From Ophryocystis elektroscirrha (lineage: Eukaryota; Apicomplexa; Conoidasida; Neogregarinorida; Ophryocystidae), in NCBI GenBank assembly GCA_030141585.1, contig JAQIFP010000002.1:62001-126000 (forward strand): a stretch of DNA of 64,000 nucleotides. The letters run 5' to 3'. This document shows, piece after piece, positions 1 to 64,000 of this stretch. A model generated the notes under the pieces. It was not told where the DNA came from, ran no database searches, and saw only the letters and a list, made by a program, of their open reading frames with translations. A program made the translations under genes and the position numbers. The first letter of the stretch is position 1. Each line of letters starts with the position of its first letter.

Positions 1-249
1 AAATCAAATTTTGAACGCACTGCAGCCATAAAGATTCTGGATTCCTTAAATTCGGTATTTCCTTTATTAATCATAAATTGTTCTTTGACATACTTTAGTT
101 GATTTAAGTTTCCAACCCCCGGATTGATGCAAAAATGATTCCGCTCCATCAGGAAATGCATGAAGTTCAATAGATGGTCTGTCATTTAAAGACCAACCAC
201 CTTTGCATGTGAATGAACCACAGTGTAAAACAATTGAATTTTCTGCCAT
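1..249 (-). CDS. Actin-like protein, N-terminal part (runs off the left edge)
   Basis: The reading frame starting at the ATG at 247-249 opens with MAENSIVLHCGSFTCKGGW, which resembles the first beta-strands of actins and actin-related proteins (a short hydrophobic strand, a glycine turn, then K/R-x-G). The frame reaches a stop at 67, but a 32-nt GT...AG segment just before it (GTATGTCAAAG to TTAATAAAG) can be removed in phase. The protein then continues as GNTEFKESRIFMAAVRSKFD to the window edge. The rest of the gene lies outside the window. The actin-fold call rests only on about 50 residues, so another beta-rich protein is possible. Confidence 0.4.
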
Positions 250-1080
250 TAAGCACCAAAATTTTGAGAAACTGGTTAGAAGATCATTACATATTGAAGT
301 TTTTGTATTGATATATTTTTTCAACAAATTAAATTAAAAACCAACTAAATCATGTAACAACGTTTCATATTTTAAGTATCTATGAAGTAATAGGGGTTTA
401 CAAATTTCAAATAGGTGTACACTTCTGATTGCTAAAAAACTTTTGAAATATTTGAACTTGTAAGACTTTCAGTCAAGTTGTACTTTTATAGAGTAAAAAA
501 ATTATCTACAGCTATATTTTGTTTCATGTTGAGAAATATAATTTATTTTGCGGCAAACTCATCAAATAAAATTAGTGATTTATCTTACAAATATGCTATA
601 TACGAAGACAGGCAAGCTTATTTATTTAAATTTTTTCAGTTCACTTGATATAAATTTTTTTGATTCAACTTCACTGGTGCGTAGCTCATTTGCTTAAAAT
701 TATTTTACATTCTGTAGAAGGATAATGAGATTGATAAAAATACAGTATGATATTTGGTGTTATCAACGTTTTACAGGAATCTTGTGTTTATGATGATAAA
801 ACTATAGCTTTAAGTTAGTTTGATATATATAGATATATATAAATTTATAGCTCATTTCCGTGGACGTCCAAGCGGTACAATTTGAAAATATAATTTAAAT
901 GCAGCGCAAATTACCGAAATTCACAATCCCCTTTTAAAAAACAAAAAAAAGTAAATAATCGTTGTTAACAATAAATTGAAGTTGTTTTTATTGTCCCGAT
1001 TCGTCTAAACTGGAAAAAACTGTTAACAATTTTATGATCTCGAGATCTAAAAATGCTTATTTATGTTTTCAACAGCATAA
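250..1080. other. Mostly non-coding stretch; divergent promoter and probable 5' exons of the CWF19-like gene
   Basis: No long open frame with coding character is seen on either strand. It separates the actin-like gene (leftward) from the CWF19-like gene (rightward), so it should contain both start regions. The N-terminal exons of the CWF19-like gene are expected in its right part but I could not place them. No tRNA-like fold or repeat was noticed. Confidence 0.4.
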
Positions 1081-1799
1081 AGATTGTATTGTGAAATATC
1101 ACTTTCTCATATCTTCAAGTGTAAAAATTAGTTTTGATGTTAATTACTCTGAAGGTTCATCATGAGTCATCATTGGAGCTAAGTGACGAAATTTATCAAG
1201 AAATCCGAAATTATCAAAAATCTCTTATACAGTAAATTCAAGACATTTTTGGAGATATGTAGGTGTTTAAATTCCCAAAGTATAGCTTTCATTTTTACGG
1301 AATGTGTAATACAGAAACTTTCTGTTGAAGAAAATTTAATGAATAAAACCAGGCATTTTTTTATTGAGTGTTTTGGAATTTCTTCAGATCGACTTGAAGA
1401 GTCTAAAGTATTATTAACCAATAAATTACTTTGCTTTAATAGGTTTTTTTTAAAAAAGCATTAATTGATGCAGGACTGAATTGGGCTCAACATAAAGCTA
1501 TTCTGAATATTCCCAGAAAAAGTGACGGTTGTCGAGCGTTTATACCCAAAAACTTTCCATATTTTCACGTTGATTTTAATCTAAGTAATTTATCACTTCA
1601 TTCAAAAAAGCATTTAGATGGTGGGATGGCTCATATTGTTGAATCAAGTAGCTTTCCCCAATCTTTGGGTTCTGATGTTATAAGAGGTTTATTGAATTAT
1701 AACAAACTTGATGAACTGTATACAGACGAAAAGGAATATCTCATTTTCATGAACGAATTTAAAAGTAGTTTTAAAAAATTTGATTGGGTTTTATATTAA
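1081..1799 (+). CDS. CWF19-like protein (CwfJ C-terminal domains 1 and 2), 5' end unresolved
   Basis: After splicing, the frame reads HHESSLELSDEIYQEIRNY, then a strand ending FIFTECVIQ, then FIPKNFPYFHVDF and GGMAHIVESSSFPQSLG. This is the order of the CwfJ_C_1 (HIT-like) and CwfJ_C_2 domains of CWF19/CWF19L proteins, which act in spliceosome disassembly and lariat turnover. Two introns are placed exactly: 1232-1262 (31 nt) and 1408-1442 (35 nt); both restore the domain frame. An upstream exon is likely around 1085-1105, with a 46-nt intron before the HHESS segment. The start codon was not found, so the left boundary is approximate. The N-terminal half of the family may be missing or divergent. 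Confidence 0.75.
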
Positions 1800-1874
1800 A
1801 GTAACTTATTTTTTTCAATATATAAAACTAACAGAAGTCATTAGGAAAAATAATAAATTTCAATTAATTTTATA

Positions 1875-3444
1875 ATGAATGCAGACCCTTTAATAGATAA
1901 TCTGACTCCTATTACTTCTAACATAAATCATTTAAACCATATATTAGGTAATCAAGTTTTCAATTGAGTTCCAGCTAAATTATTCTCATTTGACTCACAA
2001 TTTACCCTATTGATAATTACGTTGATTGATAGATTTTATTACTTCTTATGTAATACCTATTATTGAAGAAACTCAAAGAAGTAATGAATCAAATACACGA
2101 AGCGTATATAGTAGCGTTTTAGCGCGCTGCAAAACTATACCTCCATTTTTCGATACATTGATTGAAGATATTGCAAATACCGGAATTATTAAGTGATTTA
2201 GTGAAATCAATACAACAAGTTATAGGTTTCCATGGTGTATGATCAGATTTATATTATTACTGAAAACAGAACATGTAAAAAAAACTCTGGATTTAAATTG
2301 CTCTATCCATACAGGTTTTGAAGGGATTAAATAATAATAGTAATAATAAATCACAGTTGGAGCCCTTATACATACTGCTAAACTCATTTTGGTCAACTTC
2401 CTTGTAAATTTTAATCTTACTAAAAATAGTAACAGCACTTGTGACGAGCACATTGTCTTGTTGACATTATATATTAGTCATTTAATATTGTTATTATTAC
2501 TATCATTACTATTCTTATATATTCAGAGCTCCTCTTGGCGTGCGAAGATTTTGTGAGTTACTTTTAGACAGTGAAAGGCATATTGAAAATCCGCGAAAAT
2601 TTATTTATAGTTTGATTAAAGTAGGAATTCTCCTTAGTTATATAAGCTTAGTCATTGTCATGTATAGTGACTCCTTTGTCTCATAATATAGCACCAGAAG
2701 TCGATGAATTTGTTTTTCCTTTAAATATACAAGAGGCATTAAAGTTTTTAGTAATCACTTCTTCAATTTAGTTACTTTAAAGGATCCGAATAAATCCACA
2801 CTGTTAGAGCATCAATTATTGAGTTTAGAAGAGCCAAAAAAAAAAAAAATAGATACTAAAAACTCACCTGAAAAACTACAAAGCTCACCATCTATAAACT
2901 TGTTTTATAATGATCAAGTGCCTGATGACATAAGTAAAAGTGGGTTTTTCAAAAATGATAAAATGGAAAATAACCAAGTCAAGCCTGATTCAATAAAACG
3001 TAATACAAGATTCTATTAATAATTAATCAGGAAACAAACTAGCAGAAACATTTTTGAAAGAATTAGTTGAAGATGACCATTTAGAATCAAGCAACGGAGA
3101 AGAAAAGTGTGAAATGCGTACTTAATTGAAAAAATCAAATGTATTTAGCTCAAAGTCCAATTTATAGAGATTTGTTGTCTGGAGAATATTTTGAAGAAGC
3201 TGAAAACCTTGATTACGATGTAACTTCAGAGGCTACGCAATTGTTATCTTTATCGTTGTCTGAAAAATCTGACACTTTAGTAATTTCCGATCAATCAATT
3301 AAAATATCACCATCATTCAACGAAAATAAGATCAATGGTAATAGCTGTTCAAATGATTATTTATATTTAATTTTAGAGTCCAAAATATCTAAAGATATAG
3401 ACTTTATATATGGCCGTCATAATTTTACAAATAGAAATATTTAG
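1875..3444 (+). CDS. PPP4R2: Protein phosphatase 4 regulatory subunit 2 (PP4R2)
   Basis: Spliced exons give IPPFFDTLIEDIANTGIIKFPW and then APLGVRRFCELLLDSERHIE, which match the two hallmark blocks of PP4R2 (the IARTG..FPW block and the 'APFT.QRLCELL.DPR+' block). PP4R2 binds and targets the PP4 catalytic subunit, with roles in DNA repair and splicing. Introns placed exactly: 2193-2225 (33), 2621-2651 (31), 2751-2782 (32), 3000-3030 (31), 3118-3148 (31). An exon boundary near 1945 and the segment 2300-2525 between the two blocks are not fully resolved. The C-terminal half is acidic and low in complexity, with a run of lysines near 2835, as in the disordered tails of the family. The start is the first ATG in frame. 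Confidence 0.75.
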
Positions 3445-3765
3445 TTATTCAAGATTACAGGAGGGCTTTTCTTAATCAAAACAATTATGTTATAACGAAA
3501 TTAGTTAATTTTTTTCCAATACATTTTGTAAAGGCAAAATGTCATAATTTTTTTCAATGAAAGTTGAATAATCTACCAATCCTTTATATTATAAAAGTTA
3601 TGAAATAAAAATAAAGTTTTTTAAATAATGTTGTTCTTCACATTATTTAAAAGAAGTAACAGTTTTCTTAAATTTTACAGTTTAAAATTTTAAAGCTATT
3701 GTGTGAACTTTTAATCATAATCCCTTAAAACTAAAAAATTTGTCCTAACATCAAATTAGCTATAA

Positions 3766-4590
3766 ATGGAAACTTTATTAAAGAAGAATCAAAACATAAA
3801 TGAAATAATTTTCCAGTCCTTACCATCAACCCAAGAATATTGCAAGAATAATATAAAAAACTTGACGGTAATTCATGGATTGTCCATGTATACATGGCTC
3901 AGTGTTAGAACAAAACACCAGCCAAAAGGTTACGGACAGATAAAATCTAGTAATTTACGTAATCAATGGATTGGAAAAAAAGGAAATCTTTTTGTTTCTT
4001 TCCTTTTTTTCTGGCCAAGAAAGCTAATTGGTCAAATTCAGTTTTTACCACTTTTGACAACTTATGTAATTTCAAAAGTTTTAGATATATATATGATAAC
4101 ATCATACATCAAATGGATAAATGATGTTATTGTTAATGGGAGAAAAATATCTGGTTGTTTAGTTGAAGCTGTATCTAGTGAATGTGGGTTATATATTCCA
4201 ATAATTATTGGAATAGGTTTAAATATAAAAAAGACTCCTAAAATAAGTAACTGCAATATCGTTTTTACGAGTATGAAAGAAGAATTAAGAAGTTTTGTAA
4301 AAATACCTTTGTTAAAATCATCTGTAATATTAAAAATTTTTTCAAATATTCTGTACGAAAATGTACTTTCATTCCAGTCTCAAGGTATCTCTCTGTTCTC
4401 TAAAATGATAACTGGAAGGCTTATAAATATTTATACAATTGTCAGTGTTACTTCGGATTTTGATAAAGAACAAATTCACGGAAAATTAACAGGAATAGAT
4501 TCAAAGTCAGGATTACTAATTATTCAGCGTTTTAATAAAACTCGAGTTTTGATTGCTCATAGATGTGTAATCACAAGAATTTATGTCTAA
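3766..4590 (+). CDS. Biotin--protein ligase (BirA/holocarboxylase synthetase type)
   Basis: A single exon of 274 residues. The lipoate/biotin ligase catalytic fold is shown by 'SLPSTQEYCK' (substrate strand), 'TKHQPKGYGQ' in place of the usual T-x-GRGR/Q loop, 'GNLFVSFLFF', 'YIKWINDVIVNGRKISGCLVEA' split across the KWPND and KI-GG-LxE motifs, and 'IIGIGLNI'. It joins biotin to a lysine of biotin-dependent enzymes such as acetyl-CoA carboxylase, using ATP. Tyr replaces the usual Arg in the G-R-G-Q loop and Ile replaces the Pro of KWPND. No N-terminal DNA-binding domain is present, so this is an enzyme only. Its presence implies at least one biotin-dependent carboxylase in the organism. Confidence 0.85.
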   Translation: METLLKKNQNINEIIFQSLPSTQEYCKNNIKNLTVIHGLSMYTWLSVRTKHQPKGYGQIKSSNLRNQWIGKKGNLFVSFLFFWPRKLIGQIQFLPLLTTYVISKVLDIYMITSYIKWINDVIVNGRKISGCLVEAVSSECGLYIPIIIGIGLNIKKTPKISNCNIVFTSMKEELRSFVKIPLLKSSVILKIFSNILYENVLSFQSQGISLFSKMITGRLINIYTIVSVTSDFDKEQIHGKLTGIDSKSGLLIIQRFNKTRVLIAHRCVITRIYV

Positions 4591-4660
4591 TTTTTTTTTA
4601 TAGCATATTAATGACAATTTTAAGCCGTGACTATGAATAAACTAAATTATAATTCGAGAA

Positions 4661-7376
4661 ATGCATAAATCAAAATCTAGCATAACTAAGCCCCATCAAA
4701 GTTTTAATTATAGTGTTGATATTAGAAGAAGACTAGGTTTATTGAGCTCTAGAATATACAACCATTTATTTAACAAATACGAGCAAGATATCATAAATCA
4801 ATTAATAAAACTAAATGATATCAGTTTGTTAATTATATGGTTGATTCAAACCAAAAGATCATCGATTTATCATTTATTATATAAAATTAAAGAAAGGGTT
4901 TCAAACTATGTTCCAGAAGATTTGAATTTGAACTTTAATCTTTGTCAATTGGAAAAAATAAAATTTTTATATTTCATCAAATCTAAAACTATAGGTTAAC
5001 TTGAATCAAAAATAGAATATTTGCAGATCATGATGCGTATTTACAAAACAGTTTTTCAAACTCTCATTTAAGTAAATAAGAAAATCATTTAACAAGTTTT
5101 AGTGTCTATGATCAGCTGTAGTGAAAGTTTAACACAAATCGATTTAATTTGGATACTATCTGAATTAAAAGTTTCTGAAATCAATGACTTACTTCTCGAG
5201 TGTTTGGGGGAACCTTTAACAAGCTCACTCAAAAATTTAACAAAACCTGAGCTTATAATTAAAATAAACGAGCTGTGTTTAAGTAATAATGCGAGCTTTT
5301 TCATTACAGTATTTTAGATACAATGACTCTTGATAAGATTTCCTTGAAATTAAATTTATTAAAGTACATATTATTTAAATTTGGAACAATTGTTTTTATT
5401 GATTGTAACACTCGTATATGTTTTCAGCTTATGGATGTCTTGATGACTATTGGTTTGCCAATTGATGTAAGTATTGCTCGAGTTGGAACTTTCGGTATTC
5501 GAAATCTCGTAGAAATCTTGAAGCTCAAGAAGTTGCCGGTAAATTATTATATCCAGTTCAAGAATAGACTAACCAGTAATAATATTATAATCAACCCGAA
5601 TTTGAATATATGCAATTCTATAACATCAATATTTTATGGTAAAAATACAGATGTGATCATTTAATAAAGATAGATCAAGATTAGAAAGTTTTCAATGCGG
5701 TCAGTTTTTGAAGTTTGCTGTATTTAAGTTAGCGGAAAAAGTAAAAACTGTCCGAAATTTTACATTTTTAGAAAAAACTTAAGCCTATCTTAAAACTAAT
5801 TCCACATTTTCAAAAAGAGCTTCAATTTTTTATATATTGCAAGTCCCTAAAATCCGTTTCCGAAAGATGCCTACATTTTCATAAGCAATTCGAAGACGAA
5901 ATCTATAAAATCTATTCACTTGTTAGTAAAATCAATTTAATATTGTGATCTCTATATATAAAATTTGTACATAATAGTTATTTCAGGAAAATTGTGTTGC
6001 TTACTGTTTGTACTTATACCTTAAATCCCAAAAAAGTGCGGGGGCCACAGACACAAATAACATTAAGCTTATAAAATTGCTTATTTCGTCAAACTTACTT
6101 TCTAACAAGTTTTTTAAACTAATGAATCGTTTAGAAGGTTTTTACTTAAAAATTTTCGATGTTCCTCAATTAGCATTAGAAGCTGTTGCTGAAAGTTTTA
6201 TAAGTATCAAAAATAATAGTGAAGTGTTAAGTTTATTAAAAAAGAAAAAGCGATTAATTGGAAATATAAATAAGCTCTACATGAAAAATTTGAAGTCTGT
6301 TGTAAAAAAACCATTAGTTACTTCGACTGAAAATTCTGATAATGAAAGTGAATATGACGAGCTTTTTAATAGACTATGGTTTCCTCCAGAGGTGATAAAA
6401 AAAATAATCGAAGCGAATTTTTTTTTTTCGCAATTGTCACGATTTATTATTGTCAATAAAATATCCATAGATTACAAAGAAATTCAAACCAAACGATCTA
6501 TTCATAGTATATCGACAACTATTGAAAGCTTTGGTTTGAATTGGTATTTCAAGCATGGAAATTGGGTTGGCTTTCATGATGAAGGAAGTTTAATCCGTGA
6601 AATTTATGGCGTTTTATTCGGAAATATAATTCTTGACTCAAGCATCAAAGATGTTTTTTTGAATTTGTATCAGAAAGCTCCATTAGACTTGTTTACAGAT
6701 AAATTTTTCTTTAATAGAAAATATCAAATAAATTCAAAATTAGATTATTTGAAGTCTCTTTCTAACCTGAAAATTTTTCAAGAGACTTTAATTTCTTGTT
6801 GCAAATTATATCCACAGAGCATTATTGGTGTATCTTGGCATTATTTAAAAAATCATATTAATTATAATGAAAAAGTATTGAATTGGTTATACGAATGGAA
6901 AACTGTCTGGAATATTCCGAAATTAATAAATTTTTTCGATGCAAATGAGCTGCATCAATGGAAGCATGAACTAAAATCTAGTTTAATGTCTGCAAATGAT
7001 TATAGCCAAGAAAACAATAACAAGTTAGAAGAAAATAAAGTGAACCAAATTGACGAATTTATATTCTTAAGCACTTGTGCAGCAGCTTTAGGCAGCAATT
7101 TAATTGCCAATTGCTGTAAATACTTGAGTGAAAATTATACATTAAACAAAAGTGGCTTACCTGATTTAATTTTATGGAGATCAACTAGCCAAAGTTTGGT
7201 TTATACTAATTCCATCGAAATAATGTTTTCTGAAATTAAGAGCTATAATGATAGATTGTCAGAAAAACAAGAGTAATTGTACATTTTAAATTCATTTTGT
7301 TGTTAGAGTTTGGTTATATCGATTATGTGATTCTGGAGGAAAAGCAGAAGTACTTTCTATTAATAAAATTAAATAG
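4661..7376 (+). CDS. FAN1: Fanconi-associated nuclease 1 (FAN1), VRR-NUC domain
   Basis: Eight exons; exact introns are 4995-5026, 5072-5102, 5309-5337, 5639-5669, 5741-5771, 5922-5986 and 7273-7306 (32, 31, 29, 31, 31, 65, 34 nt). The product is about 820 residues. The C-terminal half is clear FAN1: 'GFHDEGSLIREIYGVLFGNI', 'YQKAPLDLFTDKFFFNRKYQ', then the VRR-NUC core 'SGLPDLILWR' and 'EIKSYNDRLSEKQEVWLYRL', carrying the PD...ExK metal site. An SAP-like helix-extension-helix sits in the N-terminal half near 5130-5270 ('LTKPELIIKINEL'). FAN1 is a 5'-flap endo/exonuclease that unhooks DNA interstrand crosslinks. No N-terminal UBZ zinc finger is seen, unlike human FAN1. The last intron was confirmed because it brings in the conserved W after SEKQ. 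Confidence 0.85.
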
Positions 7377-7578
7377 GTGTATATTTAAAAAAAAAAATTC
7401 ATATTACAGATTAGAAATCTGCTTTAAAAGAAAGTTTTAATTTTTTTTTAATTATGGTTTTTGTTTTGGATATCCTACATTGAGAAAAACTTTTACGCAA
7501 CCCTTGTAACTAGCGGCAAAAATGACCATGCCTTTTAAAGACGGGTGATGTCTAAAATTAGTTTCATTATATGATACA

Positions 7579-9885
7579 TTACTCTTTAGTTTCCGGATTG
7601 CTTCTTATTGCTTTTTGCAATTCACATAATGAAGGGTTGTTATCAGAATTAAGACATAGAATTGATTTTAATAACAACTGTTCACAGTTTTTGTTACCCA
7701 AAATACATGATGTCATAAGTTCTGTAAAAGCTAAACAACCCATAATTCAATTCAATATAATAACCTTTAATGTTTTCATATTGAGAATTTGTTGGAGGTT
7801 TGAGTAATCCAACTGTCATTCTAAAAATGAACAGTTTTATCATAATAAATTAACCTTGTTGAAACAAGAGGATTTTGAAAAGAATGTGGATTTATGTCCC
7901 ACAAATAAATCTTGTTGCACTCAGAACCAGATATTATATGATGCTCTGAAGTTCTTTAACAAATCATTGAAGAAAATTTGACCTACGAATACTGAGCGTA
8001 GAGCATCAATTGTGAGTTTAAATGACCTTTGAACTTAATCCAATTAGCTGCATCCTTATTGAAAAAAATGTGTAATAATAATAAATAAATTGACCATGCA
8101 TCAACTCTTACATTCAGTTTAATGATACGAATACGAGAATCGCAAGTTGACACACATATAGCTGTACTATCCGAAGTCCAGGAAATGCCTGTTACTTTCC
8201 TACCATCGGAATAACGGCCTGATTTATTTCGGCAATCTATATCGAGACAAAATTTAAAACTGTTCAGCTTATAAACTACAAGTCGTCCTGAGTAAGATCC
8301 CACAGCAATATATTCACCACTAATAAGTAAAAAAAAAAAACAAAGCCTACTTTGGAGAAATAGCCATAGATGTAATAAGTTCAGTGACTTGAAAATTCTT
8401 TGTCATTTCGGCTTTTTCATATTTTGAAGTTGATGATATATCTGATAATTTCCAAGTTTGTACACTGCCATCAAATGAACCAACAAAAATTATATTCTAA
8501 AATAATGGATATTAAAATAATAATACACGATTTAAAGGATGAAATGCTGCAGCCAAAGCCCAATCAGAACATTTTATGACGCATGATTCCGAAATTGTGT
8601 AACTTTTTAGGCGAAAGCATTGTTTTTGAATAAACCATATTCTTATTGTTTTATCAAGACTAGCTGAAATTATTCGACTAGTATTATTCTAAAACATATT
8701 TGCTAATTAATAAACTATGTGAAGTAATCAAATCAGCACTGTTAATCAACAAAACAACAGCGTATCTCATATTCAATTTAAATATACCTCATTAAAACAA
8801 AGATCCCATATACACAAAACTACAGGCGCGTTATGTCCAGTTAATATAACATTTGGAATTTGGTTAAAAACAGATAAAGAAGTTGTACTATCAGACACCT
8901 TCATTCCAGGTTGTTCAATCAGAGACCATATGTAAACACAACCATCTTGAGAACCAGCTGCTAAAAACCTGAAGTAAATATAATTTAGTTAAAAAGTTGA
9001 GATATTACTGATAAGCTTGATTTCATTTACCTTCCATCAAAACTGCAGCTTAAACTCCATATAGGAAACTCTCTAGAAAGTTTCATTTCCGATACAAGCC
9101 ATACATCCGTCAAAAAAGCTTTATTTTTTTGTGAATTACATTTTGAAGGAATTCTCAACGGCAAAGTATCATTGACGTATAAATGATTCCGCACAAAATT
9201 AGTCCAAATTGGTCGCTCCAAATGATGTTTTTTAATTAATTTCACTGGTTCTGAACACGATTTAAATTCAATAAAGTCTAAAAGGTTACTTCAAAATAAA
9301 TAAGCTAACTTTGATTTAAATTTTCTTCAGTATTATTTAAATCTTTTTCGGTAAACAACCAAGCGAAAAAATCTGTTCCTCTATCAACAGCTTTTTGAAA
9401 TGATTCTGCTGTTAAAAGCTGTATTGTTCCGTTATCAAGGTTTTTTACTGGAATAAGTTTATTTATATTGGTCGACTTCTTCACTGTATTTAGATCTTTC
9501 ACTGTATCTAGATCTTTCACTGTATCTAGATCTTTCACTGTATCTAGATCTTTCACTGTATCTAGATCTTTCAGTGTATCTAGATCTTTCATTGTATCTA
9601 GATCTTTCAGTGTATCTAAATCTTTTATTGTATCAACATCTTTTAATAAATCGAGATTTTTTGCTGAATTGACATCTTTCACTTTAGCGAAATCTTTGTT
9701 TGGACAAATTACTTTTGAATTAGTATTAAAAGAAACTTCAAACTTCAATTTTGTCGAGTTCTTTTTCAGTTTTTGCAAATCTTTGATATCTATAATAAGT
9801 TAAAACGATCATTTTTCTTAAAAGTAGTTAAATATCATATTGAAGTTGCACAGAGTTATCAATACTTACCAGTCATAATATTCAT
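7579..9885 (-). CDS. WD40 protein of the WDR44 (Rab11-binding) type with an N-terminal KDLDTV repeat
   Basis: Many short exons. The WD40 part includes 'REFPIWSLSCSFDGR', a repeat containing 'TGHNAPV', 'VGSYSGRLVVYKL', 'GRKVTGISW', 'DSRIRIIKL', then 'EHHIISGSECNKIYLWDIN'; order and wording follow WDR44. C-terminal introns placed exactly: 7954-7986, 7821-7854 and 7731-7764 (33, 34, 34 nt); removing them gives an uninterrupted frame to the TAA at 7579-7581. The first exon (MNIMTD, ATG at 9883-9885) joins the repeat exon across an intron of roughly 80 nt. WDR44 proteins bind Rab11 on endosomes; the binding region here cannot be recognised. The N-terminal third is charged, low in complexity, and unlike the metazoan protein. 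Confidence 0.7.
9478..9640 (-). repeat. 18-bp coding minisatellite encoding KDLDTV
   Basis: About nine in-frame copies of an 18-bp unit (tctttcactgtatctaga on the + strand) encode Lys-Asp-Leu-Asp-Thr-Val/Leu/Met. The four to five copies nearest the right end of the protein array are almost identical, while the others differ by one or two bases, which suggests recent expansion. It lies inside the N-terminal exon of the WDR44-like gene and keeps frame. Confidence 0.9.
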
Positions 9886-10633
9886 TAGATAGACTAACTA
9901 GATAAATCAAATAATTCAATTATCTGATGTACTCTATAATTATGTCAATATAACAATTTGGTTCGTAGAAGACCAGGAATTTATATATGTGTTTTAATTT
10001 CAGAATAACTTCTTATTATTTTTATAGAAAGCTTGAGCTTTGGTTCTCTAATAAACTATAGTATCAATTTATGAGAACTGCTGATAAATCAAATGTTTTT
10101 GAAAAGCTAGAAAAAAATTAACAATATGCTGAAATGTTGAATATTACATAATAATCATAGTAAGTTTTTATTTTTGAAAAATGGCTAAAATTTATAAGTT
10201 AAATATTATATTCAAATTCTTATATTTATTCTGATGACAAAATTGGATAAAAACTTTAACTAAACCAAATAATTTTCATTGCAAACAGTAGGGACAATGT
10301 TGCATATAAAAAAATATATAAATAACAAATATATTAAATTTAAATTAACGCTTATTTAATTTTTGAATCGATAGGCTTATTTTCTTTTTATATATTATCT
10401 TTTAATACAGATATATAGATGAATAAAGATGATTGAACATCAAAATATGGTATAAAAAAAGTAAAAATCAAATAACGTGTTAAATCAAATGTTTAAATAT
10501 TTTTTTTTTACAGACAAGATAAATAGATGATTGGACTAATTATAATCTCATAAAGCTTTAGTTTATTCTATTCAGTCTTAACCATTCCTTTCTTTCACTA
10601 AAAACTACGATTAACTGATCAATCACTAAAGCT
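9886..10633. other. Intergenic region between WDR44-like and lectin genes
   Basis: Very AT-rich with many short T and A runs; no coding frame on either strand. Both flanking genes run leftward, so it holds the promoter of the WDR44-like gene and the 3' end of the lectin gene. Nothing else was recognised. Confidence 0.5.
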
Positions 10634-12335
10634 TCAATACATGTGCTTTCTTTCCAAATCTGTAGCTTTTTTCCATATAAACAAACCGATAAAAGTTAGC
10701 TGAATAATTATATATTTTAAAAAACATTATACTGTTGAAATAAAGAACATGAACAAAATCCAGTTGGTTTTATGTTGCTTATATATCGTTTTATTGATAA
10801 TCTCCATTTTCTCCCCTTTTTCATCTTTATATGGAGTGATTAAGCTTATGAAGTATTTTAAATCATGTCATTATAAACTTACTCTTGAACATGAGAAATT
10901 TCATGGAAAGCTTTAGAATGTGATTGAATGATGCGTTTCAGTTCTGTAATCTAATAAAAACGATGCTCTGTATATGCTAACCTCTTTAACAATCGTCTGA
11001 GCTTTTTCTTTTTGCTTCGAGTCCAAAGATTGAGGTAATAATCTGTATAAATCTGCGAACTGTTTAAACATGGAATAAACAGCAGACTCCAAAATACTGT
11101 AACAGATTATTAAATTTGAACTAATGATCACTTTAATGATAGGCCAACATGTTTATAAAATGGTATAATTTCGTAAGCAATTTTATGTAATTGAAGCGAC
11201 AAAACCTCACTACTCACAAGCAGCTTGTCCTTATGATTCAGGTTTTTTAGATTATGTACGTCTAATTGACCATCTATATGTGGCAGAGTAACAAAATCTT
11301 GATTTATATTGATATTTTTTGAGGTATTATTGTTTACAAGTTCCACAACAGATAAATCATGAAGAATTATTGTATCAACCGTAAAATTATTATTTGGTTC
11401 TTTATTGCCAATTTCACTAGAAAATGACAAATAGGGATTTCTTGGAAGTGTTTCAGTTAACTGAAGTAAATAAATGTGTCTCAATAAATTACATGAAATA
11501 TGTTTATATAATGTGTTTCATCTTCATGTTTTGCAAAACCAATTATTGAATCTTTTTCAACAACAATTTTTATCATAAGTTTTCTATGAACTCTAAAATC
11601 CCAATAATACCCTGATAAATAAAATTATGTTTTGGTAGCATACCAGTGGCAGGCACATCTTTGTATAAACTCCAAGAATCTCCTTTGTTGAAACCTCCTG
11701 AAATAGAAGGATTTAACTAAAAAAGACAGATTTGATATAAGTGTAGATTATTACTTTTTTCTTTGCATCAAAATATGAAAAAAACATTCCAAAACCATTA
11801 AATGAAGCTTTCGATCCGAGAATACGTGTTTCATTAAGAGCGTAAGGAGGTTTTTGATCAGTAAGCCTTAAGAAATTGAAATAAATTAATATTCATACCA
11901 TAATGCCCAACCAAGTGGTTGAATAGTTAATGGGTCATTAGATTGGTTTACTCGAGATACCTCAAGAGTAAACTCTATTTGGAACTTAGAATAATTGATA
12001 GGATTTTTATACCTGATAATTAGTTCAATTAACAAAAAACTTCTGTTTTCTCACCAAATTAGACTATATTCTTTTTGACTTTCAAAATCGTTGAGCTGTA
12101 ATTCAGAAGAAGATAGTTTAGCATCTCCAAGTAAACCCCAATCGGCCAAATTCACTGAAATGAAACTTTTATGAATGCTTAATTATATATTTTTTGATAT
12201 TTTTGTTGGTTAATTATGACTAACAGGGAATTTTAATATCTTCCGCATTCACTTGATTCAAGAAAAAAATAACCTAAACATTTTCTATAAGTTTAATATT
12301 ATTACAAAAAAGTTTGCAATTAATTTCAGATGCAT
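10634..12335 (-). CDS. L-type lectin, ERGIC-53/VIP36-like cargo receptor
   Basis: The ATG at 12333-12335 starts a signal peptide that is split by a 32-nt intron (12274-12305): MHLKLIANFF then VIFFLNQVNAEDIKIP. The lumenal domain then shows the lectin order: 'WGLLGDAKLSSSELQLND', 'YSLIWYKNP', 'FQIEFTLEVSR', 'GWALWLTDQKPPYALNETRI', 'NGFGMFFSYFD', and 'NPYLSFSSEIGN'. A helical stalk follows ('FKQFADLYRLLPQSLDSKQK', 'ITELKRIIQSHSK'), then one membrane span split by the intron 10700-10732 ('NWILFMFFIST'|'LTFIGLFIW') and a short tail KKATDLERKHMY. These proteins carry high-mannose glycoproteins between ER and Golgi. The usual C-terminal KKFF or KRFY exit/retrieval signal is absent; the stalk-to-membrane intron is not exactly placed. 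Confidence 0.75.
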
Positions 12336-12534
12336 TTACGTTTAAAATCAATTAATGTAAAAACCTAGACTAGTCTTAGATAATTTTTCTGTCTGATCCA
12401 TTAAATTCTGCTCATAATAAATCAAATAAAATTTGTTTTGTACAAATTTTAACAGCAATCTTGAATTAATCAGAATTATGTGCTTTTAGCGACAATTTAC
12501 AATACGAAATACTAAAATTGTATATTGTGTTACG
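12336..12534. promoter_or_regulatory. Bidirectional promoter region, lectin / uracil-DNA glycosylase
   Basis: About 200 bp between two divergent start codons, AT-rich and without open frames. Both promoters and 5' leaders must fit here. No conserved box was recognised. Confidence 0.45.
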
Positions 12535-13609
12535 ATGGATAATGGATCTGTAAATGAAGATGCTGATTTAACTGAACACAGATACACTATTACAACTGTT
12601 AAAAGGCGACGCTTCACAACGCCACTAGAATTTAACGAATTATGGTGGATCAATAACATAGGTCACTTTTGGTATGAAGCTTTAAAGCAAATACTCACTG
12701 ATCCAAGATTACTGAATTGTCTAGATAAGGTGGAAGAAAATCTGGCAAATAAGATTGCTGTAAAAAAAAAAAATTAGCAATACTTTTTAGATATATCCTC
12801 CAAAAAATTTGATATTCAACGCATTTATACACACCCCGTAATTCTATATTTTTATAAATTTCATCCCAGACTTCCCTCTGTTAAAGTTGTCATAGTGGGC
12901 CAAGACCCTTATCACAAACCAGGACAAGCAATGGTATGAAAAGATAAAAGTAGTTCATTAACAAAGGGGTTATCTTTTTCTGTGCCGCGCAGTGTGATCA
13001 AACCGCCTAGTTTAAAAAATATCATAAAGGAGTTAAATGCGGAATTTGATTGTGGTTAAAATTTCTTTTATATAAGCTTGTTGTAGATGGAATAAATTTT
13101 GACCACGGTGATTTAACAGAGTGGACTAAACAAGGAGTTTTTTTAATAAATGATAGGTATTAAAACTAATAATCTAATACTTTCAGCCTAACAGTAGAAT
13201 GTAATAAAGCGGCTTCTCACAAAAATTATGTAAGAAGCAGTAATATGTAATTTTTCTAGGGTTGGTCTGTTTTAACTGATGAAGCTATTAAGCAAATCAG
13301 CAGTTCAGGAAGGAACGTTGTATTTATGCTATGGGGTGACTTAACTTAAACTGTTCATATTTGCTAGGAGAGTTTGCAAAAAAAAAAAAAAGGATTATTG
13401 CTTCAGATAAACACTTAATTTTGGAAGCAGGACACCCTTCCCCATTGTCAGCTAGATATTTTTTAGGTAAAATAATTTCCAATTATTAATTTAATTAACG
13501 CTTAGGTTGTCGGCATTTTACTCTAGCGAATAAATACTTTGAAGAAAAAGAAATTTTGCCTATTGATTGGTTAGCGCCGTGGAGAAAGATAATCCAAGAG
13601 AAGACTTGA
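12535..13609 (+). CDS. UNG: Uracil-DNA glycosylase (UNG family 1)
   Basis: The catalytic water-activating motif reads [11 protein letters not shown], and after a 33-nt intron (starting GTATGAAAAG) continues GLSFSV and '[11 protein letters not shown]'. Further exons give 'GVFLIND' with '[21 protein letters not shown]', 'VVFMLWG', and the DNA-intercalation loop [11 protein letters not shown] followed by [12 protein letters not shown]. This is the full set of family-1 UDG motifs. It removes uracil from DNA to start base-excision repair. The Gly usually following GQDPYH is Lys here, and the substrate loop reads IND where LLN is usual. The N-terminus up to 12777 contains a KRRR cluster that may be a nuclear signal. 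The gene ends 58 nt from the convergent neighbour. Confidence 0.88.
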
Positions 13610-13667
13610 ATATAGTTTATACAGTATAGCATATGTATAAATATATTATCTATATTAAAGAAAAAAT

Positions 13668-14685
13668 CTAAGTCACACTTTGAGTTTCTTTCTTTTTTGC
13701 CCGTTGTGACACATTAGTCTCATCAATTAGTTTGCAAATGGCGTCTGTGTAATCTTTACACCTGTAGATGGGTACTGAAGGGAAATTTGTGACAGATAAA
13801 TGAATGGATTGTATTTGATTTTGACGGAAAATATCGCTTGAATTGTCAGTTTCAGATATACTGAAATACTCAAATAGTTTGTTCAAAGTTCTATAAGACA
13901 AAATAACAATGAATTTTCAAAGTATAAACAAAAGATAATATTAAGTTTATCACTTACACAAGAAGGTTTTGATATAATTCATTAACTGATTGATCGAAAT
14001 GTCCAATTCTTACTCCACTGAAAACAAAATAATAAAAATATTCACCTTACACTGTAGTTCCTGTTCGAAAATGTATAAATGTTTGTTGTAGTCTACGATT
14101 TATAACTTCTTTTATGTTGGTTTTTGTGAAATGAACTCTTACTGGCATCCTGATTGAAGCTTAATTGACTTTTAAATTTACCTTTTGGCTAGTATAAAGG
14201 TTTTACCCAGAAGACGTGGTATATGTGAAATAACAGATGATTCACATAAAAATAAATCGGCAGAATGCAAAAGCTTTCTTTTTTCATTAAACCTCGAATA
14301 ATTTTTTTTCAACTCAGATAAACTTAAAACCTTATACAATCATTAGATCACACAATTAGCAAACTTTTGGTAACGGCGAATCATAATGTTTCTTCCATGT
14401 CTCATTAACAAATTTTTCTAAATAAGTAACTGGATCCTTCCCGATTATACATATTTGGGTATCATCCTGTGTGTAAATAGGATACTTCAAAGTACTAAAA
14501 ACAAATTTCATTTTTGGCTATTACATTGCTAAAGGTTTGCTAGAATTTTTTGGCACAATATTTAATAAGCTAATTGTTAAGCACAAGTAAGTTGAAGTTG
14601 ATGTGATTTCTCTTTTTTTATCAATGCTGCGTTTTATGTATGTAACGTATTTTTCTAGAATATCGCGAATAAGTTTTTTATTCAT
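13668..14685 (-). CDS. Ribosomal L1-domain protein, UTP30/RSL1D1/CIC1 type
   Basis: Start MNKKLIRDILEKYV (ATG 14683-14685). Spliced exons give 'YPIYTQDDTQICIIGKDP', 'KVLSLSELKKNYSRFNEKRK', 'ADLFLCESSVISHIPRLLGK' and 'TFILAKR', then 'VGVRIGHFDQSVNELYQNL' and 'IQSIHLSVTNFPSVPIY'. This is the L1-fold order of nucleolar L1-domain proteins: the D-x-x-L-LGK block, then the G-x-x-I-G and S-x-PIY blocks. Such proteins act in pre-rRNA processing in the nucleolus. Introns near 14496-14525 and 14319-14352 are 30 and 34 nt. The C-terminus is short and lacks the long basic tail seen in some relatives. Confidence 0.65.
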
Positions 14686-15245
14686 TTCTTTTTTAATTTA
14701 CTGGTAAACCTTTCTTTAAAATAAAGATTACTAAATATTGATAAAATGCATCAAAACACTGATATTGTATATAGAATTATTAAAATTTTGGTTTTAAATA
14801 TGAATGAATATTGTTATTTTATTTTCAAATTATCAGAACTTCTCAATTAAACATAATAACCTTGGATTAACTATTCATGTACCTGAAATACTATCCAATT
14901 TACGTTTTAATATATAATTTGCTTACGTATAGGTCACAAAAAATGATCAGTGTTCTCTGATAAATAATTTCATACAATCATTTTTTCTTACAAAGTTTTA
15001 CAGTTCAAACACAAACAGTTTATAGCTTGAGTGTTCAAAACACTTATCAAAACCCGTAATATACTTAGTGTCACATTTTATCGTCGTTCAAGATAGACAC
15101 AAAAGTATAGCATTTATATAAAGACATATTTTGATCATAAATATCAAATTTGAATTCAACTAATTCGTTTAGAAAACATATCATTTTATAATAACAATTG
15201 ATAAGAAAATTGAAATTTATTTAGGCCTGTTAGGCGAACTTCAAA
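14686..15245. promoter_or_regulatory. Bidirectional promoter region, UTP30-like / IPI3
   Basis: About 560 bp of very AT-rich, frame-free sequence between two divergent starts; both genes serve ribosome biogenesis, so shared control is plausible but unproven. Confidence 0.4.
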
Positions 15246-16551
15246 ATGATGAATAAAATATTAATCCAGACTCAACAAAATGGACTCATCACAGCAGATA
15301 TATTTAGGAATAACATTCAAAATTTAACTAATGTTTGTCTCTGAACTATATATCTTTATTTAGGAGCTGAACGCCTATTCTGTTAACACAATTCGTCCCG
15401 TAATTAAACATGACTCAAACAACTCTTATATATCTCTTAAAACACCGACATTTATAGCAGATCATAATAAGTCATTTTTATACATATGCGCAATTTTGAA
15501 AAATTCGCTATCATACAAGCTTTTAAGCGTTCCTGAACCAATCACAGCAATGACGTTTTCTGATTGTGGATCTTTATTGTTTGCTGGGTCTAAAAATGGA
15601 AACATTTATTGCTGGGAACTTTTTACAGGAAACTTAATAAAGTATCTTCTTGAACAAATTATATGTTTTTAGATATTGGCGCGCTCACTTTAAAAAAATT
15701 ATAAGTTTACATCTTGATAGTAAAATGCAGCATCTCTATACTTCTAGTGCGGATTCTTTAGCTTACTGTTACAAATTGGAATAGTATAATCATAGTTTAT
15801 AGAACTGCGTTTCAGTATTTTGGATTTATTTCAACGAAATACCATGAATGTGCCCCATGTTCAAAGATGGAATTCTCACTTTTCAGAAATCTCATGCTCC
15901 GATAGTTTGGAGTTGACTTCCGGTTTTTACATCAAAATTTTAATAGTGTATATCAGGATTTTTTTTCATTACTGGTGGAGTTGACAAAAAAATTAATATT
16001 TGGAATTTCCAAAGATCGAAACCGTTAATTACCTGCGATTTACCCGCTTCCATAATAAGTATGTGTACGGTAAGAAATATAAATAAAAACACATACTTAT
16101 ATACAGAGCCGGTTAAGAATGCAACTTTACGCTGCCTGTTCAGATAATTGTATTTATAAAATCGATATTTCGACTCTTACTAAAAATGAATTACCAAATT
16201 GTGTACAAATAGACTACCAAAATTGTTTTAAAGGGCATAATATGGCTATCAAATCTTGTTGTATCAATATATTACAAGATGAGTTATTATCAAGCGGTAC
16301 AGATGGAAACATCATTTGGGACATTGCTTCTTGTCAAATAAAAAAAAAAATTCAAATTCCCTGTAATCTGCGCACTTATTACAATTGTTTTAGCTGGTCA
16401 AAGTGCAGGAGCTTTATTTTTGCTTGAAAACAATGACACAATAGATTACCAGCCCTCTTTGATTTATGATAAAGTTCAGTCTTTATCTCACACCTATTCC
16501 AATGCTGATTTTGAACCCAACAATTTGTTCAGTAATGCTATGTTTGACTAA
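15246..16551 (+). CDS. IPI3: WD40 protein IPI3/WDR18 (Rix1 complex)
   Basis: Starts MMNKILIQTQQNGLITADIF; the first intron 15333-15363 (31 nt) joins to ELNAYSVNTIRPV. WD repeats follow: 'TFSDCGSLLFAGSKNGNIYC' with WELFTGNL, 'LYTSSADSLAYCYKL', 'ITGGVDKKINIWNFQRS', 'QLYAACSDNCIYKIDIS', 'FKGHNMAIKSCC' and 'DGNIIWDIASCQIKKKI'. This order, with the SD-x-IYKIDL repeat before the FKGH repeat, follows IPI3/WDR18, a subunit of the Rix1-Ipi1-Ipi3 complex needed for 60S maturation and ITS2 processing. The last intron is 16363-16393 (31 nt), after which a 55-residue acidic tail ends at 16551. The first ATG pair leaves the exact start (15246 or 15249) open. Confidence 0.72.
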
Positions 16552-16683
16552 TTAGATTGTACAATGACAACTTAATTGTCATTTCAGATGTTTCATCTTA
16601 AAATAAATTAATTATAATTTCAAAACTTTACACAAACCTGCATATTATAATTAATCAAAAGACATCATAATTTTGAGTTTTCA

Positions 16684-17578
16684 GGAGCTAGAACACATAG
16701 CTTAATTAATAAAACCACATATTGTTGCTATTCACGGTAACCATATTTCAGTATTTATTTTTTAGAGATGCCATCACTTCTAAAAGTGAACGCCTCTATG
16801 AAGAAGAGTTTAATTTATTAAAAATCTTATCTGTAAAGTTACCAAATTTACAGCTTTTAAATGAAAATCTTGAAAAGCTGAAGGTTTGAAAAACTTCACT
16901 ATACTATATAATTAGGCTGAAAGGAATGAATTGGGTCTGAATATCTGTCACATGATTGATTATTTATGTTCAGCAGATACCAATAATTTTGTTAATTATG
17001 AGTGCGATAAATCATATAGAAATTACATGCCATCACTTCCCATTGATCCTGAGGTCATTAGTGATTCAACGCAAAACTTTTTCCCCAAAAAATCAACTAT
17101 TTTAGGATATGTAGACCGAATTTATGTCAATTTAAGAAGTTTAAATAAAAGCTTACATTCTAATCAAAACTCTGGTTTGTTCGATAATATCTCTGATAAT
17201 TCAACTGTTCATGGAGATACTTTCAATGACTATGAAGAGTTGTCATCAGTTCATACGAAATCGTCAACTAATTCGTCAGATTTTTTACAAAATGTGGGTA
17301 TTCTGCCTAGATTACATAATATGAAGTCTTCCTCAAGAAAAAAACATCAGAAAGGTAGTAAAAATTTCATAATATAATATGAGTAAAATGTTATAATTTA
17401 CAGTAGTTATTGAGTGCTTAAATTAATGCAATTAAAAAACATTTCAGAACAAGGTCAAAACGATTATAGACCTGAGACAAAATTTAAGTCTCCCATTAAA
17501 TCAACTTTAAGCCAACGCTCTAAAAGGATGAGACGAATTAAAATTTTTCAGCAGTTCAAATCAAGAATGGCTCGAAAG
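16684..17578 (+). CDS. Coiled-coil protein of unknown function with a basic C-terminus
   Basis: Exons read 'SKSERLYEEEFNLLKILSVK', then across a 30-31-nt intron 'AERNELGLNICHMIDYLCS', a Ser/Asn-rich middle part, and after an intron starting GTAGTAAAAATT the tail 'SKRMRRIKIFQQFKSRMARK' ending at 17578. The N-terminal piece is strongly helical with heptad spacing. The first exon and start codon were not identified; a frame opens after an acceptor at about 16683. It is not recognised as any known family. The frame at 17672-17983 may be further C-terminal exons (an acceptor near 17687 is in phase with a donor at the apparent stop). Confidence 0.45.
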
Positions 17579-17686
17579 TAATGGTGTTGCAATTCCTATT
17601 GGTTGTTTTTGACAAACATTTGATTTTTGACCTAATAAAATCAAAAAATTAATTGATTTATACTACAGCTAGTGGTTTTCAATATC

Positions 17687-17983
17687 AGCATTGATAGAAT
17701 AAAAAGACCGAAATATAAGCAGCTTGATAACAAGCAAGATTTTGATGCTTTTGAGGCGTTTGCTGCACTTAATTCAAACGACATTGGTTCAAATTTCAAA
17801 ATTAACGCCCAAATTGGTAAAACAGTAATCGCAAACAAGGACAAGACAATGTTAACGACTAAAAAGTTGTATATTGACATAATAATTATTATGTTCCAGA
17901 ATCATAAATTTAAAGGCCTCAATTCTGTGACCATTTGTGGACTACCGCATAATTGTGGATTATATTTTTCTGAAATTCAATAA
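17687..17983 (+). CDS. Possible extra C-terminal exon(s) or separate small gene
   Basis: An open frame reads IDRIKRPKYKQLDNKQDFDA and continues 'FEAFAALNSNDIG', then a Lys/Thr-rich stretch. The first 50 residues have a coding-like mix of charged and aromatic residues; the last part (IDIIIIMFQNHKF) looks less natural. No start codon is close, so it would have to be spliced to the upstream coiled-coil gene, which a phase-matched intron of about 110 nt would allow. It could instead be chance. Confidence 0.3.
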   Translation, partial: SIDRIKRPKYKQLDNKQDFDAFEAFAALNSNDIGSNFKINAQIGKTVIANKDKTMLTTKKLYIDIIIIMFQNHKFKGLNSVTICGLPHNCGLYFSEIQ

Positions 17984-18164
17984 TTTTAGTTTAAATTAAG
18001 TCGAAATACTTAGATTTAATTGAATAACTTCAAGGCATAACTGACATTTTTCAATTTGAAACATATTATTTTAAACCAGTATAGTTTATAGGTTGAGAGC
18101 ATTATTTTTAAATCTTTTTCTACTCAATAGATTCAACTAAAATATGCTGTAAATTTTTGATCTA

Positions 18165-18914
18165 ATGAAAATAGTAATAGATTGTGATTTTAGCAAGAAG
18201 CACACAGATAAAGAAACCAAAAGCCTCAAACAGCAACTTATGTACTGTTATGCAGCAAATAAAAAAGTTGATTTTCTCTGTGATATTCTATGTATTGGAG
18301 TATATCCATCCTTAAACGCACATTTATCAAAGATATCAGGCTTTAATTCTTGGAAAAATTTTCAATGTCAAAACAAAACTCTTGAAAATCTTATTGAAGA
18401 AAATATTGTAGATTGTGATTCGTGCATTTATCTAACAGCTGACTCTGAAAATGTTTTAGAATCCATCTCAATCGATAAAACATATATTATTGGAGGATTA
18501 ATTGATCGAAACAAATGGAAAGGGTTTACTAAATTAAAGTCAGATGAATGGGGTATTCCAACTGCAAGACTTCCAATAAAAGAAAATGTTCAATTGTGCG
18601 GCTCCAAAGTTCTTACAACTAATCAAGGTGAACTCAATCAAAATTAAGCTTTAAAAGTGTTAATTTTGTACACAGTTTGAAAATTTACAGCATATTCTTG
18701 CATGTCACAATTTTGTTACTATTATTAATATTATTTAGACTGTAGACTTGTACGCTATATTTCGTCTATAAGCGTTCATATAAATCAAAATGCTTTAGTT
18801 TTAGAGTTAATTATGATGTTTCTCAAGTGTTCTCATTGGTCTCAAGCCCTACAATCTATCATTCCAAAACGGAAACAAAAACCAGTACCGCAACCCTTGG
18901 AATCGCTTTCTTGA
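18165..18914 (+). CDS. TRM10: tRNA (guanine-N1)-methyltransferase, TRM10 family
   Basis: Exon 1 (18165-18627) carries the SPOUT methyltransferase fold: 'IVIDCDFSKK', 'SLKQQLMYCYAANKK', 'IYLTADSENVLESISIDKTY' followed by IIGGLIDRNKWKG, 'GIPTARLPIKE' and 'KVLTTNQ'. A 171-nt intron (18628-18798, phase 1) joins NQ to VLELIMMFLKCSHWSQAL and then IPKRKQKPV, which is the conserved TRM10 ending (NQVxEIL...W..A....IPxRK). The enzyme methylates G9 of tRNAs. The intron is much longer than its neighbours in the window. At about 200 residues the protein is near the minimal catalytic domain and lacks long extensions. Confidence 0.85.
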
Positions 18915-19088
18915 ATAAAGATTGTAATACTATTTATTTAATATGAATTAATTTTATGAACTTATAAAATCTATCGTTGTCAAAGCTTCAAAAGTATATG
19001 AGAAAAATAATAATCATTAGTTTTGAGTTGGAATCGTCAACATTCACAACAATTTTATTTTCATCATTAAATCATGTCCAGAAAATAG

Positions 19089-19620
19089 TTAGAAATCTTC
19101 TTGAACTAAAATATATATTTTGAAAACTGTATATATTACCACTTTCGGTTTTTTCATTATTTTGATTAGATTCAGATAAAGTGATTGACTCTGTTTTCAA
19201 AGGATTGTGTGCAATCATTTCCTCAGTAAAAACTATTGAAGAACTTTTGTCATTGTCAATAACTGGATTATTAAATTTATCTCCACTTGTAATACGAATT
19301 GCCGTTTTATTATAATTTGTATCTTTAAAAGAAAAAGGCTCTAATATATTTAAAATTTAAATACAAAATATTGTGTAGTTGACTAAAATTAAATAATTAA
19401 ATCACCATCAATTTCTTTTATTTGGTCAGAATTGTTTTTACTATTTGAATACACATAAAGTTGTTCATTTGTTTGATCGTCCTAATGATAATTTGTACAT
19501 ATATATGGAATTCAATCTTACATCGTTTGCTATTGTGATTTCTTCCGCACTAGGCCTTGGAATGCAGCAAGTAAACATTTTATAACAAGATTCAACAAAA
19601 CCTGATCCTGTAATCCACAT
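19089..19620 (-). CDS. Small protein with a Cys-Cys near its N-terminus, unknown function
   Basis: The ATG at 19618-19620 starts MWITGSGFVESCYKMFTCC; a second ATG starts MFTCCIPRPSAEE. The remainder is hydrophilic and acidic (about 120 residues over three introns), rich in Asn, Ser and Thr, and ends ESVQEDF. Introns include one of about 40 nt (GTAAGATTG...) and one of 35 nt before the last exon. The Cys residues next to the start suggest S-acylation and membrane attachment, if the second ATG is used. No family was recognised. It is divergent from the repeat protein at 20232. Confidence 0.45.
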
Positions 19621-20231
19621 GTTTAGATACTTTGAAGATTGTTAATGTAGTTTTTCTAGACAGCAGTTTATATGTATTTGTTAAAGTAGTGTTTGTTTTA
19701 ATCAATATAGGTTCTAAAAACTTGAATTTTATCAGATTATGAATTTGCAATTATAAATATTTTTTTCCCATATATTTTATTATTATATCTATGGTTTTTG
19801 TTGTTAAATATGCAATGCAGATTATTCATAAACATTCAATTTGCACCTGTAGTGAAACATTATATTCAAAACAAGTTTAAACATGGTTTTTTTTCAATAA
19901 TTTAGATGTCTTAACCTATGTAGATTGAAAAGGTGAAAAAAATTAGTATATAGAATTATTCAGTAGCTTTATTTTGGTATATAGGTCTGATAATTATTGC
20001 AATTTTCATGATAACAATCTTCACATGCTAATTTAAAAATCCTCATATTATTTTGTGTGCACGATCAGAGCAATCAATTTTTTGACAGCTTATGCCTCAA
20101 GTGTGAAATAATATTTTCTGCAATACACTACAAATTATAGATTGGCATTATATACATCTAATACATTTTATACAAGTCTAGAGTCTCAACTGATATTTAC
20201 AAAGATTAAATTCTTATATATAGTCAAAAAT
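19621..20231. promoter_or_regulatory. Bidirectional promoter region between two Cys-tipped protein genes
   Basis: About 610 bp, AT-rich, no coding frame. It lies between the divergent starts of the small Cys-Cys protein and the ETPEETIV-repeat protein. No known motif was recognised. Confidence 0.4.
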
Positions 20232-23200
20232 ATGTTCAAAGAACAAGAAAATTATCCAGATTACAAAACTCAGAACTCTAAAGAGTCTTATGATATCAAC
20301 AGTAAGAATTTTTTATATTTAATATCTCTAGAAGAACACCCTTCACAAGCTGATATTTTGGACACAGCATATGAAGAGGATAAGGTGATTGAAATACAAT
20401 CTTTAATATTGTATTGTGTTGGAATAAAAGCAGTATAACAGATATATAATTACATAAGTTTAACAACGTCAGCATTCTTCTTAAATAACATCTAATATAA
20501 ATATATCTTATGATTCTATACAATGAATTAACATCTAATTTAACGCAACTTTTTTAATTAGAGACATTAGTTATACAGATTTGAAATAATATTGTAAAAT
20601 TAGGAGTTAAATTTAAATAAAGAAAATGAGTTTGGAAACGATTCGATGAAAAACGATAATAAAGTAAGTAAACAAATTTTCATATAATTTCAGTTATGCA
20701 AAGACACTAAAGTTGAAACAAAGAAAATTTTAGTCGATACGTTTTGTGAAGAGATTGACTCTAATAATTTGGGCTTAAACATTAAATTAGTATCAGACAT
20801 TCAAACTTCAGAATCTAAGAAAACAATTATTCGTTCAGATTCAGAAAGTGATCAGATACAATTTGACTCTAATAAAAAAGCAGATATAAAACAATTAAGC
20901 TCACATGAAATTTCTTCAAATAAGCATTTTACACCAAAGAACACAAATTTTAGTGAAGTTGACAAAACTTCAGCTTCTATATCAAATTTAGATGATTCAA
21001 TCATGAAAGAAAGTGATCAGACAAAGATTATATTAAATGATAAAAAAGTAGAATCGGAAAACGCTTTCACATCAGGTTCATTTGATCTAAATCTAGAAAA
21101 CGACGCATTCCAGGAAAAAACTGTTGAAACAAAGTTATCTAACGGCGAGTATAACCAGGAAAATTCTGATCAAATTTATTCTCAGAGCCTAGACAAAATG
21201 TCTTATTTTACCGAATCGGACGTTTCACAAGACTTCAATAAAAGCTCTGCACCCCCAACTACTGATACCGTTAACATAATCATATCGGCAGAAGATAAAA
21301 CTATTCTAAATTCATATACTTTGAGCATGGAAAACAAAATTATAAACGATATGTGTTCAGAAAAACTAGAAACGGGAAGTATCAATGGAGTTGTTGTCTC
21401 TGATTCTCACATAGACACAAATTTAACTAATTTACATGAGGAAGAAAACGCAAATACCCAAGAAAGTAATGAATTCAATCATAATACTGAAAATATTGAG
21501 AGACTTGAAAAAACTTCAGAGGAAACTATTGTAGAAACTCCAGAGGAAACTATTGTAGAAACTCCAGAGGAAACCATTGTAGAAACTCCAGAGGAAACCA
21601 TTGTAGAAACTCTAGAGGAAACCATTGTAGAAACTCCAGAAGAAACCATTGTAGAAACTCCCGAGAAAACCACTGTTAAAACTCCAGAGGAAACCATTGT
21701 AGAAACTCCAGAGGAAACCATTGTAGAAACTCTAGAGGAAACCATTGTAGAAACTCCAGAAGAAACCGTTGTAGAAACTTCAGAGAAAACTATTGTAGAA
21801 ACTCCAGAGGGAACTATTGTAGAAACTCCAGAGGGAACTATTGTAGAAACTCCAGAGGGAACTATTGTAGAAACTCCAGAGGAAACCATTGTAGAAACTC
21901 CAGAGGAAACCATTGTAGAAACTCCGGAGGAAACCATTGTAGAAACTCCGGAGGAAATCATTGTAGAAACTCCGGAGGAAACCATTGTAGAAACTCCGGA
22001 GGAAACCATTGTAGAAACTACAGAAAAGAGAAATATTGTAGAAATTAAAGAGAAAAAGACCACTACAGAAAATTTGGAAGAGAAAAATACTTTGAAAAGT
22101 ATGGAGAGGAACATAGTTGATAATACAAAAGATACCATTGTAAAAAATTTAGAGGAAAACATTGTAGAAAATCCAGAAGAGTATATTGAAAATAATATTA
22201 AAGAAAATGAAATTGAAAAGTCTGCTAATGCGGCAGTCGAAGAAGTTACAAGAGAAACTTTGAAACAGATTGGTCAGAAAAGCTTTAAAGAAAACATTGA
22301 AACCACTATTACTCAAGAAAAACTGGTAGAAAAAGAAATGATTGAATTTCAAAAAGCTGTTGAAAATAAATTAGAGAATAGTGTACCTAGAATAATGATT
22401 CCAGATAAAGCTGAAATAAAAGCAGCTCTTCATCATAACGAAAAAACTCACTTTGATAAAGCTAGTGAGATAATTGATAGTATTAATGAATCAAAGACTG
22501 AATTAGAAATATTCGATGAAGTAATAGACAAATATGTTGCGTCTAAGGATAATGTAAAGGAAGTTTCAAGTGTTAATAATAAATCTGTTCAAAGTCAGAA
22601 AGGTTCGTCGATCAATGAATCACTTGAATTAAATGAGCAATCAGATTTATCACACAACGACAATTACAATGAAATTAGAGCTCAAATTCCTTCATATCGA
22701 GCTACAGAAAATTTAAAGACTAATAATTTGGGTTATTATATTCCAAAGCTGTCTTACAACTCAAATTTTGTTCATAAAGGAAATATGGAACCGAATATCA
22801 CTTATAACGCACCTAGAACTCAAGATTTTATTAACAGGACTACGACAACTTATAAGAAGTCAGATATATCAAATCAGCACTATTCGTATCCTACTTATCA
22901 AGATTTAAAAAAACAACCTAATCTAAAAGTTGTATCTTCGAATCAAGTACATCCATTGCATGTAACTACGGGAACGCACAACCAAAAAACCGGCGCGGAA
23001 TATACACCAAAATATATAGGGAGTTCAAGTATAAATTATGGAAATATTCCAAGATCGTATGATTATTACAACCGAGATGTTCATAATTCCAGAATTGTTT
23101 CTAATTTAACAGATTTAAAAGTATGAAAAAAATCAATTTACTTATTTTGTTTTGTAGGGAATGAATCCTCAAACTGTAAATGATTATGAGAGCTATAAAT

Positions 23201-23409
23201 TACAATCACATAAAATCTCAAATCCAAAATCTATTAAAACTAATATTATAAAGGCTCTGTCTGAAAGTAATCCAGAATTTATTCAACCAGCAAACCAGTC
23301 TTCAATTGAACACAATAATTTCAAAGAAAATAATGGGGACTCTTCTTGCATAAAACCAGCTACTTCAACAAAAATAAAAAATTCCAAAAAATGCGGATGT
23401 AATTGTTAA
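20232..23409 (+). CDS. Large acidic repeat protein (ETPEETIV repeats) ending in CGCNC
   Basis: Starts MFKEQENYPDYKTQNSKES. Introns: a donor near 20384 to about 20606, 20664-20693 (30 nt) and 23121-23157 (37 nt). The main exon codes for more than 780 residues. It is Ser/Asp/Glu-rich at first, then has about 20 copies of an 8-residue repeat ETPEETIV (21520-22020), then Lys/Glu-rich helix-like sequence, then a Tyr-rich part ('SYNSNFVHKGN', 'YDYYNRDVHNSR') and the C-terminal KKCGCNC. Terminal cysteines suggest palmitoylation. The Val/Pro/Glu repeat resembles, but does not match, the alveolin motif of inner membrane complex (cortical) proteins. No enzyme domain is seen; the cortical role is a guess. 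Confidence 0.6.
21520..22020 (+). repeat. 24-bp coding minisatellite encoding ETPEETIV
   Basis: About 21 tandem 24-bp units (gaaactccagaggaaacc plus attgta). Variants fall in blocks: a GGAACT group (three adjacent EGT copies) and a CTCCGG group (several adjacent copies near the right end), which shows block-wise duplication. All copies keep frame with the host protein. Confidence 0.92.
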
Positions 23410-23535
23410 GCATGAATAAGTTTTTTGATGTATAATCATTGCTTAGTTTTTTACTTAGGTTTTTTTTGTATGTTTAATTTAGTTGTTTATTTACATGGAT
23501 TATTAGGAAAGAAACTTTTTAATCATTATTAGTTC

Positions 23536-24826
23536 ATGCAAATTTCTCATTTTAAAAAGGTATATTTTCTTATAAAATTAGGGCTAAAATTACGTAGCCA
23601 TTAAAAATATTATCTTGTTATCACAGATATACTAAAAGCTTTTAACGTTTTAGATTTTAGTCATCGGAGGTGGTTGTTGGGGCACTGCCATTGCAAGAAT
23701 TGTTGCTACAAACACAAAAAAAAATGAAGAATTTAGCTCAGATGTCCATTTATGGACTTATAACGAAAATTACACTGAAAATGGAATTAGTCGTCCTTTA
23801 GTAGATGTTATAAAAGAGCGTCGTGAAAATATTAAATATTTACCTGGTTTTAAACTACCTGATAATTTATTGGTAGTTAGCGATTTAGAAATACATGCCA
23901 AAGATGCTGACTATTTAATATTTGTATTACCTCACCAATTTTTGGAATCCGTCTGTATAAATATTAAATCAGTTGTGAAAAAAAGTGCTCAGGCAATAGT
24001 TTTATCTAAAGGATTGCACGTCATAGACAACAAGCCAGTAGTGCCTTCGATGCTAATTGAGAATATTTTGAATCTACCTTGCTGTGCACTATCTGGTGCT
24101 AATATTGCAACGAGTATTGCAAAAGAGCAATTTTCAGAATCCACACTCGGCTACAAGTTGGACAACATAAAAGTTAGCCAAATTTGGAAAGAAATGTTTG
24201 ACACCTCGTATTTTAAAATTAATGGAGTTCCCGACATTATAGGGGTTCAGTTATGTGGTGCACTAAAAAATATAGTAGCGCTAGCAGTAGGCTTTAGCTA
24301 TGCAGTAGGAACATGTTCAAACACGAAAGCTGCTATAATGAGAATCGGGATGGAAGAAATAAAGTTACTTTCTTGTTCTTTCTACGATAATATAATGGAA
24401 GATACATTTAATGATAGCGCTGGTTTTGCAGATATAGTTACAACTTGTATGGAAGGTAGTACCATATAATGTAAACTGTTTTGATTTATAGGTCGTAATG
24501 TTAAATGCGCAGCCGAATATATACTAAGCAACGGAACCAAGTCATGGGAAGAGATAGAGGCTTCAATGTTGAATGGTCAAAAACTGCAAGGTCACTACAC
24601 GTGTCGATCAATACAGAAATTATTAAAACACTACAATCTTGAAATCTATTTTCCGTTGTTTACTGCTATATATAATATTGCTTTTGAGAAAGCTCCAGTG
24701 ACTGAGCTCTTTACGAGCTTGTCTTCTGATTGTCATCATCAACTTAAATTGACAGGAATTCCTTCAATAAATAATTTTACTCAAAAAATAAAAAAAATTC
24801 GGTCAAACATTTTTATCACAACATAA
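23536..24826 (+). CDS. GPD1: NAD-dependent glycerol-3-phosphate dehydrogenase
   Basis: Exon 1 (MQISHFKK) joins across the 94-nt intron 23560-23653 to ILVIGGGCWGTAIARIV, the GxGxxG NAD site. The middle shows 'YLIFVLPHQFLESVC', 'IVLSKGLHV', 'CCALSGANIATSIA', 'QLCGALKNIVALAVGF' (catalytic Lys in GALKN), and 'NTKAAIMRIGMEEI'. A 36-nt intron (24456-24491) joins EGRNVKCAAEYI, then 'LNGQKLQGHYTCRSI'. About 386 residues, full length. It interconverts dihydroxyacetone phosphate and glycerol-3-phosphate, feeding phospholipid synthesis and NADH reoxidation. Usual A-x-R of TAAI(M/I)R is present. There is no evident targeting peptide, so a cytosolic form is likely. Confidence 0.92.
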
Positions 24827-25051
24827 ATTGATCATCAATTTTTGTTTAATAAGTTACTTAAAAGAAACGCAATACTGTTCTTATCAAATATCGTCTATGA
24901 ATTTTGTTTTTTTTTTAATTTAAATTGGTTTTTATATATTTATGAAATTATGGGTTTTTGTTTGAACCATTGAGAAAAAATTTCAATTTTATTATAAACA
25001 ATCAATGATAAAGATATTGTTGAAGTTGTGTGAAATAAATACTCAAATTAA

Positions 25052-27900
25052 ATGCTAAGCCCCAAAAAATTAGGTTTGAGTAATTTTAAAACAGCCGATT
25101 TCGGTTTGAAAGTAGAATTGAAAAATTCAACAAATTTGGGAAAAGTTACTGAATGGGAGCTTATTAGTGTTTCAATAGCAATTTTGGGAACTTTTTCTTT
25201 GATAGATTTTGCATTTCATTTAGAAGTGTTAAGTATCATTACCTTTTTAGTATCTTTTATAGGATTTGGTTCTTTGTTATCACGCTCTCTAAACTTTATT
25301 CTTCAATACACACTGTCAATTTTCTTCCTTCTAATCTGCTGCATAATATGTTTCGTTTGGGTGATAAATGACTATTCCGGCAATCTTCATAATTCCACAT
25401 CCTGTAAACTCTCAGCAGAATTGAAAAATGGTATCACTGGCACTAGTTGTGAATTTGATAAATTATGGATGGTTTTATGTGGACAAATGTGCTTTCTTAT
25501 TTGCCTCACTATTCTCGTAGGACTAATTTTGATAAGCGCGTGGAAAAATTTTGAAATACCATACATAAATCATAAAAAAATCAAAGCAAATTGGTCAAGA
25601 TTACAATTTGAGGGACGACACAGGATCACATTTTGGCAGTGTTACGTGTCAGCATTAGGAGCTTTATTTATTTTAACTGCAATCCATACAGTAATAATGG
25701 ACTTTCTTGTAGGAATCCCTTTGTTAATTTTATTGTTCGTAGCAGGAATATGCTGGCTTTTTTTGAAACCTGATTCAGTCATAATGAGTCTATCAAAAAC
25801 TGAATATTCAAAACCTGTGATTAAAAGAAAAACAATACCAATAAACAACAGAAAAAGATTGATTTTGTCTATAATTTTGACGTTATCATCATTGGCAGCC
25901 GTAGTTTGTGTTTCGATACGAATCAAACAACTAGGTCCCAACTTAGTTATTATCAACCCATTAGGTTTAGGTGCACAATCACCAATACTTTCAAAACTCA
26001 ATGAAAATGATTCTAATACTTTGGAGAACTTTTTAGAAGTAAAAAATCAAGTTGAATCAAACAATGAAAGTCCAGCTATATTAAAAGTAGATTCAAGCTC
26101 ATCAGAGGTATCAACGAAAACGGTAATTGGTGACAACGAATTAGGCGAGAATTTTTGGGAAAAGCTTGAAAATCAATTACCGGAAGATTTTAAAGATATA
26201 GATTCTGCACGAAGTTTGAGAAATATAACGCATCAAAATTATGGAATTCATAAGTATAAACTAAAAAACTCTCAATCTGAAATGCGTGTAAGAAGTCTTT
26301 TGACGCAAGGAGGAGATCATGAGACTACTTTTACAGCTTTGATTATGGGTCGTTTAAGTATTGCATCACAGTTTTTTGTTAGCATAATATTTATTATAAG
26401 TTCTGTATTACTATTAAATTCAACCACTACGAATCAACATATACAAAAGCTTTTACAAGATTACATCATCTATAAAGAAAATAATTCTTTCAGTTCTCCT
26501 AAACAAAAGCCTAGTGTTGTCGATTCCAACTTATATAAGTCAATCGCTTCAGAAAGCGTTTTGAAGCGGTTTGATCATAGTGACTATAAAATGCATCAAG
26601 AAAGTCCTGAATCCAATCAAAAAACGTGCTCTGCACAAAACAATAGATATGGATTGACGGATCAGTTCGTAGATTTGCAGTCCAAAATATATGAAGATAA
26701 AGGAGATTTGATTGAAAAGCAAGAATCTAAAGCTAGTTCCTATAAAAACGGTTCACAACAACAAAAGATAACAGATAATTATTCTTCTGATCAGTATGAA
26801 ATTGTTAATCCGGATAATAATTCTCGATCTGAGGAAATTACGTCATTTGATAAACATACAACTAATGATGAGGAAGAACTTGAAAATCAAAACAATAATT
26901 GTTTACTGGTAAAAAGTAAAACTATAACAGATCCATCAAATTTGCTTGCTGATTTTGATCCTAGTATAGTTGTCGATCGGTCGCTTGTAGAGGAATACGA
27001 TCAATTAGGTGAAACTGTAAAAAATTATAATCTATATGAAACAAGTAGGTTATACCGAGTTTGGGTAAATTACACGTTCGGGTACCGAGCTTAATTCGAA
27101 CAGTTCAAAAGTTGCATTTTGATTATATAAAAGGTGCAAATATTGTTTTAAGTATTTATTGAAGAAATTTTTTTAAAACATATAAATTTTGTTTACAGAT
27201 AAAGACAATAATACAACATCTCAAAACCCAGCAAATATCAATCCGAAGGTTACAAAAACGACTGAAAACTTAACAGGTACTGTCAAATTAACTTCAATGA
27301 AACAATATGACTTTTCTAGGTAAAACTAATTTAGCTGGTTTGATAAGTTCAATTGAATATAATACTGAAGATCATGAAAACCCACAAGCAATGGAAAAAC
27401 CTGTAAATGTGATAGAAAAATACAATTTTAGGCTTTATTTGATTTATTGACAAAACCTTTTAAGATAGTATCTCGCAAGTCAGCAGGTACAAGTCTAATC
27501 AGATGAATGTGTTATATTATATAGATAATATTCTGAAACCCAAAATAAGTTCAATTGTAAATGATGAAGCAAATAACCAGTTTAAAAGTATTAAAAGTAA
27601 TTATATTGATGTTATAAACTGTAGATATAAAAGCAGGTTTTTCAGAAAGCTGCAATGATCTTGAAAAAAATGACTTTGATAAAACTGGGGAGAGCATTGA
27701 AATTTGTAAAGATCCAGAGAATAAAGAAAGATATTTCAGTAAATCACTTTCCAAAGTTTATTATTATCATAGATTGGAACAAAATTCATACATTATATGC
27801 AGCTAGCTCAACAGCTACAACATCTGTCAGTATTTTAAATGACCTTAAAAAACAATCTAGCAGCAAAAAATGTATTCAGCAAGGTTTATTTTGTGTATAA
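25052..27900 (+). CDS. Multi-span membrane protein with long acidic C-terminal tail, unknown
   Basis: The first exon codes for about 650 residues. It has hydrophobic spans near residues 35-55, 60-80, 85-110, 140-165, 195-215, 220-240 and 270-285. A lumenal or exposed loop of about 140 residues follows, then another span (SQFFVSIIFIISSVLLL), then a Ser/Asn/Glu-rich tail. Downstream exons, all phase 1 or 0 and joined by introns of 28-37 nt, read 'NTTSQNPANINPK', 'ALFDLLTKPFKIVSRKSA' and 'SSTATTSVSILNDLKKQSS', ending at 27900. The junction near 27010-27199 is the least certain; if it is wrong the first gene ends at 27094 and the downstream exons are a separate gene. No transporter family was recognised. 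Confidence 0.5.
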
Positions 27901-28129
27901 TTATTAATTTAGTTTAAACTAAATTAATTCACGATATTGTTTATAACAGTTAGCTAAATGAAAATGCTTCTTTGTATATATGAAATATTATTTTGGAACG
28001 TTTGCTAATTTGTTGGATTTTCTTGATTTTAACAGAATAAATTTATTTGTTTTCTATTGTAACTTGATCAGTTTTGAATATATATTTACTAGTTTTGATT
28101 ACTTTTTTCAACTTTTGGTGTAACTGGAT

Positions 28130-29206
28130 TTAATACATCAAATCAACTGAATTAGCTAGATTATTAAAGTGGTTTAAATTATTTCTAAATATAAAAACTA
28201 TTTGATATGCGGGTTGATTAATTCTCAAAAGTTCAGGTGTTAAGAAAGACTTTATACAACATGTGTTAAGATAATTAAAATTCTTCAATTTATCAATATT
28301 TTTTGTCTCAAAATTAAGAAGACATCTCTGCACTAATTGTTTCTATTGTAATTAAACTTACATCATAATTAATATTATAATCACATTTGGATGAGTTAGA
28401 CAGTAATTGGGGTTTAACTGATTTCAGAACTGTTTGATCATAAAAATTGCTAATCCACTGTGTTAACAAAGGTTTTTTAACATTGTAACGATTTTCGATC
28501 GCCTTTTCTAGTTCCAGTAATTTACATAAAGTTTAAATACCCTTGATATAATTAAATATGGAGATAAACTTGGAAGCTTCGTTCGAACAGACAAATTCAA
28601 GATTTATTGTTGTATTCTGCTTATCAATATGTAGCTCTGTATTTGTATTTGCATAGTTAAGTATGTTTTTTCGATAAATTAAATCTCTCATGTCTAAATA
28701 TTTTGTTGCTTGCTGGAACAAGCTGTTTCTTTTTATGTATCTGATGCAAAGAAAGAAATCGATACCTAATTGAAAAATGCAATATCAAATCAAATTAGTA
28801 TTTAAAACAAACCTTTTTTCAAAAAATTGATTTTTCCTAAAGTTGAAAAATTTGAATTTTTTCGAAATGTAGCCTCAAAAACTTGAGACAGACAGTATGA
28901 TTGTTTATCATCAATCAAGCTTTCATGCTTTTTAGAACATGGAATCATCAGTGGAGAGTTATTTTGTTTTACATTTAGATTTGATTCCTGAGTATTTAAG
29001 CAATTAATGTAGATATTCTTAGCTTGATTTGACTATTTTAAATTAAGCTAGTACATAACTCATCGCTATTAATAAATTACTTTGAATAAGTTGATATGAT
29101 TATAATCTGATACTTCAGAACTGCTTCTGCTCAGTAAACTATCCAGTTCTACAAATAATTTTTTTGTATTTTGAACTAATAATTTATATTCTGTATTCAA
29201 CTTCAT
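28130..29206 (-). CDS. Conserved-looking protein of unknown function
   Basis: The ATG at 29204-29206 starts MKLNTEYKLLVQNTKKLFVE. Later exons read 'SCFxx'-free hydrophilic sequence including 'MIPCSKKHESLIDDKQSYC', 'GIDFFLCIRYIKRNSLFQQA', 'TQWISNFYDQTVLKSVK', 'QRCLLNFETKNIDKLKN' and 'NQPAYQIVFIFRNNLNHF', ending at 28130. Introns of about 29-32 nt are visible (for example the one starting GTAAGTTTAATT). The composition is ordinary globular sequence with several Cys, without transmembrane spans or a signal peptide. No family was recognised. Confidence 0.4.
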
Positions 29207-29510
29207 GCTGAAATTGAATTATTAATATCAGAAGGTTAGAACGAATAATTTTCTATATTTTGCGAAATGCTATGTTATTTTAACAGTTATTCAAGGAAAA
29301 TGCCATAAGCTAGTTTTCTAACTGAATAACATCAATTGTTCAGCAAATTACTTCATAAATTATTATGTTTCCTAAATATTTGATTGAAAATTAATTGGTT
29401 GAGCATAGAGCGCATTTTTATCAGTTTCGGAATTTTAACGTCCTTAAAATAAATTTTAGCAAATTAAGAATTTGCCACTTTTTTTTTAAATAGCTTAAAT
29501 AAAGTTGTCA

Positions 29511-29915
29511 ATGGTTTTGAAAGATAAAAAAAACCCTAAAGCAAAAAAACAAAGAAAAGACAAAGAAGTCAAAATTGTGGTTCCAGAAGCATCTCGTCAG
29601 AATACCCCAGATAATGAGGATATAACATACGACGACAAATTGAAAACATTTTTGAAATCATCTTTTGTCGAACAAGGATTGCACCCTGCATACATATATG
29701 GACTAAAACCTTTAAATTTAGGCAACTGCTCAAATGTTCAACCTATGTTTTCGTCTGTTAATACGTGGCCGTATATACCAACAAAAACTGTTCCTGGGTT
29801 TGTTTTTGATGGAGCTGAATTCTACAATTATAACCAACCCGAAAAATCAAACACGACATTTTTAAATAAAGTTTATCATATTATATCAACAGTAGGCGGC
29901 TGTTGGATAATTTAG
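29511..29915 (+). CDS. Small Lys-rich protein, unknown function
   Basis: A single exon of 134 residues. It starts MVLKDKKNPKAKKQRKDKEV, a basic stretch, followed by a Pro/Tyr/Trp-containing part ('LHPAYIYGLKPLNLGN', 'NTWPYIPTKTVPGFVFDG') and ends STVGGCWII. An in-frame TTG lies two codons upstream, but the ATG is the better start. The C-terminal Cys near the end and the aromatic repeats of short motifs look structural. No family was recognised. It ends about 70 nt from the convergent TLDc gene. Confidence 0.5.
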   Translation: MVLKDKKNPKAKKQRKDKEVKIVVPEASRQNTPDNEDITYDDKLKTFLKSSFVEQGLHPAYIYGLKPLNLGNCSNVQPMFSSVNTWPYIPTKTVPGFVFDGAEFYNYNQPEKSNTTFLNKVYHIISTVGGCWII

Positions 29916-29984
29916 CTGTAATTATTAACAGTTTTTTACGCAGTAAAATTTGAAGCAGGTTTTTTTTTTGAAAATTTATTTGAT

Positions 29985-31874
29985 TTAAGATTTAATGTTG
30001 AAAATAACTTCACGATCAAATTTGTGTTCAAGCAGTCGCGTTCTATCTACCTGCCGACGTTCTTGTCTTAACTAAAAAAGAAATTTTTAACGGAAAGATA
30101 AACCATATGAATTACCTTACTGTCAGAAACTTTCGCAGTTTTCTGACAATTTAATTGCTCTTCAAATCCAATTCCCCAGATCTCTATTTCTTTTATGTGA
30201 AATATATGTTGGAAGTTTTGTTTATCTATGTAAAGCGCTCCTTTAGCAAATGTAGTGTCCATGTCCGTTGAATAACATTTTTTAAAATCTTTAAAATAGT
30301 TAGGTTGAAAGTTATATTGACTACCTGAATCTATCCAGAGTCGGAAAGACCTAGTTTGACCCCCAAATCCCAAACCCTATTGAAAATATTCGATAAATGA
30401 TGTAATTTACTTTGGGGAATGCGTCTTGTTTGTGGTTGAAAAATATATAATTACTAGAAGCTCCATCAACTCTTTGAAACATTTAAAGTAATAAAATTAT
30501 ATTACTTCATAATATTAAAGTGAGGGCTATATGTAAAAAGAAATGTGTTTGGTGTACCAAAATATTTAACGCATTCTCTTAATTCTCTGATTTTAAATAG
30601 ATAAACACAATTATATACCCTTCAAAAAAAGCTCCCAAAATGTAGTCATCAATGGACTTAATTATTAATGTTAAATATCCAGGATAATACAGGACTTGTT
30701 TAGAAAGTTGAGCAAAACTAAATCCTAATCATAGATGCTTATGTTGATAAATAACCATGTTTGGAAGATTTGTACAGTATGGACCAAGACATGTTAATAC
30801 AATCTGGAATATTTTGAATCAACTAATAAAAGCAATATTTAGGCTCAAAATAGTTATACTAAAAACCACAGTTCAATATTTAATAGGTAATTTATATTGG
30901 CTGAAGTGTCAGCTGAATTTTGACATTTAAGTAAGTAATTCTCAGTTTCTTTGGTAGTTGTATCCTTTAAAAAAGTTTTGAAGTTATAGGCAAAATTTGG
31001 CAAATAACTTTCTTGCCATGAACTAATTTCATCAATTATCAATTCATTCTTAATAGAGGAAAAATCTTCAAAATGTTTCACAATTGATCTGATTTGGTGA
31101 AGATTTTTTAACTGTTATTTTACTTCATTTTTATAAAATCGCGTAAAATATCGAATGAGCGCGTATTGGAAACTGTTATTGTATCTATCAAAACACATTA
31201 TTGTAAAACTTTTAATATTTTTTATATCTATTGTTGTTTCAAATGCATATAAAATGTTGTAGACGTTTGAATTATTTCGGACAAAGTTTAAGTTTTTGTA
31301 CTACTAATTGACTAGATTACTGTTGTGTTTCTTCAAGACATTTTCACATAAATCTTCATCCAGTAAAGTAGCTGGAGGATTTGAGTTGAAGACAGTTGTT
31401 ATAAATGCCACAATCAAGAAGCAGTGAAATGTTTGAGATTTTGAATTGTGTGGGTAATATTTTTTCAAAGTTGATACTAGAAATGCAACAATAGAAAAAT
31501 CATTTTTTAACCATTCTGATTCTGAAATACGAATAATCACAAAAAAATTGTCTGATTGGTATATATACTGTAGTTTTTAAATTTATAGTTTAACCTATTT
31601 TAAGTATATTTTTGGTAGCGATGTTTGAGTCCAAAGTCAAAGCGGAGTATGAGAATTTTACTATTAACTCAAAGATAATGAAATGCAGTTCTTCAGGAAA
31701 CAGATTTACGATACAGTGAACTGGGTAGTTATGTTTCAATGATTTAATATGTGGGCTTAATCCTGTTAATTTTGAATAATTAGAATGAATTTTAGCTAAA
31801 AATAGATTATCATTGTCATGATTTATAGCTTTTCCATAGTAATCTGTTTTTGCATGAGAATTCAATCCTCCCAT
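29985..31874 (-). CDS. TLDc-domain protein with a myristoylation-type N-terminus
   Basis: The ATG at 31872-31874 gives MGGLNSHAKTDYYG, an N-myristoylation signal (Gly2, small/Ser6). The C-terminal third is a TLDc domain: 'NTFLFTYSPHFN', 'DDYILGAFFEGYI', 'GFGGQTRSFRLWIDSGSQYN', 'FAKGALYIDKQNFQHIFHIK' and EIEIWGIG. It ends, after a 44-nt intron, with LRQERRQVDRTRLLEHKFDR. TLDc proteins bind the V-ATPase and affect its assembly and oxidative-stress tolerance; myristoylated members (RTC5, mEAK7) sit on vacuole or lysosome membranes. The middle exons (30850-31540) are helical and less conserved; exact splice sites there were not all fixed. Confidence 0.68.
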
Positions 31875-32076
31875 TTTAATTTCTAATATAAATTTATATA
31901 TGGCTCTTACACAAAACTCAATTTTCAAATAAATGGCATAATTATGTATAAATAATGAAAAATTTTATATTACTAGCAATAAAAAATTAAGAACATAAGG
32001 AAAAACTATTTTTTAAACGTAGACAAATATTTTTACAAATAACACAGAATTTGTAACATGGTTTTATTAAATTTGT

Positions 32077-32616
32077 TCATAATTTCAATCTTTTAAATTT
32101 AGAGATGTATTTAATTAAAAATAATACAATTTTAACTGAGTCTTTTACTGAATTTGTAGTAAAAATTTTTATAAGGCTATGAGTATCAAATTTGTCAGCA
32201 ACTTCATCTTGTATAATTTGAAATATTTCAGACTCAATGTTTTGAGTTATCTTTGCATCAGTGTAACATCTTGATTTAAGTCGGTCATATAAATGTTTTG
32301 TAGATGTTCTTAATACGATAATTAGTTGGAGTTCGGACGGTTTAAAAATGTCTATTGAATGAAAGTCTATGATAATGCCTCCTTTATCCAATAAAGGTTT
32401 GAGATAAGAGCATACCAGTTTTTTACTATAAACCGAAACGTTCAAATCATCATCCCATTCGTCATACAATTGTTTTTCCTTTATAATTTTACTCAAATGT
32501 ATTACCTTGAAGCTATTGATGCCATTGTGATTCAAATAATTTTTTAAAACACGTGCAACCGTGGTTTTTCCAGTACCTGGAGTTCCAGTGATCAATATAT
32601 TCGGTAATTTAGTCAT
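32077..32616 (-). CDS. AK6: Adenylate kinase isoenzyme 6 (AK6/FAP7)
   Basis: A single exon of 179 residues. The N-terminus PNILITGTPGTGKTTVARVL carries the Walker A loop. 'IKEKQLYDEWDDDLNVSVY', 'GGIIIDFHS', 'LIIVLRTSTKHLYDRLKSR' and 'NIESEIFQIIQDEV' follow the AK6 family (usual: YDxWDxE, GxIVDYH, TxxLYDRLxxR, ECEIFQ). AK6/Fap7 is a nuclear ATPase/adenylate kinase needed for late 18S rRNA maturation with uS11. His replaces nothing essential; Phe replaces Tyr in DYH. Full length for the family. Confidence 0.92.
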   Translation of the reverse strand: MTKLPNILITGTPGTGKTTVARVLKNYLNHNGINSFKVIHLSKIIKEKQLYDEWDDDLNVSVYSKKLVCSYLKPLLDKGGIIIDFHSIDIFKPSELQLIIVLRTSTKHLYDRLKSRCYTDAKITQNIESEIFQIIQDEVADKFDTHSLIKIFTTNSVKDSVKIVLFLIKYISKFKRLKL

Positions 32617-32897
32617 AAAATTTTTAAGCCTGTTAACTAACGATGTATATTGATTCTTTAATTGTTCAAATTTAACTATTACATAGTTAAGCAGTAAAAC
32701 TTACGTTAAACTATGATGTTTGGAATATTATTTGAATGTAATTTTTTGAAGCCGCCAAATATCAAAGTTTTATTATAAGGTATCAACTTAATTCAATGAT
32801 TAGCGTAAAAAATAATTTATAAAAAATTGTTAGTTCATGTGTTTATACAATTTTTATCTGTCCTGGAACATATCGATTTGATAAATTAGAAATATCA
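32617..32897. promoter_or_regulatory. Bidirectional promoter region, AK6 / SEC61
   Basis: About 280 bp of AT-rich, frame-free DNA between divergent start codons. No specific element was recognised. Confidence 0.45.
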
Positions 32898-34728
32898 ATG
32901 AGTTGTAAGAATATGACTATGCTTATTTTTTTTAAGTTCGTTTGTTAAATTTATTGAGCCCAGCGTTATATATTATCCCAGAGATTGAACCTCCTGCTCG
33001 GAAGGTAACTATAAAATTATTGAATAACAAACTAGAGCTAAATTTTTTGTGAATTCAGATTCCATTCAAAGAAAGATTATTATGGACATTGATGACGTTA
33101 TTTATATTTCTTGTATGCGGTCAAATTCCACTGTACGGGGTTGTTATATCAAGGACTGCAGATCCGTTTCACTGGATGAGGGTCATATTAGCTTCTAATA
33201 AAGGAACACTTATGGAGCTTGGCATAACTCCTGTGATTACGTCTGGAATGATTATGCAACTATTAGCAGGCTCAAAATTAATAACGTTCGATCAAAGTTT
33301 AAAAGAAGATCGCATATTGTTCAATGGGGCACAAAAATGTAAGATACTTAAAATATTTCAAAAAAGCTGCTCAAAGAATGTATAAAATATTTATTAGTAC
33401 TGGGATTATTGATAACTATTGGAGAAGCGGTAGCTTACGTCTTGAGTGGTTCCTACGGCCGAATAAATGATATAGGAACTGGAAACGCAATACTAATTGT
33501 ATTGCAGCTTGTATTTGCGGGAATTATGGTTTTGCTTCTAGACGACATTCTGCAAAAAGGTTATGGATTAGGTTCTGGAATTTCATTATTTATTGCTACT
33601 AATATATGTGAAGGAGTAATATGGAAAGTAAAAAGTGTGACATATATCTTATTACATAAATAGGCATTTTCTCCAACAACAATCAATACCGGAAGAGGAC
33701 CAGAATTTGAAGGAGCTATTGTTGCTTTTGTCCACATGGTTTTCACAAAAAAATACTGGAAAGACGTATTTCACGAAGCTTTTTATCGCGTGCACGCACC
33801 TAGTTTGACAAATTTACTGGCTACATGTTTAGTTTTCTGTATTGTGATATATTTCCAAGTAATTAATATAATGCGGGGTCAAACAAATTACACAGGGATT
33901 TAGGGTAGAATTACCAATTGGGTATCAAAAAGTAAGAGGCCAAACAGCAATTTATCCCATTAAATTATTTTACACGTCCAACATCCCCATAATATTACAA
34001 ACAGCTTTAGTATCTAATCTCTATTTTTTTTCTGAAGTTATTTACAACAGATTTCCAGATAATCCTATCGTAGCTATTTTTGGTCAATGGAAAGTATTAT
34101 ATTATTGCGTTTTATATTATTTATACAGAGATTTGATGGTCATTTTTCTGCAATACCTATTGGGGGCTTAGCATATTATATTTCACCTCCGACTGGTGTT
34201 TCCGATATGAGTATGTCATATCACAAATTAGTGTTTTGAATAGTTGCTGACCCTCTCAGAAGTATCGTCTATATCTCTTTCGTTCTTATATCATGTGCCT
34301 ATTTCTCAAAAGTATATATTTACAATAAAGTGTAAATAATCAAAATGACAATTAGTTTAAGATAATCAATTGTTAGAAGTCTTGCTTATCTTGAAACGTT
34401 TATAGACATGGACTGATGTTTCTGGATCTTCAGCTCGAGATATAGCCATTCAATTCCGTGACCAGCAAATTATTATCAGGGGACATCGAGATACTGCTAT
34501 TATCGATGTATTGAACAAGTAATTTATTTTAAGTTTGACTTATGTTCAAGGTATATTCCAATAGCAGCAGCATTTGGAGGAATGTGCATTGGAGCTTTAT
34601 CAATTGTCGCAGATGTGCTTGGCGCTCTAGGATCTGGTACTGGAATTCTATTAGCCGTTACCATTATATACCAATATTATGAGATAATGATAAAAGAAAA
34701 TGAAGAAAGAAAGTCCTTTTTTTTGTAA
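32898..34728 (+). CDS. SEC61A: Protein transport protein SEC61 subunit alpha
   Basis: Exon 1 is only MSF; the 32-nt intron 32905-32936 joins it to [19 protein letters not shown]. Then '[20 protein letters not shown]', '[20 protein letters not shown]', '[20 protein letters not shown]', '[16 protein letters not shown]', '[20 protein letters not shown]', '[19 protein letters not shown]', '[20 protein letters not shown]', '[20 protein letters not shown]', and the tail '[20 protein letters not shown]' are the classic SecY/Sec61 alpha blocks. This is the ten-span channel of the ER translocon. The plug and pore-ring region are present. Several introns near 33340-34560 are clearly seen; ending [10 protein letters not shown] at 34728. 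Confidence 0.95.
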
Positions 34729-34819
34729 TTAAAACATGTTTTTATGATCTGTATTATGACATATTATAGTAACTGTGCCTAAATTAATGAGAAATCAGGG
34801 ATAAGTAGTATTACTTTTG

Positions 34820-37800
34820 ATGACATCTAATGAGTACTTATCGCACCTTGAAATCTCACTCACATCAAATATATGGGAAGATGACAATATTCTTCAGACA
34901 ATTCAATTACTAGAAAACGATGAGTCTTTTATGAAAGGTTTTTTAGCTTATGCATTTTAACCTTTTTGAAAGGACTTTATGAACTGTTTAATAATGAAAA
35001 TGGCCTTTTAACTACTTTCAATTTTAGCCCAGTTGAATACATCAACAGAAACTTAAAAAATGGTCTCTAAATAATGCATGTTCTTATATAAGAAACAATT
35101 CATATAATGATTATTCTTATTATTTTATAATTATAAACAGAAAGTGCACTGGAGTACAAAAATTTACGAAAAACTCTCGAAAATGACCTTGATGCCACTC
35201 AGAATGAATTTCAAGAAACTATGATTAATTATTTGTCTCAAAATGCGAACGAAAACTCAGAATCGAGTTTAACAAAATTTGAATGTGAGGTAAACAAGGT
35301 CTTTAAGACTACGAACTTAAATTTTGTTTTTTTCTCACATATATCTAGGAATTTGTGACAAATCTACTAAGCTTAAATAAACATACAAACTCTCTTCACA
35401 CTCAAATTTCTGAGTTGCAAAAGGATGTTTTAAGTTTTCAAAGAAAAGAAAATTATGTGCATAAAGGATTACTTGCTCTGGAAAGTTTTTTGATTTTAGG
35501 TATAACTTGTACTTGTCATAAACTTGACGCAAATATACAGTGTCTTGATTGTTATAAGTTATTATAATAACATTAATACTTTAGAAGGAATTTTGAGCCT
35601 TTTAAAAATTGCAGTGAAAGAACAAAATTACCAAGAATGTCTGCACTTAGTAGCTGCTAAAAATTATCTTACGGAAAATTTAGAAGATTTTATATCTTAT
35701 AAAAATATAATTGTATTAAAGTTGAAACCATATTGTATTACAAACAGAAATTGTTACATGTATATGATGAAGTGATAGAGGAACTTGATAAAAATTTATC
35801 AGAAAGAATAAATTGGTATTATTGTTTAAAAAAGACGTTTCACTTTTAGCGCTCTCAATCCTATTAGTGAAAGTCGGATGAATATATCAGTTGAGTGTGA
35901 ATTAATTGAATTAACCCGTCGTTCTTCAAAGTAACTTTTTGCTCTATACTTGATTCTATAAATAAGAGATGAAATATTGCATGAATTTGCATACAAATTG
36001 TATTATCATGAAAATTCCTTACACGGAAATGCTAAATCATGTGTAATGGACTCTAAAAGTCTAAATCGTCATATTACTTGGATTAAACGCATTCTACATG
36101 AGTTTCCAGAATATTATGGTAGTGCAATTATCACCATGTTCAAAATTCGTTTATATTTAGAGCCAAATCTTCCAGAATCATGGAACGCTATTATACATTT
36201 TGCAAAATATTTCTGTGACATTCTACGTACACAGTTGACTCAATGTCTTAGTTTTTACTCTGCTGATATTAAATCATTGGTTTGTTATCTTATTCACAAA
36301 TTGAAACTCAGACTAAATTTTCTGAAATATGCGTAGCGTTTGAACTGTTTCTTGACAAGTATTTCAGTGAACATATGAAGGTATTATTAAGAAGCTTTAT
36401 ACAGGAAGTACAAGGGACAAAGATTTTATGACTAACATACCTACTTTAAATTTCAGACAATAACACCTAGTAATACTGCTACTTCAAATGAAAACTCAAT
36501 TGTTGATAATATTATTTTCAAATTGAATTATATATCATTTATCCAAGAATATCGACATGTATTTTTAATACCAATTAAATCAACTGATTCCAGCAACCCC
36601 GAAAATGTAATACTGTTTTGAGTATTGTTACTATTATTAGGCTATTATTTTTAGAGGTATTCTATCGAATTGTTTTGCTTCATATATGGGACCTTGGCTA
36701 AATGACCTAGAAAAGTAGTTGTTTTACTTATAATTTATTTTTAGAAACTTGTCAAATATTGTTTTAAGCTCAAAATGTAAAAATGAGTATTACATTTGTA
36801 ACAAATTAGATGAAAATGATGAATACGATACAAAGTAATTAAATATATTTTAATTGGAATAATGTTTTGTTAATATTTTATAATAACTTTTAGGTTTATG
36901 TTTGCATCAGTTATTGATTTACTTTCCATGATAAAAATGAGTTTTAAAGAATCACGTTTTATATTTTGTGAAAGTTTACTGTTGGATATTTACGGAATTT
37001 ATAAGAATAATTTGTTGAGATATATAAACATAATTTTAAACAAATTACCCAAGTAATTAAAAAATAATAAATACATCAATTTTAGTAAGCTTTCATGTCT
37101 TAATGACACTGAAAACATTAAAATTGTTTGTGCGTGCTTGGGTACCATAGATTATATAAGCTTAATTGTTCCTCAAATAACTAAAGCATTCAAAAGGTAA
37201 ACTAAGTTCTGGAATTTAACTAATTCTGTAAGAATTATAAGTTTTCTTTTCCAGGATTCAATTGTAGACAGCAAAGAAAGAAACTTTATTGCCAAGTAAG
37301 CTAACCTAACGTTTTATCTTATCTATAATTTAGAAGTCGTAAACAAGCATTTGATTTATTGATAGATTTGATGGAGTCTAATATTAATACTATAATGGCA
37401 TCTACGTATTATAAAAATGATAGCGACTCAATAGGTTCAAGCGTTTTGATGAAAGTAATCAAAGGTGAGTTAATTTATAGCGTACATATATACGTCTGAA
37501 TTGTTGTGCATTATTTGATACACAGATCTACTAAATCAATAAATAATTAAATACATTATTTACTTGAACAAAAAATTTATTATAACTCATTTTTTAATTT
37601 CTTATAAAATACTAAAAGCTTCGAATTTTGATAGGCTCGAAATAAAAATATCATATGTTCTATTTATCAAAAGCATTTTAACTTTCATTAAACTTTATAT
37701 CATGAAAATTATACGTTAATAGCCATCGGCTTTTCAGATTATTTCATTCAGTATTTTGAAAGTATGTCCTTATATTTAAATACAGTATCCTATCGAATCT

Positions 37801-38307
37801 TATGTGATCGTTTCGTGATGTAATTACAAATAAGTTATATCAGTCTAGGTCATTTTACACATTATATTGGGATAAATTATACTCTAAAACAAAAATCGAT
37901 GACTTTTTTTTAGACCAAGTAAGATTAAAGATCAGTTGTTACGACATTGAAGTTTTTGATTGATATATTCGAAATTAATAACTTCTTAATCACTATTCCT
38001 TTAAATGTAAAAAATGGTTTAAAGCCTTCAACAGTTTTTGTAAATATTGCTGGAATTGAAAATGAACAACTGAAAAAAGTTACACAAGTATGAGATAATT
38101 CACATTTCTTTTTTTTCACCAATTGATCTATCATAGCGTTAAACTCAGATATTGAAATGTCTTTTTCATAAAGAAACTTCTATAAATTTTGAAGATTTCA
38201 AAGCAGATATTCACTATGATAAAGACAAAATTCAAAACTTATTTGTAAGAAAAACATGAAAACTAACTATTTTTCAGATGAATGTTATGAAGACTTATTA
38301 TTGTTAA
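34820..38307 (+). CDS. VPS53: VPS53, subunit of the GARP/EARP tethering complex
   Basis: A heavily split gene with about 15-18 short exons. N-terminal pieces: 'MTSNEYLSHLEISL', 'TTFNFSPVEYINR' (the F-x-P-x-x-YIN block), a helical region with 'ISELQKDVLSFQRKE', and 'YQECLHLVAAKNYLT'. Middle and C-terminal pieces: 'YYGSAIITMFKIRLYLEPN', 'IVCACLGTIDYISLIVPQI' (the VxNTxEYC block of VPS53), 'AFDLLIDLMESNINTIMAS', and 'LKTFLIDIFEINNFLI', matching the LKxxLLxLP block. VPS53 tethers endosome-derived vesicles at the trans-Golgi. The call depends on the pattern of blocks, and several junctions (notably 35760-35980, 36330-36470 and 38090-38280) are not fixed. Another CATCHR-family tether is the main alternative. 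Confidence 0.58.
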
Positions 38308-38682
38308 CTTCATATACAATTTTGATCCAATTATTATTACTTTCACTTATACCGTTAGTCCAAAAAAATCGTTTTTCCAAATCAAGTCATTCTATGGAAA
38401 CCGCTAAAAAAAATAATATATCATGCTAAAAATACTTGATATTGAGTTTTTGAATATTACAACAATAGCTTCTACAAGATATATTATTATCGCAACTGTT
38501 TGAAAGTTGCTGTTGAAAAACTGCAGTAACTCTCCAGTAGGCATTTTAAAAGTATATAAATAAATGACCTAATATTTTTCAAGTCGTTACATGATGATAG
38601 GTTTTCAAATTGATAGTTATAGTGACGATAAGTACACATTATTGATAAAAAAAAAACATAATTTAGAGTTCAATATATAAAC
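38308..38682. other. Convergent 3' region, VPS53 / GAPDH
   Basis: Frame-free AT-rich DNA between two convergent genes. It may include short extra 3' exons of the VPS53-like gene (a hydrophobic frame near 38320-38390 is possible but weak). No other signal was recognised. Confidence 0.35.
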
Positions 38683-39876
<1,194 letters not shown>

Positions 39877-40462
39877 ATGAAACTAGTCAAACGAAATTAC
39901 ATTGCAGCTGGGAAAAATACGCCTGTCAAATTTTCTGTGGATTGCTCGATTCCCGTAAAAGACAGTATTTTATTTGCTTCCGAAATTGTAAGCCAACATA
40001 GTTTACTATAATGTAACATAATTATTTATAAATCGAAATTCCAACAAAACTCTTGCTTATACGTACTGCTTATAGTTATGCTTAATGTGCACAATTTTGT
40101 GTATTACGTTTATATATTTCAAATAAAACTGAAAATTTAGGTAGACTATTTGACAAGTCACTTCAAAGTAGACGGAAAGCTGGGAAATTTTGGCGAAAAA
40201 GTAAAAATTGAAACAGATAGTAAAAGAGTCACGATCACGTCAACGCAATCATTTTCAAAACGTTATATTAAAGTAGGTTAAATTTTTTGTCTAACATTAT
40301 GTCCAGTACCTTTTGAAAAGATATTTGAAGAAAAATTCTCTTAGGGATTTCTTGCGAGTAATCGCAACTAATCAAGGAGGCCAAAACGCCTACAAGTTGC
40401 TGTATTACCCATTAGGGGAGCAAGTTGCTGAGGATGATTATGCTGGCGAAGCTGCAAAATAA
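39877..40462 (+). CDS. RPL22: Large-subunit ribosomal protein eL22
   Basis: Starts MKLVKRNYIAAGKNTPVKF. Exon 1 has 'SVDCSIPVKDSILFASEI'; a long first intron (39988 to about 40140) leads to 'VDYLTSHFKVDGKLGNFGE'. A 34-nt intron (40273-40306) joins SFSKRYIK to YLLKRYLKKNSLRDFLRVIA, which is diagnostic for eL22. Total about 135 residues, with the tail EQVAEDDYAGEAAK. It is a structural component of the 60S subunit. The start is the only ATG that fits. It ends 97 nt from the convergent TBP gene. Confidence 0.93.
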
Positions 40463-40559
40463 GTTTAACGATTATATTCTTGTAAACCGTATTCCTCTTG
40501 TTGTAATTGTTCAAGACGGTTTTGTAACTCTGGGTTCAATACTATTTCTCTATTTAAAC

Positions 40560-41764
40560 TTATGTAATCCAAGCGATTCTAAACAAGTCATTAAACATAG
40601 ATATATGACTAACATTTAGCGATTTAATAATAGGTTTAAGCTGAGAAATTGCATAATTTAAGCTTGAAATAGACCTGTATTAAGAGTAACATATTTTAAA
40701 ACTTACTTTGCTCCGGTAAATGTGATTTTTCCAGACGAAAAAACGTTTGCGGTAATTGTTTCTTGTTTCGGAGGTTTATCTGCTTGTTTCTTGCTAGATG
40801 AAATACGTTTCGCAGTTTCTGAAACTAGATAACTTCCAACTTCTTGGGATATTGTTGTTTTATCACTAATTTCAGGCTCTCTAAAAACTTTTTTATTAGG
40901 TGGAGGCTGAATTTCGTTTGGCAGTGAACTTTGTGCTTCTTCTTTTGGAGAGAAAATGGGTATCCTTACTCTAACAGCTAAGTATACAATAATTTAAAGT
41001 ATAATTTGTGAATCCGTAAAATGTCCAATTTTCTTACCTGGAAACCTGTCAGGTTCATAATACACATAACCAACAAAAGCATTAACAAACTGCTCAAGAG
41101 GAATTCTTGTATTAAAGTCGTATACCGCTAAAATATTTTGAATCTATAGATAATTGAAATCAATCTGATGCATACTTCAAAGTTATCAAATCTAATTTTA
41201 TAGTTCAAAGTATTTTTCAATCTACGTCCTATTTTTATCATTGCCTTTTTTGCTTCTATAGGTCGACATCCTCCAGTAGCCTTAATTTTTTTTTTAAATG
41301 AATGATATTACTTGAATTCGACCAGATTCGAATAAAGAAACAGTAAAAATAACACACCATTTACCACGAATATCAATTCTGAATTATTATACAAAAAATA
41401 TTTTATACGAACTACAAATGAATTATCATAAAGTTTTTACTATATTACTATTTAATCAAAATCTTTGCGAAAATTGATTTAAATTACCGAAGTGCAGGAA
41501 ATTCAAGGGGGTCGTAATACGAATTTCCCAATACCATACAACATTTGTCCAAGTCTAAACGAGTATTGCACACAAGCATTCCAGAAGCAAGTAAGTTATG
41601 TACAATAAGAACCTGTTACAATAAATTGGACAGAATATCATGAGATAAAAAAAACCAGCGATGGCATATTATGCTCTTAATAATATTACATTTTTTTTTT
41701 CAGCTTCAATATTTTTGGTATCAGTGTCAGTTTCCGCGTCAATTGTAGGATCTGAGAACTCCAT
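40560..41764 (-). CDS. TATA-box-binding protein (or TBP-like factor) with an insertion in repeat 2
   Basis: Starts MEFSDPTIDAETDTDTKNIE. Repeat 1: 'NLLASGMLVCNTRLDLDK', 'YYDPLEFPALRIDIRG', 'SGRIQATGGCRPIEAKKA', 'IGRRLKN'. Repeat 2: 'IQNILAVYDFNTRIPLEQF', 'YYEPDRFP..VRVRIP', then, after about 65 extra residues (a Pro/Lys/Ser-rich stretch), 'ITANVFSSGKITFTGAK', and after a 32-nt intron SISSLNYAISQLKPIIKSL. This is the saddle order of TBP, which directs preinitiation complexes. The DNA-contacting Phe pairs seem partly replaced (for example the F/F pair in repeat 1 is FPAL with C/M nearby). Repeat-1 divergence and the insertion make a TBP-like paralogue equally possible. Confidence 0.75.
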
Positions 41765-42030
41765 CAAGGAATAGCAATAATTATGTCACATAATGTAACT
41801 TTTATAAATAATTTTACTAAGCCTGATAAATTCTGATAAATCATTACAATAGTTTTTGCTTAAGTGTGTTATAATTATAAAGATTTTGGTGAGTTTCATT
41901 CAATTATAAAATATTCAATGCGGTTTTCACTCAATTAAACTAATTTTTATTATATGTTTTATGTTTAAAACCCCAACAAATTTATATTTAATTTTTTCTA
42001 CTTAGAAAGTTTTGTACTTATTCATGACAA

Positions 42031-42688
42031 ATGAAGTCTTCGAAAGTATATGACGAAAAAAAAAATAAAACGTGAGCTTTGAGACTTATTTATTAGTGAA
42101 AAGTGAAAAATTTGGTTTTGTACCTGTTGGCAAAACGAAAGAAGTTCAGTTTAAAACGCGGACAGGAGCCACTTTGACTAAATTTAAAACTATTGGAAAG
42201 TTTAGAGCGTGTATTGTATGTAAAATTCTTGCGTTTGATCATCAAGTACAACAAAACGTATAAACCAATGAATAGTTTTTAAATGATGGCTGTCCAAATT
42301 GCTCATTCTTGGAATTGCGAGGAAATAGAGCCAATGTTAATGATTGTACGACAACTAATTTCACCGGGTAAAATATTGGTTATATTTACCACAATGTTAG
42401 CGTTTTAGCCGTAATACACCCAGGATTAAGTTGGGCAGCGAAATATCACCAAATAGGTATAAATAGTTCAAATATTACAAATACTATGAGACAAACGTCG
42501 AATAAAAAAAAGAGACAAAAATTGAAAAAATATATAGCTAAAAATTTTACATAAATTAACATCCATAACGCTTAATTATTTGTCGATGTCGTATGATTTT
42601 TCTTTTAGATGAGAGCGCAATTCCTGGATGCTATGCCGCTGAGGTTCTTGCAGAAACACCCGAGAAAGTAAGAGATCTTATGGCTTAA
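42031..42688 (+). CDS. SPT4: Transcription elongation factor SPT4
   Basis: The zinc-binding core is split by a 30-nt intron (42246-42275): 'KFRACIVCKILAFDHQ' then FLNDGCPNCSFLELRGNRAN, giving CxxC...CxxC. 'VNDCTTTNFTG' and 'LAVIHPGLSWAAKYHQI', then 'IPGCYAAEVL' follow. Spt4 pairs with Spt5 to make the DSIF complex that keeps RNA polymerase II processive. A 38-nt intron after MKSSK leads to about 40 residues (TYLLVKSEKFGFVPVGKTKE and on) before the core; this N-terminal extension is longer than in yeast or human Spt4. The gene ends 11 nt before the convergent syntaxin stop. Confidence 0.9.
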
Positions 42689-42699
42689 ATATTTTTCAA

Positions 42700-43865
42700 T
42701 CAAATTAAAAAAAAAATAAGACACAAAGAAAATGAAAGCAACACAGCAAACATCTGAAATTTTGATATTAACCAATGATTGAACTAATGAGAATTACTGC
42801 CTATATTTTTTAGTATCTTATTACCAAAATAACACAAACATACCTTTAAAATCAAACTGCGATTAGACATGATGGTATTATAATAACGGATGAGCTGTAA
42901 TTCCCCTTGTTCTAAATGATAACTTGCCCGAATTATGTCGTCCTCTACTCGAATTGTCATCTCCTCTTGTGAACTGATTAAGCTACTTACTCTATTAAAT
43001 ATTTGACTTAATTCTCCAACCATTTTTTGAATACTTTCTACTGCCTGAATTTTAAAATCATAAAAGTTATAATATACTTCAATACGGGCCGATTGGTATG
43101 CTGGTATTAATTGCTGTTGATTTTGTAAAGGAGCATGTAAAAATAGATTTGAGCCTTCACCAGAAATCTTTAATCTAAAGCTATAATAAAGCTATATTCA
43201 AAATTACGAATCTGAATCAAAATCAGGATTATGAACGATTCTCTTGGATAGAGTTCCGTGAGTAAATTTGCTCCTCCTTGATTCTTCTATTTTCATTATC
43301 TAAAAAATTTAACACTTAAATAAAGTTTACATTGGCTCGTTTCTCCAAAACATTTTTTAATCTTAATGTTGCCTCTCCCCAACGGAGACGCAATGTTTGT
43401 ACAACATTGGTATTATGAGTTGTATCATGAAGATTTTCTGTTTGACGTTGATCTTGACTTTCCAAATCGTCAATCTGGGTGTTGATAGAAACCAGTGACT
43501 AAAAATTAAAGCTTGAATTATCAATTTTTGTTTTAATATGATTTCATGGTTTATTTGATATCTTACTTGTCTTATATCATACGTCAAAGACTGAATTTCC
43601 GCGATCTTATTGTCAAATAAAGATTTTTCTTGGACTACTAAGAACAATATAAGAAACTAAATAGTTTATTACATTCTTCTAAATTGGATATACTTTGTAC
43701 TGTTTTATTTAGCAATATTCCTAACTGTTCCGCATTTAGGTAAAAATTGTGGAATTTTGGCGTGGCATGATTTATTGTTTCTGATAAAACCGAATTTCCT
43801 GCTAATTGTTTATAATTTTGCAAGAAATTTTTGAATTCGTCTGTACGTTCCCATGAATTGGGCAT
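42700..43865 (-). CDS. Syntaxin-5-like Qa-SNARE
   Basis: Starts MPNSWERTDEFKNFLQNYKQ (the R-T-x-EF start is typical of syntaxin 5). 'KSLFDNKIAEIQSLTYDIRQ' is the syntaxin-5 Habc mark. The SNARE helix reads VGELSQIFNRVSSLISSQEE and 'IRVEDDIIRASYHLEQGELQ', with the ionic-layer Gln in SSLISSQEE-type position, then LIRYYNTIMSNRSLILK. After a last intron of about 100 nt, MFAVLLSFSLCLIFFLI forms a C-terminal anchor ending at 42700. It should act in ER-Golgi fusion with Sec22, Bet1 and Bos1 partners. The ATG at 43863-43865 is chosen because it matches the family start; an in-frame ATG lies 16 codons upstream. Confidence 0.82.
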
Positions 43866-44418
43866 GAAATAAAAAATTATATGCAAATCATTTTTGGTTA
43901 TAACTGAAACCACAGTCTCAACTGGTGCATGGAAATATTAAACTATTATTCAAATTGGCTAGATTTTAATTTTAGAAGTTAAAAGCACAAAAATGCAGAT
44001 AATAATTTTAGGTTTGAATTCGTTTATTTACTAAAATTGTATGCATTGTAGCATTAATTTCATTTAAAAATTTGTTATGCTATGTAATCGTTTGCAAACA
44101 TATTATTTAGTAAATTGCTAAGGTTAATTAACAGTTTGGATTCATCTTGTTGTATTGTCTATTCTTAATAGTTTTTATTTTATTTAACTTTAGAAATGAT
44201 TGAAATTTGAATGCAAAGATATCAACGTTTGAAAGAATGTTGCATGTTATTATTAGTTAGTTTTTCCCTAATTCTTCGTGACATGTTTTAAAGGAGAGAA
44301 ACTTTTTTCATAAACTATTTTGAACGCAAATCTATTCAAAAACAAGAAACCTGATTAACAGTTCAAATTAATATACTGAATAAAAAGTCAAAATAAAATA
44401 ATTACTTTTAATTTTGAG
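43866..44418. promoter_or_regulatory. Bidirectional promoter region, syntaxin-5-like / choline-transporter-like
   Basis: About 550 bp of AT-rich DNA without a coding frame between divergent genes. No motif was recognised. Confidence 0.4.
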
Positions 44419-46661
44419 ATGACGAAATCTCACAAGTCGCCGAAACTCGTAGATTTTCAAGTGTTACCACTGACATTATTAATAATTACGTTATATATTT
44501 ATATAACTGTAAAATTTTCTATAAAACAGTTTGACAATTTTAAAAGTCTCGATTACTCTAAAAAACCATGTTCACATTATTTGTACTGGCCCATTGCAAA
44601 ACACTACAAAGACCCTCTTTGTGTTGAAAAGTGTCCTGAAACCCAAGATGAAGTATCCACGTTAGCAATATAGTGCAGTGTGATTATATTTAATATAATA
44701 AATATAATTGTTGGAAATAGTAAATAAATGTCCATTTATATAACCGTGGTAATGAAATTATAGAATTATCAAAAAAACTATATACAACTCTATTTCAGAA
44801 GCTCAATTATCCCCACACATTGTAAGAGTTTATATTTTTTAGTTTTCTTTAGTATGCTAACAAATATTGTTTATCTAAACAAAATGTACATGATTTTGCA
44901 AAAAATCAGCCACCTTTGGATTACTGGTAATCAAAGACGAAAAGTTTAAATTAATACATACTTCAGGGAAAAATATAGTGATTTTTTTCTTTTTTTGGAC
45001 CAATCTTTTCATTTATTAATTACCGTAATATTTTGTGTGTTTCTTTATGTAATAATGTGTATTTGGTTTCATCGAAAATGGAGCAACTTAAAGACCTCAT
45101 GTATTCTTTTTATTGTTTTTGTAATTATATCTAATGGAACGATAGCCGCATTGGCTAAACTTAAATATGCAAGTCCTTTGACTGCCTACTTAGACTCGGT
45201 ACTTTAATAATTTGAAATACTCTTAGTTCTAATGTTTTCGTCAATATATAATAGATTTTTTTTTATAGGCTAATTTGAAATACCTGATTATAATATTAAT
45301 TGAAATCAATTCAATCTATAAACTTTTACAGCTTTCAAAACAAACTCTTAGTAATGAGCCAGAAAACTTTTTTTTCGATGTTGCTTGGGTAAATTTTTTA
45401 GATACTCCTAAAATATTATTTATTCCGGCGATATTTTTGATGTTCGAGTTGTTTCTGTTTTATGGATCAACCTCTATTGTCAATAAAATTATTAAGAGTA
45501 CTTAAATTTCAAAATTCTATATAATTTAGCTTATATATTTACCTCTGCCAAGACGTCAATTATAAAAAATGTCGAATTGTTTTCTTTAACTGCAATTTGT
45601 AGTTGTCTATTTATAATTTTAGCTTCAATTTTCTTATATGTGTTAAGTTCTGCTCAACTTAAATGTTCAGTTACATTATTTGTGTTTTATAAACTTTCGG
45701 GACAAGTAAGCATGTAGCTTAAGTTGATATATAAATTTTTTTTAGAACAATTGGCTTTTGTTGAAATCTACTTTGGGTTCTTTTAAATACATTGGATCTT
45801 CTACGCTATTTGTGATGATCAAACCGTTTGCTACGTATTTCTTGTTGACGTAAAATATATTACAGCTTCGTTCGAGGATTGAATAAAATAGCCCAATTTT
45901 ATTTTGCGCCAAGACAGAATAGAATATCAACTTTTAACATGTAAATATTAAATTTTAATGAGTATACAGAACACTGCATAAATTTTGTTCAAGAATAAAT
46001 ACTTCTATGATTGGATTCACTGACAAAGGATTTATTGATTGCATACTTAATTCGGAATCTATATTAATTAGCTCCGTTCGATCAAGACATCAAAAGTCAC
46101 TTCACTTAAACATATGGAAATTTCTGCATTACCAAAAACGCCAATTGTTAGTTCATAAACACATGATTTCTCTGACTTTATCCCTTGTTCTTTATACTGT
46201 GATAATGACTTGTAAAACTTATTCCGATCCTATTTCCAAAAAGTAAGTCATAATGTTTGGAAACGCTTAGACCTATATGTATAAAAATATAATTATTATA
46301 TAATAGTTATTGTTGATTAAAACTGCATACTAATTTAAAACGTTCTTACTTGCAAAGTTTTGATGGCTGTAGTATGGCGCTCTTTTGTATGTAACATAAA
46401 CATTTTGTGTTGCCTCAGTTATATAGGATGTCCTTTCAATTTCTACTTATTTTATTACTGCTTTATATATTTAACATGTAAAACATGCATCCAATTTTAC
46501 TGTCATTCCACTTGTAAGGAATAGATAATAGTCAAATGTTTTCAGATTCAATTTACTATTATATCTTTCAATTTAGCTCAACTGATACAATTGATAAACA
46601 TAACCTAAACTTTTTTTTATCAAACTCCATTGAAGAAACAGCTACTTTAGATTTAGTTTGA
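44419..46661 (+). CDS. Choline-transporter-like membrane protein (CTL/SLC44 family)
   Basis: Exon 1: MTKSHKSPKLVDFQVLPLTL with a first span and a Cys-containing loop ending 'YKDPLCVEKCPETQDE', the CTL loop mark (CVxxCP). Later exons are strongly hydrophobic: 'FHLLITVIFCVFLYVIMCIW', 'ILFIVFVIISNGTIAALAKL', 'DTPKILFIPAIFLMFELFLF', 'LTAICSCLFIILASIFLYV', 'GSFKYIGSSTLFVMIKPFA' (the H-x-GS-x-A-x-G region) and 'FTDKGFIDCILNSESILISS'. These transporters move choline or choline-like substrates. The exons after 46245 (to 46661) are tentative; an alternative end is 46245. The conserved AxDTI-x-C-F terminal motif is only approximate (STDTIDKHNLN). Confidence 0.62.
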
Positions 46662-46815
46662 ATCACAACAATTAAACTAGTGTACTATTTGTTGTAGTTT
46701 TGTATATTTATTTAAATAATTTTAGATTGTATGAATTAGTTTAGAAACTAATTTTAAGGAAGTTCAATAAATAACGAAAATCGTTATCTTTGTATAGTTA
46801 ATTTATAAAATAAAG

Positions 46816-47868
46816 TTAACCAAAGAGGTCAAAACCAAAGTCATCATCTTCTTCTTCTTCCTCTTCTGCAGGTTTTTCTTGCTCTACCTCAGCAGATTTT
46901 GCTTCGGTTTTTAAATTTGTCACTTCAAGAGATTGTTTATATGCTTCAGGATTGTCAAGTATTTCTTTAATATGTTGTATTTGTGGGAAGATAAAGTTGA
47001 TTTCTAAACCCAAAGCAGCACAATTTTTGAAAGCTGCAATAACAGAATGAGCAATTGATGTTTCGTTAGGAAGTCCGACAGATCTTGAAAATGCTGCTAC
47101 ATTTGTAACACCTTTTCTGAATTTTTCTAGTATATCTTCATTTGTGATGTCCAAAACATTTGCATCATAGACAGATCCGTGATCAAAAATCTGTAAAACT
47201 TTCAAATTGTAGCTGAACGGATTAATATTCAACTTTTTTAATAAAGACGCCTGAGATGCTGATACTTTTTCTCCTACTTTTATTATGTTAACGTCACTCT
47301 GAATTTCAATTTGACCTTTTACTAGTTTTGTAGGTATGCCTAAAACCTGAAAGAAACTCGTTTGAGATGGATCTAGTGATGTTGGTCCAGCTGGAACAAC
47401 AACACTGACTGGAGCGATTGCACCCTGGCGAGCAGGTGCAGCTACTTTATTATCCAACACTGTTTTTCTAATTTCAACTGGGTCACCAGCACAGAATATT
47501 AAACCAACGTTTCTTTTGATACAAGGTATTAATGATTGTAATTCACTGTTTGAAGATAACATAGATTTTAGAACAGTTCGTATCATAGTATTTTTTCCCA
47601 TTAGAACTACAGCTTTATCACGTAAAGTGTATCTAATTTCCGCCATCTGTCTAGAACCTACATGATCCGCTTCTACAATCAAAATTTTGGAGTAAGTGGC
47701 CGCTAATCTGAAATTTAACAATACATTTTATCACTATATAAAACAACTAATAAAATTTATTCAGTCAGGTGCATAGATAATAAATATTACACATCACACA
47801 ACAAATTACTTTTTTAATGACTCAAAATAATTCTTTTTTTTCTCGGAATACGTGTTTTTTACAACCAT
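46816..47868 (-). CDS. RPLP0: 60S acidic ribosomal protein P0 (uL10)
   Basis: Exon 1 starts MVVKNTYSEKKKNYFESLKK (ATG 47866-47868). The 102-nt intron 47708-47809 joins it in phase to LAATYSKILIVEADHVGSRQ, then 'AVVLMGKNTMIRTVL' and 'PARQGAIAPVSVVVPAGPTS', and the acidic tail ending DDDFGFDLFG. P0 anchors the P1/P2 stalk that recruits elongation factors to the 60S subunit. About 320 residues, full length. The C-terminus is FDLFG rather than the common FGLFD. Codon use is richer in GC than in neighbours. Confidence 0.96.
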
Positions 47869-48218
47869 TTTATACTTTTATACCACGTGGGGACAGCCGG
47901 CGCTTGTTTTGCCCGGTCAATCAATTTAACCACAGAAGTTCAGGTAAACCTTTTGCTAGATATATTGGGACAATAATATCAGTTCTATTAATTAATCAGT
48001 TAAACGAAATATAAAATACATATAATAATTAGATTTTTTTCGAATAGTTTTACACAAAAAATGACTATGTAAATAGGTTGATAAGTGTGATGCTTTATTT
48101 ATGCTACTTTTAATCACCAATATTCAATGAAGTTATAGATCGTACGTGCTTAATTACATTTACGATAGAATTATACTTTTAATTGAACTAAGAATAAACA
48201 AAAAAAAGGCACCATAAG
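47869..48218. promoter_or_regulatory. Bidirectional promoter region, P0 / POP5, with a GC-rich CACGTG island
   Basis: About 350 bp between divergent starts. Near 47881-47915 there is an unusual GC-rich island (taccacgtggggacagccgg, then cgcttgttttgcccgg) within AT-rich DNA. It contains the palindrome CACGTG and lies about 15-45 bp upstream of the P0 start codon, with two TATAAAA-like words between. It is a good candidate core promoter or leader element of P0. Confidence 0.5.
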
Positions 48219-48897
48219 CTTTATGGTACGACATAAATCTCGCTGGCTACTCTGTCAAATTATTACAAATAATTATAAAACGTTTAATGCTCAAGTAATA
48301 TTGAAGGTAATTGTCAAAATGTATACTTATTATTTATCAATAAATGCATAATTCCAGATTAACAAAATCAATACGATTATTCAATGAACTACAGCAAATT
48401 TAATGCCAAATTATATTTTAGAATATTCGGCAATGCATTCAACAAAATTTTGGTACCATAACTTTAGGAAAATTAAACTATTGCTTGCGAAGTAATTGTA
48501 ATATTATTTTTTATACCACTAGTTGAAGCATATTGGGACATATTCAATGTCTTTATATTGCAATGTTCGGCAGTAAAACTACAATGTACATTATGAATTA
48601 GTAGGCACATAGCAGCATTCTTCAAGGAGCATTGTTTTTACTCACTAACATAGATTATGTACCTTGTGCTATTCGTACTTTAAATATCTCAGGTAAAGAG
48701 CATGTTTAAATATGTTTTCAGGGACTATAAAAAGTGTTAAATTAAAATTTAAGGATTTTATATACGATGTTACAAATGATGTAGTTTCTCAATCTGATTT
48801 TGCTGAAGATGATAAAAAAAGGTTTAAAAATGCATTTAAAATTGAGTTACTTAGAAACGTTATTGCTAAAGCTATTGAATTTTATCAGTCAATATAA
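48219..48897 (+). CDS. POP5: Ribonuclease P/MRP subunit POP5
   Basis: Starts MVRHKSRWLLCQIITNN, the typical POP5 beginning (MVRxKxRYLLxEI). Later exons give 'IRQCIQQNFGTITLGKLNY' (FGDxGxGxL block), a piece near 48520-48590, 'HIAAFFKEHCFYSLTNIDYV' and 'CAIRTLNISGTIKS' (the VSGTI block), then a helical tail ending at 48897. The 29-nt intron before the last exon (GTAAAGAGC to TTTTCAG) is in phase. The splice sites around 48300-48580 are not fully resolved. The protein is a small RNA-binding subunit of RNase P and MRP, active in tRNA and rRNA processing. Confidence 0.75.
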
Positions 48898-48939
48898 ATA
48901 TCAAAATAAAAATGACCACATTCTAAGGTTGGATTAAAT

Positions 48940-51900
48940 TTACAAAGCTTTGGTAACTATTTCGGTTGTATGGGCTGAAAGATCTGGTAGCTCAAGGATT
49001 TTTTTCAATTCGTTTTTGATCATTGTTTGACGCTCCAAGTTCAACCTGATATTAAATATAAAATGATTATAGCATGCACACAAACATTTAATTCATGTAC
49101 TGGACGCATTATTAAATATAAAAATATTCTTTCATTAGTTACCTCTTATAGTGAATTAAATTAGTTGCTATTCTTGCGGCCAATCTACTGTTTTGCTTGT
49201 CTAGGTTTATAATGTAATCAGCTAGAAAACTGTATCCTTTCCCAGATTTGTCGTGAAACTGTTCTAGATTATTCGCATATCCTTCAACAACATATCTAAT
49301 ATGATTTGGATTATTTGGTTGAAATTTAGGGTGCTTTAAAAGAGATTTTACAGTTTCTAGAACAGAAGGATCATTTGCTGTAGATTGAACGGCAAAATAT
49401 TTTTCCAGACATTGTGAATCGTCTATAAAACAGATATGTATATATAGCACTGAGTATGTCTTACGTAATAAATTATTTTATATAAAATAATACATGTGTA
49501 TAAAGATGTTACAATAATTACCTGCCCAGTCATTATAAAATTTTTCCAATGCATTTCTAAAGTGCTCGCTCTTATAATCATTTGATAAGCTTTTCAATGC
49601 TGAAAAAAATTAATTTTAAATATATAAAAAAAATTATATATGTCTTTAATATAATTATTATTACCTCCGAGCCTGTCTGTAAGATTTGTGGAGTTTATAA
49701 ACTGATTGTAAGCTAGCTCAGTTTCGTGTGGCCGTGTGATATAATTTAGTAAAACATTTTTCAAACTTCGTACACCTTGATTAACACTATCCACAGAGTA
49801 TTCTTTTGATTTATTTTTCTCTGCAAGATCTTTATATATTGATTTCATTTGGTCTCCAAACTTGGTGTATATAAAATTCCTTTAGATATTGATGAAATGA
49901 TTATAACTTACTGTAAAGCTTTTCTTGACTTCGATAAAATTACTGGATCACAGTCTTCATACTGTTGCATCAAACCGGGTATGTTTGGTAGAGTCAACAT
50001 AGCTGCCTAAGTAGCAAATTAGATAAAAATCTTTAAGTTATTACAATAAAGTTCAAATCCTTTCCAGTTGAAACAGATTTAAGATACTCTCCAATACCGG
50101 TAGTAATAATGTCTGACAGTTTGGAGGAGCATTTCAACTCAACCTTTGTTTCATCTGAATTAGCTTTTGCTGTGTTAATAATTGCTTTTGATAATAGTTT
50201 TTTTGCAGCACTCCATATATTTATGTAATCAGTGTCATAGGCCATTAAAAATCCGTAATCTTCTTCGGTCATAAAATTGTTGATTATTGTAACAGGAGCT
50301 GAATAATTTCTCAGTATCGATGGGATAGGTTCTTCACAAACATTTTGAATAACAAAAGTTTGAACTGGTTCTTTTAATTCATATAGTGTTGAAGGCAAAA
50401 TTTCTAATTTGCTTTGTTTGCCAATTAGTCCAATCATTATTGGAATATGTAATGGTTCTTTCGAAACATCGAGCACTCCATAAGGTGGAAGCTTTTGCTG
50501 CATAGTTAACGTGTATGTTTTTTTTGTTGGATCATATTTAGCATCTAATACTTCGACAATAGGTGTACCAACTTGAGAGTACCATCTACCGAATTGAGAA
50601 AGATCGACTTCATTAGCGTCAGCCATAGCATTTCTGAAATCATCACATGTTACTCCTTGACCATCGTGACGTTTAAAATAAAGGTCCATGCCTTTTCTGA
50701 AGCCGGCTTCACCAAGTATGGTAGCATACATACGAACAACTTCAGAACCTTTGTTATATACAGTTACTGTATAAAAATTATCCACAGCCGTGTAGCTTTT
50801 TGGTTGAATTGGGTGAGCCATGGGGCCTGAGTCCTCTTCAGCTTGAATACTTTGCATAACATTTACGTTCTCTAATCGACTCATAGCTTTTGAATAAGTG
50901 TCTTCCATGAATATTTGTTCTCTGTAAACAGTTAAACCTTCTTTTAATGTAATCTGGAACCAATCACGACAAGTGACACGATTTCCTGTCCAGTTGTGAA
51001 AATACTCGTGGCTAACACAGGTTAATACACGTTGAAAATCCGAATCAGTTGAAGTGTCTTTGCTGGCTAATAAGCAGTTTGAATTGAATAAATTTAATCC
51101 TTTGTTTTCCATGGCTCCCATGTTAAAATGTGATACTGCAACTAAATGAAAAATATCCAAATCAAATGCAAGACCAAAACGATCTTCATCCCATTTCATA
51201 GCCTAAGTTGTTAATAGAACTGCAATAAAACCTCACCTTTTTCAGTGAAACTAGTGCAAATTCAAGTTTTTTTTTTTGAGCGGGTTCACACCACAGATTT
51301 AAAGCAACGTTCTTTCCTTCAAATGTTCGAAATGTGTCTTGAATGTTTGTAAGATTCCCCGCCACCAAAGCAAATAAGTAAGATGGTTTCTTAAACGGAT
51401 CATTGAATAATGCAGCATGAGCTTCTCCTTTCATTTCTGGAACTCCTTCAGGAAGAGGCGGTACACATTCAAGAGGAGTATAGTTTCCATTACACAATAA
51501 TATAGGAAAATCTTTTTTTGGCGCACGAATTACGGTCTAAATATCATTTTCAAAAAAAAAAATCTACCTTTATCGTCGACATAACATCTGGTCTATCAAG
51601 ATAGAATGTAATGGCTTGAAATCCATCAGCTTCGCAATGCGTACATAACATATCATGACTTTTGTATAGACCTTGCAAATCTGTGTTTTCTGACGGATTG
51701 ATTTTGACTAATGTTTTGATTATAAATTTTTCATTATTCGGTATCGCCTCTAATAAGCTATAAGGTATGATCAGTTTTGATTCTTGTTGTTTCTTGAATT
51801 CAGCATGTTGTATAATATCTTCGAATTCTCCATTCTGTTTTTTTAAAAATAGTTTCAATAAATTTATTTTAAAATGTCCATCAAAAATTAAGTCGCTCTT

Positions 51901-52317
51901 AAGGGGTGTTTCAGGCATCCGATAAACTTGCATTACACTTTGGACCTAACAGATAAAAATTTGAAAAATACAGAATATCACTAGATCTATATGTAATCTA
52001 TTATTGTATTATATATTCAATTTAGCAACGGCATTAGAGCAACTCACGTATGTGTCTGTAAAATCTAAACTAAAATCTAAATCAATGTGGGCAATTCCGT
52101 ATTTGGGTTTCTCATAGTCTTTTAAATAATGGACACGTTGTTGCGGTTTACACATATTTGCAAAATGATTAGTTTTATGAGTTAATCTACGAAAAAGTAG
52201 AAATTGCGACGGCACAAGAACTTTGTAGGTACAGTTATAATTGTAAAGCTTTGTTAAATTGTATAATTTTGATTGAAATATACCAAAAAATTTTAAAGAT
52301 TTTCTTAATTGTTGCAT
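48940..52317 (-). CDS. M1-family alanyl aminopeptidase (PepN type)
   Basis: Starts MQQLRKSLKFFGIFQSKLYN, a basic/hydrophobic leader of about 60 residues that could target an organelle; a second Met (MCKPQQRVHY) could start a cytosolic form. The catalytic domain has GAMENKGLNLFNS (exopeptidase motif), HEYFHNWTGNRVTCRDWFQI and LKEGLTV (the HEXXH...E zinc site). The C-terminal domains are split by small introns at about 50030, 49860, 49590 and 49470. Ends 'LPDLSAHTTEIVTKAL' at 48940. About 1,000 residues in all. It removes N-terminal residues from peptides, for example in late haemoglobin digestion by Plasmodium PfA-M1. The closest architecture is bacterial-type PepN, as in apicomplexans. Confidence 0.93.
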
Positions 52318-52413
52318 AAATTATTAACCTTTGCTCATTTTTAGTCAGTCATGCATCAAATACCGTATTTGAAATATTTGACTCTGGAATTAGTAGGTAT
52401 GATAAGTAGGCTT

Positions 52414-54316
52414 ACAGATTACGAAGCAAATAAAGAACGCAAAATAATAGAGGTATCGTCACTATCATAGTTAAATCCAATGTCGCGCCTTTAAGATGTA
52501 TAATTTGGCATGAATCAATTATATAGTTAATGAACTATGTAATTGATCTTATAAATTGCTTACTTTGATCCGGCAAGGGGAAAAGAATATATTGATGAGG
52601 AAACCATATTGTTTTTACACAGTCATTCTTATTAAAGCAGAATTCCGGCTGAAACAATATGTCAGCTCTACTTATTTTACTGTGTAATCCAAGACTCCCC
52701 CAGAAATCAGCATTCCTTCGTTTGGAGAATATTCCATATAAGTATTCCCCAAAATATGTTGTAAAAAATGCATTCTGCATTAACGATAATCAAAAATCTT
52801 AGACTCAACTTAGCAAAATGATAAATAGAGACACACTAAATATTCATATTAACTACCTTATTTCAACATCTGAATTGATACACGAGTCTATAGTCATTTG
52901 AAGTTCAGAAACAAGTTGATTTTTAATTAGACGGAAGCTGGTTTTTAAGTTTATTGCTACGTCGGTATCAAAGCAACAATTGAATCAAGGCACCTTTAAC
53001 AGCTTCCAGAGATTTATATATCTTGGTTTCATTATTACAGTATAAGCTGAAATTTATAGTGTGAATAAGAGGTGTAATGAATCCTGGAAATGATACTAAT
53101 ATTCTGCAAATCAACTATATTATATACAGTTCATTGAAATATAATAATATTTAAAAAGTGCCTTACCTTGCTTTTTCATCACCCCGAAACAAATTTTTGA
53201 CATTCCAGACAAATTGCTTCGCAAGTACATTATTTATTTCTCTAGATGAATTGAGAATGAAAAAATGTAACTAAAAAAGATTTCTAGCATCTAAAACTGT
53301 TACATCAACTGGCCAATTTTCAGAATGTTGTTTTTCACTCATTAATATTTTAGATTCTTGTATGTCAAATTTTTGCAATAAAGTTTCATTGAACATCTCT
53401 ATTTCTATTAAGCTCTTATCAATGGCTGGACAAATTGATAGCGGTCTGTCAACTTTATTTCCACCTAAAATGATAGGATTGTATATTATCCAGTTGAGAA
53501 AAAAAGATGCAGAGAAATTTTGAAACAAATCATTGAAATTAGATGTTACTGCTAAATGAACAACACCTAATAGAGAGTATGTTACAGACCATGAATTCGA
53601 ATTGGCATTATATTCTCCTTCAATCTGAAGTGTTCGTCTCGGTAATCGAGAAAACCATAGGACGTCTTTGAACAACGACGCAAAAGAGCTCTAAAAAATG
53701 AGTTTAACTAAAAATGTTAATTTACTTCTTTACAATTTATAGATGCGAAAAATCTAAACATATTTTCATGACATAAATTTTCTAGAGGAATAGCTAGGAA
53801 TCGTTTGGCTATTCCACTAGATAACAGCAAGGTAGTGTACGACTCGGATAAAGCAAAATATTTGGTTGATCCACATATTAAACTTCCTATATTCATAACT
53901 GCTTTAGTCCAATTTCTAAATCAACAATAGTTGAATATTTAATTGAGAATTTATTAAAATGACCGAATGAATGATTTGACTAAACTAATTCATTACTCGT
54001 CTAAACTCTTTTGGGACATTAATTCTAATTGAAGTGAACCCCCAGGATTATAATGTGAAAACTTATTATTAAAACCGTAATGTTGCCTCCATTCTCCTTG
54101 AGTAACAGAGATTGAAAATTTATTTGCATATGATAAAATTTGAGTTATTGCTTGAGGAAAACTAATTCTATATGTCGAATTTCTTGTGGTATTTTGTTTT
54201 AGCTCATAAATTACTGTTGCAAAATTTTTGTTAATTAATGACAATTTAAGAAACTCCTGACTTTTTTCATAAGCAGAAATAAATGAAAAAAATATTATTA
54301 AACTAAAAATAATCAT
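52414..54316 (-). CDS. PIGT: GPI transamidase component PIG-T (GPI16)
   Basis: A signal peptide (MIIFSLIIFFSFISAYEKSQ) is followed by 'RISFPQAITQILSYANKFS' and 'ISVTQGEWRQHYGF', the PIG-T block LSLTQGRWR. Next come a Cys-containing middle exon, 'FKDVLWFSRLPRRTLQIEGE', 'WSVTYSLLGVVHLAVTSNF', 'SFPGFITPLIHTINFSLYC' (the HTL strand), the C-terminal piece with 'LHSKISRADILFQPEF' and 'YILFPLPDQS' (PLPDxS is the family mark), and a final span 'LTMIVTIPLLFCVLYLLRNL'. The protein is part of the ER complex that attaches GPI anchors. The junction of the last exon (about 52470-52540) does not fit a GT...AG phase exactly and needs checking. Confidence 0.78.
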
Positions 54317-54986
54317 CTTTTTAAAATAATTTTGGTTATGAACATTTACGAATGTAAATTTAAAGATATATACAACCTCTGATCAGGCATTGTTCTAATT
54401 TTCCGTTAGATAAAGTACAATTAATGTTTAAAGTGCATAAATTATTATACATGATGGAATGCTTGTGCTTGACTTTTGAAGCTAAACTACTTTGTTCTGT
54501 TTCTAATTATTTTCTAATTATCAAGTTATAACTTTTTTAATAGTACAAATAAAAATATAGCATCATAGTTCACAAAATAAACAGGTGTTATAATAGTTCT
54601 ATAAAATTGTGAACGTAAGAAAAGCTTATAAAACTTTTTCGTAAAAAAAAAAAAATTCTTATTAGTAATAACAGAGCAAGAAAGTACAAAACACTAATTT
54701 AACGGCTCGGTTCAAAGATAACAATTTTAATTACTTATATGACTTAACTGTGATCAATTTGTATAACAGAAAATTATAAAGCCTATAGAGGCGAATCAAA
54801 ATAATAGTATAACGAGGACGATTCAAATAGTATACAACAGCTTTAAATAAAGGAAAAAACGATTAAAAAAGAGCTGATATATAGTTAAATAAAAAAATAC
54901 TTTAGCAGTTTTAGGTATAATTAAATAATTTTTTATTTAGACTATATACGCACCTGGCTATAACAATAAAAATACATGTAATGAGT
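54317..54986. other. Non-coding stretch between PIG-T and RNA-binding protein genes
   Basis: AT-rich, no coding frame. Both flanking genes run leftward, so it should hold the PIG-T promoter and a long 3' untranslated region of the RNA-binding protein gene. Nothing else was recognised. Confidence 0.45.
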
Positions 54987-56963
54987 TTAATAAGGCGCTG
55001 CACGACCTCTTGGAATCGCGCCATAACCAATTCCTGCACTAGGAGTTGTACTTGTTTGGGGCATTCCTGCTGTTCCCCGTCGAACTGCTGTATAGCTCAT
55101 TGGCGCGTTCAGAGCAGTAGATGTACCACCTAAAATACGCACAATCATAAACTTGCAACTACGCGAATGCAAATATTCGATTTTGGTTTATTGTCACATT
55201 ACCTCCATTTACTCCTAAATGGTAATACCCTTGGTCAACTGTAGATCCTCTGGGTCTTGCAGATGGCATACTTTGCATAGCGGAATTTATAGTTCGCATA
55301 GGTCGTTGAACACTCGCAGGCCCTGCAGTGCTTCCATAACTAGTTTGTTCATTAGGTGCGGTAGCAGGATAAGAGCCACTCGTTGTTGATGAAGCATCTT
55401 GCCAACCGTAGAAACCACCATATACATCATATGGATGATTTGGAGCACTCCAATCATCACGATAGTCACTCCATGTTTGTGCATTTGTCGGAGCTCCATG
55501 CATAGGTGGAGCACATATATTACTATATCCATAATATGATGGATAGGACCCAGCATAGCCTGCCCCATCATAACCATAATATCCTGCATATGGATGTCCT
55601 ACTGGACGCATTCCATGAGCCATTTCATTTTTTGCCATTCGTGATTTTTCACGGGATAAGCAAGGTTTAACTTCTACCTAGAATAAACAAGTGATTAGTT
55701 CATATGCATGTAAACTTACTCTGTCACGAAGAGTTATATAATGGTGACGTTGTTGTAATACTTTTTGACAAGCAGCTTCATCTCGAAATACAACAAATCC
55801 GAAACCTCGAGATCTTCCATCAGCATATCGCATAATTGTAGCATTTTCTAAAGGTCCAAAAGATGAAAAGTGTTTGTCCAACACTTCTTGTCCTAAAGCA
55901 GGATTTATTCCCCCAACAAATATTTTTCTTTTAAGAATTGGTCCTTCTGAATATGAATCTTTTGATTCTGTCTGTCATGAAATTAAAACGAAATTTCAGC
56001 TTACGTTTTGCTGAAAAAAAAAAATAAGTAAAAATATAATTAATTTTTACACTACTTGATTAATATATAACTTACTTCCGAATAGGGCCGGACAGAAGCT
56101 TTTCTACCACCAATAACATGCTCTTTTTCCATCAAAATACTCATTCGACTACTAGGATCAGCCATCGTAACAAATCCAAAACCTCTACTCCTTCCTGATG
56201 CAACGTCTCGCATAATTTGAACATCAACAACTGTTCCAAAACGTGAGAAATAATCTCTTAAGTCATCTTCAGTAATATCGCTATTGAATCCACCAATAAA
56301 ATATTTTCTGCAAAAAAAAAAAAACAAATTGAAATCCATCAATACAAACATTGAGCTGCCAAGCCTTAACCTAAACATGGACTACTATCTTCTAAAATAT
56401 AGTCTAATTTAAGGTGAATCCTATCTCTTATGTTGAAGTAAATACCCTATCGGTATACTGGGGCCTAATTACTAGTTAATCTGTGCTAAATTTCGTCTAT
56501 CTTATTATAACCTTCCAATTTAATATACCCTATAAAAAAAAAATCCCAACTACTCTTAATTATGTATATGAAACAAAAACTGATTCTAAATGTTATACGC
56601 TTGTAATTATATTTCTACTAACAACATTTAAACTAAAGTTATACATAAATATATTATGGCTTTATATCCACAGTTAATCATTGACAGTATTACTTACACA
56701 ATCTGATATTTGCATCCGAAGCGAACCAGTTGAAATTAAGACTTGGCAGCAGAAATTTCTATACTTACACGTCAGTCGGAGGATAAACTGTTTGCTCAGG
56801 CTGAGTTATCAATTGCGGAGGTTTTGAAGTAGTAGCACTTGGTGCTCCTGTCGTAGTAACTTCTTCTAACGAACAAATGAGCTTGCGTTATAACTTTACC
56901 GCTTGGTCTAAAAGTTTCTTCTGTTGAGTTAAATGTGCGTCCATTGTTTTGTTGAGCTTCCAT
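54987..56963 (-). CDS. Two-RRM hnRNP/DAZAP1/Musashi-type RNA-binding protein
   Basis: RRM1: 'KYFIGGFNSDITEDDLRDYF' with RNP1 'RSRGFGFVTMAD'. RRM2: 'KIFVGGINPALGQEVLDKHF' with RNP1 'RSRGFGFVVF', plus 'RDRVEVKPCLSREKSRMAKN'. The C-terminal half is Gly/Tyr/Ser/Pro-rich ('YAGYYGYDGAGYAGSYPSYY', 'GYGAIPRGRAAPY'), as in hnRNP A/DAZAP1 proteins. Introns include 34 nt near 56886 and a 71-nt one between NGG and TSTAL. The start MEAQQNNGRTFNSTEETFRP (ATG 56961-56963) is the first clear Met, but an acceptor at about 57006 opens more sequence upstream (DNPPDLLTWESS), so the true start may be in another exon. Confidence 0.82.
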
Positions 56964-57254
56964 AATTACCGAAGATTCCCAGGTTAACAAATCTGGTGGA
57001 TTGTCTGGATAAACCAAAAAAAAACATATAATCAATAAAAGAAATCAAAATGATCTTAAAAAAGTTTCAATATATAATTTATAATGACGTTATTTTTCCA
57101 ATGATGTAGATAAAATTATCTAATTTTTTTCTATATTCAAACTTATCTTTTTGTTAATTATTATTGTCATCATCAAATATATTAAGTGAAAAACAGTAGA
57201 TACAAAATAATATTGTAAAAATACTAATATCTCTTATACCAGTTTGTAAAATTG

Positions 57255-57577
57255 TTATTTTAAAGTCAAAATTTTTGTGTAATCTTCTGATGATATATTA
57301 TTTTTTGTAGCAAAATTTAAAAATCTGAATTTAAAATACTATTTTGGAATGTTACTGCTCAAAAACTTCCGGCACCTCCATCACTTGTTCTATTGCTTAA
57401 TTAATTATTATAAAAACTACCTAACACTTGTTTCAACTCTTCAGTTGAACACTTCTCCTGTAATTCATTTTTATTAAATGATGACTTAGATTTTTCAGAC
57501 TCACACGTTAATTTCTCAGAAATTTTCAAACGTTGCTCAAAATCTTTTTCGATTGATGATAATACTTGAACATTCAT
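57255..57577 (-). CDS. Small helical protein, unknown function
   Basis: MNVQVLSSIEKDFEQRLKIS starts at 57575-57577. Two introns of 31 nt each (in phase) join 'CSTEELKQVL' to 'EQVMEVPEVFEQ' and to FLNFATKNNISSEDYTKILT, ending at 57255. About 86 residues, helical, charged. The exact 31-nt introns keep one open frame across three exons, which supports it as a real gene. No family was recognised. It could also be the 5' part of the downstream RRM gene, but the stop argues against this. Confidence 0.4.
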
Positions 57578-57820
57578 CTTCCCATTCTGAGGACAATAAT
57601 AATTTATTAGTCAGACACATACAAAATCGTAATAAGTTTGATTTATAGTTGACATTTGTGAATTTAACTGACTAGTATATATTAAAATAAAGTGCAAATT
57701 GGGTTTTATGGATTATCAGTTGCTACAATTACAAGATCTTTTATTTTACTTGAACATGTTTTAAAGGATATTTGCATAATTGAAACACGTACAAGAGAAC
57801 ATAACACAAAAATGGCGACT

Positions 57821-58431
57821 CTAATAAATTAATTTTTTTGTTTCATCGTTACTTCTCATTAATTGTCTAGCTTCAATAGGATTTTCAAAAGTCAGGTATT
57901 GAATGTAAAGTATCAATTTTACAAGTTGATCTGTAGTAAAATTTTTGTTGAACTGGCGAATTTCAAAATCATTGCATTCTAAGATTTCTTTATGAAAACC
58001 TTAGAAATTTAATATATTTTTTCATATATGAAGTACTTTTATGATTAAACATTTTCGCTAATGGCAAAGAAGCAATTGCTTTATGGGTATCTAATAATCT
58101 TGTTTGTTTTGCAGAACAAAAATCAACCCTTAGGTTTCTGCCTTTGTTTAAACATAAAAATTTAATGAATTTACCTTCATAGAAAACACCATTCAATTGC
58201 TTCACAGCCAAAATGCAACTTTTTATATGCTCATATTCGCAAAAAGCAAAGCCTTTAGAATGACCACTACTTTCATCACATTTAATACTGTAGATATAAA
58301 AAAACTTTGCTAAAGATATACCATAAACTGACTACACGGCCGGCTTGAGAAAGTATAGTTTTAAGTGCTTCTTCAGTAGTTTCGTAAGGAATATTCCCAA
58401 CCCAAACCTGATGATCTGGATTATGTATCAT
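57821..58431 (-). CDS. CSTF2: Cleavage stimulation factor subunit 2 (CstF-64)
   Basis: Starts MIHNPDHQVWVGNIPYETTE, then 'ALKTILSQAGRVVSLR' and, across small introns, 'KGFAFCEYEHIKSCILAVKQ' and LNGVFYEGRNLRVD. This is an RRM closest to CSTF2/CstF-64 (VGNIPYEATEEQL, GFCEY, LNGxxxxGRxLRVD). A hinge-like part follows ('IRQFNKNFTTDQLVKLILYI', 'NPIEARQLMRSNDE'), ending at 57821. It binds the GU-rich element during mRNA 3'-end formation. The protein is short (about 170 residues) and lacks the Pro/Gly- and MEARA-rich C-terminal part of animal CstF-64. It may be a reduced form. Confidence 0.68.
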
Positions 58432-58730
58432 CCAATACTAATCTAAATTAATTGAGTTAATTTTTAGACTAAAAATATATTAGAGTATTTACAGAACAAT
58501 ATTTAAATATTTAGTCATACTTTTAATTTTATGCATTTTATATAAATAATTGAATAATGGATTCAAAAATTTGTATTTACCTTTAATATCGTCTATTAGT
58601 TAAAATGCATTCTCAAAAATAATTTTTTAATGAATTCTTTCATTAAACTATAAAATAATTTTTTTTAAGAGGAATCTATGTAATTTTTTTCAAAGATAAT
58701 TTCGATGCGTATACAATAGGTTTGTATATC

Positions 58731-60575
58731 ATGAATGAAAATCTTCCATTTATTGAAAAAGCGTTAAAAGTTACAAAATCAAAAGGCGGTCTGATAGCCA
58801 ATAACATGCTATCATCTAAGCTAAGACCACAAACTGATCCCAGGTTCCATAGTATGAACTTTTCGGAACCTGCAACCCAGAAATTAAACGCCCGGTACAA
58901 TTCAGTTGTTCCAAGAGTTCGTTTTCATGGATCTGTGGCAAAAAATTCTTTCAAAGATTGTACTGCCTCAAACCAAGACCTTATTGAAAAACGACCAGAA
59001 TACCGGCACTCAAATACTATGCCGTATAATTTAAATTCTGCTGGTGTAATTCATAGGAACAAAATGAACTTTGATTGTGAGTTGTATGATAGCACTTTGT
59101 CAAAAGATTTTAAATCGCATCTCCAATTGGCTCGTTCTTTGAACCCAGAGTTAGATTCATACAGAGTATGCAATAATTCAACTTAGCTATTCACGCTTAT
59201 TTTATATTATTCTTTACTCAGATGGAAGATATTATAAATACCAGTAAAGAGAGTTTGAGTTCCGTCTCTTCAAAATCATCTACAGATGACTTTCTGAAGC
59301 TAAAAATGCGTTATAAGAAGTTGAAAAAAAAAGTTACCAAACAAAAAAGGCTGATATCTTTAATTCAAGCTGAATATATCGAATTATGTAAACACGCAGT
59401 GAGTAAATTTACATATATAGTGAGAAATTTAACGCAAGTTTGAAACATTTTCTACATATCAAACTCATTTACACCTCTAGAAATGTATAGTTAATTAGGG
59501 TTAAATTGTGAAAATATAAATTAACTTAGCTTTATAACACAATTTAATTGAACGAGATACAAAGTATGTCAATTGTACTTTCCAGAATATTCGTATTACT
59601 ACTTATTTAACTAAATAAATTTTTTTTTTCTAGGAGTCCACTCAAGAAGATCATTATAAATTGGAAACTGTTTTGAGAAAAACGATAGCAGACTATGCAA
59701 GGACTATAACGAAGTTACGTCATGAGTATGAATTAGAGCCTAAGTCTAATTGCTCTGATGAAACTTCAACACTTAAAGCTTGCAATGCTCAAATGGTGAG
59801 CGCTTTTTCTGTTATGCAGTCAATTTCTAATAAGAAAAACGCCACCGCATCTCGCTCATCTCCACCAAAATACTCGCGGTCAGATTCGATGCCTCGAATG
59901 TCAAATACCCGAAATGTACTTGATTAATTCATATTTAACTATTTATAGCAAACCAATCGTAAATTTGAAACTTTATTATGTTCAAATTATAGTAACCTCG
60001 AAAGTCCCATTCAAGAATCGTTGAATGATTCAAGTAAAAGTAGTTTAAAATATCTATTACTTGTTTATAATATTTACTAAGCTAGCACCTTTTCCATGCA
60101 GATGGAGTATTATCAACTACTTTTCGAAAATCACTATCTAAAATGTCACCACGTATCGCATACTTGATAACACAAAAAATAACAGAAGCTATTAAATCTG
60201 TTCTGACGACTTATCAACCAGGTATTTCATGTTGAAATTTAGAAAGAACGTATTGATTATATATATTTTGAGCGTTGTTACCTTTTAGAAGAAAAATTGT
60301 ATAATTTTACTATAGAAAGCCCAACTTCGCCTTCAAGCGTTTTAAATAGTAAAATCAAATTGCTAAATTATAAAAAGATTATAGATGGAAACTATTTTTC
60401 AAATAGTCAATCAATAAGAAAACTGTCATACAGCAGAAAGCAAAGAATAAAATCTCAACAATCCGCTATTGGAGATGATGAGCTTTGTGACATACTGCAT
60501 AATATTCGAGCGTTAAGCCCAACTACAGTTCGCGCTTTAAGCAATTTACTTCACAACCATCCTTTGGTTGATTGA
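58731..60575 (+). CDS. Coiled-coil protein, unknown function
   Basis: Exon 1 starts MNENLPFIEKALKVTKSKGG and is rich in Ser, Asn and Arg. Next exons carry helices: 'MRYKKLKKKVTKQKRLISLI' and 'TVLRKTIADYARTITKLRHE', then a Ser-rich stretch with 'RSDSMPRMSNTRN', 'SPRIAYLITQKITEAIKSVL' and an ending 'LSPTTVRALSNLLHNHPLVD'. Introns are GT...AG and in phase. About 490 residues. No family was recognised; a cytoskeletal or basal-body component is possible from its coiled coils alone. Confidence 0.5.
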
Positions 60576-60833
60576 AATTTCAATAAAGCGTCCTAATTGA
60601 AAATTCTCACAGAACTTCTTTTATAACTAATGATTCCAAAAACACGTTTCTTGGACCAGAATCATTGATGTAAACAATTTGACAGACCCATTGTGAAACA
60701 TTTATATTTGATTGGCCCTATAAAAATAAGTTTTAAAAATTGAAGTATTTGTGTAAATTTTTTATATCTATGTAAACATATATAAAAATATATCTTCATT
60801 TTTAAAATCTGAAAGTCAAATTCTAACTTTAAA

Positions 60834-62454
60834 TCATTTTAGCGTATGCATTTGTTTGATATATATTTTTACCTCTATCGGCTTTTCGTGGATGAAAGAC
60901 ACTAAGTATCTTGTTATTTTCTCTTGGAAAGCCATAGAAACCCAATGAGTATGTTTTACTATCTCCGACTCAAATTCGTAAAAAGGGTTGCATGATATAC
61001 CAACTCCTATGAAATTTTTGAAATTGGGCTTTTCAGGTTGCAATTCTATTTTTGTATAATTATAATCAAAAGTTATTGAGTCATCCTTATCATTGCTTGT
61101 TAAAAAGAATGCTGTAAACGAAAGTTTTCCCGACACGCGAAATTTACAGCCGCTCCTAATATTTAAAATTTTATATTTGCGCGCAATATTTCACACCAAA
61201 AATATAAATTATTTTGCATTTGACTATCCTTTTGTATAACTATAGTCGATATTGTTTTATGTTTATTACTCAGTTTTTTCCTGACATTTAAATTATATGA
61301 GATATATATTTACAGCATGTAATTTTCAGGAAGTTTATCTGAATTCCAAGAATAAGGATTTTCATAGTTAAAATCCAAAACCAATTTATGAACTGAATAT
61401 TGAAAGTATTGAGTTAGCGAGACTACCTCTTTTCCATAAATCTTTATTTTTTTCAACATAAAGTGAAGTCAAATGATTAACAGGATACTTCACATATGCT
61501 TCTGGTTTCAGTATCTCGGCATTTTGAATCCTAAAGCAAAATATAATGAACATACATTGCAATAAATAAATATAAAATAAATACATAAATATAAAATAAA
61601 TATATAAATATAATCGAGTTGTCTATTTTGAGCTTGCTTGTATTACTAATTTGTATAACATTCAAGCTTACAAGATATATGTAGGTTCTAAAGCAAGATA
61701 GTAGAGAAAGTAGAAGTTTGATACGATTAAACCAAGCATATTAAAAAATCCCCACTAAGTAATAACTATATTTATCATTATTTAAACCATTCTTGTCCGT
61801 TTCATTTCTTTGGGAGTCATTAAAAAAAATACAGTTCCTGAAAATAATATAAGTTCTTCAAAGCAATTTAAACGTAAGTATGTATATATATGTATGCATA
61901 TATATATGCAGATTTGAAATAATTATAGATAATTGCGCACCTAAAGCAAATGATGAAGGGCCTATAAGTATTCCTCCAAAAAAAAGAATTTGCTGGTGGG
62001 ATGGATCGTCAAGAATCTCTGAGTCAGGAGGAAAAAAAAGATCAAGCAAAAAATCTTTCCATTGCACTGCGTAGACCCATAAAAAATTTTGGCAGTCTTG
62101 CAATCTATTTTTAATGTAATTATGTGTTACACATAAGATTCTTTGAATACAGTTGTAAATCAAATTAAGTTTGATTCTTATATAACAGAGCACAGATTTA
62201 AGAGTGGAAGATGTGTCAGACTCAAATATGTTGGTATCACTTTGCTGATCTATGTTAAAATCTACATTAACATCATCATCTCCTGGAATTTCTGAACCAA
62301 TATTATTCTCCAACGATACTGTATTTGGAATTTCAGCATATGAACTAGGTTGTTGACCACTTGTTAGTTCAACATTTCCTAAATTTAACTCTGACGTATT
62401 TGAATTAAAAGTATTTGAAAGCTTCAATTTAACAAAATTTGCTATTTTTTTCAT
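60834..62454 (-). CDS. Two-span membrane protein with an exposed C-terminal domain, unknown
   Basis: Starts MKKIANFVKLKLSNTFNSNT (ATG 62452-62454), followed by an acidic region, a helical part, then a first span 'QILFFGGILIGPSSFALG' continued across an intron by TVFFLMTPKEMKRTRM. A 33-nt intron (61755-61787) joins WGFFNMLGLIVSNFYFLYYL, the second span. Then a beta-like domain: 'EILKPEAYVKYPVNHLTSLY', a 34-nt intron (61393-61426), 'VHKLVLDFNYENPYSWNSDK', and 'SGCKFRVSGKLSFTAFFLTS' to 60834. Every junction is in phase. The spans recall SFT2/GOT1, and the C-terminal domain vaguely recalls COA1-type mitochondrial proteins, but neither is convincing. Confidence 0.45.
61555..61612 (+). repeat. AT-rich simple repeat inside an intron
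   Basis: Runs of aataaata and tataaataca-like units form a low-complexity stretch inside an intron of the membrane-protein gene. It has no coding or regulatory signal that I can support. Confidence 0.6.
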
Positions 62455-63087
62455 GGCTCCTATCAAATTTAATTGTAAAGCAATGATTAGCTTAAATTTA
62501 TTAAAATTTAATTATTAACAAAGCACGACATCTCTGTAATATGAATTTACTGAACTTATATAATGTGAACGAAAAAAAATAATCACAGCAAAATCTTAAA
62601 TAGTAATGTATTTAATAAAAGCTCAATTTTTACTGAATTATCAAGATACGTTTTACAAATTATAAGACAAGAAAAAGTTAATTTGTTAGATTCAATATTG
62701 ATAGGGTTTTTGTGTTTATTTAATTAAATCAAAATGATGTTCCAAAAAGTTCTTTGCAGAAAAGAAAAGATATTTAAACCAATGGCAATATTAAAATAAA
62801 GTAATCATTTTATTTTATGTAATAGTACTTTTCCTACAATTAATCGTCTTATAAGAATTTGTGAGTGTGAAGTAATTAAAAATATAGAAATTAATAAAAA
62901 CCAAAAAAATTCATGTTTACCAATACATATACACATAAAAAAATATTTATGACGTACACTGAAAAAAAGTTTTGTGTACTAAGTAGAAATACTACATTGG
63001 AATCTCGTTTAAAGGGCACATTTAATAAAATTATTTATAAGCTTGAAACTTTCTGAAGCAACAAGAAGAATCGGTTTAAGAGACAGT
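62455..63087. other. Intergenic region left of the Asn-rich gene
   Basis: AT-rich, with several T and A runs and no coding frame. Both flanking genes run leftward, so it holds a promoter and a 3' untranslated region. No other signal was recognised. Confidence 0.45.
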
Positions 63088-64000
63088 TTAAAGTAATCGA
63101 CTCACTGATGTTTTTCGGAGACAAATAGCAGCATGAATGCTTGCAGAATAAATACTTTGTTGAGTCATTTGTTTTAAAAACATATTTGGAGATATAAGAT
63201 CGTTTTTAGATACGAGTGACTGAAGATTAGTATGTTTTGTAGCTTGAGAGTTGCGACTATTAGGATTTGAAGAAATAGAATTATTATTTTTGTTGTTACT
63301 TTGGTTTGAAGTACTGTTACAGATTCTACTATCAAATTGTTTTTCAGTGCTAAGGTTTGAATAATCGGCATTTTTATCATCGTCTTCATCATCAAAATTT
63401 TTGTCTGACTGATTACGATTAAAGTTGATACTAGACAATCTGGTAAAATGTTTTCCACTGTCTTGATTTTCTTCTGTATCAGATTCATTCTTTTTATCTT
63501 CAAAATCATCAAATCTCCATAAAACCGAGTCCAAATCTTTGTCGGTTTTATTTTTGTAAAAAAACATTTTTGCTTCATTTTCAAGATTATTTGTCGAGTT
63601 TTCGTTCATTTCTTTAGAGGGTACATGAGCAGCTAAAAAGTTAGGTTTGATGTCAAAACGGCTTTTATTTTGATTATTAAAAGATAAAACAGGATGATCT
63701 ATAAATTGTAAAGTTGAAGGTTGCTGATACTCCAATTCATTTTTGCGATTTTCAATTTCAGGATTCTCTCTATTTTCTTTCGATAAAGGTAAGTTTGAAT
63801 GAGCTTTATTAGAAATATTGTTTATTGGGTTTTCAGCAGTCCTTCTAGCATGAGAAGTATCCATACAATCACTATATTTCATTACTGTTGGAGAAGTTTT
63901 ATTAACGGAAACATGAAAACTATTTGGCAGAGGGCTTGGAGAACGACTGTAACTTGTAGGATCCATTTGGTGTAGTTGAAGGTGTTTTTCATATGTAGGA
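63088..64000 (-). CDS. Asn/Ser-rich protein (may run off the right edge), unknown function
   Basis: One open exon. It contains MDPTSYSRSPSPLPNSFHVS with an Ser-Pro rich start, long Asn/Ser/Asp-rich segments ('DDEDDDKNADYSN', 'NQSNNKNNNSISSNPNSRNS'), and a helical end 'FLKQMTQQSIYSASIHAAIC'. It looks disordered, like many parasite regulatory proteins with Asn runs. The frame stays open upstream of the Met to the window edge (KHLQLHQ before it), so the first exon may begin outside. No domain was recognised; the SPSP cluster suggests phosphorylation sites. Confidence 0.5.
   Translation of the reverse strand, partial: PTYEKHLQLHQMDPTSYSRSPSPLPNSFHVSVNKTSPTVMKYSDCMDTSHARRTAENPINNISNKAHSNLPLSKENRENPEIENRKNELEYQQPSTLQFIDHPVLSFNNQNKSRFDIKPNFLAAHVPSKEMNENSTNNLENEAKMFFYKNKTDKDLDSVLWRFDDFEDKKNESDTEENQDSGKHFTRLSSINFNRNQSDKNFDDEDDDKNADYSNLSTEKQFDSRICNSTSNQSNNKNNNSISSNPNSRNSQATKHTNLQSLVSKNDLISPNMFLKQMTQQSIYSASIHAAICLRKTSVSRLL

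Follow-up and report, generated by a model that had tools for sequence, protein, structure and literature searches.

The window, a 64,000-nucleotide stretch of a small, AT-rich genome (8.0 Mb, GC 29-30%), carries many introns of approximately 30-35 nt. We consider these very probably to be ordinary GT-AG spliceosomal introns that have shrunk to near the smallest size that the spliceosome accepts. The first-pass annotation had described such introns at 1875..7376 and throughout the window, and on this central point gene-finder controls, held-out DNA and lengths fixed by homology all agree.

Short introns in predicted genes and conserved proteins

To count introns without imposing a size, we used a gene finder with splice-site matrices but no intron-length preference; an early single-strand gene finder had been dropped, as it fused genes across long introns. 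In 314 kb, this flat-length run yielded 255 GT-AG introns of 27-38 nt, while three controls with scrambled splice sites gave 14, 26 and 30 on the same DNA, an approximately tenfold excess. When eight dinucleotide pairs were compared in 264 kb, GT-AG produced 175 introns of this size versus 21-39 for the seven others, i.e., the excess is confined to GT-AG. The same holds for 50 kb of held-out DNA with parameters trained elsewhere, where 36 short introns were predicted with GT-AG and 3-11 with the other pairs, approximately fivefold above the mean of the controls. False predictions are estimated to make up about a tenth of the short set and a larger share of the set at 52-76 nt. In the 314 kb, at least 1.2 of the short introns are predicted for each kb of coding sequence; recall is low, with 13 of 29 homology-fixed short introns recovered and 16 missed.

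The length distribution in the 314 kb peaks at 29-38 nt, with its centre at 31-34 nt: the most frequent lengths are 31 nt (47 introns) and 34 nt (46), with 32 nt (34) and 33 nt (33) between them. Counts drop past 35 nt and are approximately at control level from 39 nt. The mode of 31 nt proposed earlier is thus among the top lengths, but it is nearly tied with 34 nt within a broad peak. A weaker second excess is present at 63-74 nt (50 introns versus 16-24 in controls). We considered whether this class represents two short introns around a micro-exon and rejected this as a general cause; an AG and a GT placed to permit such a split occur in only 10 of 84 introns of 52-76 nt.

To obtain exact lengths, we aligned eight window proteins to solved structures and regarded an intron as fixed when it lies inside the alignment with no gap within 3 residues. 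The proteins were chosen from 37 models for recognisability and not at random, and their models come from a run favouring introns of approximately 33 nt, of which the alignments are independent. Thirty-nine introns fall inside the alignments; two were dropped for a gap within 3 residues, and for the other 37 intron removal restores the conserved protein (among them one in a weak 5.8-bit TBP segment and, in Sec61, one at residue 2-3). The fixed set comprises 29 introns of 30-38 nt, with a median of 32 nt, and 8 of 54-109 nt; none has 39-53 nt. All 37 are GT...AG, with GTA at the start of 34 and [T/C]AG at the end of 30. Given the 8 longer fixed introns and the excess at 63-74 nt, calling the introns uniform was too strong.

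Nor do the models bear out a short intron in nearly every gene. A 28-38 nt intron is found in 22 of 36 window models in the flat-length run, which misses many, and in 30 of 37 in the run favouring approximately 33 nt, while none of the GAPDH, AK6-like and P0-like models contains a short one. Within 1875-7376, lengths of 31, 32, 31, 31, 35 and 34 nt were recovered by the flat-length run, and a single exact short length is fixed by homology, in the FAN1-type gene; the remaining short introns of this range are predictions of the length-favouring run alone.

Table 1. Positions of genes and introns discussed in the text (window coordinates; intron lengths in nt).
Feature	Position	Strand	Introns and remarks
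Gene of no Pfam family	1875..3444	+	Predicted model and introns; no Pfam hit
Short introns of this gene	2621-2651, 2751-2782, 3000-3030, 3118-3148	+	31, 32, 31, 31; same with and without length prior
Biotin/lipoate ligase family gene	3766..4590	+	Open from ATG to stop
Intron predicted at 3' end of ligase gene	4567-4603		37; doubtful
FAN1-type nuclease gene (VRR-NUC domain)	4661..7376	+	Predicted 32, 31, 35, 31, 31, 65, 34; only the last homology-fixed
FAN1 intron	7273..7306	+	34; homology-fixed
Uracil-DNA glycosylase	12535..13609	+	31, 32, 33, 32, 30, 30, 32, 39; six within alignment, five fixed; joined protein passes TIGR00628
Last two glycosylase introns	13336-13367, 13467-13505	+	Read by eye
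L1-domain (UTP30-like) gene	13668..14685	-	30, 34, 32, 33, 97; all fixed
TLDc-domain gene	29985..31874	-	37, 31, 32, 34, 34; fixed inside domain
Sec61 alpha gene	32898..34728	+	32, 54, 59, 36, 37, 35, 33, 94, 32; 8 of 9 fixed; the 35-nt intron adjoins an alignment gap, the first lies at residue 2-3
GAPDH gene	38683..39696	-	Intronless
TBP gene	40465..41764	-	109, 31, 32, 60 fixed, plus 32 on weak segment
SPT4 gene	42031..42554	+	30, 33; both fixed
M1 aminopeptidase gene	49139..51918	-	31, 34, 38, 32, 65, 99; all fixed

Splice sites, a candidate branch point and the spliceosome

The short introns share a consensus of AA[A/G] before the donor GTA[A/T], and [T/C]AG at the acceptor with the last few bases T-rich; among 253 predicted short introns, position +3 is A in 90% and position -3 is T or C in 93%. 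An excess of A is present at -12 in introns of 29-31 nt (z 3.3, 76 introns) and 32-33 nt (z 4.1, 67 introns), and at -13 in those of 34-35 nt (z 4.6, 74 introns), these z scores being uncorrected for the 18 positions scanned per group. Going from introns of 29-33 nt to those of 34-35 nt, the distance of this A from the 3' end changes by no more than one base. Of the 29 fixed short introns, 16 lie outside the predicted set; in the 29, A stands at -13 in 18 cases and at -12 in 12. No A peak is seen in 35 introns of 36-38 nt, and none is clear in 84 of 52-76 nt.

Motif fits centred on -16, -14 and -12 outscored 20 of 20 shuffles given the same number of restarts as the data, at -16 narrowly. A motif search with free position gave no branch motif (fit 32.4, inside the shuffle range of 25.6-35.6), and no k-mer clearly stands out in the short introns. 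The A at -12/-13 is a likely branch point.

The longer introns differ in their ends: GTAAGT donors occur in 19 of 84 introns of 52-76 nt versus 14 of 253 short ones (p 2e-5), and TTT[T/C]AG acceptors in 33 of 84 versus 48 of 253 (p 3e-4), a comparison that rests on predicted introns, some of them false.

The genome encodes U6 (exact and at 103 bits), PRP8 (766 bits), SF1 and PHF5A, with a 36-nt intron predicted in the PHF5A gene. U2 snRNA, sought by four routes, and the SF3b1 N-terminal family, both among the components to which the first-pass annotation had pointed, gave no match, with the U2 family search and the SF3b1 search silent in the controls as well.

A size constraint and its possible basis

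Because of the controls, the homology, the splice-site consensus, the weakly preferred A at a near-fixed distance and the encoded spliceosome parts, a size constraint on spliceosomal introns is well supported; intron definition by a constrained spliceosome, as suggested earlier, is compatible with the data. In the model that we favour, the branch A would divide the short intron into a 5' part of approximately 17-22 nt, seating the donor-bound and branch-bound parts side by side, and a 3' part of approximately 11-12 nt that would be scanned up to the AG. In this model the two sites may be recognised as a pair spanning the intron (intron definition); compaction of a small genome could have pushed introns down to this floor. 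The longer minority (54-109 nt among the fixed introns) seems to retain a fuller GTAAGT donor and a longer T-tract, as expected if sequence counts for more, and distance for less, in their recognition.

The size peak might instead be the product of continuing deletion pressure only, without any active ruler of length, the edge at 29 nt marking the point where splicing fails. We regard this as a real but lesser possibility: it fits with the lack of a strong branch motif, the introns of 36-38 nt without a fixed A and the tolerance of introns of 54-109 nt, but deletion alone does not readily account for the fall in counts after 35 nt to approximately control level from 39 nt, for a fixed set without introns of 39-53 nt (apart from one 39-nt glycosylase intron read by eye), or for the near-constant distance of the A to the 3' end in introns of 29-35 nt. 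A further reading, in which a gregarine-like lineage recognises short introns mainly by distance (donor to branch A approximately 20 nt, A to AG approximately 12 nt) and not by branch sequence, with a U2 snRNA too diverged for standard searches, seems improbable to us.

Less probable again is an artefact, either chance frame-restoring GT...AG pairs or assembly indels. GT and AG are plentiful in AT-rich DNA and even scrambled sites yield some 'introns' of 27-38 nt, but the excess over controls, its persistence in held-out DNA and the 37 alignment-fixed lengths with their GTA and [T/C]AG ends refute this as the main cause, the residual false rate being that given above. Finally, although the segments are short, AT-rich and in an alveolate genome, their excision from DNA in the manner of ciliate internal eliminated sequences, the ends of which differ, can be virtually dismissed given the donor and acceptor context of the segments and the spliceosome parts encoded.

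Host lineage and other short-intron systems

The host looks like a fast-evolving alveolate of apicomplexan type with no close relative among named organisms, an assignment made because of alveolin domains and the relatives of Sec61, M1 and GAPDH. Alveolin (IMCp) domains gave 11 matches over the cut-off, some of them in one frame, and the family also matched one bacterial control. The nearest named relatives of GAPDH and M1 include apicomplexans, Perkinsus and Vitrella, but a dinoflagellate, oomycetes, a brown alga and diatoms reach similar identity too. A Sec61 tree of 43 chosen relatives, including no insect Sec61, places the host protein on a branch of 0.55 in a 7-row clade (100/100) together with a protein from the assembly of the fly Condylostylus longicornis. 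This fly assembly may carry a gregarine contaminant; the available part of PMC10898089 mentions only an unknown bacterium there. A pattern search for the rRNA 3' end gave no match. To judge from its genes, the host is probably neither Babesia nor Blastocystis, and the literature searched did not confirm the figure of approximately 31 nt for Blastocystis introns; as far as its available text goes, PMC10639083 treats minor introns with a median of 39 bp and excludes introns below 30 bp.

Introns of 30-35 nt are near the lower limit in nature, and similar ones have already been described in other single-celled parasites and in ciliates. In the portions of the literature available to us, the nearest case is the marine gregarine Porospora cf. 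gigantea A and B (genomes of 8.8-9.0 Mb), in which 71-72% of introns belong to one ultra-short class with a median of 28 nt (28 [27-30]) (PMC9250747). Porospora is an apicomplexan parasite and, like our apicomplexan-type host, has a small genome, an ultra-short majority beside a longer minority, and a splice-site pattern particular to the short class. However, its mode is 28 bp with a range of approximately 25-30 versus a peak of 31-34 and a range of 29-38 here, and its GC content is 54%. Moreover, the A that is strongly conserved in Porospora lies 6 bp before the 3' site, in contrast to the weak preference at -12/-13 here; A at -6, -7 and -8 accounts for 28, 26 and 36% of the 253 short introns versus 35% in the interior. 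Babesia microti has an ultra-short class too, but of 20 bp (as cited in PMC9250747), while the related parasites Gregarina niphandrodes and Cryptosporidium parvum have median introns of 95 and 65 bp (Table 1 of PMC9250747), and few genes (575) of C. parvum carry introns, in contrast to the dense short introns here.

Tight short classes are also known from ciliates, which are alveolates but not apicomplexan-type: a 33-35 bp class is one of three in Oxytricha and Stylonychia, Paramecium introns are approximately 25 bp (median approximately 24 nt in P. bursaria), and those of Stentor start from 15 nt (PMC5014332, PMC12862383). Ciliate introns that are multiples of three are reported in the same accounts to be under-represented; no such depletion is seen here, with 9 multiples of three in the small sample of 29 fixed short introns. 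SMU1, RED and RBM17 have been linked with short introns in PMC12862383.

The present genome therefore adds a further apicomplexan-type case with its own ultra-short class, of 31-34 nt, next to the 28-nt class of Porospora and the 20-bp class of B. microti, which suggests that introns in these parasites shrank to different floors on more than one occasion. The genome also provides thousands of naturally occurring introns of almost minimal size with which to ask how small a spliceable intron can be: if the control-corrected density of the 314 kb holds, approximately 5,900 short introns are expected genome-wide, and more if the recall of 13 of 29 is typical. Pipelines that annotate genes with the minimum intron length set at 30-50 nt would probably get many of the gene models here wrong.

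Length distribution of the introns

We wrote a two-strand gene finder with a flat intron length prior, so that any length peak must stem from the sequence. In a first sample of 264 kb (the window plus 200 kb of C1 and C31, two other contigs of the assembly), with only GT and AG required, 506 introns were predicted, 175 of them at 27-38 nt. The same model run with seven other dinucleotide pairs placed 21-39 introns in this bin; at 15-26, 39-50 and 51-62 nt, GT-AG counts fell inside the range of the other pairs. With splice-site matrices on 314 kb, 255 introns of 27-38 nt were obtained compared to 14, 26 and 30 in the controls, and 50 kb outside the training sequence gave 36 GT-AG introns of this length versus 3-11. 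Of the 38 bins above 74 nt, just 4 held more GT-AG introns than every control (314 kb), indicating that most long predictions are noise.

Lengths independent of the gene finder's length preference were obtained by aligning eight window proteins to solved structures; Sec61 alpha, for example, aligned to Sec61 alpha isoform 1 over residues 1-467 of 472 (647 bits). Inside the alignments, 37 of 39 introns had no gap within three residues, which fixes their lengths. Twenty-nine are short, at 30 (4), 31 (4), 32 (8), 33 (4), 34 (5), 36 (1), 37 (2) and 38 nt (1), and single introns measure 54, 59, 60, 65, 94, 97, 99 and 109 nt. All 37 have GT...AG ends, 34 starting with GTA, 30 ending in [T/C]AG and 7 in AAG. 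The flat-length prediction recovers only 13 of the 29 short ones and therefore misses many introns. The uracil-DNA glycosylase gene has eight introns, every one of 30-39 nt, and its spliced-together protein passes the TIGR00628 curated cut-off over nearly its whole length.

Short introns thus exist, as the first-pass annotation had claimed, but its description of them as uniform, with a mode of 31 nt and in nearly every gene, needs adjustment. The peak lies in that region and spans 31-34 nt, with 8, 21, 47, 34, 33, 46, 28, 15, 7 and 13 introns at successive lengths from 29 to 38 nt (314 kb). "Uniform" is an overstatement, given that about one in five introns fixed by homology exceeds this range and that 63-74 nt shows a modest excess (50 versus 16-24 in controls, 314 kb). 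Introns of 28-38 nt are found in 22 of 36 window gene models in the flat-length run and in 30 of 37 in a run that favours such lengths. The weaker 63-74 nt class of the 314-kb sample sits at approximately twice the main mode; of the 84 introns measuring 52-76 nt, no more than 10 could consist of two short introns (314 kb).

Intron anatomy and the splicing machinery

Short introns follow the consensus A-A-[A/G] / GTA[A/T] ... [T/C]AG (the slash marks the donor boundary), with T content climbing across the last seven bases. No branch motif emerged from the predicted introns when its position was left free. A is raised at -12 from the 3' end in introns of 29-31 nt (z 3.3) and 32-33 nt (z 4.1). 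Introns of 34-35 nt have the excess one base further upstream, at -13 (z 4.6), and those of 36-38 nt do not show it, the z values being uncorrected over 18 positions per length group. Among the 29 fixed short introns, 18 have A at -13 and 12 at -12. When the motif position was fixed close to -16, -14 or -12, the fit was better than in all 20 shuffles; close to -18 it was better than in 19 of 20, and close to -20 than in 18 of 20. The GTAAGT donor (19/84 versus 14/253) and TTT[T/C]AG acceptor (33/84 versus 48/253) are commoner in introns of 52-76 nt than in short ones, all being predictions and some of the longer ones false.

We infer that the A at -12/-13 is the branch point. From the peak positions, the distance from donor to branch A would be approximately 17-22 nt, and from there onward to the AG approximately 12 nt. 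Intron definition at the size floor of the spliceosome is the best reading of the short introns. Deletion pressure alone, without a length ruler, could also generate the size peak, an origin that we consider a serious alternative, though less likely than not.

The genome encodes PRP8, SF1 and PHF5A, the last with a predicted 36-nt intron, and has a U6 snRNA whose 26-base core is unchanged. A family search, two pattern searches and a DNA search of the genome all failed to find U2 snRNA, which may be absent from the assembly or divergent. The SF3b1 N-terminal family had no match in the genome, with the controls silent too. The PRP8 match lies within an open frame of 1121 aa, unlike many other genes, in which introns occur every few hundred bases.

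Affiliation and comparison with known introns

Alveolin domains gave 11 matches, a family also matched in one bacterial control. The best solved relatives of GAPDH are, going by their entry codes, presumably Plasmodium, Cryptosporidium and Toxoplasma structures. Among 105 listed GAPDH relatives, the top identities (up to 74%) are with proteins of other assemblies, and Perkinsus, Eimeria, Nephromyces, Selenidium, Plasmodium, a dinoflagellate (72%) and oomycetes follow at 67-72%. Among the best 120 listed for M1, a protein of another assembly leads (50%), followed by Neospora, Toxoplasma and Cardiosporidium (45-46%); proteins of a brown alga, of diatoms and of bacteria lie at 42-46%. In a tree of 43 Sec61 relatives chosen from 120 listed, the query, on a long branch, falls in a clade of seven rows (support 100/100) with other assemblies and P0125, a Sec61 alpha protein from the assembly of the fly Condylostylus longicornis. 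P0125 shares 72-77% identity with seven sequences from apicomplexans, chromerids and other myzozoans, and 65% with one from a plant; on this comparison with myzozoan and plant proteins, it may be a parasite contaminant of the fly assembly. At a guess, the introns may belong to a gregarine that lives in an insect.

Porospora has a 25-30 bp intron class with mode 28, in which a conserved A lies 6 bp before the 3' site, and B. microti introns are ~20 bp (PMC9250747); ciliate introns start at 15 nt in Stentor and ~24-25 in Paramecium, with further classes at 33-35, 47-51 and 78-80 bp (PMC12862383, PMC5014332). The kind is therefore already known. This genome adds a case with an intron size, peaking at 31-34 nt, and an A position of its own. 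None of the papers listed in searches on ultrashort apicomplexan introns and on gregarine introns appears to describe this genome.

Genome and window features

The genome comprises 8.0 Mb in 118 contigs, of which contig C2 contains the 64-kb window (positions 62001-126000). The window (GC ~29%) carries eukaryotic housekeeping genes; no Rfam family exceeded its cut-off there, and ARAGORN found no tRNA in it. The insertion in the TBP gene model could be a mis-called intron.

Locations of individual features (window positions unless a contig is named)
Position	Feature	Remark
747-1799	CwfJ/CWF19-like gene (splicing-related family)	six predicted introns of 30-37 nt
1875-7376	unidentified gene; biotin/lipoate ligase family gene; FAN1	range named in the first pass
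7273-7306	FAN1 intron	sole homology-fixed intron within 1875-7376
9480-9643	18-nt unit x9	N-terminal part of gene; later part WD40-like by eye
21511-22024	24-nt unit x ~21	ETPEETIV repeat in a long low-complexity protein
40465-41764	TBP gene model	~65-residue insertion in second repeat, low-complexity stretch
C62:20963-20988	U6 snRNA core	
C42:193841-195052	PRP8 match (L035)
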